Source: Branchiostoma lanceolatum
Taxonomy: Eukaryota; Chordata; Leptocardii; Amphioxiformes; Branchiostomatidae
Direction of reading: 5' to 3'
Length of the DNA stretch: 64,000 nucleotides
Assembly: GCF_035083965.1 (NCBI RefSeq)
Contig: NC_089724.1
Span: 18,122,974 to 18,186,973, forward strand
The first letter of the stretch is position 1; the number at the start of each line of letters is the position of its first letter. The translations under genes and the position numbers were made by a program. Below are positions 1-64,000 of this stretch, one piece after another. The notes under the pieces were generated by a model. It did no database searches, was not told the origin of the DNA, and was given only the letters and a program-made list of their open reading frames with translations.

Positions 1-197
1 CAACAACAACAAAACAACATCAGGTGTGCAGGATCCTGGTTAGAAATCTCATATAAATGTGTGTACTGGCTTTCCAAAAAAGATGAAGCAGGTTGAATGC
101 GGCAAACTTTGCTCTTAAAGTGACTTTAGATAGACAACAGTGGACATTGTGCGCCTTGTGTTTTACAACACAACAACTAATGCACTCATGAACAGAC

Positions 198-3100
198 CTG
201 CAAAGTGTCTCCTGAGAGCTTCAGAGTAGTGGATAACCCTGTCATGAGCCATCTTGGCCACAATGTGGGTAGCAGAGCTGGAAAAAAACAATCAATTATA
301 AAAGACTGAGGTAATATGTCTTAATATGTATTATACATTCAAGAAATTGACTCTCCATAATATTACATAATTTGATCAGAAGACACTTAGTACTTTTTCT
401 AAAATTATATTAACTTTATTGCAAGTTCATGCCCGAAGGCTAATTGCAGGCAAACAAATACATAGAAATGCATGGGAATCAAAAATAGTTATCTAGTCTA
501 CTGTGAAAGTTCTAGGCTAACTAAGGTTGACTATGGTTGTGGTTGGGTTTGACTTCTTTTTTGAAGGCAGTGGAAAATGAAGAGACCCACGTTTTGTATC
601 GTAAGTGGGTTTGCATTCAAAATGCTCCAGGAATTGGTACATTGACACTATGAAGAAGACCATGTATGCGAGTGACATATGTTTATGCCTACTACAATGG
701 TGCTTACTTAAGTTATAGTTTGTTTTGCTTGTGCAAAAGACTTAAAGTTTGTGTTTAACAATTAAAAAAGTAAGCATATAAGAAAACTGGCTAAACCCAA
801 GAAACTATTCCAACCTTGTAGACTCCGTCTCCGGTAGCAGTTTCTCCACGGCCTGTAGCCGGCGGTGGAAGCGGTCCAAGGCTCGCACCAACAGGGTGTT
901 GTCTGACGACTCTTTCTGTAACAGTGACAGTGACAGTAAGATTGGTCTTGTAAAACTTTATTTTTGCTGAAATAAACTTCTGGCAACAAAAATGTAAGCA
1001 CAACAGAAGGATTGTGAATCGTTCACCTGCCAGTGCAAATTTAGAAACATTACAGAGTTAAAGGTAAAAAAACGATAAGACAGGCATCTAGACAATATGT
1101 CCCTATCTCCTTTTTAAAGTACTGTACAGTTGCAACTATTGAAGGAAGAGGACTAGGAAGAAACAAGTTGATATGCTCTAACCTCCAATTGTACTCTCTG
1201 TTCCACATAGCTGAAGTACTGTCCCATCAGAGAGTTGACAAACACCTCCAGTTTCTGGTTGGCTACCTTCTCCAGATGGGCCTGTTCCTGCACTCTAAAA
1301 ACACAGACAGTAAACTCACATTGGGTCAAACTGTAACAAAAGAACTGTTGAAGACTGGAGATAATGACTTATTCTACATGTGACTCCTAGATATAGATTG
1401 TTAATCAAAAGAAGTCTATTAGTTATAATAGTGGTCTTGATGTTCTAAGCTTCAAAAGATTGAAGACACAAAAGCTACATGCAGCTTGGTGACGTATCTG
1501 TATCTGTATCTATATAGCCGGTATAACCGCCATCAGGCGTAACACACCAGCTTCGCAGGCACGCGGCGCGGCAGCAGCTGGACGTATCAACTACAAGAAG
1601 AGTATGAAAAGAGTCTTTGGTGTTGTAAAAACACAAAACTAGCATTCAAACGCCAATTGCAGAACTGTGGACAAACACCAGGACAAATAAACAAACATTC
1701 CAACTGAATGCTATTTCCCTTTTTTCACAGAGCTGGGGCAAGCTGAAGGCCTACTCCACTTAAGAGTGTATGACTCTGTGGACCTACCCTGTACCAGGTC
1801 TGTTGATGAACAGGTCCTTGTATGAAGCGATGACGAGACACATGTCACTCAGGAACACGTTACAACCGGTGTCAGTAAACTCCAGAACATCCTGCGATGG
1901 AAAATGGAACAATCATGAGCAGGTTGGCCTATCTTTCTGTCATGAATAAAGCTAGTAATGCACCCCCCTCCCCCACTGGCACATGCTCTGTTTTTATTGC
2001 CCTAGACAATAGTACGGGTATGGCTTTTTACACCTACAGGTAACACAACACAATGGCATTAAGGTGAATTACCAGTATCAACTACAAGTCTACAACATAT
2101 ATCTTTATGTGGTATACTACTTGTTTGAAGTGTAAAACTGCAAAATATAAAATTAGTTTTAGCTATGAAGCTAACTTACAGAGCTAACATACTTGCTACT
2201 TGCTAAAATGTATGCTAATGGGATAGTGTCTGTCCCACCATGGGATGAGGCTTGTCTCCATCGCCAGGGTCGCCAGGTGACGGCACCTGCCCCGCCTCCA
2301 ACATCTGCAGCTGCAGCCGCAACATCTCCAGGTCCTCGTCCACCTTGTGTCGGGCGCTAGCAAACATCACAGAGAGCAACTGATTATCACAACAAAGTTT
2401 CACAGTACGCCAAATAGTAGTTACTCAAGCAACTGGATATGATTTTATAAATGGTCAGACATTTCAAGTGCTGTAGCATCCAGTACTTTTCATCAGTGAC
2501 TGTGAAAAGTATTGGATGCTATTTGAAATGTCTGACCGTTTCCAAAACCATATCCAGTTGCTTGAGTAACTACTATTTGGCATATCTTCATCACAGTGTT
2601 TATATAAAAGAATATAGCCATTCAGTTGCTACTAGCAGTGCCATTGTCAATCCAAGTCTGGTACACCTCAATTGTTCCATTATACCAGTAGCTATTCTCT
2701 GTGTGTGTACATGTATGAGTGTGTGTGTGTGTGTATGAGTGTGTGTGTGAGTATGTGTGTGCATGTGAGAGTACATGTGTGTTTGTGTGAGTGAGTGTAT
2801 GTTTGTTTGTGTGTATGTGTATGTGTGTGTGAGTTTGAGCACTTTTCGAGTCGGTCATCAAAGAACAAACAGTGTACAGCCACAAAGACTACAGGTATGG
2901 TGTCAACATGTTTATTCATTTATTTATTATATATAATGGATATTGTCAAGATCTGCTCAATCAAGAGTTTAATTGGCAAGCAATCCTGACACTTGACTGT
3001 AACAAATCTGAAAATTGAACTATGGAGGGCAAGCACCCATGTTCAAAATCAGGCTCTTTCAGCCATTATAGTTTTGTCTGCCTTTCTTTTTAGACAAAAA

Positions 3101-6100
3101 TCCTTTCAACAAAAAAAAACAACCGCCAAAGCTTTCAGTGACCCACTTAGCAAATATTAACTTGTGAAGCACTAGTGGATGCATAACAAACCACGCCCCT
3201 CTTTCTTTGCAGTTGGACTCTGACCTACCAAATTCAAGTGGAACAAAGTTCAGCTGTTACATGATTTCCAAAGGTAAACGTTGTCTACTGCAGCATGGGT
3301 GCTCTTACTAAAGCCTCTGTGGTGCTGGCTCTGCTGGCTGTGCTAGCTGCCTGGCGTTACTTCCCTCCAGTCCCTGAGGGCATTGTGGAACAAGGGAAAT
3401 TCAGAGTTCTAACTTTTAGCTTCAAATTGCAAGATGACCTGGCAACTGTCGCAGAATTCCTTGGTCTTACAACAAAGCTGGCCTTCATGAGGGCTGCGCA
3501 GAAACTCCTGGTGGTTAAGACAGAAGATCCATCTGTCCAAGTCACTGATACTACATTTGCAGGGGTCAAGGTTCGACTGTACGAGCCTACAGGTGGGAAG
3601 AAGACCAAGAAGGGTCCTGGACTGATCTATTATCATGGAGGGGGGTTCTGTGTGTTGGATGTGGACACACATCACCACATAACCCTTCACCTGGCCAAGA
3701 CCTTGGGAATTGTGGTTGTGTCAGTGGATTATCGGCTAGCTCCGGAGCACGTGTATCCTGCTGCGCTAGACGACTGTGTGGCTGCCACCAAACACTTCAT
3801 CCACAATGCAGGGAAGTACAACGTGGACCCTTCACACATAGCGGTGGCTGGTGACAGTGCAGGGGGACATCTTTCTACAACCGTATCACTGAAGCTAAGC
3901 CAAGAGAATTTCATGCCAATGCCACGACTTCAAGCTCTGATTTACCCTGGGACACAGTTTGTGAGCCTGGACACTCCTTCTTACAGACAAAGTGGACATG
4001 TGTATCCCTTAACCAACAAAAATGTAGCTTTCTTTATGTCAAACTATCTCGTGGGTGACCTGTCTCTTGTGCAGACATTTCTGAGTCATGAAAACCTCTC
4101 AGACAAGTTTAACTCCTCCCACTATGCAGACTATCTCGACCCACATCTCATCGACCCCAAAATTCCTCCCCGCCCGCCCTGTAAGAAGATGTCTGCAGCC
4201 GAAGTCGGAGTGAACCCCCAGGGTAAGAATCTCCTCCACCCGCACATATCCCCACTGATGGCTGAAGAGACCGACTTGAAGCGACTACCCAAGACATACA
4301 TAGCTGTCTGTGAACACGATTCCATCAGAGACAATGGTATATTGTACGGCAGAAGGTTGAAAAAGGCAGGCGTTCAGGTCCAGATGAAGCATTACATGTC
4401 AGGCTTTCACATGGTCTTTCAGTTATTTGGTTATGTACCAGCATTCAGTAGGTTTGAGGTAGGACAGGAAATGATGGATGATCTTGTGTCTTATCTTAGA
4501 GAACACCTGTAGGCAGGAAGATGCATAATACTAGTAGCGTACAACTAGCTGAGCTATAGATATGCCTGGACTCTGTGTTATGTGTCAATCAATGACTAAA
4601 ATGCCAAAAGCATTATTATAATCTTAGTGCTATCTTTGTTTGAAATACTAATTGTATGGTGTGTAATTGTCAAGTGTGTAATTGTAAGGTGCATCGTTCT
4701 ATGCATCTTCTAACATCTTACTCCCAACATTCCGTTGTAATTTTCGAACCACAAAGTACACACAGCCTACATAGGATGTACATATAGCTTAATAACAATG
4801 GTGTCAGTATACTAAAAATCATGCAAATTAGCTCTAGATTTGTATAACTGCATAGACCACTTCATTAAGAAAAAGAGGGACATACAGTAGGAGCCACCAA
4901 CAAGGGCTATCCACCTATTGGCTCCTGATTGCAGAGACTCTGTAATTCATAAATGTTGTTTACATGCATAAGATGTGTTTCAATTGTTACCCTTTAAGGG
5001 GTTCTTGAGCCTTATAAGTTGGTGACCATGAGTTTACACAAGAAAAGAAAGACTCACTGTAGAAGAAACTCATCACAAAGTTCATCTGCCGGCTCCTTGA
5101 GCTGCAGCAGGAGATCCACACACTCCGCTAGCTGGTGAGCATCAGACTGGACAGGTGGAAATAAAATTATAAACACACATACAGGAACAGTCAAATCATC
5201 CATACATGATGATGATGTACAATATCTTATATACACGTAGTATCATCAATAATATTTTGTCGTTCTAACCATGGGCTAGCTTAGCCTTGTAGTGTTGTTG
5301 TTTAATAGCTGTTGCCATACACTGACTAGCAATAATTATCAATTCATATGAAAAACAGTGTTTATATAACTGTTGTACCTCTTTGTTTTTAAACTGCTCT
5401 CTGAGCTTCACACAAAGTTCAGCAACAATGACAGAACAGTCCTCCCTGATGCCGTGGAAGGATGGCATGTGCTGGTACTGGTCCAGAACTGTACGGGCCT
5501 TGGTGTAGTACCTGGGTTTTGGAGAAAAAAACACTTTATAAAGACAAATAGATTTATCAACTCTACCTCCAAAGCAAAATGCTATCAGCACTTGTGTCAT
5601 TTCAACACAACACAACAAGCTTGCTACATGAAGTTCTTGATATGCGATATGTCTAGGATGGTACCTGTGCTATCTTCCTGCTGTGTCTGTGAAGCAAACT
5701 ACCTTACCTGACAGCCTGTCCATATGCCTGCATCTCGATACACTTCTTCAGTCGTGCTGGCAGCTCAAACAGAAACTGGAGCTGTACAAATGACATACAA
5801 TTACAAGATTTAGCACCGTTTCAAAGTTTGGGTAGGATAATTTGTTTTTAACTATGGGGAATATACATGTTGCCAAAATGTTACAGATTGTAGCTATGTA
5901 TGAATTCTGCAATTATAAGTTTGATGCAGTTGTTCATGATATGACACCATTGCTACCAGTACCTCACCTTTTTTAACAGCATGTGCACCCCTGACAGTTT
6001 GGTAATCTGCTGCCGTCGGTCCTGTAGAGTCCCGCTGATCCGGGCGCTGAACTCTGTGATGGACTCCATGTTGGTGGCCAGACGGTCCATTTCATCCTCC

Positions 6101-9100
6101 ATCTTCTTAAAGTCGTTCTTCATCTGCAGAAGTAGATGACAAATGTTTGCTCAGAGCAGTCTGTATCTACCAGTATCAATATTGTGAATGAAGTTTGCAA
6201 CAAATTACATTTTATAGTTCAACAAAATGGAGTTGTTTTATTCTTTTACAGTATAAAGTCTATTCAAACCACTTCAGAAAGTAAATACATTACACTTTTT
6301 TAACATGAGGAAAATACTTAGTGCATACATAACACCCAATTGTTAAAACTAAAAGTCTAAAAATTGAGACTGCAAAACAATATGATGTAGAGATGTTCCT
6401 CTTGTATGTGAATAAAAAAAAAAGATTGTTTCTCCAGCTCACCTTTCTTATTGTATCAGTTGCACTGATAAACTTGTTGTAGTTCTCATATACCAGAGTC
6501 TGCATGTCACTGTCCAAGGAACGAATTTCTAGAGAAGAAGCCAAATTTTACACATAAACAGTTTTGTAATCAATTTTTGAAATCCATTTAACGTTGGGTA
6601 ACATAAATTCGGGATTTTTCCGATAATGGTTGACTGAAATCAATCTAGCAGAACAATAAACCATCCTTTTTTTCTATAATTCTGTCAGTATCATGTACTA
6701 TCTTTGCACTAATCATATATATGGTAGATTTTGTCTCTAGTCGTGCTGACACCATAATATTTCAACTTGAAACTACCGTCCGCCGCACGCACAATGACGG
6801 TGCTGTCGGACAGGGGGGCACATTAATTCGGGAGAGAAGATTCGTCTTGAATATCTTACCGTTAATCACATTTTATACAGCAGCTATTCGTTCTATCCTT
6901 GGCTTGAGGAGAGTGCTATGGATATAGACGTGTCCAAGTAAAAAAAATACGCGAAAAAACGGCCGTACCGCACACATCAGGCCAGTTCGGGAACAACCCG
7001 TGTGTTGAGTCGGTAGAACTTCACTCAAAGTCGGCCCATCGTCATCATCGGGCAACGTGTAACGTTACATTATTCATGGAAAGTTAGCTGGATGTCGTAG
7101 CAATGGTTATACTATTATGTCCATGTGTTCCTTGTTGTGTTAGGAGCAAACTTTGAGGAAAATATCTTCCTCAGTCCACTATCACACGCAGCATTTAGAC
7201 AAAAAAGTGTTCCTCGCAAACCTTTGTCGTCTGCTTGACAACAGCATTCTGGTTAACAATATGGCGGCGGGAAAATACACGTGCCGTAGGTTGTAGCAAC
7301 AGAGAGGAGTTTTGATGATTGATCACACTTAGAATCTAGTTGCAGGTTAGCAAAAGAGATTGTAATAAGTTGTCTTGTAAATAATTGTGTTTAGCAGGAA
7401 GCGGATGTGACATTTTTCTTATAAACCAGCCGACAACCATGTTGTGTAATTCTCCCACGAAGCCCTCAGACTGTTCCAATAAGGGACGGAGAGTTTTTGA
7501 CCTCGTCGCCTTATAATACATGCTTATCGAAGCTTTTCAGACAGTGTTCTGAATACGTAAGTCTGTCAGGTTTGCATTTCTAGCGGTATTACTTATGTTG
7601 CATCTAGCACATATCACTAAATACCCCGTTTTCGAAAAATCGCGAATTTAAGTACCCCGCGAATTTATGTTACCCAACGTTACATGTAGGATATTATTAG
7701 AAGTTTTTTTTCACAATCAGTAATGTCTCATCAGCTGATATAAAAAAAAACTTCCAATATCCTATTGCCTACCAACCTGATGAAATTATTTTTGGCCATT
7801 TACATGTAGTTATACTAGCAGTGCCAGACAAAATTCATCAACTTTTGAAATCCAGTAATTGAAAAGAATAATGATGCACAAGTACTGTGTTTTTATGAAC
7901 ATTAATTCTGATGGCTTTGCAAAACATTAGTGCAACTTTCAAAGTCATCTCATACTTCAATTTTTATAGTCTGCTGTAAGTCTACAGATAGAAATACACA
8001 AAACCTGTGTTTAATTAAATGAAGATGCTTCTTACGTCTGACCATGTCCCTCTCCTTGTCCATGAGTTCATTGAGTGATTTCTCCTGCATGAGGCGCTGC
8101 AGGTACACCTCCGGCTTGAAGTGGGCCCCGTTGATGTCACAGGGGTCTGTGGTAGCTGCTGGACCCTTATTACCTGACTCTGCCTGTAGATACATACAAT
8201 ATATCCATGTACATGTTACTACACACCTATACAACATGTATATACAAATTACAATAAGATCAGGACACAAAAAAACAGATCAAAGTTTTCTCTCTCACTT
8301 TTAAATTCTGATTTGCCTTACATGCAAATGTGAATAGAAAAATGGAAAAAATAGAATAATGTGAATATGTAAGTGCTAGATGCTTATGTAAGTACTGGTC
8401 TGTACAATTTGACTGTTGAACATAGAGACCAGTACCCCATCAGAGTACAACATAAACTTAAAGGAAGAGCAAGGGATGTTTTAAAAAGTTGTGCATTCCA
8501 CATAGTATATAAGAGGTGGTAGTGCTGTGTACCGGTACTGTACCGTAAAAATTGATTCCGTACAGGTCCAAAATACCGGATCATGAAGTACCGGTACTGT
8601 ACCGATATAAATTTATACCAACTATGTGCTTATTTTGTGACTGATCTCCCGACCTCATGCAACATCAAACGTGACCAAAGTGACAACTTGGAACAGCATA
8701 CCTAATATGCAACACATCATTCAGGCAAGCCGGGAGTTTTGATAGCAAGGCCAATTCCGCAAGGGAGTTTGGTGGTAGGAAACTTAGTTATGACCTTTGA
8801 ATAAAGATGTTAATTTTGTTCAGGTACAGGTCCGGACCTGTACCTAAACCTCTGTATCGGTACCTGTACCTGTACCTGATGTTATGTTTAGGTACGCAGC
8901 ACTAAGAGGTGGTGTGTTATGCTGATTGACGGTTATACTGGCTATATAGAGACAGATACAGAAGAGATGTACACACGTTGACCTGTAAGCCATAGTATAG
9001 TTTCAGCATGCCGTGTCTCTTACGGCGCCGGCCGTCCTCTTCTCCCGGAGGGGGCGGTGATTCTGGAGATCATGAGAGAATTTGGGTTACAGCATACTAG

Positions 9101-9980
9101 GTGTAGTTAACTGCATTATCCGCCATAATCTTAATCCATTAATCAGGATGATTCAGATCATTTCCAACTCGGCCCATGGCAAATCTGACCAACTCGGCAA
9201 ATTCCTTGGTCAAGTCGGCCCTACATGTAGATTGGTCAAGTCGGACCAGGGTCTGGACACATTAAACCAAGGAGGTGATTAAACGTAGCAAAAACACATA
9301 TGCTTGAGACACGAAATTGAGAGAGAACTTTCTATCCCATCTTAGCAACAGCAATGGAGATAGTGAGTTATGATTGTTTAGTATGTAGCCGATGTATTAT
9401 CATGGGAAATTGTTTGACTGGAGCGTTGGTCCAAGTCGATCAGGGTGTTGGGCCGAGTTGACCTACATAGTACATGTAGGTGTTGGGCCAAGTCGTCCGA
9501 CATGCAATGGAGCCACTGTTCCATAAAAAATTCTAAACTTTAGGGGTTAACGTTGCAGAGAAAAAATTATTTGAATCAAAGGGGACGGAGTTATGAACAT
9601 ATCAACAAAAAGGGGAGGGTTATTAAGTGACCAACTTGAAACAAGACAGGTTTTTGTTATCGAGAGACCTGTAACGAAGGTGTCAGTCCATTGTTGACCC
9701 TGAGTGGTTTATCTAACCTCCTTATTTCATCAATAGGCCCCACGTATTGTGAACCCAGAGGAGTCAAGCACACGTAAACGATGCGAACGATATGCCAACT
9801 TTTCTCATTTTTTGTCCTTATCAATTGCCCAGAACTATTTTGTTGGTAACAACACATAGTCATCGTCTTTGCACGATAAACAGGACAAACATATGACCTG
9901 GAGAAGCTTTGACAACAGACTCAGAAGGATAATAATATGTTTCGCCCTCCCCAAGATTTTTTACCTGGAGCGGCAGCCAT
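198..9980 (-). CDS. VPS51: VPS51, GARP/EARP tethering complex subunit (N-terminal part; 3' end off window)
   Basis: Thirteen coding exons, in transcript order: 9965-9980, 8983-9062, 8036-8183, 6443-6528, 5968-6123, 5708-5781, 5379-5511, 5058-5146, 2239-2356, 1795-1891, 1183-1292, 815-915, 198-277. All have AG/GT borders and compatible phases, giving ~429 codons of a protein usually near 780. The product reads through the recognisable VPS51 N-terminus: MLKLYYGL, a [14 protein letters not shown] segment, [39 protein letters not shown], then [19 protein letters not shown] and DVLEFTD. VPS51 is the small scaffold subunit that holds GARP (with VPS52/53/54) and EARP together for endosome-to-TGN retrograde and endosomal recycling transport, and it binds syntaxin-6 through its N-terminus (family knowledge). 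The first coding exon is only 16 nt (ATG plus four codons and one base). The 3' border of exon 2239-2356 is uncertain: a donor after the GGGCAG codons is also in phase. The left end of the gene lies beyond base 1. Confidence 0.93.
1494..1550. repeat. Dispersed repeat fragment, matched in inverted orientation at 8911-8963
   Basis: About 55 bases containing TATATAGCCGGTATAACCGC and AACACACCAG recur as the reverse complement at 8911-8963 with some substitutions. Both copies are in VPS51 introns. No coding potential. Family not recognised. Confidence 0.6.
2409..2581. repeat. Fold-back (hairpin) element in VPS51 intron
   Basis: The left arm from GCCAAATAGTAGTTACTC is repeated as its reverse complement ending CTATTTGGC at 2581. 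The arms are about 80 bases with a short central loop near 2496-2504, so the whole unit is nearly one palindrome. This is typical of fold-back MITEs. A partial relative, sharing GTTACTCAAGCAACTGGATA, is at about 55497-55540 in a TEX36 intron. No clear target duplication was seen. Confidence 0.8.
2699..2832. repeat. Imperfect GT/CA microsatellite
   Basis: A (GT)n tract interrupted by GA, AT and CATGT steps. Six-frame ORFs over it (Thr-His or Val-Cys repeats) are artefacts of the dinucleotide repeat. Confidence 0.95.
3295..4512 (+). CDS. Neutral cholesterol ester hydrolase / arylacetamide deacetylase-like serine hydrolase
   Basis: Single-exon ORF of 405 aa, close to the ~400 aa of AADAC and NCEH1. 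Residues 5-20 form a hydrophobic type II signal anchor, so the enzyme is probably an ER membrane protein with a lumenal catalytic domain. The oxyanion-hole motif HGGG is at 114-117. The nucleophile is Ser188 in GDSAGG. The likely acid is Asp342 in [10 protein letters not shown] and the base His372 in GFHM, so the hormone-sensitive-lipase-type alpha/beta-hydrolase triad is intact. Such enzymes cleave lipid esters or deacetylate small substrates. The gene lies wholly within the VPS51 intron 2357-5057, on the opposite strand. AG acceptors at 3211 and 3294 leave room for a 5' UTR intron. An intronless coding region inside a host intron suggests retroposition, or strong intron loss. The ATG at 3295 is chosen because it opens the signal anchor. 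Whether it is closer to AADAC, AADACL or NCEH1 cannot be settled by eye. Confidence 0.92.
   Translation: MGALTKASVVLALLAVLAAWRYFPPVPEGIVEQGKFRVLTFSFKLQDDLATVAEFLGLTTKLAFMRAAQKLLVVKTEDPSVQVTDTTFAGVKVRLYEPTGGKKTKKGPGLIYYHGGGFCVLDVDTHHHITLHLAKTLGIVVVSVDYRLAPEHVYPAALDDCVAATKHFIHNAGKYNVDPSHIAVAGDSAGGHLSTTVSLKLSQENFMPMPRLQALIYPGTQFVSLDTPSYRQSGHVYPLTNKNVAFFMSNYLVGDLSLVQTFLSHENLSDKFNSSHYADYLDPHLIDPKIPPRPPCKKMSAAEVGVNPQGKNLLHPHISPLMAEETDLKRLPKTYIAVCEHDSIRDNGILYGRRLKKAGVQVQMKHYMSGFHMVFQLFGYVPAFSRFEVGQEMMDDLVSYLREHL
6591..7680. mobile_element. 1.09-kb TIR element flanked by TA (Tc1/mariner-like non-autonomous)
   Basis: The left end ACGTTGGGTAACATAAATTC is matched exactly in reverse complement at the right end (GAATTTATGTTACCCAACGT, ending 7680). 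A TA dinucleotide lies directly outside each end (6589-6590 and 7681-7682), as expected for Tc1/mariner insertion. The interior has no transposase-like ORF, only short ORFs. It sits in the VPS51 intron between coding exons 3 and 4. Assignment to Tc1/mariner rests on the TA flanks only. Confidence 0.75.
8520..8904. mobile_element. hAT-like MITE, copy 1, with 8-bp target duplication
   Basis: Ends are TAGTGCTGTGTACC and GGTACGCAGCACTA, an inverted pair. The identical 8-mer AGAGGTGG flanks both sides (8512-8519 and 8905-8912), the duplication length of hAT transposons. The interior is rich in self-complementary GTACCGGTAC and AGGTCCGGACCT motifs. No ORF. It appears inserted at the edge of the older repeat at 8911-8963. 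A related copy lies at 28964-29414 in inverse orientation. Confidence 0.85.
8911..8963. repeat. Dispersed repeat fragment, inverse of 1494-1550
   Basis: The reverse complement of this stretch matches 1494-1550 over about 50 bases (CTATATAGCC, TATAACCG, TAACACACCA). It is interrupted on its left by the hAT-like insertion and ends about 20 bases before the 3' border of VPS51 coding exon 2. Confidence 0.6.
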
Positions 9981-10350
9981 CTTGAATCGTAATGCCCAGT
10001 GGGATCATTTGGAAGAGTACACGTCTGTCAAGGTTAGCTGGTTTCTGATAATGGTCTTTAGTTTCTAAATATATACTTTTCAAAACATTTAGTACCAAAA
10101 TATCATATCAAATAAAAGAAGACATTAATAAATTATAATATCAAGTCGGTGTCTTTACGTTTGCATCATTTTTGTATTTCAAAATTTGAAAATTGTCCCC
10201 TATTTTTCAGTCGACCCGTCTTGAGCGGAAGAAGGCGGAGAATTTTGCAGTCGGCAAAGGCGGAATGACAGATTGCAAGATTTCGGGCAGAGAAAGATGA
10301 TATTTTGTCCATAATTCATTTTTTTCTGGTCACTCACACGTCCATACGAG
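9981..10350. promoter_or_regulatory. Head-to-head promoter region of VPS51 (minus) and DCTN1 (plus)
   Basis: The VPS51 start codon is at 9978-9980. A likely non-coding first exon of DCTN1 ends at 10350 on the other strand. At most ~370 bases therefore hold both 5' UTRs and both promoters. GC-richer patches (GCGGAAGAAGGCGG near 10227) occur, but no TATA box is evident. Exact transcription starts cannot be read from sequence. Confidence 0.65.
10210..10350 (+). other. DCTN1: Probable non-coding 5' exon of DCTN1 (5' limit estimated)
   Basis: A strong donor (TACGAG followed by GTAAGAAAC) lies at 10350/10351 with no long ORF before it. The next exon begins near 11510 after TACCTAG and carries the DCTN1 ATG nine bases in. 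The 5' limit is a guess. Intron 10351-11509 shows nothing else that I can support. Confidence 0.5.
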
Positions 10351-11518
10351 GTAAGAAACCATTCTGTTTTCTCAGATCGTTTCTAAATGGTCTCTTTGTC
10401 CGTATTTTGGTCGGGCAAGAGAATCTCCGATTTTTAATGAGATGATGTCATTTTTTACAAGCATCTAGCGTCAACTTATAATTCGTAGCACAACATCGCT
10501 GTTTTGTTGATGTACCTACAACAGCTAAGATAATTTTGATGTCTTTATCATAATCGTGCATAGTTCCTTTATCTACGATGTTGTCATTATCGCACATAAT
10601 TTATAAATTATGCATGCATGCAACCAGGTGTTCCAAAATTATTTATGTCTAGTACAGTATTATGGTGTAAATGGGTTTGTGTATCTGTAGACTAATGTTT
10701 AGTTGGGGAGCCGTCAACGAATCATCTACTTCGTCATCGTTATCAAGATATTTTAAAAAACACATGGCCATAGTTTATATACCCTTATTATGCCAATAAC
10801 ATATGGTTCATCAATTTTATGATTGTACAGTACTAATACAGTAACGTAGTTACAACTAAAAGGAAATGAACTGAATCAAATCTTAGTTACCCATCCAGAA
10901 AAAAAATGTAACTGGTTGTTTTGGCAGCATATTTGGCACAGTTTGATGCCCTACCTGAAACTACATCTGTAATATGATTATGAAGATTAGATTGTTCCCA
11001 ACCTGAGCAAAATACTGTATGCACTCCGCAGATCTGATTGAATTAGCATTGATCTAGTTTATGTTGATTCTTATCGCTCAGTGAATGGCTAATTGTACCA
11101 CGATGATGGCCACAGCTAATGTATTTTTGTATTTGTTTGAAGGTCTTTGGATTGATCCTTTAGATTATAATCCCATTATTCTGTGTAGTGTACAACAGTG
11201 GTTCTAGATGATTCTTCAGCCATTTTACAAAGAAAGATACATCTTGATAACATTCTCCCAATCAAGTTCTGAAAGGTAGCAGTGAAATCTATGCTCATGT
11301 TGGCCGACATTGACTGACATTAACATTTATTGACCAACTTAAACTTGCATGACATGTTCTTGGGTGCAGGCCAAGGACGTAAAAACATTATGGAAGAGGG
11401 AGACTGGACTTAGTCAGGGCAACTTGCCGGAAATGAGGAAAAAATGCTGAGCATTTGCAAAATTTGCAAAGGAAATGCATTCTGTATTATATATGTTTCC
11501 AGTACCTAGTCTCCAGTC

Positions 11519-14500
11519 ATGGCGGACCGACCGATGAAGGTTGGGATGCGTGTGGAGGTGGCGGGGAAGGGCCTGGTGGGGACCGTGGCGTACATCGGGA
11601 CCACCATGTTTGCCAGTGGGAAGTGGGTAGGCGTGGTTCTGGACGAGAAGAAAGGAAAGAACAATGGAACTGTCCAGGGGAAGAAGTACTTTAACTGTGA
11701 TGATGGCTACGGCATCTTTGTCAGGCAGTCTCAGGTTTGTATTATTACTGTTAGTCATGTATGTTATATCATACTGAATACTGTTCCTTCATTTTTTGTA
11801 AAACTAGCGATATTATTCTACCCAAGGAAATTGTGGCATACTGTACATGTACAAAATATGTGTTCATTTCTCAATCTCTTTCTACATTTGTGTAGAAATG
11901 ATCAGTGATGACTTTGTATTACCTTGTGATGAAGTGTAATTGGGACCTGAAATAAGCATGAAGACCTTTACATCAGATCTAGCTCACACAGATGTAAGAT
12001 GTAGTATTGTTAGTTTAAAGTTGCTTCCTAATCATTTTGTCATGAATGGTGAGCTGTTATTTTGTATAACCCACCTGTGTAGTTGAACGTGTTAGAGGAC
12101 CAGTCAGGGGGATCCGCCAGCACTCCCAGCACGCCTTCACAGGAGGAAAAACCTGTCTCCAAACGAACTCCAGGGTCCAGAGGTACGCAAAATTAGCAAG
12201 TAGCAAATAAACACTAAATCAACAGTCTACATAAGTTTTAGCTTTACTTATCTTTTATTTGTAACATCATATCTTTTAAGATATCTGGATGTTAATTATC
12301 ACTTTTGGAAAAGGTTGTTGTCTTTTCTGTATACTACGTTGTACTAAGATGTTTGTGTTGTGAATTCTGTGTTCAAATGTTGACTTGCTGTCTTTCCACA
12401 AAGTTTAATAATAACCTTTGACACTTTCACATTTCATATTGGCATACATATATTGTCTTGAATCTTCTTATTGAGAAGCGTTTATCTTCAATTTCACAAA
12501 ACTTTCCCTGATGACACAATAGATTCGTAGTTAGTAAGTACTGTTAGTCATCTCACAAAATCTACCATGTAAGTTGTTTTCATGTTCCAATTCCAGCTTT
12601 GCTAATGCTCGTTCATGACTTACCCATAGATGCAGGTGTGTGTAGCAGTAGCATGAGTAGTTAACGTAGATGATAGATACCCCTTGCTGTGCATCGGCTC
12701 TGCCTGTTACCTCTATACATGAATAAACTGATCTGGACTGATCCACCTGCTCTCTCCCTCACTCCCTCCTTCCCTCCAGCACCAAGACCAAGATCCACAG
12801 GTTTGTTACCATGGCAATGGCTGTGTTGTGGCGTCGCTTGTATTTTGTGTGTGCTATGGTGGCGGCTATGGTTTCCCCTATACTGTTGCTGGGCATGTGC
12901 TTATGCTTATGTAACAGCTCTTTATGACACCAAAACTGTGTAAGAAGGAAGTACTACATGGATGGGCATGCTTGTATAATCTTCTTATTTGCAGAATGCA
13001 TTAAGTTTCATGTGGCTAGAAGGGATATGCCTTTTCACCTTGCAGAAAGAGATTATAGCGCAGTAATTTGTACATCAAAGCCACATCACATCTGCTTGCT
13101 CTGCACCCGCCATCACTTGTCTTGTAAAATCACTTGCACCTCTGTACCACTGCTATGTGTGATGTGACCTGCAATTATCATGCGTTCCATTTTTGATATT
13201 CTGCTGTCAGTGAATATTCATAATGCTTCTGCTTTACTACTCTCATCAGTAACCACTGAAGTAACAGTGAACATCATTCTGCAAAATCTCTAAGCTTTTC
13301 TCTAGAATATGAGGAGAAAAATTGTTGTCAAAAGTTAGTCATAGCAATAGCTGTTGCCTAGTAGCTATTTAAAAGATCTAAAGTTTCAGTAACGATTGAG
13401 AAAGTGTTGTTTTTTGATTGCCTGTAGTAACACAGAACTTCTGGTGTCCATTTCAGCCTTTGAAACTCCCAGAGCTTCTCGGGGAAGTCGGGAGAATCTC
13501 GAGGTAGGCTTCCCTTCGTTGACTCTATGTTGTGGTATAGTGTCTTGTCTTACGACGTCTTATTGAATATACGAGAGAAAATAACAAATTCTACAATAAT
13601 AATTATGGTGTTCATACAGACTTTAACATTCATTGTTCCAAAAATACTGAAGTGAAAGGTTCATATCAATGTACAACAGCAATGGCTGTCATAATTTTAT
13701 TGTACTAGAACCACAATGACAGCATTTCATTCTAAGGTCTGACTCTATCCTGCAGCTTGATTTTTTGGTTTTAGAAATTAGTTCTGATTATGATTTATTG
13801 TATGCAGTCTATATCATGTTATCTAAACTGTGTGTTTTGCAGACTAGTCTGATGCACACCTTTTGATGATGTTGATATAGTAAGGTTTTCAGTTACATAG
13901 ATATAAAAGAGAATACCTGCGTCTATGTTACTGTCATCTATTTTTGCATTTCTTTCTACTTTTCTACCAGAGGTGCCTAACTGACCTAATGAATGTGCTG
14001 TTTCTATTTCTGACAGACTGATTATAAGAAATGAGTATGATTCAAGAAATTCTGTTCAGTAGTATGTTATCCTTGAAACATGCTTCACAGAGTTGCTATA
14101 GAACATGAGAAACAGGTTCCGTTTACATTTCTAGGTTTCTCAAAGTGAAAAATTGTCAATACGGCTTTATGTCGCTTTACGGTATGGTGCTATTTCCTTG
14201 GGTCAGAGGTCATAAAGATTCACTCCCTGTGCATACACCATTTTTTAAAGTTAACCTTTTCTCAGTTATTCTTATGAGTTCATAACACATCTCACTTTCA
14301 ATCCAAATACCTAGTTTTGTTGCCAAGGGTTGTGATATTACACATTTGATAGCAATGGGTTGGCATCATATTACCGGTAGGCTGTAATCTATGCAACATG
14401 TAACTTGCACGGCATTGCCAAAAGGTCTAGGCTAGCATCATATACTCTACAGGATAAACAAATTGAACAAAATGTTATCTGTTCCAATGTATTTCATAGC

Positions 14501-17500
14501 AGCAGAGAAAACCCCCAAAAGTGTTTCATTCTTTGTCCATCTGTATCTATTCCAAATGATTATTAGATTCTTCAAAATTAAGATATTTCAGATGAGCCAA
14601 ACACCACTTTTTCATGTTTGTCATGAAGAGACTTTTGGCAATGAGCAGGCACACTCTATCATGTCTGCTCTGCTCTTTTTCTCTGCCTCCTTTCTTCTCA
14701 CCTTTCACCTGTAGAGACAACCCTTCCGATTCAAGGTTAGATCATGCAAAATCATGGTATTGCTTAGTATACATACTTCTAGAATGTCTTCAGTGTTGAA
14801 CCTAAATTGGTGCGGGTACACAGAAACGTCACAGAGAAGTGTTTAATGGGGCTGATAATAAAAGTGATGATGTATAAGGACACTGAAGTCACTCAGAATT
14901 TTAGATAAGGACAATATTCTATTTCCCTTTTCCCGAAATGCTAAGATTTCTCAAAACATATTTGCCTGCATTAGGGTAGGTAATTTCTTTATTGATTTTA
15001 CACCGTGTTACATGGGGCAATTTCTAAAACCAAAATTCTTTTTGCACTGACACACAAAACAAACAAAATGAGAAGTTCCACTCTTTTTTTTCTTTCTGTA
15101 GTATCTATACCCTGTAGTCCAAGTAAGAGTAAGACATTGGTGCAAAATATTGGAAGTGTCAGTCTGTTGAACAGGTCAAATGTCAAGGGGAAATGCAGTA
15201 GATGCCGCTTGATTGCATTACTCTTTTAAGTGTATAACTTAATTATTTGCATAAAATAGCTCAACCCTAAACAGGAAGACAGTTTTACATTTACAATTTT
15301 AAATGTGGGTACTGCATGCAAATGTTGGCACTATATTAGGATGTGTCTACATTTCTTGCCATCAAAAGTAGCATTTGTGTCTGTGTGTAATTTACAATGT
15401 GTGTATATTTAATGCAGACAATTTTGTCCAGTATTTCTCAGACAACCTGCATGTACAGTGCCCAATAAAAATGGGTTTCTCTCTGTCTACTGTCTCATTA
15501 TTTCATAGTTCACACATGACTGCGTCACCAAACCAACAACCACATCAGAGAAGAGAAGAAACGACTTGACCTTAGCTGACAAAGTCAAGGTCATTCAGAT
15601 CCTTGACAGCGGATCAAAGACGTCCCAGACTGAGGTAGCAAAGAAGTTCGGCTGTTCCCCATCGCAAGTCAGCAGAACCTACAAGAAGAAGGCGGCCATC
15701 ATGCAGCAGTGGAAGGCAAATAAGAACCCCAACTGCAAGAGGAAGCGAGCAGGGAAGAATGAAAGAGTTGAGGAAGCTCTTTATCAGTGGTTTCAGAGTG
15801 AACAAGCAAAATCAACACATTTGTCTGGCCCCATTTTGATGGAAAAGGCCTTAGAATTGGCAGAGAGCATCGGTGAGCCAAACTTCAAACCTAGCGAAGG
15901 CTGGCTGGGCAGGTGGAAGGACAGACATAACATTGCATTCAAAAGGGCACGTTTGGAGAGGAAAGATAGAGATGAAAACGACACAGATGACAGAGATGTA
16001 TTCATGGAAGATGCAAATGACAAAAATGTAGTCATGGAAGATGCAGATGAGGAAGATGCATGGGAGAAAAATGCAGATGTGGAAGATGCAGTTGAGGAAG
16101 ATGTAGATATGAAAGATGGAGACAACAAGGATGCAGATGACAAAGATGCAGATGACAAAGATGGAGACAAGAAAGATGCAGACACTGAGTCTGCTGGTGA
16201 CGGGAAGGGAGACATGCTAACTGTTCAGCAGAGTCATGAGCCTGACTGCACCATGCCAACTGCTACACAAGAGAAGAAAAGGAACGACTTGACCTTAGCT
16301 GACAAAGTCAAGGTCATTCAGATCCTTGACAGGGGACCAAAGACATCCCAGGCTGAGTTAGCAAAGAAGTTTGGCTGCTCCCCATCGCAGGTCAGCAGAA
16401 CCTACAAGAAGAAGGCGGCCATCATGCAGCAGTGGAAGGCAAATAAGAACCCCTACTGCAAGAGGAAGCGAGTAGGGAAGAATGAAAGAGTTGAGGACGC
16501 TCTTTATCAGTGGTTCCAGACTGCCCAAGAAAAGTCAGAGCCTTTATCTCGTCCTTCCCTGATGGAAAAGGCTATTGAATTGGCTGAGAGCATTGGAGAG
16601 CCCGACTTTAAACCTACTGTACGCTGGCTGGGCAGGTGGAAAGACAGACATAACATTGTAATCAAGGGAGCACATGTGGAGGGGAGAGATGGAGACAAGA
16701 AAGATATAGTGGAGGAAGATGCAGATGAGCAACTTGCAGACAAGATAGATGCAGATGAGGATGATGTACTCGAGGAAGATACAGATAAGGAAGATGTAGT
16801 CAAGAATGATGCAGATGACAAAGATAGAGACAAGAAAGATGCAGACACTGAGTCTGCTGCTGACGTGGAGGGAGGTATGCTGCCAACCATCCAGCAGAGC
16901 CATGAGCCTGACTGCACCATGCCAACTGCTACACAAGAGAAGAAAAGGAATGACTTGACCTTAGCTGACAAAGTCAAGGTCATTCAGATCCTTGACAGCG
17001 GACCAAAGACGACCCAGACTGTGGTAGCAAAGAAGTTCGGCTGCTCCCCATCGCAGGTCAGCAGAACCTACAAGAAGAAGGCGGCCATCATGCAGCGGTG
17101 GAAGGCAAATAAGAACCCCTACTGCAAGAGGAAGCGAGTAGGGAAGAATGAAAGAGTTGAGGAAGCTCTTTTCCAGTGGTTCCAGACTGCCCAAGAAAAG
17201 TCAGAGCCTTTATCTGGTCCCATTTTGATGGAAAAGGCTATTGAATTGGCTGAGAGCATTGGAGAGCCAGACTTTAAACCTACTGACGGCTGGCTGAATA
17301 GGTGGAAGGACAGACATAACATTGCATTCAGGAGAGCACGTGTGGAGGGGAAAGACCCTTCCACTCAGTCAGCTGAGGATGATGTGAGAGCCATGCTATC
17401 ATCCATCCTACAAACGTATGAGCCTGACTGCATCTACAGCTGTGTGGAGACAGGCCTCCTGTACCGAGCATGGCCATTTACGATTGCTGGCAGTGTAGAG

Positions 17501-20500
17501 GACAGCATTAGTGTGTTGTTTGCTTGCAACATGTCAGGGACTGACAAATTAACCCCAATTGTTGTAGGACGCAGTGAGAACCCAAAGTGTTTCCGTGGCT
17601 ACAGAATTCCTCTGCCATGGTACGCCAACGAAAAGGGTTGGATAACTAGGAACATCTTCACAGAGTGGATTAGGAAAATCGACTGTGAGATGAGGCAGAA
17701 AAACAAGAGGATTGTTCTGATCTTGGAGACCAACACAGCCCATCCTAGTGACATTCACCTAGACAATATTCAGCTCCTCTTTCTGCCAGCTAACGCATCT
17801 GCCATTATTCAACCACTTGTCCGTAACTTGAAGGGCTTGTACCGTACTCAGCTGTTGAAACAAATTCTACTTACAGTGGACAATGATGACGTTGAGTCAG
17901 TAGCTAACCTTGGAACAAAGATAAACGTCCTGGATGCGCTATACATGGTAAGGGAGGCCTGGAGGAAAGTTTTGCCAGCAACCATCCAGTACTGTTTCAG
18001 GAAGAGCGGTTTAATTGTTTCAACCAGCCAAGACAATGCAACAGAAGTGGATGCTGTTGTTGCACCACCAGAGGCGTTTTGGACAGAAGAATTTGAACAG
18101 TTTGTGGATGTTGATTCAGAGCTACAGTGCACCGGGGAGCTGCCCACAGCTGAGGAGATTCCCCAGGATATGACAGGGGTTGGGAGCACGTCAAGTACGG
18201 AGACTGACACCTGTGATGATGACACAGATCCACCCTGCCCTGCTCCGAGTCCAGCACTGCTACAGGCAGCCTTCAATGTCATCCGCCAATGGATGCAAAT
18301 CCATGATTTCGAGGAATACAGCAATTTTATTGACATTGAGGGAAAAGCACAGGACTTTTGCATGGATGCCTAGAAACAAAAACATGTGATGACTGTCTAA
18401 TAGTTCTTTCAACTGCCCTCTGACTGAGTTAGTTTATTAACATGGTAACCTGGACTAGAGTCTTACATTCTTGTCCTTGTATGTATATGTATACTGGTAT
18501 GTAGCTGTGCTGGAATTGATGAACGTAAAAGTATGCTTGTTCCTTGAATAGATCACTTAGTTTAGTTATTCAAAGTTGAAATAAGCAGACTTATCGTTTA
18601 ACAGACTTAATGAAGTAAACAATGATATATGGAATTTGAATCTCTGACAGCTCATGGATGACCTTCCATTCCCTGTCTTCCTTGCAATAATTGTTTACTA
18701 TGAATTTGGGTGATTCATTGATTAGGCAATTTTGGAAATCACATGTAACGTAGACATGTAACATATCATTTTTCAATAATATTACAAGTTGTTATCTACT
18801 GTTTTTCACACTTGAAGTTGTTGGCTGTTTGCTAATAATGTTATTGAGATACAAAACTGCATTTAGATGAAACGTTAACGTTTTATATTCACTTCTTAAA
18901 TCAATCTTTCCTCCTAACGTTTGGTGATTGGTGATAAGTTATTGATTTTTATAATGCTGATGTCTAACAAAATGTTAATCATGAATAAAGCATACTAATT
19001 TTAGTGGGAATTCTGATGACATGATTGTTTTTTTTTGTGTTATTGTTTCTTACCACCCAGTCTCCATCCCCTTGCATCATCAGGTGATGCCGCTCATCTC
19101 GGCTGAGTATTAAAATCAAAGAAGCCAGAAAATTACAGAAAACGGGAAATGCAATCAAGCAGAGTCTGCTGTATCATCACTAACTTAAAAAGACATTTTG
19201 CAAACATATTTTAAACCACACAGTATTGGTATTAACGTGTGGGTAACACAAAGCCCTGTATTGACTCAAAATGGAAGGATGATCTTTTATTGAATTGTTG
19301 AAAAAATCTATGGAAAAAAGTTAGTCCATTGTGGTAAACTGTGCCATACACGTACATGTTAGTTTGATAATTTTTTCTAGGTTTATGCTATACCTAATAT
19401 TATTATAATCACAAAAGCACATCTTTCAAAAGCATGCATCAAGCATAGTTTTATGATACAATGTAATTTTTGCACATTTGAATATTAGGAATTTGCATGC
19501 ACAAGGAGAATTTTTTATGTTTTCTTACCAGAAGGTAATTGTTTTGGAGGGGGGATGTTTTTGGTTTGTTTTTTCTCTGTAGGAACAAGTCTCATTTATA
19601 CCAACAGTTGTTAGAATGGGGGATAATGCTACAGAGAATTACATGAAGAAAGGCACAACAGTGCTTGATACAGAAATGTTGACATGACCACCTTAACACC
19701 TACACTTAGAAAAATATTTTGTTGTGAGTGATATGCATTAAGATTAGTCACTGACACCCCTGGTTTGATGATAACCATTCAATATATTTTCATTTCAATC
19801 CTTAGCTTAGATTCCCCCAAGTTTTATTTGTTTAGTACCAGGCTAACATTAGCATAGCTGAAAATATATATTTTTAATAAACAGTTTGTTTTGTAATAGA
19901 CCTCCCATTTATTCTTCCCTTACCCTATAGTCCATACCCCAAAGGAAAACACCATCATCAAGCTCCAAGGTACAACCATACCATGTTATCTACTACTAAC
20001 CTATTAACCACAGTAGGGGATGATTGCTTTGCCTGTTTTTATCCAACTAACCCTTTGGTGGAAAGGTATTTGTTTCAACAAATGGAGGATGAAAGGTCTC
20101 TAACCACTATCCAAGGAGGTTATTTAACCTCCTTGCACTATCTAAGATTTACCAAAATTTACCTTTCTCTTGCATATGAATAGGAAAGTGGTGGAATGGT
20201 GGTTATTTGTGAAAATATTAAGCTACCAGGGAAAATAAGCTGGATCTTTATTTGTTGCTTTTTCATAGAAATAACTTTTTAGGAGTAAATCCTAGCCTAA
20301 AGAAAAAGTATTTATAAACTTTGGAATGTGTCTCGATTTAGACTTGCTCTTTCAAACATCCAAGCTCTCTGTGATTCTTCTTAGTTCTTTTCCAATCTTA
20401 CCTGGAAGCCAGTACGCATTTAGCCCACTTTTTTGAAGTCCAAACTTCACAATACCTCAACTGTCACTATTATTAGTGACTATCGAATCTGGTACAAGTT

Positions 20501-23500
20501 TTCAAATTTCCTTTTTTTGTGTGCTTATATTCACAGACACTGAAGATTATTACAGTGTTTGAATAAATGATATTGACCTCTGCACTCCAGTTCTAATTGT
20601 CAAATCATTCCATTGGCTTTGCTAATACATTTCCCCTGCCCACAGCCAACTAGGAGTGCATCGTCCTCTGAACTTAAGGTAGATAGCATCAATATTAATG
20701 ATAGTCATTCTGCGCAAAACAATGACATCTGAACAGTTTTTTTCTTTACAACTAGTTGCAAGGCTGTCGCTAGGTCATAAACATTAGAATCACTTTGTAT
20801 ATACTAGGATATTTTAAAATCTGCATCCAATGTATATTTTGAAACTTTTATACATGTCATGTAGGCTTTATTTTTCTCTCGACATATACACACGGATATT
20901 GATACATACATGTACATGTGTACTATGTTGTCTGTCACTGACATCCTGTTCAGCTTGACAGAATGTCCTCTCCTAACTGTGACTTGGATGCCCCTTGTCT
21001 CGCATACACAAAGATGTGATCCGTAGCCTGTGTAATAATCATATAGAGGTTCATGAAGATCTTGTTTAAAAAGCTTGTTTGTACCAAAAAAATGACAATG
21101 TTTGTAAGTGAGACATAACTTTCATGTACATTACGTACATGTACATTATGGTTCGGCCGTTCCACTCCACCTCACTACAGATGTGGAAGGACTCAACCAA
21201 CCCAGGAACAAGTAGAGCTACATGAGCTGAAAAATGATGATACATGTGTATTATGTTTGAGTTAGGGCTTCTTGTTCATCTAAAAAAATGTTACTTTGAC
21301 CCATAAAATTGATTGCTAGCTTAGAAAATGCATGTAAATAAATGCATTATGTATCTGAATGATGACGTCCCTGGATTTCTGGAGCTGTGTTGATGTGTGC
21401 TTGTATGGTTGATATGTGGATTATCTTGTGGAAGAACTAGACTAAGTATAGTGGGTGTGTTACATTTGAGCTGACAAAGCATCAGCTGGTGATGATGATT
21501 ACAAATTACCAGTAATGCTAACAACTGTGCCTGACTTGCATGATGTTCCAGACTTCAAAGACTGCAAACTCCGACCAGCAGACTAAAAAGTCCAAAAAAT
21601 CCCCAACGTCTAGTAACTTGGAAGAAACCATCAAGGAAATGAAGGTATTGCCTCTGTTGGGGACTTTGCAAAGCACAAATTTTGTTGTCACACGCAGCAG
21701 TGAGTTTGGCATGTCTGTATTATTGTGCACTTAAATACACTGCTGAACGTTTTAGAGGCACCTGACATTGCTTATTCATTCAAGTTTGAAAGCATTAACT
21801 GCAGTCTTTAACAAATGAAAGTGCTTTTATCAGAATTAGAGCCATGTGTTGCAAAGATCTGTGTGTGAATGAAATGAGGAATGTTTGATTTTTGATCTTC
21901 TACCAATGAGAGCAAATAATTCCACAGTTACAGGCCTAGACTGCCTGTACCTGTAAGCGAAGTTGCTTGTGCTTGCAAGTGCTTTATGTCGTCAGTGTTG
22001 ATATAGTAGAAAAGCAAAGACATGCTAATAGTACAGATTTTGTTGCTTAGAATATTTTTGCTCACATTATGTAATCATTAAAGAGAAGTCTACAAGTAAC
22101 TTAACAAACTACTACCGTATGTACTATAACATGTTAGTCCATTCCACTCAGACAACACTTTGTCTTTTTTTCCAAGACGCCATTAATGATGGTTTACCAA
22201 AGACGAAAGTTTCCCATTTGGGCGATCACCCAAAGACCCAGCTATTATGACATGATCATATCCGTTTAGCTGGGTCCACAAAGTGCTGACATAGATGGGA
22301 GACTTTCGTCCCTGGAAAACGTCTTTCAGTGTCTCACAAATGATACACTTTCAAGTAAAACAGGTGATAGTCTGAAATTGTGATTGTACATAATGATTGT
22401 ATATCCAGCGAGAATTGAAATTATATACAATAGCAGAAACCTCTCCAAACCTTCCTCTTGTTTAATATCTAGCTCTTTCTCTATTAGATGTGCCTGTCAA
22501 GTTTACAGACAATAATGCTTTTCTTCCTGTTAATCATCTTGGAATTCTCTTCCTCCTCTACACTATAGTCTCCCACCCAACCTTCAAAGGACTCTTCCAA
22601 ATCCAAAGTAGGTGCCTTCTTCCCTCCTGACTCCTTTCAAACTTGCTGTACTTCGCCTTATTCTTTTTGGTTACACCCCAAGGGTGGAGGTATTTTAAAA
22701 CTTCTACAGTGGAAAAGTAGCCTGCTGTCTTGGAGCAAGTTGCAGATTTATTGAAGCAAACATGCTGATTTTATATATCATTGTACTAGATATATGTAGC
22801 TCTGGAGACACCATGAAATTAAACAACTTTGCTACAAATCATTGTAGCAGAGCGGTTCTGTCAATTACTCAAAAAGTGGTATCATTTCGTAGTTACTGTG
22901 TTAACCCTTGAACCATTGAAAATCTGTGGCCAAAATATGACCTCAGCAGAGAGAAAGACAAACCTGCCTTATTTCACAATGTTGCACAGAATACTTCTAA
23001 AAATTCTAATTTCCTCACGATGACATATTTCAGCAACTTTTGCAATGAATACAAATTGTGGCTACTTTTCCATTGTGTAAACTTACTGTATCCTTCTTAC
23101 TTTAACCAGAGCATGGATGTGTAGACTCTGCTTTTTGTTAAGTCATGTGTAAATAGGAGAAAAACAGAGGTTTCAGAACAGTATTCTTCATATTGTTCAT
23201 CTATGCCTTGGGCCAAAACAAGGTATACATGTCATGTCATTCAACAGACTGATTATGCTGAATCAGCTCACTGCAAGAAGGTCTTGGTGTTGTGAATTCT
23301 GAGGCACCTCGCAGCTTAAATCGAATCCAACTGATGGTTGCAATCATATAGTGCCAACAGGAGAAGACATGATTCCAATTTTTATTCCTGTATTGCATAT
23401 GAGTAGCAGTGTTGCTTCTGCATTGCTCAAATGATCATAACTTTTGAAATTCAGTCTTCACCCCACAGAAGGTGAAAATGGCAGAAAAAGCAAAGTCTGT

Positions 23501-26500
23501 CCCACAACTTGCTAGATGTACCTGTTAACTGTATGGCTGACCCTCCTGTCCCTAGGAATCCACACCTTTATCTACCCCTGCGTCCACGCCTGTGGGCCCT
23601 ACTCCAGCAGAAATGGAGAGTGCGAACAGGGAGATCGGGGAGCTCAATGCCAAGGTGAAGGACCTGGAGGAGAAGCTGGACACCATCAAGGTCAAACGTC
23701 TGGAGGACAAAGGCAAACTCAAGGAGTTCGAGAAAAGCAAGATCGAAATTCAGAAGGTGAGATGTAGTTCTTGCAAACTATTTGTGCAGAGAGTAATTAC
23801 ATGTATATTGATTCTACTATACTTAACAGTACATTGCAGTACCTAACAAAAAACCATGTGAGGAAAGTAAGTTGGTAGTTTTAATGTATGGTGTTTCTTG
23901 CATCCTGACACTATCATATGAAACCTTGTGGGTCAATTATAGATTTTCTACCAGTCCTTTAAGAATCATTTCAGATTTAATGAGTGTATGATGTTGATGT
24001 TAATGAATTTCATGTTGGACTGTTTCTTTGTTACCTGGTAACATTCTTAACGACTGCAATTTTTGCAGCTTCAAGAGTTTAAGAGCAAGATGCAAGAGGC
24101 CAAGAATGATCTCGAGAAACAGCTGAAAGAGGCAAAGAAGGTAAGGATGGATTTAAAACAATCATGAAAACATTGCCTTTTTCTAAATCATTCACTCCAT
24201 ATAAAGCCTTATTTTTTAACTGTTTCATAAATGTTACCAGTGAGTGTAATGTCCACCAGCTATCAATCCACCATTTTACTAAGATTAAACCAAAAGTCTT
24301 TATAACAGTGTTCACTCCAGTGTTCAGTAATTGATAAAGGGTCTTGGTCTCTTCCATCCTCATGTCGTTTATAGGAAGCCAAAGAGGCTCTTGATGAAAA
24401 GGAGCAGTTTGAGGAGGAGATGAAGGATGTGACAGAGACCATCGAGATTGCCACCCTGGATAAGGAGATGGCTGAGGAGAAGTGTGAAGCCCAGCAGCTA
24501 GAGATCGACCAGCTCAGGGAGAAGCTGGAAGAGGCACAGACGGATCTTGAGCTTCTTAAGAATGAAATTGCCACTTCAGGTATTAAGAATTTATAGACTG
24601 TATCACCCAACAGTGTCTTATTGAATGTACATGTATATTATCCTTTTCTGTTCCTTTTCTATTTAAAGTTATAATGAAACCTTTGAGTCATAGAAAGGAG
24701 ATGTATCCTTCATTCAGTATTTAGTAAGAAAGAGATGTTGTCACTTATCCTATCCAACATTTGTTACGGTTTATTAACATAGCATACACTCTGTATCACA
24801 TCTGAAAATCATGAATGATGCTGTTTCACTAGTTATACAGCAGCACTTGAAGTTTCAGTTATAATGATCAACAATGTTAAACCATGTTAATTCATGTGTC
24901 ATTTGTAGTTCTTGGGAAAATGACAGCTAGGAGACTGGTATTCGACCGGTTTTGACTTTATTGTCTTTTTCATGTTAATTCATGTAGTTCAGTAAATTCT
25001 TGTACTTCCAACACCAACACCTAGATGGCTCTTCTGAGAAATTCTCACCATGACCTCATTGTAACAATTATCTAGTATTGGCAAAATAGATATTTCTATG
25101 TCAAGCTGGTATCACAAACTGTGTTGTATAACCCACCAGGCACAGAGGGTGCTGCTACCAGCTTCCAGGTCAAACAGATGGAGGAACAGAACAACCGACT
25201 CCGCGATGCTCTGGTCAAGTAAGTGTTCCATCGTGGATGGTCAATCCAGTAGTCCTATAATTCACTGACAATAACAGTTACTGCCGCTTGGAACTCCTGT
25301 GACCAAAAAGACAGGTACACTTACCCTTGCCAGTTGCCATGCACTGACTTACATGTATGCCCCTGTGCTGTACTGTGCAGGATGCGCGACCTGTCCCAGT
25401 CTGAGAAACAGGAGAACCAGAAGCTTCAGAAGGAGATTGACAAGACCAACTCCCAGCTGAAGACCCTGACTCAGCAGAAAGAGAAGCTGTCCAAAGAGGT
25501 GGAGGAGACAGAGGCAACTGTGGACGAACTAAAGGAACAGGTAGGTTCTGCTGGTATTCTTCAAATACAATGCAATATAATCCTAATCTAAGCTTAAATT
25601 TTTACTTTTTATTTTATACTCATGCTAAGTCCACTAACCTTATTTTCAGTCGAGTCATGTGCCATCATCAGGATAGTAACTCAGTGACAGGGTCAAACTT
25701 GTCTAGAGGTCTTAATCCCCCCCCTCCTCCGACCCTTTTGGAAAGAAAGCTTAAAGTAACGTTGATCGTGCATCGGACCTACTCAGATGAAATTGAAGTA
25801 TGCTAATTTACTGTATACCTTGATGATACATGTACATAAAAAAGGCTTGTCTTTATGAAGACATGATGTTTTAAATTCTAGCTTTAATGAAATGTCAATT
25901 TGCCCCCCCTCCCTTCAGGTTGATGCTGCCCTTGGTGCTGAAGAGATGGTGGAACACCTCACAGAGAGGAACCTGCAGCAGGAGGAGCGCATCCAGGAGC
26001 TGGAGGAGCAGGTCGGCGACCTGGAGGCCATGCACGAGATGGACGAAGAGATGCAGGAGAGCGCCCGCGACAACGAGATCGAGATGCGGGAAGAAATCGA
26101 CATGGCCAACTCCAAAGTTCGGGAGGTAGGAATTAGCTGTTTTGTAGGATGTATTGTTTACAATAGGATGTCAAGTATTATCCACATGTGATCTTATGAG
26201 AAAGCCACCTCACATGTGTAAAAGACTATGAGTATCTAAAGGGACAGATCTAATTCTGTCATAAGGCAGTCTTGAGCAGGCAACCAGACTGTGTGCATCT
26301 ATTCATTCTGCAGTCGTACACAAGTTATTGTTGTGATTCGTTGATGATATTCTTGCCATGTGAAAGAATCTTTACATACCATGCATGAATACGTTACCTG
26401 ACCTTCCCTCCCCCCTGTCTGTCCCCTCAGTTCCAGCGGAAACTGGAGGCGTCTCAGGAGATGATCGCAGACCTGCAGCAAACCATCAACAAGTATAGAG

Positions 26501-29500
26501 ACCTTACCACTCAGCTCAGGGTTAGTACATTATATGTGTTGTTTAACCCCCTGTCAAAGCAGGAAAATCAATCTGCCGACAAGTGGCAAGCTCTAAATGT
26601 GACTTTTGCTAGTAATGCGTCCTGGTATTCTCTCAATCATCTTACAGTTTTTAGAAATACAGACAAATTTGATCCATTTATACCTTTGTGTTGGAAGAAA
26701 GTTTAGCATACTATGATAATGACCAACACAGATGAGCTTCCATGACTGTATGACAGGGCATAAGACTAGTAAAATATCTTTGGGGAGAGTGTAACTTGTT
26801 CTGTTGAAGGCTTTTGTATCAGAAATAGTTTTAAACATTTCTGTGTGTCATGTGCTTTATTGATATTTTGTCCTCAGGAGAAGAATGAAGACCTTGCAGA
26901 GCAAACAGCAGAATTGGGGAAACAGGAGCCTACCACTCCAGTGGAAACTTTCGACTTCAAGACCAAGTTTGCAGAAGTCAAGGCACATGCCAAGGTTAGT
27001 GCTCACTCAGTAGCATTTTAAGCTTCTGTAGGACGATAGAGGAAGTTATCTGTTACAGTTTTTCAAGAGTTTTGATTTACTAGTAGTCAGGAATCTGCTA
27101 GAAATATAAAGCGTCTTGTGTCTTGTAGTAAACATGTCATATTTGTTTATTCTGTGCATCCCTTCAGCAAATAGACATGGAGCTGCGTAAACTGGAGGTA
27201 CAGCAGGCCAACCAGCATGTCAATCTGCTGTGTGCCTTCATGCCGGACAACTTCCACCGCAGAGGAGGTTAGTTTGTCATCAGACTCTTACACAGTCTGA
27301 CGTGTGTGTCTGCATGTTTCTGAAATTCAGTAAGCAAGAACAAGCCTGAAATATGGTAGATTTATGACAGTTAAGATAAAGTGATGTTTTAAAGCTACAA
27401 AGTTTTTTTAACGGTATCATTGATATCTAATGTTTAGTCCGGAAAATGTTAATTGTTCTTGCCACTAAGATTTTATTCCTACCCCCTCCCCCAGGTGACC
27501 ATGACTGTATCCAGGTGCTGCTGCTCATCCCCAGGATGGTGTGTAAGGCTCAACTGCTGGCAGACCAAGTCAGGGATAAGGTAAGTCACTGTCTTGTACC
27601 CAATAGAAGTCTACATGTAGTACCCCTGTATTATCATATCTTGATAGACAACCATGATTAGATTTCGTAAATTTGACGTAGTAGCTAATGCTATGTCTTG
27701 CATTTTTATGTGTAAAGTTCTGTCAAAGATGGTTTATCAGCACACAGGTGAAGCAACAGAAGTGTTTGTCTTGCAGCATGAGTCAATACAAGAACAGTTG
27801 TACGGGCCTGAGGAGGGGGAAGAGGGAGAGAGCCAGGTTGTCTGTTATGGTTTGGGAAATTCAATGTAGAAGGGAGGTGATAACATGGTGAACAAACCGT
27901 AAGGGTGCAGTAGTGTAAGCAATAGAAAAGAGGGTTTCGGTTGCTTTTAGTGTTGGTTGCCATAAGTATGGCAAAAGGTGAAGGTTTTTTGCTTGTTCCA
28001 TAGAGCAAATGGTGGTCTGATTTCTTTATATTTTCCTGAGGCTTGTGGTTTTGTGGGCAAAAATACAGATGTGTGTTTTGTGGTGCCATGTCCATGTATT
28101 TCCCTGTTTTTCTCTGACTGCTTGTAGAAGGAAGATATGACACTTAAGTAGCATTGGTGGTAGATGTTGGGTGGACAAATGCTTTAAATGCTGTGCGTGT
28201 TTAACCAGTTTCCAGGTGGTCATGCCCATAAAACCTCAATGTGATCTGCTTAGCTCATCTGAGCAAGAATGTCCAGCTTGTTTCTTTGAATCCCGAGACC
28301 TTGCTAACTTCAGTGTCTATTTTTCTTGTGTGCGTGTCTGTGGCCAGCAGTTTGAGCTCCCGCAAGGCGGTTTAGACCGGACGCAGGTGGTGCGCAGCCA
28401 TGTCGGAGAACAGCTGGGTTTTGCCAACCATCTCATCTACTCACTGGCCATCTTCCAGTCCATCCTGCACAAATATGACAAGTAAGACCAACACAGATTC
28501 TCTGTTTTATAGTTAAGTTTCAATGATGTTGCCTTGCAAATAGCAAATGATTCCAGACCGCATTTAATGTAAAGAAAGCTTCACCCAGTATCATGAAACC
28601 AGGCTGGATTTTGGCACAACCAAGCTACCGGGTACAAAATACCTTCTCTCTGCTGCCTAAGCTTATCTTGAATATAGAGTTGGTGCAGGGAGAATGCAGT
28701 ATCTATTCTATATGCATCTAAAAATCTGTAGCACTGAAAATATTACAGTTGGTTTTGTTCATGTTGTTGTTGTCATTCCTCACCGTTGTTGTTGTTGTTG
28801 TTGTGTTCTAGAGCCCTGAACTCCTGCTCTATGGAGCTGTACATGAAGGTGGGGACGCTGTACCCAGAGATGGCCCTGCATGAGAGGGCCCTGGATCACC
28901 TCATCGACCTCCTGAAGAAAGATCAGGTATGGTGGGCACACTTCCTCAGCTCAGGGTCTCCAGTAGAGCTGTGAAACTAAAAAATTTTAGGTACAGGTAA
29001 AGGTACAGGTACACAGGTTTAGGTGCAGGTCCGGACCTGTACCTTAACTACTTGTTCAGAAAATGGTACATTTTCAATAAGGACAAAAGCATGTTTGAAC
29101 TGGTAACAACATAATATTTAATTGTGCTATGTATTATTTTGATGAAAACACAGATGAAAATTTGACTCCAGCCTTAAAAATGTGTTTTATGTGGCTTTAG
29201 AGTAGTTTTATCTGTCAAAGTGGCCATCCCCTGAGTCAGGCTTGACCTGATTAGTACCGGTCCAGCACCAGTCCAGCAGGGGTCAGGTATTTTGGACCTG
29301 TACCTAATTGAGGTGCAGGTAAACATGTCGCACATAAGCACGTCGACCTACCTAATTGATTGTACCTGATTGTACCGGTACTGTAGCCGAACGGTGTACC
29401 GGTACACAGCTCTAGTCACCAGATGAATGCTTTCCTGCAGTGTCCCAAAGAGGACCATACTTTAACTTTTGTTTCATTTTACCATATTGAATATACAAAT

Positions 29501-32500
29501 ACTTGACAAGTGATTAAGCAGTAGGCAAATGAAAGTGCTGCTGTGTTATTTGTTAATATTAGATACAGCATCTGAACCAGATGTTTTTCATTGTAACAAG
29601 ACTTGAGAATTAACAATAAATCATGTTATTGCAGCTGGATGAAACAGTGTCCATGGAGGCATTGAACAAGGCTATCGCTTTCTACCAGGTATGTATTGAC
29701 ACATTTAAGGAAGACATTTAGTTAATAGTTGTTGATCTGTGTACTTGTGTGGTCTTTCCTGTGTTCATCTATCTTTCACCAGATATAGTCATTTGTTCCT
29801 GTCTCATTCTTTCTACAGTGCTTTATGTTTTAATAAGTGTTCTGTCTTTTTTGCTTTTCACCATCATGTCTTTGTTGCATTCTTCTTATAAACTATTATA
29901 CATTGACCAGATGGCAAGGCACCTTTCCTCTTTCAAAATTGTTTGCATAAGGAAGATGTTTCAGTGCTGCTTTTTTCACCTGGCTGCATTGTATATTTTG
30001 CTGCCAACACCGATGGTTCTCTGCCCCCTCTAAATAGAAAGCAAGAGCACATACTATTATAGTTATCAAATTTTGAAATCAGTTAGCCACATCATAGTAC
30101 TATAGCTGAAACTTAGAGATAGCCTAGACATACATGGATATCTTGATATTGTACAAACCTAAGTTCAAACTAACACTTTTTGCCATTCTTTGTTACTGGA
30201 CTGCAGCAATTGTTAACGATATATGTAAGTAAGTTACCAAGAAGCCCAGGCTTTTAGTTGGGGATTTTGGTCTTATTTCTGGCAAAACACAACACTGCAT
30301 TCTTCAGCTAGAAAGAGGAGAGGCACAGTCACCTAGTTGTTTCTTGTGCAAGTAGTAATTTTTTCTTGGTGAAGTGGAGGGTTTTACATCTTACCACGTT
30401 CTCTACAGGCTGCCAGAGACTATTTGGAAGCTCAGAAAAGGCCCAAGGTATCATCTCTTGCAACAACACCTCATAAGCTAACTATTTTTCACGCCCCCCC
30501 CCCTCCCCCCATGGAAAGTTTGTACCATTGTGCACCTTGGTATGCCTGTGACAGCATGAAGACGGATTCCCCATTCATTTTTTTTCCTGCAATATTCTAG
30601 TATCCAGCATTTTTGAGGCTAGTCAAAATGTCCATGACATACAGATACTGTATGTCTTAACACAGTTAGAAACTGGAAGGAAATACCAGTGAATTCTACG
30701 AAACTTGAACTTGCCATTCCAAGATTGTCTAATATGTTGTACTTTAGATTTTATTTCATTAACTACTAATTCATCACAAATACATGAAGCATTGTGCAGT
30801 TAGTGGGAAGATTGGCTGCTTAATTTTAAATGTTCCAAGCAAAAGAAATGACTAAAGATAGTGTGATATTGTAACATTGGCACCTGGCATGGTGATCAAT
30901 TTATCATAAAATCATGGCTGCAGTTAATGACGGTCAGATGTGAAGCTACCCATTATTACTGTTTCTTAAGAAATTATAAAAGCTACATTGCTGTCATCCT
31001 ATTACTGTTCTCATCTCTCTCTCTTCACCATGCACCAGATTTGCCATACTGTTGTATCTCCTGGCCATTGCTCAGAGCATGGGCCTTATAATTCACATTG
31101 CCTTGAGTTTAACCGCCAGTCTTCTGTTGGAATGCACTGATTTGTAAGACATAGGAATGTTGTTGTCTTATTTTGGAAGTACATGTTCAGTATAGGTATG
31201 ATTATGTACTTCCTGCCATACATTGTAATTAAGACAATGATATTGATTACCAGGTTTGTAGCCAATTGTTTCGTACTTATAAGGTATTTTCCAATCAAAA
31301 GAAAAAAAGGGACACTAGTTGAAATGTAATTAGAGCAGGAACCTATTGGTTGGACAGCAGAGCCAATGCAAAGTTTTTCTTTTCAAAATTCTGTGAACAT
31401 GTTGAAAAAGAGCATGAATATCACTCTTTTACGTCAGAAGCTCATGTCTTGTGAAACCAAAACTTTTGTCTTTTCCTGAGTCTTGTCAGTTACTGTAACA
31501 GTCTGTGTAAACAGTAACTGTTGTACATTGTTGTGCAGAGGCCAAAAACATTTTAAAGCTGTAGATACTGTAGATGTTACCCCCAAACTCAGCTGGTTAA
31601 CTTGGCCCACCCCTTTCCCTCCCTGTAGCACCTGTACAGTGTGCACCTGATGAACGAAGTGGTGGACTGTACCACTCTGCTCGGGGACCACCTGCGCATC
31701 ACGTCCGCGGCGCAGGACAGCGTCCAGACCGACCTGAACCGCCTGAAGGTGCTGCTGCACCCCGGACAGGAGACCAGCGACTTCGCCATCCTACTGAAGG
31801 ACCTGGAGACCTCTAATGGGGACTGTAGACAGTTCGCCAAGAAGGTGAGAGTGCTATTTTACTACTTCATGACATGAGGTTTGCAACTAAGGTAAAGAGA
31901 AATGCTTTCAGAACAAATCATGCAAATTAGATCTTCATTTTATAATTATAGATACTAGTTACATTCAATTTGTATCTGGCTCTTATATTTCATGTTTGTA
32001 CGGTTTTAAAAGAATGATCATATTATATGTATAGCTATGGCTGTTACATATGTATGTAATGCAAAATTAAAGACTCTCTGAAGCATGTTCAATATACGAT
32101 ATAACCTTGGTGTGTACAATTACATGGGCTACCGGTATTACACAGAACTTGTTGCCCGTCTATTTGATGAGCTGTACTTTTGGGTGTAAGAGCTAGAGGG
32201 CCGTACAGTAACTGATTTTGTGTTGTGCTGTTTTCCAGATTAAGAGACACATGCCTGGTGAGGAGAGCTCCAGGACCCTGTCCTTTGGACAAGAGGTACA
32301 TGTAAGCTCTGTCCCTGATTCTTCTGGTGTCGTGTCACATTCATGACATCACCTTCATCTTCTCTGCCTTCTTCTCTCATGCCTTCATTTGACTCCACTT
32401 GTACCTTACAAGTTGTTCTGATTGAATAGTATCTAGTATCACTTAATCTTTAACCTTCTTGCTGTGGAATATTTAATTCACCAAATTTGAATGTTGTGGT

Positions 32501-35500
32501 GCTTTCAGCAAAGGGAATGTTAAACATTAGGTAACCACTTCATTGAGATACACAATATACAGCCAATGTATGTTTAATAGTACACATTTGGGCAAGCATT
32601 GCTAAATTTCAGAGATTACATAAGAATATAGTAACCACAGTATGCTGCTTCCAGAATAAGTGTTGTAAATTGTTTTGAAAACTTAAGGTATATGTTAAGG
32701 TCAGAAGTTTATGAATGCGTTATGATGATGTATTACATAAGGACAAGTGACTAGTAAGCAGCAAGCAACGTTACTACACATAACTCATATAAACTGGTGG
32801 ACATTGTCGTCTCAAGTAACCCCCAGCAAGCTCGAGTTAACCAATGCAGAATCAACCAGGACAATGCAAAACTAGCCTGGTAACCAAACCTATGATAGCT
32901 CCCGAGTCTCCTTTCCACAAATAGCGGAGAGGAGACTCTGGAACTATGACAGGTTTGGATACCAGGCTAGTGCAAAACTAGTATACAGATGCTGTAAAGG
33001 TAACAGGTCAGGTGAAGGGGAGTGAGTTTGTTTATTGTGCACCTGCAGGTGCAGGACTCTCTGGCCGACTGTGCCAAACACCTGGACCGGCTGGTCAGGT
33101 GTCTGCAGGACATCACAGCAGGTGCCATGTCTCAGGCTGCCTTACTTGGTGGTGCGTATATGTGTGATGTATACCTACTGTATGGAATATCACAGTCTGC
33201 ATTTCTCAGTGCTACATGGTACACATACTGTGTGTGTCAAGTGCACTTTGTGTGTAGTGATTTTCTTCATATGACCCCTTGTTAGCCCGGAATAGATGTA
33301 ATCGCCTTGTCATTTAACTTACTATCATAATAAGTATTTAGAACACTATAGTCTCGACTAGAATAGCAGTTGGTATGTTACCTTGTCCCACTGGAGGTAA
33401 AAGGTTATCACTCGATCCACCAGAATACATAATGATGACGTGCTGTACCATACTGTTGAAATGAAATTTATTGACCAGAATTCAAAAGACCTCATCACAA
33501 CACCCCCCCCCTTTTTGTAACGATCTTGCTCAATGCAAGGCCGTAGGGGGCCACTTCTAAGCATTGAACTAATTGAACTAATGTAGCTTGTTGACTTGCT
33601 TGTTTTACAGACAACGAGGGTATCCAGGCCAAGAAGCTGGAGGAGCTAGCCTTCAAGGTGTCGGACCAGGTGTACGGCAAGGACGACACAGGCCCGTTTG
33701 AAGCCATGAGGTCAGCATCTGAACCACACTGCATACAATGTCATTCCTGTGGACATCAGAGGACATCAGAAAATAACATTGACATTTATAGCTTAAAACA
33801 ACCAACCAACCAACCAACCAACCGACCGACCTAACAATCAATACAACATGTAGATCAAATTGTGATATCTTAGCAATTATAGGAACTTTAAGTACTGATG
33901 ACTATTTTTTTTAAAGATATTGCAATAATCACTGTTATGCATCTAATTGTACTCACATAAGAAATTGAAGACCGGTCCGACATGTTGTTTTCACATTCTA
34001 AAGATAACAACTGTAGATGTACAAATATAGAAAGAATATAAAAGACATCTTATTCATAAAGGTTCACTTCCTTGTCATTTGTTCTACAGGATGTCGTTCT
34101 CCCTGCTCATCATAGCAATGAATAAACTGTCAACTGCCATGATGGAAGGAGAATATGATTTCCAGGGGCCACCTGAACCTAAGGTAAGCCACTACATCTA
34201 TTGAGCCGTCTGATTCTTTGATATTTTTAGAGTTTATTGTAAATAAGAAGTACTAGGAAAGATGACGATTTAAGTCAAATTTAATGCCACAAGGGGTGTT
34301 GGTGTTCTGGAAACACAGGAGCTACAAAATATATATTTGGTATACTTTATGGTATCCTCTTAAGTTGCACTATGTTTGATGATTCTTTCCCTTGATTTTG
34401 TTTGAAATTGTTTGTAATTCCTCTCTTCTACATACATTGTATTTAACATGGTCTTAGTTTGCTGGCTTTGAAGTTTGATATAAATCAAGTCTTCCTTCTC
34501 CTGTTGCAACATTATTACACCTTTGACTGTCATAATCACAGCTTGTGATGCCTACATACTAGAGCATAATTATAATAACTTGCATGGATGGAGACTACAC
34601 AAGTACACTTCTAGTGCACACCAGGCTGTAGTAATTGTACACACTTAGCAATCCTACATATTTTTAGAGATGAACGTACCGTGTCATTTGATCATTTATG
34701 TGCTTGGCTTTGAACTTTCTTACCTTCGAAATTAACAGACGCAATATCTGTAAAGCAGCTGTGTAATCATATACATGACATGTACATGAAAATAGGACAA
34801 TTTTCTGAGTAACATTTGTCAGACACCTCACTTACAATTTCTCATAACAGTGGAATTTCCTTGAAACTTCCTTTTCCTCAAATCTTATTCCTTCATTTAC
34901 TTTAATTTCATTGCACCTGTGTTTGTCGGTCCCCTACTTTAGTTATTACACTTTTCTGCAGAGACATATTCAGTCAAATTTCCTGAAAATTTTCGGACCC
35001 AACAGTGTTAGGAAAATCTCTGCTTAAGTCATAAACATATCTTATCTATTCATGTTGATTTCATTGTAGCCAATAATTTTAGACCATGAATATTCTCTAT
35101 TTTTGGTGTTTAACTAATAGTTGCTTAGACTCACATGGCAGCATATTTTAATGCTGTGCTCTCCATACATTTTAAACAACCCATAAACCACCATACAGAT
35201 GAACACACAGGAAGTGATAATGAAATAACACATAGACTGGTACAGTTGTACATAGCTCCTATGTCCACCATGTGTGCTTGTGTTGTGTGTCACAGAATAA
35301 TATCATAATTAATGTGTTTTTTTTTACTGTTCTACCATGATCATATTTCATGATATATCTCAATGTTTGAAACATATCCCAAACGTCTATTTTTCATTGC
35401 TATTGTTCTCGTTTGATAAGACAAAGATTGTAACTCAAGAATATAATGGAAAAGTGAGATACATCATGAACAAGGGAGTGGGAACTGTGTGGGTATAACA

Positions 35501-38500
35501 GCTAAAAATTATGAATAGTAACATAACATCCAAGCAGACGTAAGGATCTGGCTCATTATCGAAGTGATTCATGCTTGTTTTTGCAACATTTAGTATTCTT
35601 ACAAGGATGCGTTACAAATATACTATAGAAAAGAGAACTAAATGTTGCAAAACAGGCATAAAACACTGAGAATGGGATGGATCCTTACATCTGCTTGGAG
35701 ATTAATGTAACCCACCTCTATGCCTCTGGGATTAGTTGTACCATGGTATCGCTGCTGGAAACTTGAGCAGTACAGCTCACTGTGAGTCAACTTGTTTCAA
35801 AAAGTCAGAAAAAAATATTTCTCACTGTCACACCATTTTGGAGTCTTGTCTTGCCTGTGCAATGTATCATGAGTTCCCAGATATTGATGGTATTTCAACT
35901 GATGTAAAACTAGTTTCGTCTTTATAACATAGCATAATGTAATATTACTGACACTTGAGTTACAATGAAAGTTTTTTGCAGTAACATCAAGTGAACACAG
36001 TTGTTGTGGGTGGGTTTGGTGAAAACACGTTCTTTGTATAGGCATGTTTTTTTTTTTTTTGTCAGGAAATAAATTGTTTGGTTTAGTGGGTTTTGATTTT
36101 TTACACTTACCTATATTATACTATTTATATATTTTACACTTATATATAGTAATAATTCATTGGTCCAGGTATGAATATCTCACCTGCAGATTGTTAGTTC
36201 AGTGTGACCTGAATTGATTTCCCAACACAACACAAAACCTTGTTCCTGTCTGTGTGAGTCTCGCACAAACTCCTGATATATGGTTGGGCATAGGTAGTAT
36301 GTACACGTCCAGCAAATATGCAAACATAAAATGTAGGTGCAACCAGTCACCTCAGTTCTTACTTATATGTGGTCCAGGAACATACTATTAATCTAAAATC
36401 CTTATTTATCATGGCGATGAAAAGCAAATTAAGAACAAAGACAGAAGAAGCAAAAAAAGAAACTTTCCTCAAATATGTGGCCTTTGTAGGTGTTGTGATT
36501 TTGATTTTTCAGCATAATAATCAACTAATCACAAGTAAACTCATGTTCATCACCAGTACATGTTCTGACCTGGTAGCTAGAGTCATTTCCATGTAGAAAC
36601 CATAGGACTCAAACAATGTGTTGCCATGGAAACGTTACCCTACATGATTGCAGGCTGTTCTGTCCTCTTGTTGTGGCCCTTTCTCCTGAAAATGCCAGCC
36701 CACTTGTAGAACATCCCCTCTGTGACCACATATAATCTAGTGTGTGTCTTCAATGGCACGGCCCACGCTAACCCTCACTATCCTGTGTGTTCTCGGCTGC
36801 TAGGATACTCGTCCATACGCTGTCCACTTCCTCCGACCGTCAGCCACTGATAAGTACTCCTCTCTATCGACTTCTTTAAGTGTACGTGTGCATGCACCTT
36901 CTCTGCACATGCACCGCTGCATGCCACATGTTCAACATGGCTGACTTGCTCCCTTACATCTTCAGTGCCCTTAACAGCCTTTACTTTCTTTTCTCTCCAA
37001 GACATAATGATAACCCATACAGGGGTAGCAATTCATGTACCTCAATTTTTCAGAGGCTCAGCTTATTTCTCTAAACCCTACATTTATCACCACTTTTCAT
37101 GATGACCTTAATCATGATATCTACATGTAACATCATCTCCCATACCTTAAGTTCTGCCTTTCTGTAACAGTTATTGTTTAACAGTTACAGGTGCGTTCTT
37201 TTTGGGATGTTTTCTCTTTTTAATGCCCATCTGCTACAAACTTTTTGACCATTGTCATCAATTCCATATTTCTTACACTTTCTACACATTTTGTTCTTAA
37301 GTTTCAACCTTTACAAACTTCTGAAATCTACTCCTCTCTCCCGGCTGAAGTTGATATTCTAAAGGATGGAATAATCATCAATGCTCGCTGCAGTCAGTGA
37401 CTTGTTGGTCAGTGTAGTGCACAACTTGGCCTCTATATATACTACATACATCCCTACTGCTAATGTCATTCTTCTTTTTGTACGTCCAAAGCCCCAACCA
37501 CCGGTGGCGATCCGAGCGATGAAGGTAAAGGGGGAGATCCTGGACTCGGAGGGCATGGGGCTGAAGCTGGAGGATAGGGAGACAGTCATCCGGGAACTCA
37601 AGAAGTCACTGAAAATCAAGGTTTGGTTACTCCCATATGTGTGGGCCTGAGACGGCATGTAGACTGTAGTGTTAGTGTTACATGTCAGATGCTATACCTA
37701 TGACCTACAAACTGCCAGCATCTTTAACTACTAGTATATAGTATTTAGTATGCTCAAGTTGTTCAAAATGAAGAAGGATGTAGAGTGTAAGATATGAATG
37801 AACAATGGTGGCAAACAAGCATTCTCGTTTGGTTTTCATGTATGTTTTCTTTCATTTTGGACAACTGGGCTTCTCTTCTTAGCTCAAAAGCACCCAGAGC
37901 ATTTTATGAGGCTTGAAAACTAGAAATATTCTAGTTGCTGTAATCTTAATGAAATCAACATTTAATGCCACTGTTTACCATATTTGTGTGATAATTTCAT
38001 ATCAAAAGTGTCCAAAAGTGGCACAAATGTAAGCTATACGGTGATCCCTTATGTTTCACGGGCCTAGTGTAATAGATCGATCCTATAGCCCCGCCCACCT
38101 CCGTCAAAATTTAGAAATGGAGAATAAAAACATAAAAATGCAAATATTTCACGGACATCCAGTCACTCTCTCATTGGTATAGCCGCTAAATGTGATGGAC
38201 AGTCAGGATCAGTCTATTAGCGCATGGATTTTCTATCAGTTCTCACCACACAACGACATCCCATCTTTGCTCCTTAAATGTCGATATGCAATGTAATAGT
38301 GTTATTGAATCTTACTAAGTGTAGTAATGAATAGAAAGCAGAGTTTTTTAATTCGAGTTTCAAGCCTCATAAAATGCTCTGGGTGCCTTTAAGTTATAGA
38401 CTATGTATTGCACTATGCAAGGTTATAAAATGCTTTAGCACATCTCTCTAATGTTGCTGTTCATTGTCTCCCTAACCTTGTGCCTGCCCAGTGTGACGAA

Positions 38501-41500
38501 GTGGCTGTCTTACGCACACGGCTGCAGTGCCTGACCTCTCGCTCCACTTTCTCCCGGATGGTATCCACAACCTGTACTAAACCCTACTTGTCTCACATCT
38601 CCATTCCTACTGGAGATGTATCAGTGTTGACACAGCATTACTGCACTGAAAGTCTGAATGATTACTTATTACAACGAAAAATGCATGAATTGTACAAGTC
38701 ATGTGGTTTGACTTGTGATATCTGTATGAAATTGATTTTCAGTGCAGGAAATGCTGTGCTATTTTGAAAAGGTTTGAAAAACATCTTTGTTGCCACTTGC
38801 ATCTTATGCAATAAAAAATGCCAAGATGATGCTCTTCCACCTACTAGATGAAAATTGCACTTTTCCTAAATGTTGATTAAAGCTGGTGTTGGACAGCAAG
38901 TTAAAACAGTGGCAGAAAGGTAATTGAATACCAGGGATTTGGGCAAGTGTGCAGGGACGTTTATCAAACCTTTAAGCCCAAGACATTTTCCTACCCTACA
39001 TTTCATCATGTTCTACCTTCCTGAAGTATGTGAACAGCCACACAACATCGTATTCATGCTGCAGTGATGAACATGTTTTTCTTCTGTTTTTCTTGTACCA
39101 GAGCGAGGAGTTAAGTGAGACTAACGTGCGTATCGGACTGCTGGAGAAGAAGTTGGATAACGCGACCAAGGAGAGCGACAGTAAGACAGAGTATCTGAAG
39201 GTCCAGCTGGAAGAAACTAATGAGGCTCTTCGCAAGAAAGAAGAGTAAGTGGAAATCCAGACTAGGGCTGTCTTAAGCTTTAAATTTTTGTTCATATTTA
39301 ATTTTTTATGACTTTGCATTGGGGGTGAGGGTGTTAAGGAGTGACTTCCTTATGTGTTGTGTGTAAATTTCCAGGGAGTTTGAGCGAACCATGGATGCCC
39401 TGCAGGCCGACATTGACTCACTGGAGGCAGAGAAAGCAGAGCTGAAACTGAGAATGAACCAGATGTCCAAACGCTCCCTCCTAGAGGGCCTGACACGCCA
39501 CCAGGCAGCCCCCTCTGGTATCGCAGCTGTGGTGGCAGGGGCCGCAAGTGGTAGTGGTAAGAGTGTTACCATCAACGCTACAGTATTTACAATGACAGTG
39601 TGTCAGATACATCTATTCCACCATATCAGAAATATGTTCTTTGTCAATAGACCTGTTCTTTCTTTGTCTTTTGTGGAAATTTGCACCTTTCTGTTGCTCT
39701 CCTTGCAAAATCCTTGCATCATATTTATGAGCCATGTATGCCACACACTGCACCCACTGTTTTGTTATCTTAGACTCAGACTTAGAGTGTTGGAAATACT
39801 TTGAGACAATCATTAAAATTTAAACTCTTTTGCCATCATCAAGCACCCATACTTCCAACTCCCAGGACTGCAATGTTGTGCTAGGGATGACTGTGGTTAA
39901 AGTAGAAAAGACTTTTCTGTCCCTTTACAAACTGTTGCTGTGGCACCCTGGTACCTGGATAGGATAGTTACTGTACTTCCCCTCACGTCTGCTGTTTTCC
40001 TCTCCTGTCTCTCTCACACGGCAGATGTAGTGACTGGAGATGTGTCATGGGTCGAAGGTGAGGTCATCTTAGACAAAAGCTCACAACTACACTGTACCTT
40101 CTTGGTCTTTTGTTCTTTGCTCTAAGTACCAGTACATGATGTTTTGTGTAGTATTGTTTTACTATCACAAGTATCCTCCATTTTTAACGGATAATTGCAG
40201 TTACCATGGTAATGCATTCATCATTACTTCCTTGCTTGTCCCCTTAGTTATTGGATTTCCATGATTCATGTTTTGGAAAGACATGCTTGGTGTTTTACTT
40301 TCCACCAGGCAGCACCACTGAACACTTGATTCATATTTGAGGAAAGAATGAAGTAATTCCTTTGAGTCTATTTCTATGCCTTCCACCCCATTTTATTTTC
40401 ATATTAAAAGACCAAGAATCAAGAAAAACATTGATGTTGCCTCAGCTGAAATTCCTTCTGCCAGCTTAAATTTTGCAAACGATTCAGTTGCACCTCTTCA
40501 CCATTCAGTGAAGTTACACAGTGCACATGGCCTTCCCTGTATATGTGTGCCATTCTGTCCAATGTGGATCATTTAGCCTCCTGTTTCTGGTAAAAACCTG
40601 TCGCCTTTGTTATTTCCAGGTCTACTTGCCATGTGTGTGCAGTATAGCTGGGTTGTGCCGTGTTGTGTTGTTTCCAATCAAACATATTGTGTGGTTATTC
40701 TAGATTGAACATGAACTCCCCCATACATGTCTGTTGAGTACTTTCTGTATATTGTACAGAAGGTACAGAGAGTGACCCCCCCCCCCCATGTCTGTTGGTT
40801 CCCCAGTCTAACTGCTGTGTGTACATTACAGGTGTGGGCAGTCCGACATCCCCTGTGGTTCCCATGACAACAGGTCAGACTCTGGTCCGAGACTCTCCAC
40901 TGCTTCTTCAACAGGTCAGTTCTTCATTTAGTCATCCATTCATTATTCACAACTCAGGATTCTGCTATATAACTTTAATAGCAAGGCACCAAAGTCATCA
41001 ATATCTTTCTTTGATATGTAAAAATAATAGCTTCATAGCTACCCTGATGAAGGTATAAGTCATTGACATGTTTGTGTTCATGTTCCACAGATTGATGTAC
41101 TGAAGGTGGCTCTTCATCATGTCAAGCAGGAGAACTTCAGACTTCAGGCACAGAAAATGAACGTAAGCAACCATGTGCACCAACACACCATGTATGAACA
41201 TCTAATAGATGTACTTGCCTTATAATAAGACACACTCACAGTAAAACACAGATGGTTTCCCAGTATCAAGTAACACTGATCAAAGATTGCTATTCCTTGC
41301 TTTTGGAAAAGCGTTGGGTTTTGTCTTACTAGAACTCCATTGTCAGTAGTTGACACATACAACATGACAGCTGTACCTGTTTGTTGGCAGGCCCAGCTGG
41401 CCAGCCTGCCGCCCCTGAAGGTGCCTAAGAAGCCTGTGGGGCTGGTGAGTAGAACAGGGCTGGTGCAGGTGGAGGGCGGGGACGCCGCACCCTCCAGGAA

Positions 41501-43411
41501 CAAACTGGGTGAACTCACCAGGAAGACTGACAAGCTCCTCACGGTGAGTGTACTTCAAGTTTAAAGGTCTGCTTTGTAAATATTAAAAGAAATATGGTCT
41601 TGTCTAAAAACATGTCACAGTGGTATTTAGGGATGATTCTGTACATTTTAGGTTTCGTTGGGAAAAAAAAAACTTTGTACATGTAAGCTTTTCATTCCGA
41701 GCTTCATTGTTATGTTCAGGAACAATTTCAGGTCGGACGTTATGTAATAGTTGTAGGCTGTCCTTGCAAATGCTACGTGATAGTCCATATATGCGTAGTG
41801 GGTTACTGAAATCTAGATATCAACCCTCTCTCTTCTGATTTCCAGTGTAACCGATGAGTGTATCTGCATCAGAGACCATAAGGTTTAAAACTACTAGTAG
41901 TGAAAGAAACATCACTAAATACATCACCCCTTCTTGTCCCCCCAGGATCTGTTCCACATGAGTGCCTGTCCTAAGGTTGTGGATATCTCCCACAGAAAGC
42001 CAGGTACGTACAAAAATGTCGATGAATAATCTCAATCTCATTTCCTCTGTTTTGTTGTGCTATTGCTGACAGTCTGGCATGGCTACAACACCTCAGGTAT
42101 ATAATTATAATGTATCTGTTTCCACGTTTGTCCACTAAACATGGGCATTTCTTCTAAAGTCCAATAAGCCCTTATCAGAAATTGTGATATCTACATTGTA
42201 TGCCCCAGTTCTTTTTTTACCAAGTATGAAACAATCCATCCATGTATGCCAAGCCTGCAACATCACCGAGGTCTGTGATCTTGAATTGTACGGTAACAGT
42301 TATGAAGATGATATGTTGCTGCTGTAATTCAGGCACTGTTCCTGTGCTGGAGAAGTCCACCCCTGCCCACCAGTTGGCCCAGAATACTGCCCGTATCCAG
42401 GCCATGCAGAAAGCTGCCGACCAGGTCTGGTCATTTACATACAGTTTCAGCTCTGTAGCTTAACATCATGATGATAGAACCATAAGGCAACATACCTACC
42501 AGTATCCTGTTCTCAAACTTACAGAATCACTCCACTTTGTCAATTCTTTGTGCTGCTGACTGTTGGCCCTTCCTTACATGTATATCAGGTCAACTTGGAA
42601 TGATTTAATGTGATATGTTAAGTGCATTTAGAATGAGACACCTTTGAGGTACAGCATGTAAAAGTCTCCTGTTTGTTTAGATTTTTTTTAAAGTGTCAGA
42701 AAGTAACATGCAAAGTGCAATGTTGGCGTTTTCTTGTCATTTGAGCATGCAAGTGAAGAACCAACAGTGTATGATATGGATTTTTTTTTGGGAGGTGCAG
42801 TTGTGACATTACCTTCTGCCCTTTTTCAGCTCCATAATGAAGTGCAAGCTTTGGTAGCAGCCCAACGCAAGGGAGGGCAGGTCAAAGGGGACTTTGCTGC
42901 TTTTGCCTCTCCAGAACTCGCCAAGGTAAGGGAATACAACAAATACAACTTTCAGTTCATGAAAGGATATCTATCAATATTTTTGTATGTGGGATTTGTG
43001 ATGGCCAAGATGTCTGTACTTAACCTTTTTACCACTGCCTGGTATCGTAACTGATAAAAACAAAGGCTACCTTAGTAAAAAGTGTATCATTACCAGAATT
43101 CTACATTTAGTTCAATTTCTTCATTATTCAATACTAACTCCAGGTATTAAATTCTATGACCAGTTGTATTCTGCAAGAACCCACTTAGTTACAATCACTT
43201 ATAACATGACCCCTGATTGAATTTTCTTAATACTTCTGACAGATATCAATATTGCTAAGCTTGTACCCTTCTCTCATCCCAGGCTATGGAGGAGAAGGAG
43301 AACTCCGTCTGTGTGGGTAGAGTCAGCCTGCCCAGCTCAGAGAAGGGTCTGTTCTCGGTCCATCTCCATCCCAAACATCTACGAGAAATCCACTCCAAAT
43401 TCATCAGCTGA
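11519..43411 (+). CDS. DCTN1: Dynactin subunit 1 (p150Glued), complete coding region
   Basis: Exons: 11519-11734, 12083-12182, 12780-12800, 13457-13503, 19931-19969, 20646-20678, 21552-21644, 22569-22607, 23556-23756, 24069-24140, 24375-24579, 25140-25218, 25381-25540, 25919-26125, 26431-26520, 26878-26994, 27168-27267, 27495-27580, 27777-27836, 28348-28481, 28812-28926, 29635-29688, 30409-30447, 31629-31844, 32239-32295, 33049-33151, 33611-33710, 34090-34183, 37492-37620, 39102-39244, 39375-39556, 40025-40057, 40832-40914, 41091-41162, 41391-41543, 41946-42003, 42333-42424, 42830-42925, 43283-43411. The frame is maintained throughout, ~1,348 aa (human 1,278). The CAP-Gly domain with GKNNGTVQG is at residues 1-72. 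A basic/Ser-rich linker (73-196) precedes the long CC1 coiled coil. Further matches are [55 protein letters not shown] and a C-terminal [11 protein letters not shown]. p150Glued links dynein to cargo and binds microtubule plus ends. Exons 27777, 30409 and 40025 are probably optional. Confidence 0.95.
14715..14735 (+). other. DCTN1: Candidate extra 21-nt DCTN1 microexon
   Basis: A long pyrimidine tract (about 14668-14710) ends in CACCTGTAG. It is followed by 21 bases encoding RQPFRFK in phase 0 and the donor GTTAGA. Length, phase and basic composition match the other mini-exons of this region. Not included in the main DCTN1 model. Confidence 0.45.
15509..18373 (+). CDS. Tigger/pogo-transposase-derived protein with three CENP-B-type DNA-binding modules, inside DCTN1 intron
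   Basis: Open frame from 15509 to the stop at 18371-18373 (935 codons from the TTG at 15566). Three repeats each carry a pipsqueak-type HTH ([32 protein letters not shown]), then a CENP-B/Tc5-type HTH ([23 protein letters not shown]). They start near 15563, 16286 and 16952, spaced 241 and 222 codons. Acidic Asp/Glu/Lys linkers follow the first two modules. The third is followed by a DDE_1-like domain (ca. 17400-18010: [46 protein letters not shown]). At the usual catalytic positions I read Val627 (D in NADETG), Glu721 (D in LLLDN) and Val752 (D in QPLDQ), so strand transfer is probably lost. No in-frame ATG precedes the first module. An ATG at 15516 is one frame off, and AG at 15507-15508 could be a splice acceptor. 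The protein is probably nuclear and DNA-binding, comparable with CENPB, JRK and TIGD genes. It could instead be a decaying transposon. Confidence 0.85.
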   Translation, partial: FTHDCVTKPTTTSEKRRNDLTLADKVKVIQILDSGSKTSQTEVAKKFGCSPSQVSRTYKKKAAIMQQWKANKNPNCKRKRAGKNERVEEALYQWFQSEQAKSTHLSGPILMEKALELAESIGEPNFKPSEGWLGRWKDRHNIAFKRARLERKDRDENDTDDRDVFMEDANDKNVVMEDADEEDAWEKNADVEDAVEEDVDMKDGDNKDADDKDADDKDGDKKDADTESAGDGKGDMLTVQQSHEPDCTMPTATQEKKRNDLTLADKVKVIQILDRGPKTSQAELAKKFGCSPSQVSRTYKKKAAIMQQWKANKNPYCKRKRVGKNERVEDALYQWFQTAQEKSEPLSRPSLMEKAIELAESIGEPDFKPTVRWLGRWKDRHNIVIKGAHVEGRDGDKKDIVEEDADEQLADKIDADEDDVLEEDTDKEDVVKNDADDKDRDKKDADTESAADVEGGMLPTIQQSHEPDCTMPTATQEKKRNDLTLADKVKVIQILDSGPKTTQTVVAKKFGCSPSQVSRTYKKKAAIMQRWKANKNPYCKRKRVGKNERVEEALFQWFQTAQEKSEPLSGPILMEKAIELAESIGEPDFKPTDGWLNRWKDRHNIAFRRARVEGKDPSTQSAEDDVRAMLSSILQTYEPDCIYSCVETGLLYRAWPFTIAGSVEDSISVLFACNMSGTDKLTPIVVGRSENPKCFRGYRIPLPWYANEKGWITRNIFTEWIRKIDCEMRQKNKRIVLILETNTAHPSDIHLDNIQLLFLPANASAIIQPLVRNLKGLYRTQLLKQILLTVDNDDVESVANLGTKINVLDALYMVREAWRKVLPATIQYCFRKSGLIVSTSQDNATEVDAVVAPPEAFWTEEFEQFVDVDSELQCTGELPTAEEIPQDMTGVGSTSSTETDTCDDDTDPPCPAPSPALLQAAFNVIRQWMQIHDFEEYSNFIDIEGKAQDFCMDA
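18984..18989 (+). terminator. Possible polyadenylation signal of the transposase-derived gene
   Basis: AATAAA about 610 bases after the stop at 18373, the first canonical hexamer I noticed downstream. Confidence 0.35.
22175..22324. repeat. Imperfect inverted repeat / fold-back element in DCTN1 intron
   Basis: Left AGACG...GACGAAAGTTTCCCAT...GACCCAGCT pairs with right AGCTGGGTC...ATGGGAGACTTTCGTC...ACGTCT. The three matched blocks occur in mirrored order around 22235-22270. No ORF. Confidence 0.6.
27777..27836 (+). other. DCTN1: Probable DCTN1 cassette exon, acidic (60 nt)
   Basis: Acceptor TCTTGCAG and donor CAG/GTTGTC frame 60 bases in phase 0, coding for the Glu-rich [20 protein letters not shown]. 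It falls at a point where vertebrate p150Glued has no insert, so it is likely optional. The next exon has a tandem CAGCAG acceptor (28345-28350) that would add or drop one Gln. Confidence 0.5.
28964..29414. mobile_element. hAT-like MITE, copy 2
   Basis: Ends are TAGAGCTGTG and CACAGCTCTA. Flanking 8-mers GTCTCCAG (28956-28963) and GTCACCAG (29415-29422) match at 7 of 8. The interior shares GGTCCGGACCTGTACCT and GTACCGGTAC with the copy at 8520-8904, in the opposite orientation. Located in a DCTN1 intron. Confidence 0.82.
30409..30447 (+). other. DCTN1: Probable DCTN1 cassette exon (39 nt)
   Basis: Acceptor TCTCTACAG, donor AAG/GTATCA, 39 bases in phase 0 encoding [13 protein letters not shown]. 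It sits between YQ and HLYSVHL, which are contiguous in the vertebrate protein I remember, so it is likely alternative. Confidence 0.5.
32871..32971. mobile_element. Short fold-back MITE with direct flanks
   Basis: ACTAGCCTGGTAACCAAACC is mirrored by GGTTTGGATACCAGGCTAGT, with further pairing of GAGTCTCCT and AGGAGACTC towards the centre. The 10-mer TGCAAAACTA occurs at both borders (32864-32873 and 32971-32980) and may be the target duplication. In a DCTN1 intron. Confidence 0.75.
33797..33831. repeat. (CCAA)n / (CCGA)n simple repeat
   Basis: Seven or so AACC units with the last ones changed to GACC, in a DCTN1 intron. Confidence 0.9.
35529..35701. mobile_element. Fold-back MITE in DCTN1 intron
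   Basis: TCCAAGCAGACGTAAGGATC is mirrored by GGATCCTTACATCTGCTTGG. An inner pair, TTTTGCAACATTTAG and CTAAATGTTGCAAAA, extends the hairpin. The surrounding intron 34184-37491 contains no other supported feature apart from a candidate exon at 36804-36881. Confidence 0.75.
36804..36881 (+). other. DCTN1: Candidate DCTN1 cassette exon (78 nt)
   Basis: Acceptor GGCTGCTAG, 78 open bases in phase 0 (beginning [10 protein letters not shown]), donor GTACGT. It has no counterpart that I recognise in vertebrate p150Glued and is not in the main model. It could be chance. Confidence 0.25.
37884..38392. mobile_element. TTAA-flanked MITE with long inverted ends, copy 1
   Basis: The left end AAGCACCCAGAGCATTTTAT is mirrored by ATAAAATGCTCTGGGTGCCT at the right. 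The inverted ends run about 32 bases (…GAGGCTTGAAAAC). TTAA follows the right end (38389-38392). The left flank reads TCAA, probably a mutated TTAA. A second copy at 57457-57948 shares the interior, including CCCACCTCCGTCAAAA and GATGGACAGTCAGGATCAG. Confidence 0.85.
38492..38560 (+). other. DCTN1: Candidate DCTN1 cassette exon (69 nt)
   Basis: Acceptor CCTGCCCAG and donor ATG/GTATCC frame 69 open bases in phase 0, starting [14 protein letters not shown], which is helix-like. It falls between KSLKIK and [10 protein letters not shown] of p150Glued. Not in the main model. Confidence 0.3.
40025..40057 (+). other. DCTN1: Probable DCTN1 cassette exon (33 nt)
   Basis: Acceptor CACACGGCAG, 33 bases encoding [11 protein letters not shown] in phase 1, donor GTGAGG. 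Entry and exit phases are equal, so skipping keeps the frame. Included in the main model as optional. Confidence 0.5.
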
Positions 43412-44295
43412 GGCAGAAAAACACTACATCAGTGTCATAACGATCAAAGCTGTCTACAAGATGCACTTCCTTTTTTTAATCTTTTGCTTACAAACTTAAC
43501 TCATGTTGATTTAGGGGGCAGACAAGTTTTAGAAAGAACACTGGGGCTCCTCATCAGTTGATAAGTCATACATTACTTTGGTTCGAGGCAAAAAATTGCT
43601 GGTAATGTTGATTTGGCCAATTTACTAGTACCTGCATGTGCTAGACAGCCTTGATCCAATATTGTGTACTATGTAACAGTGCTTGCATGTTACATGTAAT
43701 CAGAGAAAGATTTGCAAGCTTGGACATGAAGTCAGAAAAGGAAAACGATTCTCTTTATGAAATTGGAACAACATGAAAACATCAACTGGAAATAATCTCT
43801 CAAGAACGTGGAAATCATAGAATATATATGGGTTTATGTTTGCAATATCTCAGTTGAATTCTGATTCATATCATTTCATGTCGTAACGACTACTTTGTGA
43901 CAGATCATATTTTTTAATGCAAACATCTGGATAAACTGACATATTCTTTATGAAACTATTCTGGACAAGGTTTGCATAATTATGGGTGTGCAGTGAAATA
44001 AGAAAGGTATGCTTTAGTTTTGTCAAGTACATAGTCTCACAGGGTAATATCAGCTGGCAAGTTTGAAGACTCTTCAAGACCAGAATAGAATATGCCAAGT
44101 AAGATTGAGGAATAGAGATATATCTCTGGAAGAAATGTACTTTCTGTCCCTATAAGTTAACTAATATGCATACTCAAGGTTTACAAATGTCAAGATTCCA
44201 TGTAGTCAACTTGAGCCATTATCTTCAATTTGGAAAGCCTGAAGCTTTGCTCGGCTTACATCAATGTTTCTAAACCATTACCAAGCTGAAATAAA
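43412..44295 (+). terminator. DCTN1: DCTN1 3' UTR with polyadenylation signal
   Basis: AATAAA at 44290-44295 is the first canonical signal downstream of the stop, giving a 3' UTR near 0.9 kb. The convergent PCED1 signal lies at 44783-44788, so the two transcripts end about 0.5 kb apart. Confidence 0.65.
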
Positions 44296-44399
44296 TCTGA
44301 CCTGCAAAACAAATGCACTTGTTTTTCTTTTGTGCATGTTTTCATACAATCATGCTTTGTTTTGCTCAAGTGTAGCACTGTGATGGGCCCTTCCTCTTG

Positions 44400-44640
44400 T
44401 CAATACATTAAGTTCAGTGCTCAAGGTGTAGCTCTTGCCAAACGCTTGGCCTCCGGCTTTACTTCCCATCCAAAAGGATGTTCATAACCAAAGCTAGTTA
44501 CTCATTTTTACCATCAATTGAGGAAGTACCTGTAGGTGTGAAGTGCATTTCTCAAGAGCACAACATTGGGGCCTGTTTGGGATTTGGACCTAGAATCTTT
44601 AGATTCTTAGTCAACCCAAACACATTTCCGCTCATACTGA
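44400..44640. repeat. Degenerate copy of the repeat at 60180-60640
   Basis: GAAGTGCATTTCTCAAGAGCA, GGGGC and GGGATTTGGACC are spaced like AAGTGCCTTTCCCAAGGGCA, GGGGC and GGGATTAGATCC in 60500-60580. It is an old, diverged fragment in the DCTN1/PCED1 tail-to-tail spacer. Confidence 0.4.
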
Positions 44641-44782
44641 TTTAAATTATGAAGGTAGGCACTGGGAAACAATTGGGTGTACAAAGTAAATTTACTGATG
44701 GTGAAGTTATGTCACAAGTCAAACTTTTTATCAGCCTGACAGGTGAAAGACCAAACAAACAACATCTGTAACAAACATAACA

Positions 44783-44788
44783 TTTATT
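44783..44788 (-). terminator. Polyadenylation signal of PCED1-like gene
   Basis: TTTATT on the plus strand reads AATAAA on the minus strand, about 730 bases after the stop codon. Confidence 0.6.
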
Positions 44789-45049
44789 ATTGCAACTTGT
44801 GAAAAGAACTCATAACAAGATACAAAAGAACCTAAGAAAGATTTGTTAATAAACCTGAAAACAACTTAATATGCTAAGCTATTAGTAATCAAAGGAAACA
44901 GGGAGTCTATGATATGAAACTGTATATTGTGACTATACTGCACAGTGAGTATTTACACAGTTGCATCAAGTTTAACTAATGACTACGAATATATCACCAC
45001 CAAGTACTACCACTACCAAATATAAGCGGTAACTATATAAACTGTCAAA

Positions 45050-45214
45050 CTTTCTTTGAACAAAAATAAACAATCTCTGTACACTTTCGGTGCTATCAAA
45101 ACTGCACCAATATACAACATGAACTGGTCCAGTGGTAGCTGCCACTTTGGTGCAACTCTTAGTCCTTGCACCATACACGTCTTTCTTTGAAGAAAAATAA
45201 ACATCTCTGTACAT
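45050..45214. repeat. Direct repeat within the PCED1-like 3' UTR
   Basis: CTTTCTTTGAACAAAAATAA at 45050 recurs nearly unchanged at 45181 (CTTTCTTTGAAGAAAAATAA), each followed by ACA(A)TCTCTGTACA. The period is 131 bases. It contains reverse-strand TTTATTTTTG tracts. Confidence 0.7.
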
Positions 45215-45519
45215 TCATGGTTCTGTCATAAGACTACCATTTACAGGCCCAGCTGCCTTCCAAGTCTAGGTACTGTTCTTTTTTTTTTCAAAATTTGTTT
45301 CTATGACTCACATACAAGTAGCCACTGACAGTACCCAATTGTTCAGTCTTTCAATCACTAGTACATAATAATGAATCAGATATAAAAATATAGTCATTGC
45401 AACCTGGAAGTGGTTCACATGGAAGCAAAGCTGCCAAGTGTAATGGCATGACATTTGCTTTACATAGGAAAGTTTTGAGGCAACCTGTGTCTGTCTTGTG
45501 TAGAGGGCACCCCTGTGCC

Positions 45520-48270
45520 TTACCTCCTGTTGTGTCTGCCTCTAGAATGATACCCTCCACTAACAACATTAACACTGATGTTCCTGTGGGTGTTGGCAAT
45601 GCGCTGGTGCATGTCGTACGGTGTGTACCGTTCCGTCGGCCATCCACGCTGCACGAGGCGGTTCCTCCCGCCGTCCCACGCGTGCTGGATGTTCTGGAGG
45701 TAGTTCTGTGACAGGTAGTCCCTACCTGCGAAGTCCACACCATTGAACATGTTGGGCTGAAAGCTGATCTGGAAGTTGCACTGCATGTGGTTATCCAGAG
45801 GCTCGGCAAGAACGGGCTTTCCTATCGGCCCCCCGTATCTCTCCTCTGGTGTGACCCTGATGGGGAGGTTCAGCCCGACCGGAGAGGCGTGGTGGTGGTG
45901 GGGCCAGCTGCTGTTGACGTAGCGGACGGGGCGCGGCGGGTCGGTGAAGCTGTGGATGTTCGGGTTGGACTGGTACTGCCGCGGCGTGTCGTGCTGGGGC
46001 GGGAGGTCGAAGGGGAGGACGTGGCGCGGCAGCTTGTACCCCCAGGCCTCGGTGACGTGTGAGAGCAGGAGGTTGGTCATGCGGCGGTGGGCCTCCTGGT
46101 TCCAGTGCACGCCATCCTTCACGCGCCGCTGCAGCTGGTAGCGGAAGTTGTAGTGCATGTCCAGGACGTCGTACCCATGGGACACCACCACGTCACGGGC
46201 ATAGTAGTTTGCCTCCAGGATGTCGAGTCTCAGCGTCTCGTTTTTGAACTCCACCTCTGGGATGAGGAAGCCGCCGCGCACGCTGTTTGCCACAGGGAGG
46301 GTGGTGTTCCAGATGACGAGTATCTGCTCAGGGAGGACCTCCTTGAACCGACCAAACAGTTTCTTCAGGTTCTTCTTGTACATCGGTACTGAACTCGGGC
46401 CATACCTGGGGTGGGAGGGGGGCATGCTTGTGTCAGTATCAGCCTAGGCATGCCATGGCAAGTATTCATGTATAATGTGCTGTTGTTTTCTAGGCAAGTT
46501 GAAGTCAGCAAATTAGACACTATTCGAGCTCAGCAAACTCATATATTGGGAACAAACATACCAACTATATTTTGTATAGTATGCTAGCCTTTCTTAGTAA
46601 CCTATCAGGGAGAAATACTGATAACAACAACCCTGATTGAGAAAATCCTAACATCTCACGAAAGACATCGTGAACAAAGGAACCGTGTCCTGACCTTGTG
46701 ATGTCCCAGAGACAGGAGTTCATGATGAGGACGTCAGGCTGGGGCTCGTCTGCCAGGTCAGCCAGGATGGTCTCCATGTAATCACTGTAAGAACGGGTGG
46801 TGAAGTAGAACCTGTGGAAGAACAGGAAACAAAATCTGATTAAGAAACATTCATGCAGCATAAACATGTCTAAAACAAAAATGAAGATGACAATGGAAAC
46901 CTTTTACGTGATTATATTTTAGTATAAGTCTAGTTGGTTTGCTTTAAACCAGGTACATAAGGCTTTTTCAGTCTTGCTGACTGAAATCAGCATTTCTACG
47001 CAGTTACAACATCTATTTTAAATACCTGGTGTGTTACACCATGAGGCAGTTTACCTGGTATGCAATACGAACAAATACCCTGTCAAGCTTGCCTTTCATG
47101 GTGCTGAAATGCCATCCCTAACCCACCAACTGACCAAGCCAGGCAACATTGCAACTTATCACAGCAAAAATGCTATCATGTGTTTTTTAAAATCAATTAT
47201 TGCATCAGGGAAAACACTGTGATGGCTGCATAAACTGATTCCTCCCACCCCAAACCCAACCACACACCACCCAACGGTAAAGTCTTCTGTTCAAAACAAA
47301 TCAACAGCTTTACATCCAACCCATCTCTGTTTTAAAACAAATCCCAGGCAGTAACCTACCTGATGAGATGATGGTCAGTCCGGTACTGTCGCACTTCCCT
47401 GTAGTTCAGCTTGTTGGTCATCTCCCCCAGCCGTCCCCCCTCCACCAACACATCACCCTCAAAGTGAAGCTCCCCCTGGAAGATACAGGTGGTAATACAC
47501 ATGTTCAGCAAAGGCTTTTCAAAAGAAACTACATCTGTAGACTCAGTAGAGGGTCCTTATGCTTATTCCCTATAGCCTGCCTACAATCAATACATTAAAC
47601 AGGTACCATACAACACAGCAGTAAAAATGCTTTGTATATACATGTACCATCCTTCCACTTATAATTAGCAACATACTCAAGTGCATGTAGCACTTTGTCA
47701 TATTCCTATTCACATGAAACTCTATCTTTAAAGTTGGTAAAACAAAAAAATATATGAGAAATTTGTAACCTAATCTGCAGGTAATCTTGAGTCACATACC
47801 ATCTATAGGAACAAGTCTGAAGTAAAGAAAATATGTATATTTTGTAGTAATTTATTACCTTAGCCTTGAGTTGTCCTTCCTGAAGATAGCGGTTCCCCTG
47901 TAGTAGGACCACCATGTCTTTGTAGATTCCACGTTGGACTGGAGGAAAATGAGCACATGTGTCAATGTGCATTCATACATCGCTATGGTTCACTTCAAGT
48001 AATGGTGCAGCAAGTCCAAATTACGCCAAATGAACTTGACTTTCTGAGTTAATTTTCTAAATTTCTATTCTAAAACAAAAATGAAGACTAAGGTCTCAGA
48101 AACCAATATTCCTGGACATGTAGTTAACATGGCTGGATTTTTACAATAAAGATATGACAAATACCAGCCAAACAAAACAAACAAAAATGACACTTACTGG
48201 AGTCGCCAATGATGACCACAAATTTGTTGTGGAGAAGTTTCGTCATGTCATCAGCCAGGAAGATTGCCAT
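45520..48270 (-). CDS. PC-esterase domain-containing protein 1-like (SGNH hydrolase family)
   Basis: Five coding exons in transcript order: 48198-48270, 47859-47938, 47360-47475, 46695-46811, 45520-46405, joined in phase to give 423 aa, near the size of PCED1A/PCED1B (FAM113). Block I is VVIIGDSIQRG with nucleophile Ser24. Block III is [12 protein letters not shown] with Asn121. Block V is DGVHWN with Asp226 and His229, so the SGNH/GDSL-type catalytic set is present. The C-terminal ~150 residues are Pro/His/Asn-rich and low in structure. No signal peptide is evident. The biological substrate of PCED1 proteins is not established; the family name comes from similarity to plant/fungal cell-wall polysaccharide O-acyl esterases. 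The ATG at 48268-48270 is the first in frame and begins MAIFLADD. Non-coding 5' exons probably lie further right. Convergent with DCTN1 and divergent from TEX36. Confidence 0.93.
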
Positions 48271-51014
48271 TTTGCTGTACTCTGGTCAAGAACTGGAACA
48301 ACAAACCAAAAGAACAGAAGTCAGAAACACATACAGTGATACAGTCAAACCTGGTATCCAGTTACGTACCTGAGGACACAGCCCTTATTACTTTAAAGTA
48401 TGTGCATGACAGTTATGTCCCTTTTAGATCTAAACAGAAAATGCTTCTAATCCCAGGTCTACAGACAGTCTACTGTGACTCAACTTATTCTGAAGACTAA
48501 AAGTAAATGTATCCTGCATTCATTTTCTTGCTGGGTAACTTTTCTTGACAACTGGACTATTTTGAAGGTTGACTGTAATAGGGTTGATTTTGATGGAGAA
48601 GTAGCCTCTAGAAATAATAAAACTAAAAGTACAGCAGAAAATACATCAGGTTTACTTTAGATTTCAATATTGCCAACTGAGACAAGAATGAAGAATTGCA
48701 TAATTTCTATTTCACCATTCAAAAAACTGCAAAAGCCATCTACTACATAACAACCAACGTAAAGAACCATCAAAACATACAATTTCCATTTTTACACTCT
48801 CTACAACCGTCACACACATTACCTGTAGGGAAGCTGCTCCAAGACTGAATGACCTACCACAGAAATTCTGCAGCTTATATAGGCCTTCTAAGAGCAGTAC
48901 AGTCTCAAGTTTTACAAGACAATATGATTGACACTCTAACATTAAAGACATGCAAATCAAAACAATTCGAGTTCCAGACATGTGTATGAATGTCTCATTG
49001 TTATTCATGAGGAGAAGCTACTCTCCAGCTGGGGATTTAGAACAATAGGAACTCCTGTAAGTTCAAAGGCTTGGAATAACAAAGAAGTGAGAAATATCCC
49101 AATTGCCCTGGACAGTACAGGTGTCAGACACGTCTCTTTTGTCATGGACCCTGTCTGGAAACAAATCTAATACAGGGGTTGGGGGTCTGGCATCCAGGCT
49201 AGGAGTCAGCCAGAGAAGGCCCAGTCAGGCACTGGCGGTCTAAATCTACTTGGGGCTTGAATCAAGCATATCAGTTATGGGAAAAGTTTCATCATTCATT
49301 TGTCCAGGTTACATTAATAGATCTAACCTTAGTTCTTATCATAAACAAGAGCTTGCAAAATTTCCTTCCATTCAAACTCATTCTTCAAACCTAAAACAAT
49401 TCAGTCATTTGACCTCATGAAACTGACACTGTGACAGAAGTTTCTTCAAAATCACAGAAGAAACCTGCTCTATATAAAACCTCCTTGATAAAACCAAGGA
49501 CAGTATAATATCCTTGAATTTGATAAAACCACGGAGGTAAAATAGACCTCGTTGATAAAACTACAGAAACAGAATTGTGGGCCAGTTTTGCATAACTTTT
49601 ACTTTTAGAACCCATTACTAGTAATTTGTTTGTTTCACTTCGAATGTTATATCAACATCAGAAGGCTGATACCATGTTCCGATCTTACTGGGTTTGACAT
49701 CAGTTAAATACACATGCATCTGCATGTCAACAGAATATTTGTGAATTCAAAAGCTAACACATTTCTTTTGCCTCCTTGAGTCCCTGGTCAGAGGTTTTGC
49801 ACAACAAAAGGTGTGAAATGTGTGAACACATTCTGAGCCGTGAGTGACCCTTATTATGATACAAAACTAAGGCGACTACTATATTTAGCATCAAACAATA
49901 TATTGTCTAGAATCGCGACCATACGGGTAACTTATGTGGCCTGAGATAAGTAATCGTCAGTAGAAAATAGAAAACCTTCTCTTCTTCTGTCTGTAGTTGT
50001 AGCTGTAGGAAGGATCTTGATTTGTCCCTAAGCTACTGTTCAATAGATTATCAACTCCTAGATAGACCTAATATCTTCTTCTAAACTGACAAAAGGCGCC
50101 AACAACAATGATGTTTTTTTTTCTCCACACACGTTTCCCGTTTGTGGGGCAGAACAAATTCAAACCGTATGTTGATTAGGACCCGCCATGTTTTTTCTCC
50201 AAGTTCTCCGCCCCACCAGATTTCTTAGAAATTTTGAACAAACGAAACCGTTTGAAACAGGCGTATTTTGTCATTCTTCACAGGTTAGAGCGGACACCTA
50301 CAAGGTATGCAATATTCCAGAGCAAGCATACAAAAATTGACATGATAAAGAGTAAGAGGAAAATGACAGATATGTAGAAGAGAAAAGTGACGAGAATCCC
50401 ATAAATAGTCGTGGTCATTTTTCTCAGAGCTCAGCAAAATTACACGAGGCGCAAGATAACGGTCGGGACGACATACAGTAACTTTAACTGCACACTAACT
50501 TCTAAAAGGAAATATAACGTTACTGCAAGATATAACACTCACCAACGGCCGAAATCTACTTCAAATTACTGGGCAGATTTTAACGCCATATTTGACACCC
50601 TCACTCTCCTCGTTGGAAGATTTGGTACAGTCCATTACGAAATTATACATATGGACGGAATCTCGCTAAATCTTGTACTGTCATGAATTATCAAGATTGA
50701 GATTGTTCGGCTTAACTTGACTTTTAAAGCTATATTTTTCACAAGAAAGGTTCGGGTTTTCCTGTTTATGATATAGAAAAAAACATAACTAATGAAAACA
50801 TTGTTTAAACCCCTCTGCAACAATGGCACCATCTAATTTTAATCCCCGCAGACTTTTAACCAATCAGATCATCGTAATTTTCAGCTTCATCCCTAAGCAG
50901 CTCATTCTGATCCGCTCATTCATCATATATTATTCGTAAACACTGGTGTGTTTTAAACACCTGAGTACCCACCCATTGTAACACAACCGCAAATTGTAAC
51001 GAGATCCGCCCGGC
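48271..51014. other. 5' region of the PCED1-like gene: probable UTR intron and promoter, no supported coding exon
   Basis: Only short, compositionally random ORFs occur. CpG content rises from about 50,100 towards 51,100, suggesting the PCED1-like promoter lies at the right side, but I could not place a 5' exon. Confidence 0.4.
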
Positions 51015-51112
51015 ATGAATGGGAACGGTGTCGTCGAGGTTCAGGGGAAGCTAAAAGAAGTCTTGGTTTTCGCGCGTCAATTTGAAAACGAGGCTGACGC
51101 TACCATAGCAAC
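51015..51112 (+). other. Candidate first coding exon of an unrecognised gene
   Basis: ATG at 51015 opens a helix-like peptide (MNGNGVVEVQGKLKEVLVFA, continuing RQFENEADATIA) ending at a good donor, AC/GTATGT, at 51112/51113. Read through, the frame stops after 45 codons. Composition looks coding, but I do not recognise it and found no downstream exon in phase 2. It could be an upstream ORF of the TEX36 transcript. Confidence 0.3.
51099..51112 (+). promoter_or_regulatory. RFX X-box-like motif upstream of TEX36
   Basis: GCTACCATAGCAAC fits the RFX X-box pattern (two half sites around AT). It is about 570 bases before the TEX36 ATG. RFX factors control ciliary genes, which fits a sperm/cilium gene. 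It overlaps the candidate exon at 51015-51112, so one of the two readings may be chance. Confidence 0.35.
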
Positions 51113-51681
51113 GTATGTAAACTACACCCGACCGGCTAACAGTAAACAAAGCTAGTGAAACAGTCCGCAACCACAATACGCTAAAAATTCAGCCATAATC
51201 AGAGCTGTAGGCATGTGCTCAAGTTCTATATATGCAAAAACGACGCTTTACTCAAATATAGCTGAATACTTTCTGTACTTTTGGGGTCAACTTTTGATAT
51301 CTTGGATTTATTTTCTTGACGGTGATTCGGCCAACAGCTGACTGCACAACATGACAGCGTGGTGACCACGCAACACAACCTGTTTGGCCGCTCCCCCGGC
51401 CAGCCGATCGTGTTCTGTTGATCATTGTCTGGAACGTACAAAGCTATTTATTGCACATTTGCTGCACTTGAAGCACATCGTTTTCCTATTGTGAAAGTTG
51501 TCTCTATCAGGACCTCCCTGGGACTTATTGGATCGGGAAGTGTTTTTTTACCGAACGCTAGAATTTATTGAGCACCAGAGAGCCCGGAAGTAAGTCATAG
51601 TACGGGCACTCTTGTCACTGTTGTCCGACGTGATATTCCTGATTTACAAGAGAGCGATTCGGGGAATCGGACTGCCTAACC

Positions 51682-54600
51682 ATGCCGAAAGGGAGAAAAT
51701 TCGTGCCTGGAACTGACTGTGATGGGAACTGGGTGAGTTTCATTTTACTTCAGACCGTCTTTCTAGACAACGTTTAGCGTCACCTTCCCTGTCGGGACTC
51801 CTTAATGAATGACTAGTATGTCAACAGTTCCAACGATTGATCAAATGGAAATAAATGTCGGTTTTATACTGATGTAGTTCGTTCTGGAACTTTTTATACA
51901 CCTGCATCATAACTACATAAGTTCAGTCGTTCCAGCAGTTTCGACCGAAATCTGGTAAAACATCTTGAAGTACAGATCTTGAGTGAGTAAGTCGCAGACA
52001 GTAATACCTGTTCGGGGTGCATGACTGTACCTTGGTAACTTAGCCCTAGGCACATTTACCCACAGCAGATCTATCACCGGCCTTTCTGTAACCCCCTTTG
52101 TTTGCAGGGGACCAAATCTCCGAGAGTAAACCTGCTGCATTTACTTTAACCCCTCCGAGCTGAATCCCAGGACATTTATCACGCAACAAGTCAATAGGAG
52201 CGTTAATAATTGATGAAATAACTTTCAATTCTATTGATTTTGTTTGTTTGGCAGACACTTGGGGAAGAAACGTTTTCTGAAACAATTCTCTTGATAGTGG
52301 TGTAAATTTGCCACATTTTTCTAAGGTTTTCCGCTGTTTTCCAATGTCCATCGACAGTTTACCGGTCGAATTGAATACTAGTAAAATGGAGATACGGCCA
52401 AGAAGGTTGGAACGTAGCCACGTAAGATGCGCTGTGCTTCCTTTGGCTGTGTGCAATTCGCCCCTTTGGGTTTTTACACAATCCTGGCTTTTGAAAACTT
52501 CCGTACCATATCATGAGCGCTGCAGAGCGGCTACTAACTACATGTACTGTTAACAATTTTAGACAATTTCTTACACGAACTGGCAATCGTTCACGCTGTA
52601 GTTTCGAGCGAGAAAAACGCATTATTTCCGTTATTTTCAAATTATCACCCGGTTTGTTCAAGTCTCCTTGAGCTCACATTAGGAGGCAGAAATTTAAAAG
52701 AACAGTTCTTGCCACAAGACCTCTGCTTTGAAGCAGTGTCTGGAAGGCTGACGGGTTTTAATCACCAAACATTATGGATTTCGCAGTGGGAAAATGTGTG
52801 GTTCTTTGATGACGTCTCCAACATTAAGCGTACACTACAAGTTCGTGCAAAAGGTCACAAGAAGACGTAAACTAAAGAAAGTAGTTAGCATCCAGGCTGA
52901 AGTCATATACGTGTTTGGAGTAGGCGGCAGCAAAACACGCAAACTTCGTATTTGCCCAAATGCTTTCGCTTACACCTTTCCTGTGACCGCTGAGCCCCAC
53001 CAAAGATTTGACAGATCGCTCAACGAATTTCATAAAGAACATGTTTTCAATGTGTGTTTTGTTGTCCTCTAAATCATACTTTTACACCATGCATTATATT
53101 CCAAATTATGCCGGGGGGCACACAAACGGATCAATTTTGGACGGTCGCTCAACGATCGCCGTCTAGTGGAAAGAGGGCATTATTATCGAAATAGAGCTTA
53201 CTTGCGCTTGTCCCCGAAAGTATGTTTTTGAAGCTTCTCCCCTTAAGCAAAAAAGCCCACCTGATTAAGTAAGTTTTTCCCTAGACGTACACACTGTCTG
53301 ATTTTCAACGATGTGTTTTTCTTCACAGTTTCGCCACAGAACGCGAGGCTACGAGACGCCGAAGTTCCAGCGCCATGTGGACACCAGTACCGGGAAGATG
53401 CTGACCACCCCATTCAGTGACAACTCTCAAAGTTCCCAGATAAACACTCCTCCCAAATTTGCCAACAGACTGGAGTTCGTCAACACACAAAACGCGGTGA
53501 GATATCATGTGATGCACTCAAGTTGACTGTTTTAGGGACTTAATCCGTTTTAGAACTAAAACTCTAAGCCTTCTTGATCACCTGTACTTTAATTCATTTA
53601 AGGCACAGTTGAGCAGCCAGTAATGAAAACACTCACTTCAGACCAACAGAATCTGTTAATTAAGGTATTACCAAACATGTGGTTTATCTCCAAGCAGATG
53701 TTAGGCTTAAGCTTTTGTACATCATATCAAAATTTTTGGTGTATTTTTGTTGGTCAGTGCAGAAGCCAAAGCATACACTTATTACATTTGAAAGACATAC
53801 AGAGTACAGAATGCATCTTCATAGAAATTCAAAGATAAGCTTGGTTCCTTTAAATCGAGTACTCAACACCGACTTTATTTGTTATTACAACTACACTAAG
53901 TTTTAAGCTGTTCCAAACTCTAGAACCTGTTGGGCATTTAAAATCCTCCATGATGGCTCCTCAACAGTGGACACATTTTGACTCCAATGTTTTGACAACA
54001 TTAGTTGCCAGGGGATGGAGGGTGCCTCATGTCCTGGTCCCCTCAGTAGTGGTCACTCGAGCCTGCATGTATCAACTTCAGTCTGTTTGTCTACCCCAGA
54101 ACACGAAGGCGTCCGATCCTTTACACATAACAAACCTGTGTTTTGGCGATGCATGGCCGCAAAGGTTTTTTCTCTCCAGAGAGAATACAGCATGTTTGGT
54201 ACGGCCTAATTGCAGGAAAGCAGACACCTGGAGTTGGTTCTGAAGCACAATGGCAGAGATGACACGTTATATCCCAGCCTGTCAGATAAAGAGTGCACTG
54301 AGGTGTTCCCTCCTGAAAATTGTCATACTATCCTCTAATTTTGTACGCTTCACATAGCTTCTACGGTAAACATGTCTGCCTCAATAGTGCATGATCAGAG
54401 AGAGACTAATTTGCCCATTGGTAGTGTGGGAATACTGAGCAAAATTTTTGTCAATTTAATTTATCTTTATTTCATTACATATATTTAATCATCATAGAAC
54501 AGCTAAGAGAGAAAAAAAGTGAGGTATGGCAGGATGTGGCAGTTCCAAAAAACAGAAAAAAAACATTGCTAAAGTGACACTGTCCCCCACGTTCCAAATG

Positions 54601-55993
54601 CTCGGATTTCAGTTTGTTTGTCCAGCTTTCCTGGCAAGTAGGACAGATCATTAGCCTTTTGTGAACACAAAAGGCCAGGCTGTTTGTTGGTTTAAAATAA
54701 TCTCTAATTTCAGGTGTTTTTAGACAGTGCAACTAATTTTTCCCCAAGAAACGATAACATAGTTGGTAGAGTCTCATATGAGAGAGTTACAATCATCTTT
54801 ATACAAGTATAAAGCCTGATAGTACGAATCATATAGACAACATTACTGGGACACGGCCAAAACAACTTGTTGATTGAAAAGCAAATGCTCTTCCATAATG
54901 CTTCTGTTATGCCTGTCATGTTTTCTGCAGCATATTATGGACGGTTCACACAAAGCACTTGCAGACAGCTCTAAAATGTTATGAAGATAACCACTAATAA
55001 TTTTGCTTGTTATGTTCCAAGACACATGTAATGATCACAAAAGGCTTTTACGCTGACACCACCCCCAAAAAATCACTTGTTTATATGGAGATTTGATTAT
55101 TTACATATCATTGGATTGCATTACAGTTTGAATGGAACAAAGTTTACGTAATACTAATGCAACATAAACCTCAACATTAACCTTTGATCTTAGGCTTTCA
55201 CAACACACATATTCCATTTACAATATGGAGGTTCATATTTCATGTTGTTTGTTTGTTTTCAACAGAAGCGGTATGACCAAGTCAACCCCTTCTCCTGGCA
55301 CGACAACAGGAATTCCTTCCAGGACCATGGGGAGTACTTTGGACATGTAAGCCAGTTTACAATGCTAAGATTATCAATTAAAGAGGTGTACTGACAAAAC
55401 TAGCGGGTATTTCTACTGGTCATTTGCTGAAGAAAATCTCATGCCACTGTATGTAGAGCTGGCCACCCAGAAAAAGAATGGTGACAATACACCAAAAATA
55501 GTTACTCAAGCAACTGGATAAAATTTTGAAATGGTGAATTTTGAATGGTGACACTATTGTGAAACTGGCAAATCAGATATTAAAAAAGAAAAAAAATTTG
55601 AGAAGTTTTTTATCAATTTTTTTTTTCCTTTAGGGTCTTGGAAAACAATCAGTGGTTCCTGTTGAGAAGAGTCTTCACTACTCCAATAACTACATCCGTT
55701 GGACCACACGCGAGGGAAGCCACACCGACAACAGGAGCAGCTACGCCGTGTCCTTCCGAGGAGACCGTGACACTGAGTCCCCCACGAAACGTCGCTTTCC
55801 TCGCACGTACAGTGAGCCGCGGCAGGGCAGGATACAACTGGACACGGGCACTACAGACTGGAGTAACGAAAGCCACAGGACCCCTCTACAGGTCATGGCA
55901 TCTGCACAAGAACCCTTCCTACCCCACAACCCATGGAGATACTCATACAAGGCACATGAACAGGGCAGAAATCCCCTGTGTATGCAGAACTAA
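51682..55993 (+). CDS. TEX36: TEX36 homologue (testis-expressed protein 36)
   Basis: Four exons, 51682-51732, 53329-53496, 55266-55346, 55634-55993, joined in phase 0 throughout, give 219 aa (human TEX36 is near 190). The start MPKGRKFVPGTDCDGNWF parallels the remembered TEX36 start (MAKGRRFNPPLD.DGRWF). Downstream, NPFSWHDNRNSF..HG.Y...GLGK matches the conserved QFPFSVHDNRHS...GLGRK block, and RRFPRTYSE matches RRFPRCYKE. There is no signal peptide, membrane segment or coiled coil. The protein is basic with scattered Trp/Tyr/Pro, like many microtubule-associated sperm proteins. Molecular role unknown to me. A strong ETS-like CCGGAAGT lies at 51584-51591, about 90 bases before the ATG, and likely marks the promoter or 5' UTR. 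Confidence 0.85.
55497..55540. repeat. Fragment related to the fold-back element at 2409-2581
   Basis: AGTTACTCAAGCAACTGGATA and ATTTTGAAATGGT match the left arm of the 2409 element, but no right arm follows. It lies just before the last TEX36 exon. Confidence 0.55.
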
Positions 55994-56485
55994 ATTCAAA
56001 CATCCAGACTCGTATAGAAGTGATTGTAGAAGTATACAGTTTTACAGTCAACATATCTTCTTTTGCTAATATGTGAAGAATTTTACTCAACTACAGAGAT
56101 AGATGTTTCCTTAAGTTACAATGATGAACTCTACTGAGGCTGAATTTTGAAAATGTTCCTAACATATCAAATCTTTGAAAGGTGACAATTTATAAACAGC
56201 AGCAAACAGAATTAGATTTAGTTCATGGTAGAACAACACAAAGCTACATTTAGTTACTATTCATAAAATCTACTATTTCAACTGATTGCTTTTATTGTAC
56301 TGTTGATCAGAAAGTACATTCTAGCAAATGGAGACAACTATCATAGCTTCTATGCATTTTAACTATAAAACTCACTGTATTGTATATATCTAACATCTTA
56401 ATTTATGTATTATGTATATAAAACTGCAGGATGTCTTAATGCAAATCAAGATATCATCTTGTGTATATTACTGTGCTTGAAAAGA

Positions 56486-56491
56486 AATAAA
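56486..56491 (+). terminator. TEX36: TEX36 polyadenylation signal
   Basis: AATAAA about 490 bases after the stop at 55993, followed by GT-rich sequence. Confidence 0.65.
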
Positions 56492-57456
56492 TGCATCACA
56501 TTTGTCACAATAGGCTTGTGCAGTAGCCTTTTTGCTGATTACAGACAGTAACTGTTTTTCTGATAAGTGCATAACCACATTCTGATGGGTCCTTTTTTTT
56601 CAACAACAGAGGTAAAAAAAGTCACTGCATTGATAAAGTTTATATAATTGTAAATACATCTGACCAAACTGCCAAAATGCAACATTTGCCATGTGACTTT
56701 TAAGTGTCCAATTTAGATATTTTTGGTCACCAATTCTTTGCAGTCAGGAAGACTATCTTAAGTATGTTCCAATAAACCCATCTCAAGCACTAACAGTCAT
56801 CCCTGAATGAGTTTATCATTCTACATGTCTTGACATTTGATCCTTCAGTATATGACTAACATGAAAAGCAAACTAAAGGTTTGATTTACTACTAGGTTTA
56901 TTTCATAACTTCAAATAAGAGGTTGAATTTTTACATTTACAAGTTTTACTGAATCAATATTAGAAAATCAAAATACGAGAAAATAACTTAAAACCTGCAC
57001 AATCTTTACACATTACCATTTGAACAGTTTTAATTTAAGTTTCTTTAATCTACATATAGCTTAAGTGTGCATTCTAAATCATGAGTGTAGATGTCTACAA
57101 GGCAGCCATTATGCCTACAGGGACATGTTACTTTCAGAATGGGTACAAGAGTTTGCGTAGAAGGAATAAGACAGTATAGGACCAAGTATAGTGTGTAGCT
57201 TGGATAATAACAAACATAGGCAAATACAGGAGTAACGGAACTTGGGAAAAATCTACATTTTCTTTTGCCAAATTTGGTGGTTACTGGTACGTTAGGACAT
57301 CCTATCTACAAACACCACCAAATCAAGCTCCCTCCACAGAAAATCACTCAAGGATCCAGAGATTTCAGAAGTAGAAATGTGGGTGTAGTTGGACTTTTTA
57401 AACAATGTCATTCAAGAAAATATTCCTATCAATGATCATAGTAGCATTTATGTATG

Positions 57457-57948
57457 TTAAAGGAACTCAGAGCATTTTATGAGGCTTGAAAACTGGAAAT
57501 ATTCTAGTTGCTGTAATCTTTATAAAATCTACATTTGATGCCACTGTTCACCACATTAGCGTGCAAATTTCTTATCAAAAGTGCTCAAAAGCGGCACAAA
57601 AATAAGCTACATAGTGATCTTTTAGTTTCACGCGCCTAGTGTAAATAGACCGATACCATAGCCCTGCCCACCTCCGTCAAAACGTAGAAATGCAAAATCA
57701 AAAAATAAAAATGCAAATATATGACGGACATGCAGTCACTCTCTCATTGGTCGTAATTGTGATGGACAGTCAGGATCAGTCTATTAGGGCTTGTAGTTTT
57801 TATCAGTTCTCACCAAACAAAGACATCGCATCTTTGTCTATAAGTAATGGTATAGTGTTGTTGAAACTTACTATGTGTAGGAATGACTAGAAATTGGAGT
57901 TTTTATTGTTAAGTTTCAAGCCTCATAAAGTGCTCTGGATGCCTTTAA
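57457..57948. mobile_element. TTAA-flanked MITE, copy 2
   Basis: TTAA stands at both borders (57457-57460 and 57945-57948). Inside are inverted ends AGGAACTCAGAGCATTTTAT and ATAAAGTGCTCTGGATGCCT, extending to GAGGCTTGAAA. It is similar along its length to 37884-38392. TTAA duplications are typical of piggyBac-type insertion; the family is inferred from this alone. No ORF for a transposase. Confidence 0.87.
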
Positions 57949-58620
57949 ATATCAGATGGAAGGCCATATAGCAATAACATACATTAGCACCTTTAGTCTG
58001 AACTGTTCCCAGTTAAAAAATGGCATTGCCGTATGAAAAAACACACAATCTGACAGTTCCTAATTTTTTTCTTTTCTAGATAGCTACTATGTTGTCTGGC
58101 AATGGCACAATAAGAACACTCTTGGCATGCTTGTACAGTTTTCAACGTACATGTATATACAAATTAGGGCCAGTCAGAAACCTATACAAGTGTGATTAAT
58201 CATAAATGACAAAACAGTCCAGACTTGTACAATAAAACCTTGTCAGTCTCAACGCCTGGGCAGGTAAGCCTCTTTCATGAGCCATACCACTGAAGTCCCT
58301 AAAACAGGCCTTACTAGTAACTTGTAGCATTCACATTATTTCTATGTGAACATTACTAATAGTACACATCTTTCAAAGCAACCTCTCTGAAACCTATGGC
58401 AGTTAGTTCTGTCATAGTCTGGCCAAGAATATTACAACAAGGACATTGCATGTGTAAGGTCCTTTTAAATTAGTGTTGGCCTGTGTTAGTAGAGCATAAC
58501 ATGGGCTGGACCAAGATCATATAAGATACAACTTACAAGTCACATGTTGAGGGTTTTAAAGAAAAGGCTTGTGGTGAAATCAGCTCCATTCTGCAAGCTT
58601 CAACATGAAGCAGTGATCTG

Positions 58621-58802
58621 ATAGCAGGCTCTCCGGGCCTTTTTTGGGCTTATCCACTTTTTGCTAATGGCTTCTTTTCGCACTGGGTCATCTGTAATGG
58701 TAGACTTAATTGTTACAGGCTGGCTGCACAGACGACGCAGTACGAAAAAAATCATCAGCATTCAGCAAAAGCCTCCCCAAAAAAGGCCCAGAGAGCATGC
58801 TA
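58621..58802. mobile_element. MITE with inverted ends
   Basis: TAGCAGGCTCTCCGGGCCTT pairs with AAGGCCCAGAGAGCATGCTA at the other end, and the match continues through TTTTGGG/CCCAAAA. TGCTAATGG.T and ATTCAGCAAAAGC extend the symmetry. Length 182 bases, no ORF. Confidence 0.78.
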
Positions 58803-60009
58803 TGGAGACTATGATTTGAGTGTTATCCTTACGAAAAGTTATGTTTCGTTTATGGTTAGACATCCAGGAGATAAAAGAAAGTCACATTCTTTTTAGGGAA
58901 ACATAAGTCTGATATAAGTTTGATATACTAAACAATGAGAGTGGAAACATTTGACTTTTGCCCCACTGCACAATCATTCTTCTAGAAAATGATAATACCC
59001 GGTAGATACAATGTTTACATCAGGAGAAAGTTAGTCAGAGGCTTGGGAATTGTACATTATGCATTTAACTATTTCACATGGTTCAAACTTAAGGTACAAC
59101 TTCTTATGTTCCTTTTTCTAAAAGAATAGTGACGTTGGACTTTGAACAAAGCATTAAGTTAACATATATCTAATAAAAGTCATGAACTATTGAATATCAT
59201 CAAATTGTATCTAATCTGCACAAAGGTGTTAAGAATCTAAAAAATGGGGCAGTGAATTCAAGGTATTACACTGGAGAAGCCAGTATGGTGGATGCCTTTT
59301 ATTCTTTTCTTTTTCTTCACTTTTTCACAAGGATATGCAAGGATTGACAGAAGATCCATTTTGCCCAAACTCTGTTTCTGCATCTCCAAGGCAACTTTAC
59401 ATGAAGCAATAAATCTTCAAATTGCTCCAAAGCAGCTTAGCAATCAGTATCTGGTACTTATCAATACTGGGTGATAAAAATGGGGAAGAGTTTCAACAAT
59501 ATCTACATTGTGTTGATATTTCTCTATGGGTTTGTTTATTCTATACTGTACTTCAAGACATGCTTGGATGTGTTGGGTGTACTGGAAAGCATACTGCAGG
59601 CCTTCCCCATGCAAATTTGTATAATCACACTTTATATTTCAACTGAAATATCAACTATATGGTAGGGGGTATGTGGTACGGGGTATAATAACAAACTTTC
59701 CAACTTTAGAAAGTTAACTTCTTAACATTTGGAAAAGAAGGGGGAAACAAACTTGCCCCCCTCAGGAAGGCTTTTTACTGCTGAAAAGCTTCAATAACTA
59801 CATCTGAAACAATGCAGTATTGACATACACTTCGAAATTTTAAAACTGTCCTTCTATGCTGTCAGTATCAGTGACAAGGAGAACTTGCTATGCTCAACTT
59901 TCGGCAAATTCAATAAGTTGTTGCTTTAATACATAAGTCTGGTTCCTTTTAATGTTGCACATGACAGGATGAATCTGTGGACATCTTGCCAAAGGTGTGT
60001 ACATGGAGC

Positions 60010-63000
60010 CTACATGACAAAAACCTTCTCCACCTGGTCAATAGTGTAGGTTTCCTTGGTACGGGGGCAGACCACCTTGCCTCCATTCTCAGCAGCCATG
60101 GCCAGCAGTGCCTGAAACAAGGGAAAAGAAGAAAATAAGCTCCTGGAATTCCTCTGTACTGACACCAACTGAGACCCTCTTGCCTATTTCTGTCAAGGAG
60201 TTGAGCTTCTTTATTTATTTATTTATTTTGATTTACCACATTTTTGTGGAAGGATTGACATAACAGGTGAACTATCACCTTTTCAAGATGTCATCCCAGA
60301 CCGGACTGTAAGATTTGGTCCATCGCACGCCGGGGCATGCCCCTACTCTTTTCGAAAGGTGTGGTGGGTTCTTTAACGTGCGCGGGGTGTTGCTCTCCCC
60401 AAACACGGGACCTCCATTTAACGTCCTATCCGAGGGACGTCCCTAACCCTAGATGAGCTAGGTACTCATTTACACCTGAGTGAAGTGAGGAAAGTCGTGT
60501 TAAGTGCCTTTCCCAAGGGCACAACGTCGGGGCGCAAGTTCGGACATGTCTCTGGGCACACCTGGGATTAGATCCCGGGACCCATTGTTTGACAGCCGCG
60601 TGTTCTACAGTTGCGCCACACGACGCCACACAACTTCTTGCTAAGTTTAGTAAACATACAATAAAGCCATACAAAGAAAATGCAAACCCCACCTAGTGTT
60701 GGCAAGCAGTACTGCATATGAACTGCACTACATGAGTTTGCTCCAGTACAAAAAGATTCTGAAGTGATTCATTTACATCCCGTTTCTCAAGTCAACAATA
60801 TTGAAATACGGTAACTATCGACTCACACCAGGACAAACAAACAAACAAAAACACAGAAAAATACATAGACCAAAACAATAACTGTTTCCCTGGAGGTAAT
60901 GAAGTACTGCAATACTGCATGATATCCAAACTTACAGTTTCCCCGTAAACATTCCCATTGGGCATCATCATCGGGGGGTTGTTCTCATTCATGATCTGTC
61001 CGGAGATGTTACAGATGAGACGGGACTGGGCGCAGTGCGAGAAGGGGAGGGGTTTGGCCAGCTCGTTCATCTGCTTACTGCACACAGGACACTGTGAATT
61101 TCTGTAGTTACTCTCCGGGTCACGGTAACAATGGCTGAGTAGGAGTCAAAGACATGACAACTGTGGGGGAAAAGTGTCTCATCTGTTCGGAGTATAGACT
61201 AAGATAAAGCTAACTCAACCTGAGCTACACTTTTGCTACACAACGAAACCACAAGAGGCTGTTGAGAATGTGATTAATTTTGAGTGGCAAAGTTAACATT
61301 CTTATCATTCTATTTATCATGTCTTAAGCCAAGATGAAATATATTGAAATTATATCTGAACTACCACATCAAATTCAAATGTACTAAGCATTTGTTAAAG
61401 AAAGAAATGTTGTTTTAAACCATTTTTTCTTTAAGGATACGGAGTTTTGAGGGATGACAGGCCAGCTTGAAGAGTTAAACAGAAGACCGAGTAGTTGCTA
61501 ATTTGATGAATCTTGAAATTCTCCCACTGGAACTGTTGCACCATGGCATCCCATCTAGAGGGTTCATAAAAATCCTGGGGAAGACAAAAGATGGAAGTAT
61601 ATCTGCCCCCCACCTTCAAAGGGTCAGAAATAATGTGAATACAGGAAGACATTAAATTGCACAGTCTTAACCCAGGAAATATCCTTTTATTGTATCTTGG
61701 CATGTTGTTCTCCATTGGTACATTAAACCCATGGGCTACTTTTCCCTATATCTTAGTAACAGACTGTTGTAACAAATAGTTGAAAGACAACTGAAGATAA
61801 ACAGTATGACCAACACAAGCGAGAAACATGTCGTGTATCGTATTGTCCACTCTCCACTGACCTTGTAAGGCTGGACCTGTGTGTCAGGAGGATAGGCAAG
61901 AAGTCCCATGATTCTTTGCACCTCTGGCATCTGTTCTGGGTCTACTTGGGAGAAGTATTTCCTAGCATGTCTGCAAAGGAGTTGGATTGAATAAGTCAAT
62001 TCAGAAGAAAATACACTGCTTTGTATCTTGACCTTTTCCATCATATAAATGCTAATACCTCTTTTATGACTTTTGATTCTGTTTCTAGTTTTGGTTTTGA
62101 CCCCCCCCCCCCCCAAAGCAAAAGCATACACTATTTCCTAGTAGACCACATCAGACATTATTTGTATATCCAAATGAATTCTAAAAAGTTGAAATGGCAT
62201 TTTCTTTGCATAGACTGATATAATCCTAGAATATCTACTTACTTCACGGCATCTAGTCTGTGGTTTCCTCGAACAAGCTCGATAAATTCTTGTGTTCGCA
62301 GATTAAACTCTAGGGTGCTCTGAAATGAATGGAAAACACAACAAAAATTCTAAAGGTTATTCACATGGAATGTCTGATTATATCTAAATCATATATAAGA
62401 AATTGAGACATTTCTCCTAAATGAAATTTGAGACAGAAGAAGAAATGTTTGATATGAGAAAATTTGATGTATTTTGAAGTTACAGTCTGACCAACAGAGA
62501 TATGTGCATGCATGTTCGAGTTAAGGTATCATGATGGGAACAGCCCATATATTTACCATCTTAGTGACCACTGAAGTCAGAGTAAGCTGTAGACAGAAAA
62601 TTGGGGTCAGGGTTTGCTTCCAATTTCAAACAGGGGTGCAAAAAACATGGGTGTACTCAATCATGAAACAATAAAAAAAAAGGAGCAACATGTACATAGC
62701 AGGTTCCCGTTTTGGCAGTGAGCTTTTACTGAAATTGTCCAAGTTATGCAAATGTTATCACTAATTGGCATACTTAGGATAACCTTTCACACAGGGCAGC
62801 ACAGGGTGTACCTCTGTCTAAAACTTGACTCAAAAGATGTGACCGTTTGCATTCCACTGAGAAAACATTTTTAAGTGGTGAATGGTCCCTCAAGTCCAGG
62901 GCTGCCATTGTCAGCAGCACCATCAGAACTTTCTCTTGGATTACATTTCAAGGTAGAAACTTTCCCCAAGTAACCAATCTCCATCATATTGAAGAATGTC

Positions 63001-63848
63001 CTGTATATCATTTCTAAAGATCAAAATAAACATTGTTACATCCTCACCTTCATCTTGCGCAGCTTGGACTTGTTGTCATGACACCAGGCTAGACAGGGGG
63101 CCGTCTCATGCCTCTTTAGTGACTCCTCCACTTCTTTAGACACCAGGAACAGGTCAATGTTTGTGTAATCCTGGTAGCACAGAACAACATGACAAACTCG
63201 AATCAAAACATCTAAATCACACCCACATGTGCTTTCTTAAAATGCATCGGAAAGGAATCAAAAACATTAGCACAGGCCAAATTCATCTTTCTCAAATTGG
63301 ATATGTCAGCACCTCTTTCAATAAATCTTGTGGTACATTTCTTAGTACAGTGTACATAGCAAATTCACTAACTAAAGAAAAGCAGACCTGTACAAATCTA
63401 AACAAACAAAATGCCCACAGGTTTATATTAGGCATCGTATTCTAATGAACATGTATATTGTAATGACTTTTTATTCCATTTATTGCAGGTCATGTTTACA
63501 TTGTACGTTCAACTGCACTTTTGTGGGTCAGCCGTTACCAGTGAGAGCTGCCTTGACTGATTGAAGTGAATTGTTTCATTCTTAATAAATACAAACACAA
63601 ATTTAAAACTAAAAAATTTGGCAAATCATAATTGCATTTATCACCTCTATTCCAGAGTGCTTGGCCAGCTTCATTGCCGTATTGTAGTAGCCACATCTCA
63701 GGAAATGTTCCACTAGCATTCTGTCAAGCCGTTTCTTCTTCCACTGGATAACTGTGCTCGGCTGTTCGCTGTCATGCAGCTTCAGGTGATCGATTCGGCG
63801 CTTGCACACTTTTGCCGAATCATCCTCTGCCAAAATGGCTTCCTCTGC
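60010..63848 (-). CDS. MAEA: MAEA, GID/CTLH E3 ubiquitin ligase subunit (C-terminal part; 5' end off window)
   Basis: Seven exons in transcript order: 63645-63848, 63048-63170, 62243-62319, 61862-61970, 61441-61574, 60936-61134, 60010-60111, all in phase, give ~315 of about 396 residues. Recognisable blocks are [26 protein letters not shown] (LisH/CTLH region), [41 protein letters not shown] (CRA region), [14 protein letters not shown], then the degenerate RING CPVC...[15 protein letters not shown]...KVVCPRTKE and the C-terminal EKVFVM. MAEA pairs with RMND5 to form the catalytic core of the CTLH ligase, homologous to yeast Gid9/Gid2. It was first named for erythroblast-macrophage attachment. 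The stop is at 60010-60012. The N-terminal exons lie right of 63848; 63849-64000 is intron. Confidence 0.95.
60180..60640. repeat. Dispersed non-coding repeat with conserved core in MAEA intron
   Basis: The ~460-base unit contains TTTATTTATTTATTTTGATT, CCTTTCCCAAGGGCACAACG, CTGGGATTAGATCCCGGGAC and CGCCACACGACGCCACACAA. Cores of this form (AAGGGCACAAC followed by a GGGATT...CCCGGGACC block) are familiar from repeats in marine invertebrate genomes. A tRNA-like B box is suggested but not shown. A worn copy lies at 44400-44640. Confidence 0.6.
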
Positions 63849-64000
63849 CTTCAATGGTAAAAAAACAAGAGCTTTTAAAAAAAGCTGGCGTTTCGGCTAC
63901 GTTTATGAGTGTGAATTGTCTTTTCCCTTTACTTGAAGTAAAATCTGCCAGAGGAAGTCACTCAAGGGCTGTTCAGTCTATAAGAAAAATTGTCATTTTG

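Follow-up and report, generated by a model that had tools for sequence, protein, structure and literature searches.

A pogo/Tigger-type element with three CENP-B-type DNA-binding modules and a lost catalytic triad in a dynactin-1 intron of Branchiostoma lanceolatum

The window, that is, the whole 64-kb stretch of Branchiostoma lanceolatum DNA that was analyzed, contains an old pogo/Tigger-type element of 3976 bp (15196...19171) in an intron of the dynactin-1 gene. The element is probably immobile. It carries a long open frame (P0001), and the features of the locus are as follows.

11519..11734, + strand: host exon of 72 codons ending in phase 0, which we take to be the CAP-Gly exon of dynactin-1 (gene assigned via the downstream exons)
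15196..15223, + strand: left terminal inverted repeat, CAGTAGATGCCGCTTGATTGCATTACTC (alignment score 21; none of 343 control placements scored above 18)
15509..18373, + strand: open frame P0001, 954 codons and TAG (ORF translation)
15517..15523, and also at 16243, 16909 and 17425, + strand: TGACTGC 7-mer at each border of the repeated unit (sequence)
15557..15934, + strand: DNA-binding module 1 (CENP-B_N and HTH_Tnp_Tc5), 126 codons (Pfam, alignment)
15701..15703, + strand: first ATG of the open frame, within module 1 (sequence)
15935..16249, + strand: acidic linker 1, D/E at 42 of 105 residues, partly a 15-bp tandem repeat (composition)
16280..16657, + strand: DNA-binding module 2, 126 codons (Pfam, alignment)
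16658..16915, + strand: acidic linker 2, D/E at 33 of 86 residues, partly a 15-bp tandem repeat (composition)
16946..17323, + strand: DNA-binding module 3, 126 codons (Pfam, alignment)
17444..17446, + strand: Val (GTG) at catalytic position 1, P0001 residue 646 (alignment with relatives)
17501..17998, + strand: DDE_1 domain, P0001 665-830 (Pfam)
17726..17728, + strand: Glu (GAG) at catalytic position 2, P0001 residue 740 (alignment with relatives)
17816..17821, + strand: Leu-Val codons around the third-acid gap (alignment with relatives)
18371..18397, + strand: stop codon, then the tail relic KQKHVMTV, then TAA (comparison with relatives)
18984..18989, + strand: AATAAA within the element, a candidate polyadenylation signal (sequence match)
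19144..19171, - strand: right terminal inverted repeat, CAGCAGACTCTGCTTGATTGCATTTCCC as read on the - strand

Pogo ends are of the CAGT type. Here 6 of the 28 positions do not match between the two inverted repeats (counted by hand), and the ends are degenerate and pogo-like. The left repeat is preceded by TG (15194-15195), one base from TA, and the right repeat is followed by TA (19172-19173), so that the target-site duplication is imperfect, with TA at the right side only. In the pogo superfamily, inverted repeats are up to 40 bp in most families, elements measure 1.2-5.2 kb and transposases 300-977 aa (PMC7386202); the 28-nt repeats, the 3976 bp and the 954 codons all fall inside these ranges. 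That survey recognizes a transposon copy by the inverted repeats and target duplications that flank it, be it at one end or at both. The terminal inverted repeats on both sides of the frame point to a transposon copy, imperfect though its duplication is. A domesticated gene is expected to be free of flanking inverted repeats and target duplication, and here repeats were found on both sides and TA on one. The preliminary description had missed these repeats. Within the 64-kb window there was no further DNA match to the element, and tblastn hits were at chance level (best E 0.37 with the frame protein and 0.07 with the other fetched proteins).

Coiled-coil exons of dynactin-1 were detected from about 23.5 kb onward, on the strand of the frame. 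Dynactin-1 exons thus lie on both sides of the frame and on the same strand, in agreement with the intronic (DCTN1) location proposed earlier. The AG at 15507-15508, from the TAG before the frame, is a possible 3' splice site of 2.08 bits (acceptor matrix); as strong evidence of splicing it was rejected, its score being only average.

The frame opens directly 3' of that in-frame TAG and stays open from 15509 to 18373, which bears out an intact ORF of more than 930 codons. Residues had been counted from the TTG at 15566 (935 aa from there), but TTG is not a start codon commonly used by eukaryotes, and the first in-frame ATG is at 15701. Module 1 reads AAA where modules 2 and 3 have a probable ancestral ATG, suggesting that its start codon was probably lost. 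At the other end, relatives such as P0019 have the PIP-box-like tail KKQKNITTFF, which in P0001 is cut by the TAG.

Pfam, scored over the whole protein with each family above its own curated cut-off, returned three matches each for CENP-B_N and HTH_Tnp_Tc5 and one for DDE_1. This is the domain set expected of the pogo superfamily, with the DNA-binding pair present three times. Direct repeats of 300 nt start at 15526, 16249 and 16915, the second and third each 90% identical to the first. The number of modules is therefore as first described, but their near-identity is not: pairwise comparison of the 126-residue modules shows 19, 17 and 13 differing residues (85-90% identity, hand count). In module 2, Arg stands in place of two glycines (module codons 91 and 115) whose conservation in the family is 90% or more. 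The junction between module 3 and the DDE domain is the same as in single-module relatives. Module 3 resembles the CENP-B DNA-binding domain (PDB 1hlv) both in sequence (E 1.1e-16) and in fold (target TM-score 0.73), whereas CENP-B has one module, and binding to the CENP-B box is not implied by this likeness.

A functional pogo-superfamily transposon has an intact catalytic triad; in P0001 all three acids are absent, and the catalytic death proposed earlier is upheld. Val at the first position and Glu at the second (627 and 721 in the earlier numbering) were read correctly. The third acid was not replaced by Val, because the Asp is gone via an in-frame four-residue gap (QPL----VRNL vs. QPLDQGIIRN), and the Val assigned to it (752, P0001 771) aligns with the next Ile. 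Turning Asp into GTG requires two substitutions, and the DDE-domain gaps preserve the frame. Among columns invariant in 12 intact relatives, 23 of 33 were kept outside the triad, compared with 0 of 3 in the triad (Fisher p 0.04). The structure prediction for module 3 plus DDE was confident (mean pLDDT 81), with CENP-B, Mos1 and Metnase as the best PDB matches; the catalytic domains of Mos1 and Metnase are matched weakly to moderately (target TM-scores about 0.3-0.5, large rmsd).

Protein database searches returned no close match to the frame, although the database includes B. lanceolatum proteins. The nearest relative was P0002 (Anguilla rostrata), 55% identical across the full module-3-plus-DDE query, followed by P0003 (B. 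belcheri) and P0004 (B. lanceolatum), both with an intact triad. These transposases of the pogoR/Tigger kind share CENP-B_N, HTH_Tnp_Tc5, DDE_1 and short inverted repeats with the 3976-bp element; they have one module, in contrast to the three found here together with a lost triad and a damaged start and tail. Many matches are named TIGD3-, TIGD4- or TIGD6-like, genes assigned to pogoR (PMC7386202), and the spacing ranges of pogoR and Tigger overlap. More than one DNA-binding module was not found in any of the 32 fetched relatives (one module in 31, none detected in 1), and Table 1 of PMC7386202 likewise lacks the triple-module architecture, in line with the earlier statement that known relatives carry one. 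A search of titles and abstract openings among the matches listed returned no report of a tripled CENP-B module. In the tree of DNA-binding modules support was low at most nodes (23-60%), the stem to the three modules measured 0.23, and the tips in lancelet and eel sequences ranged from 0.02 to 0.30.

Selection was analyzed by codon maximum likelihood on the modules, with 145 codons per module. A single omega over the modules was 0.42, better than 1 (p 0.0014). Omega was 0.35 for modules 1 vs. 2 (p 0.0007) and 0.34 for 1 vs. 3 (p 0.001), which denotes purifying selection. For modules 2 vs. 3 since their split it was 0.65-0.67, indistinguishable from 1 (p 0.29 and 0.32), and linker 1 vs. linker 2 gave 2.6 (p 0.06). 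In stop-free random-mutation simulations, amino-acid changes as few as those observed occurred in a fraction of 0 (1 vs. 2), 0.003 (1 vs. 3) and 0.036 (2 vs. 3). The selection on the modules may date from an active transposon.

A simple neutral model of our own was applied to the frame. The absence of stops in 954 codons allows at most 2.4% divergence (95%); the divergence of the inverted repeats (6/28) exceeds this limit, assuming that both repeats began alike. With the third acid entered as a substitution, though it is actually a deletion, the probability that all three triad codons were struck while the frame stayed open was at most 7.5e-6 (at most about 1e-5). These odds carry a selection bias, the locus having been chosen for its open frame.

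Modules 1 and 2 differ unevenly at synonymous sites, with 5 differences at ∼37 sites of the first half and 17 at ∼39 sites of the second (Fisher p 0.005; p 0.0002 for all differences). This contrast fits partial homogenization (gene conversion) of the first half and makes dS an unreliable guide to module age. With a mutation rate of 4.65e-9 per site, taken from PMC12862219, the module dS of 0.15-0.365 would correspond to roughly 16-39 million years if a generation is one year. The split between B. lanceolatum and B. floridae is placed at about 72 Mya in PMC6305399. The tripling would be younger, and absence from other species would therefore not count against retention.

We favor, tentatively and at just under an even chance, that the loss of catalysis was followed by a period in which the ORF was retained for DNA binding, with a decayed relic as the close second reading. 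The DNA-binding segment would have been tripled in frame via recombination between the TGACTGC 7-bp repeats at the unit borders. The catalytic acids would have disappeared afterward, at a time when the frame was still being maintained, with selection presumably acting beyond that loss; the most likely reason for keeping the frame is that DNA binding by its protein was of use. With its three CENP-B-type modules joined by flexible acidic linkers, the protein could bind several clustered sites with high avidity, candidate sites being the element's own inverted repeats or repeats elsewhere, which binding might repress or organize, and the folded DDE domain could act as a scaffold. Three complete modules and DDE_1 in one open frame, fewer amino-acid changes than in the simulations, repeat divergence beyond the neutral limit, the columns kept outside the triad and the confident structure prediction support retention; the low omega of module 1 vs. 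modules 2 and 3 and the poor fit of triad loss with an intact frame to neutral decay argue for retention and for domestication alike. Against both stand the persisting inverted repeats, the lost start codon, the lack of a close protein match and the p of 0.29 for modules 2 and 3; the linker omega, the two Arg residues of module 2, the long DDE branch (see below) and the lost C-terminal tail also count against retention. The multivalent, domesticated DNA binder of the preliminary description thus holds in its catalytic death, three modules and long frame, but domestication itself is not established.

A decayed relic is a serious possibility, to which we give rather more than one-third of our belief. 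The modules would have been tripled in an active transposon lineage and kept by selection for transposition; a copy would then have entered dynactin-1 and lost its start, tail and triad, with the frame open by luck or owing to recent death. The inverted repeats still present, the module 1 start lost, the tail ended by TAG, the fit of modules 2 and 3 to omega 1 and the missing close match in protein sets are consistent with this history. So is the long DDE branch, 0.49 in P0001 compared with 0.21-0.27 in P0002-P0004, a pattern expected under relaxed constraint. A broken triad is also frequent in open-frame relatives (10 of the 22 with all three positions aligned, out of 25 aligned in total), though some of these may be domesticated. 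However, neutral drift to 4% divergence is expected to put 4.9 stops into the frame, and drift to 8% is expected to put in 9.9, whereas 0 are present; all three acids are gone; and none of the 32 relatives has several modules, so that an active triple-module lineage is not seen among them.

An improbable alternative is a host-transposase fusion, in which alternative splicing would link the CAP-Gly exon with the acceptor at 15508. The product would be a microtubule-binding CAP-Gly domain followed by CENP-B-type modules, three in number, and the element could dispense with a start codon of its own. The frame lies on the dynactin-1 strand 3' of the CAP-Gly exon and opens exactly after an AG, without ATG until 15701, and AATAAA follows at 18984. 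Joining the exon end at 11734 to 15509 is in phase (phase 0), an agreement with a chance of 1 in 3. The AG score falls within the 0.99-9.2 of seven of ten dynactin-1 exon starts (best AGs; one scored -0.91 and two had no AG in range), but it is unremarkable, ranking 38 of 637 AGs in 11735-20500 and at the 94th percentile of 4090 AGs. No such protein was present among the matches of about 525-1670 aa. Splicing is known to capture transposases that lie in introns (Cosby et al., 2021, as cited in PMC8290160); the fusion genes described there share a frame in a host intron and phase with the upstream exon, and the host domain here would be CAP-Gly, joined at a predicted junction. Such a protein could, least probably of all that is proposed here, link clustered DNA sites with microtubule ends. 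Slightly less likely than the fusion itself is a transposon-level repressor, a dead multivalent protein that restrains the movement of related elements by binding to their inverted repeats, selected via the element or via host benefit, as the loss of catalysis with family DNA-binding modules kept and the existence of amphioxus relatives with intact triads (P0003 and P0004) would allow.

If the frame is a used gene, it would be a multivalent CENP-B relative derived from in-frame multiplication of a transposase DNA-binding domain, and would represent a step between catalytic loss and avidity gain that is no longer visible in older domesticated transposases. As a relic the copy would be ordinary, yet it would still show that a lancelet carries a pogo-type element, a kind of host from which the survey reported none (PMC7386202). 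The domesticated CENPB, JRK, TIGD2-7, POGK and POGZ likewise kept the DNA-binding domain, with the catalytic site degraded in several, but they have one DNA-binding set each (Table 1 of PMC7386202) and orthologues with Ka/Ks <1, whereas the frame has three modules, inverted repeats and no known orthologue. Two DDE-less proteins, P0019 (B. lanceolatum 'TIGD3') and P0030 (B. belcheri), differ from the frame in their single module and missing DDE domain, and share with it the module subfamily and a C-terminal helix.

The window protein (P0001) is the predicted product of an open frame that lies within the dynactin-1 gene and is directly preceded by an in-frame TAG (15506–15508). By Pfam it carries three copies each of CENP-B_N and HTH_Tnp_Tc5 and a single DDE_1, every family over its curated cut-off, and the long frame with three modules that the preliminary description had read from the sequence was thus recovered. 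Module 3 matched the CENP-B DNA-binding domain (1hlv) with an E value of 1.1e-16, and by hand count the 126-codon modules differ pairwise at 13 to 19 residues.

15509–18373, + strand: open frame, 954 codons
15557–15934, + strand: module 1, 126 codons
16280–16657, + strand: module 2, 126 codons
16946–17323, + strand: module 3, 126 codons
15517, 16243, 16909 and 17425, + strand: 7-mer TGACTGC, one at every border of the repeated unit

Linkers 1 and 2, between the modules, are acidic: D or E fill 42 of the 105 residues in the first and 33 of the 86 in the second. Both contain a 15-bp tandem repeat. The repeated unit may have been duplicated in tandem via the short repeat TGACTGC.

Two protein searches, in each of which only the 7997 candidates with most shared words, limited in length, were scored, returned 21 and 13 proteins (32 distinct). 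Among the scored candidates the closest full-length relative, at 55%, is the eel protein P0002 (Anguilla rostrata). Lancelets contribute three relatives from B. belcheri (P0003, P0015 and P0030) and two from B. lanceolatum (P0004 and P0019). Module 3 matched more than once only in the window protein: 31 of the 32 relatives have exactly one match and P0022 none detected, in agreement with the single module per relative described before. The domesticated pogo genes in Table 1 of PMC7386202 have one DNA-binding set apiece, in contrast to the three modules here. No paper on tripled CENP-B modules was found by title or abstract opening in a literature mostly without subscription journals; CENPB-type factors have been reported in B. 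belcheri and B. floridae (PMC10027918). Pogo elements are reported absent from Cephalochordata in PMC7386202, which the window element, P0003 and P0004 contradict, since they are pogo-type sequences of lancelets (triads intact in P0003 and P0004). Two lancelet relatives, P0019 (310 aa) and P0030 (706 aa), have a module of the same CENP-B-type subfamily and a C-terminal helix with a PIP-box-like tail, without a DDE domain, and are possibly a separate domesticated line.

The catalytic triad was aligned in 25 of the 32 relatives (P0021, P0022, P0023, P0029, P0030, P0032 and P0033 were left out), with an intact triad in 12 of the 25, and a closer view of the triad region used 10 relatives.

17444, + strand: catalytic position 1, Val (GTG) where an intact triad has an acid
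17726, + strand: catalytic position 2, Glu (GAG)

In the 25-relative alignment the third acid falls in a four-residue gap, and with 10 relatives further gaps appeared behind the first acid (∼10 residues missing). The triad had been described as Val, Glu and Val; the first two stand, and the Val named third aligns with an Ile after the missing stretch. Of 33 columns outside the triad that do not vary among the 12 relatives with intact triads, the window protein keeps 23, vs. none of three in the triad (Fisher p 0.04); under looser column cut-offs it keeps 31 of 44 (p 0.035) or 40 of 60 (p 0.045). Judged by this anatomy, the window transposase is catalytically dead. An AlphaFold2 model of module 3 and the DDE domain (488 residues, 26 sequences) had a mean pLDDT of 81 and a pTM of 0.56; its nine PDB matches at E ≤0.001 were all CENP-B (target TM-score 0.73), Mos1 or Metnase. 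With target TM-scores of 0.31–0.44 and rmsd of at least 10 for Mos1 and Metnase, the model makes a retained RNase-H-like fold likely, not firm. A broken triad is common, occurring in 10 of the 22 relatives for which the alignment covers every catalytic position; P0014 (Haliotis cracherodii), P0016 (Synaphobranchus kaupii) and P0011 (Gavia stellata), changed at all three in long open frames, are candidates for independent catalytic loss.

Counting dN/dS over 126 codons was 0.21, 0.24 and 0.36 for module pairs 1–2, 1–3 and 2–3, and 0.26, 0.25 and 0.51 over 136 codons. Codon likelihood (145 codons per module) gave a single omega of 0.42 (p 0.0014 vs. 1) and 0.28 on the module 1 branch; the module 2 and module 3 branches (0.67, p 0.32) did not differ from 1, pair 2–3 alone gave 0.65 (p 0.29) and the linkers 2.6 (p 0.06). 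Constraint is thus clear at the older module split, and none is shown after the later split. Modules 1 and 2 differ unevenly at synonymous sites (5 of ∼37 sites in the first half, 15557–15742 vs. 16280–16465; 17 of ∼39 in the second), which suggests that gene conversion homogenised the first helix-turn-helix half and makes module ages uncertain. The DDE branch of the window copy (0.49, vs. 0.27 for P0002, 0.21 for P0003 and 0.24 for P0004) fits relaxed constraint.

We tentatively favour, short of calling it probable, retention of the window protein for DNA binding after the loss of catalysis. Our own neutral model is simple: it enters the deleted third acid as a substitution and makes no correction for this frame having been picked from many. 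In it, 4.3% of substitutions create a stop, the open frame permits at most 2.4% neutral divergence (95%; lower with indels counted), and the best-case probability of losing three triad codons with the frame open is 7.5e-6 if indels are ignored, falling to as little as 1.7e-7 once they are included. Given a lancelet heterozygosity of 3.2–4.2% (PMC12862219), a frame neutral beyond ordinary polymorphism depth should therefore be broken. From its anatomy, the protein would bind clustered DNA sites multivalently.

A reading close to retention for binding, and itself a serious possibility, is a well-preserved relic whose modules multiplied while the element was active. The open-frame statistics speak against it; the inverted repeats, the weak recent constraint on the modules, the lost start and tail, and the missing protein record speak for it.

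15196 and 19171: outer ends of terminal inverted repeats, both beginning CAG, 22 of 28 bases agreeing (hand count)

The repeats had a local alignment score of 21 (≤18 in 343 control placements within the window), with TG before the left end and TA after the right. The segment 15196–19171 is a transposon copy that would measure 3976 bp, within the pogo range of 1.2–5.2 kb (PMC7386202), and no further copies were found within the 64-kb window. PMC7386202 classes a sequence as a transposon when inverted repeats and target duplications lie on one side of it or on both, and as putatively domesticated when it lacks them. Of the domestication proposed in the preliminary description, the dead triad and long frame remain, and the class itself does not apply under this criterion because inverted repeats are present. 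With its triad lost the element is not a functional transposase either. Among the 7997 length-limited candidates scored per search, from a database that includes B. lanceolatum proteins, none matched the frame closely, a strong but not complete indication that it has no close protein record.

The first ATG of the frame (15701) lies inside module 1. Modules 2 and 3 keep ACCATGCC, where P0004 and P0019 start and P0003 and P0015 have Met, and module 1 has ACCAAACC at that place; a full-length product would thus need an upstream exon. Downstream of the TAG at 18371 the DNA translates as KQKHVMTV and then a stop, which by comparison is a worn form of the P0019 tail KKQKNITTFF, the end of the frame being cut. 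The P0019 tail fits a PIP box, as reported for pogo transposase (PMC5371812).

Dynactin-1 exons run from ∼23.5 kb on the same strand (mapping covered 18501–33002).

11519–11734, + strand: dynactin-1 CAP-Gly exon, 72 codons, ending in phase 0

This exon, which we take to encode the CAP-Gly domain, would be in frame with 15509 if spliced to it. With 2.08 bits, the possible acceptor AG at 15508 stands at the 94th percentile of 4090 AGs and ranks 38th among the 637 in 11735–20500; the best AG near 8 of 10 dynactin-1 exon starts examined scores –0.91 to 9.2 (the lowest doubtful; two had no AG in the searched range). A spliced CAP-Gly fusion protein is nevertheless very improbable. Elsewhere in the window, a single uninterrupted frame (3295–4512, 405 aa) encodes an AADAC-like esterase whose 99% identity to B. 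lanceolatum AADAC, as against 86% for B. floridae and 79% for an entry from B. floridae x B. belcheri, identifies the source as Branchiostoma lanceolatum, and a 301-aa open frame (45520–46425, – strand) presumably encodes a PC-esterase/FAM113-type protein.
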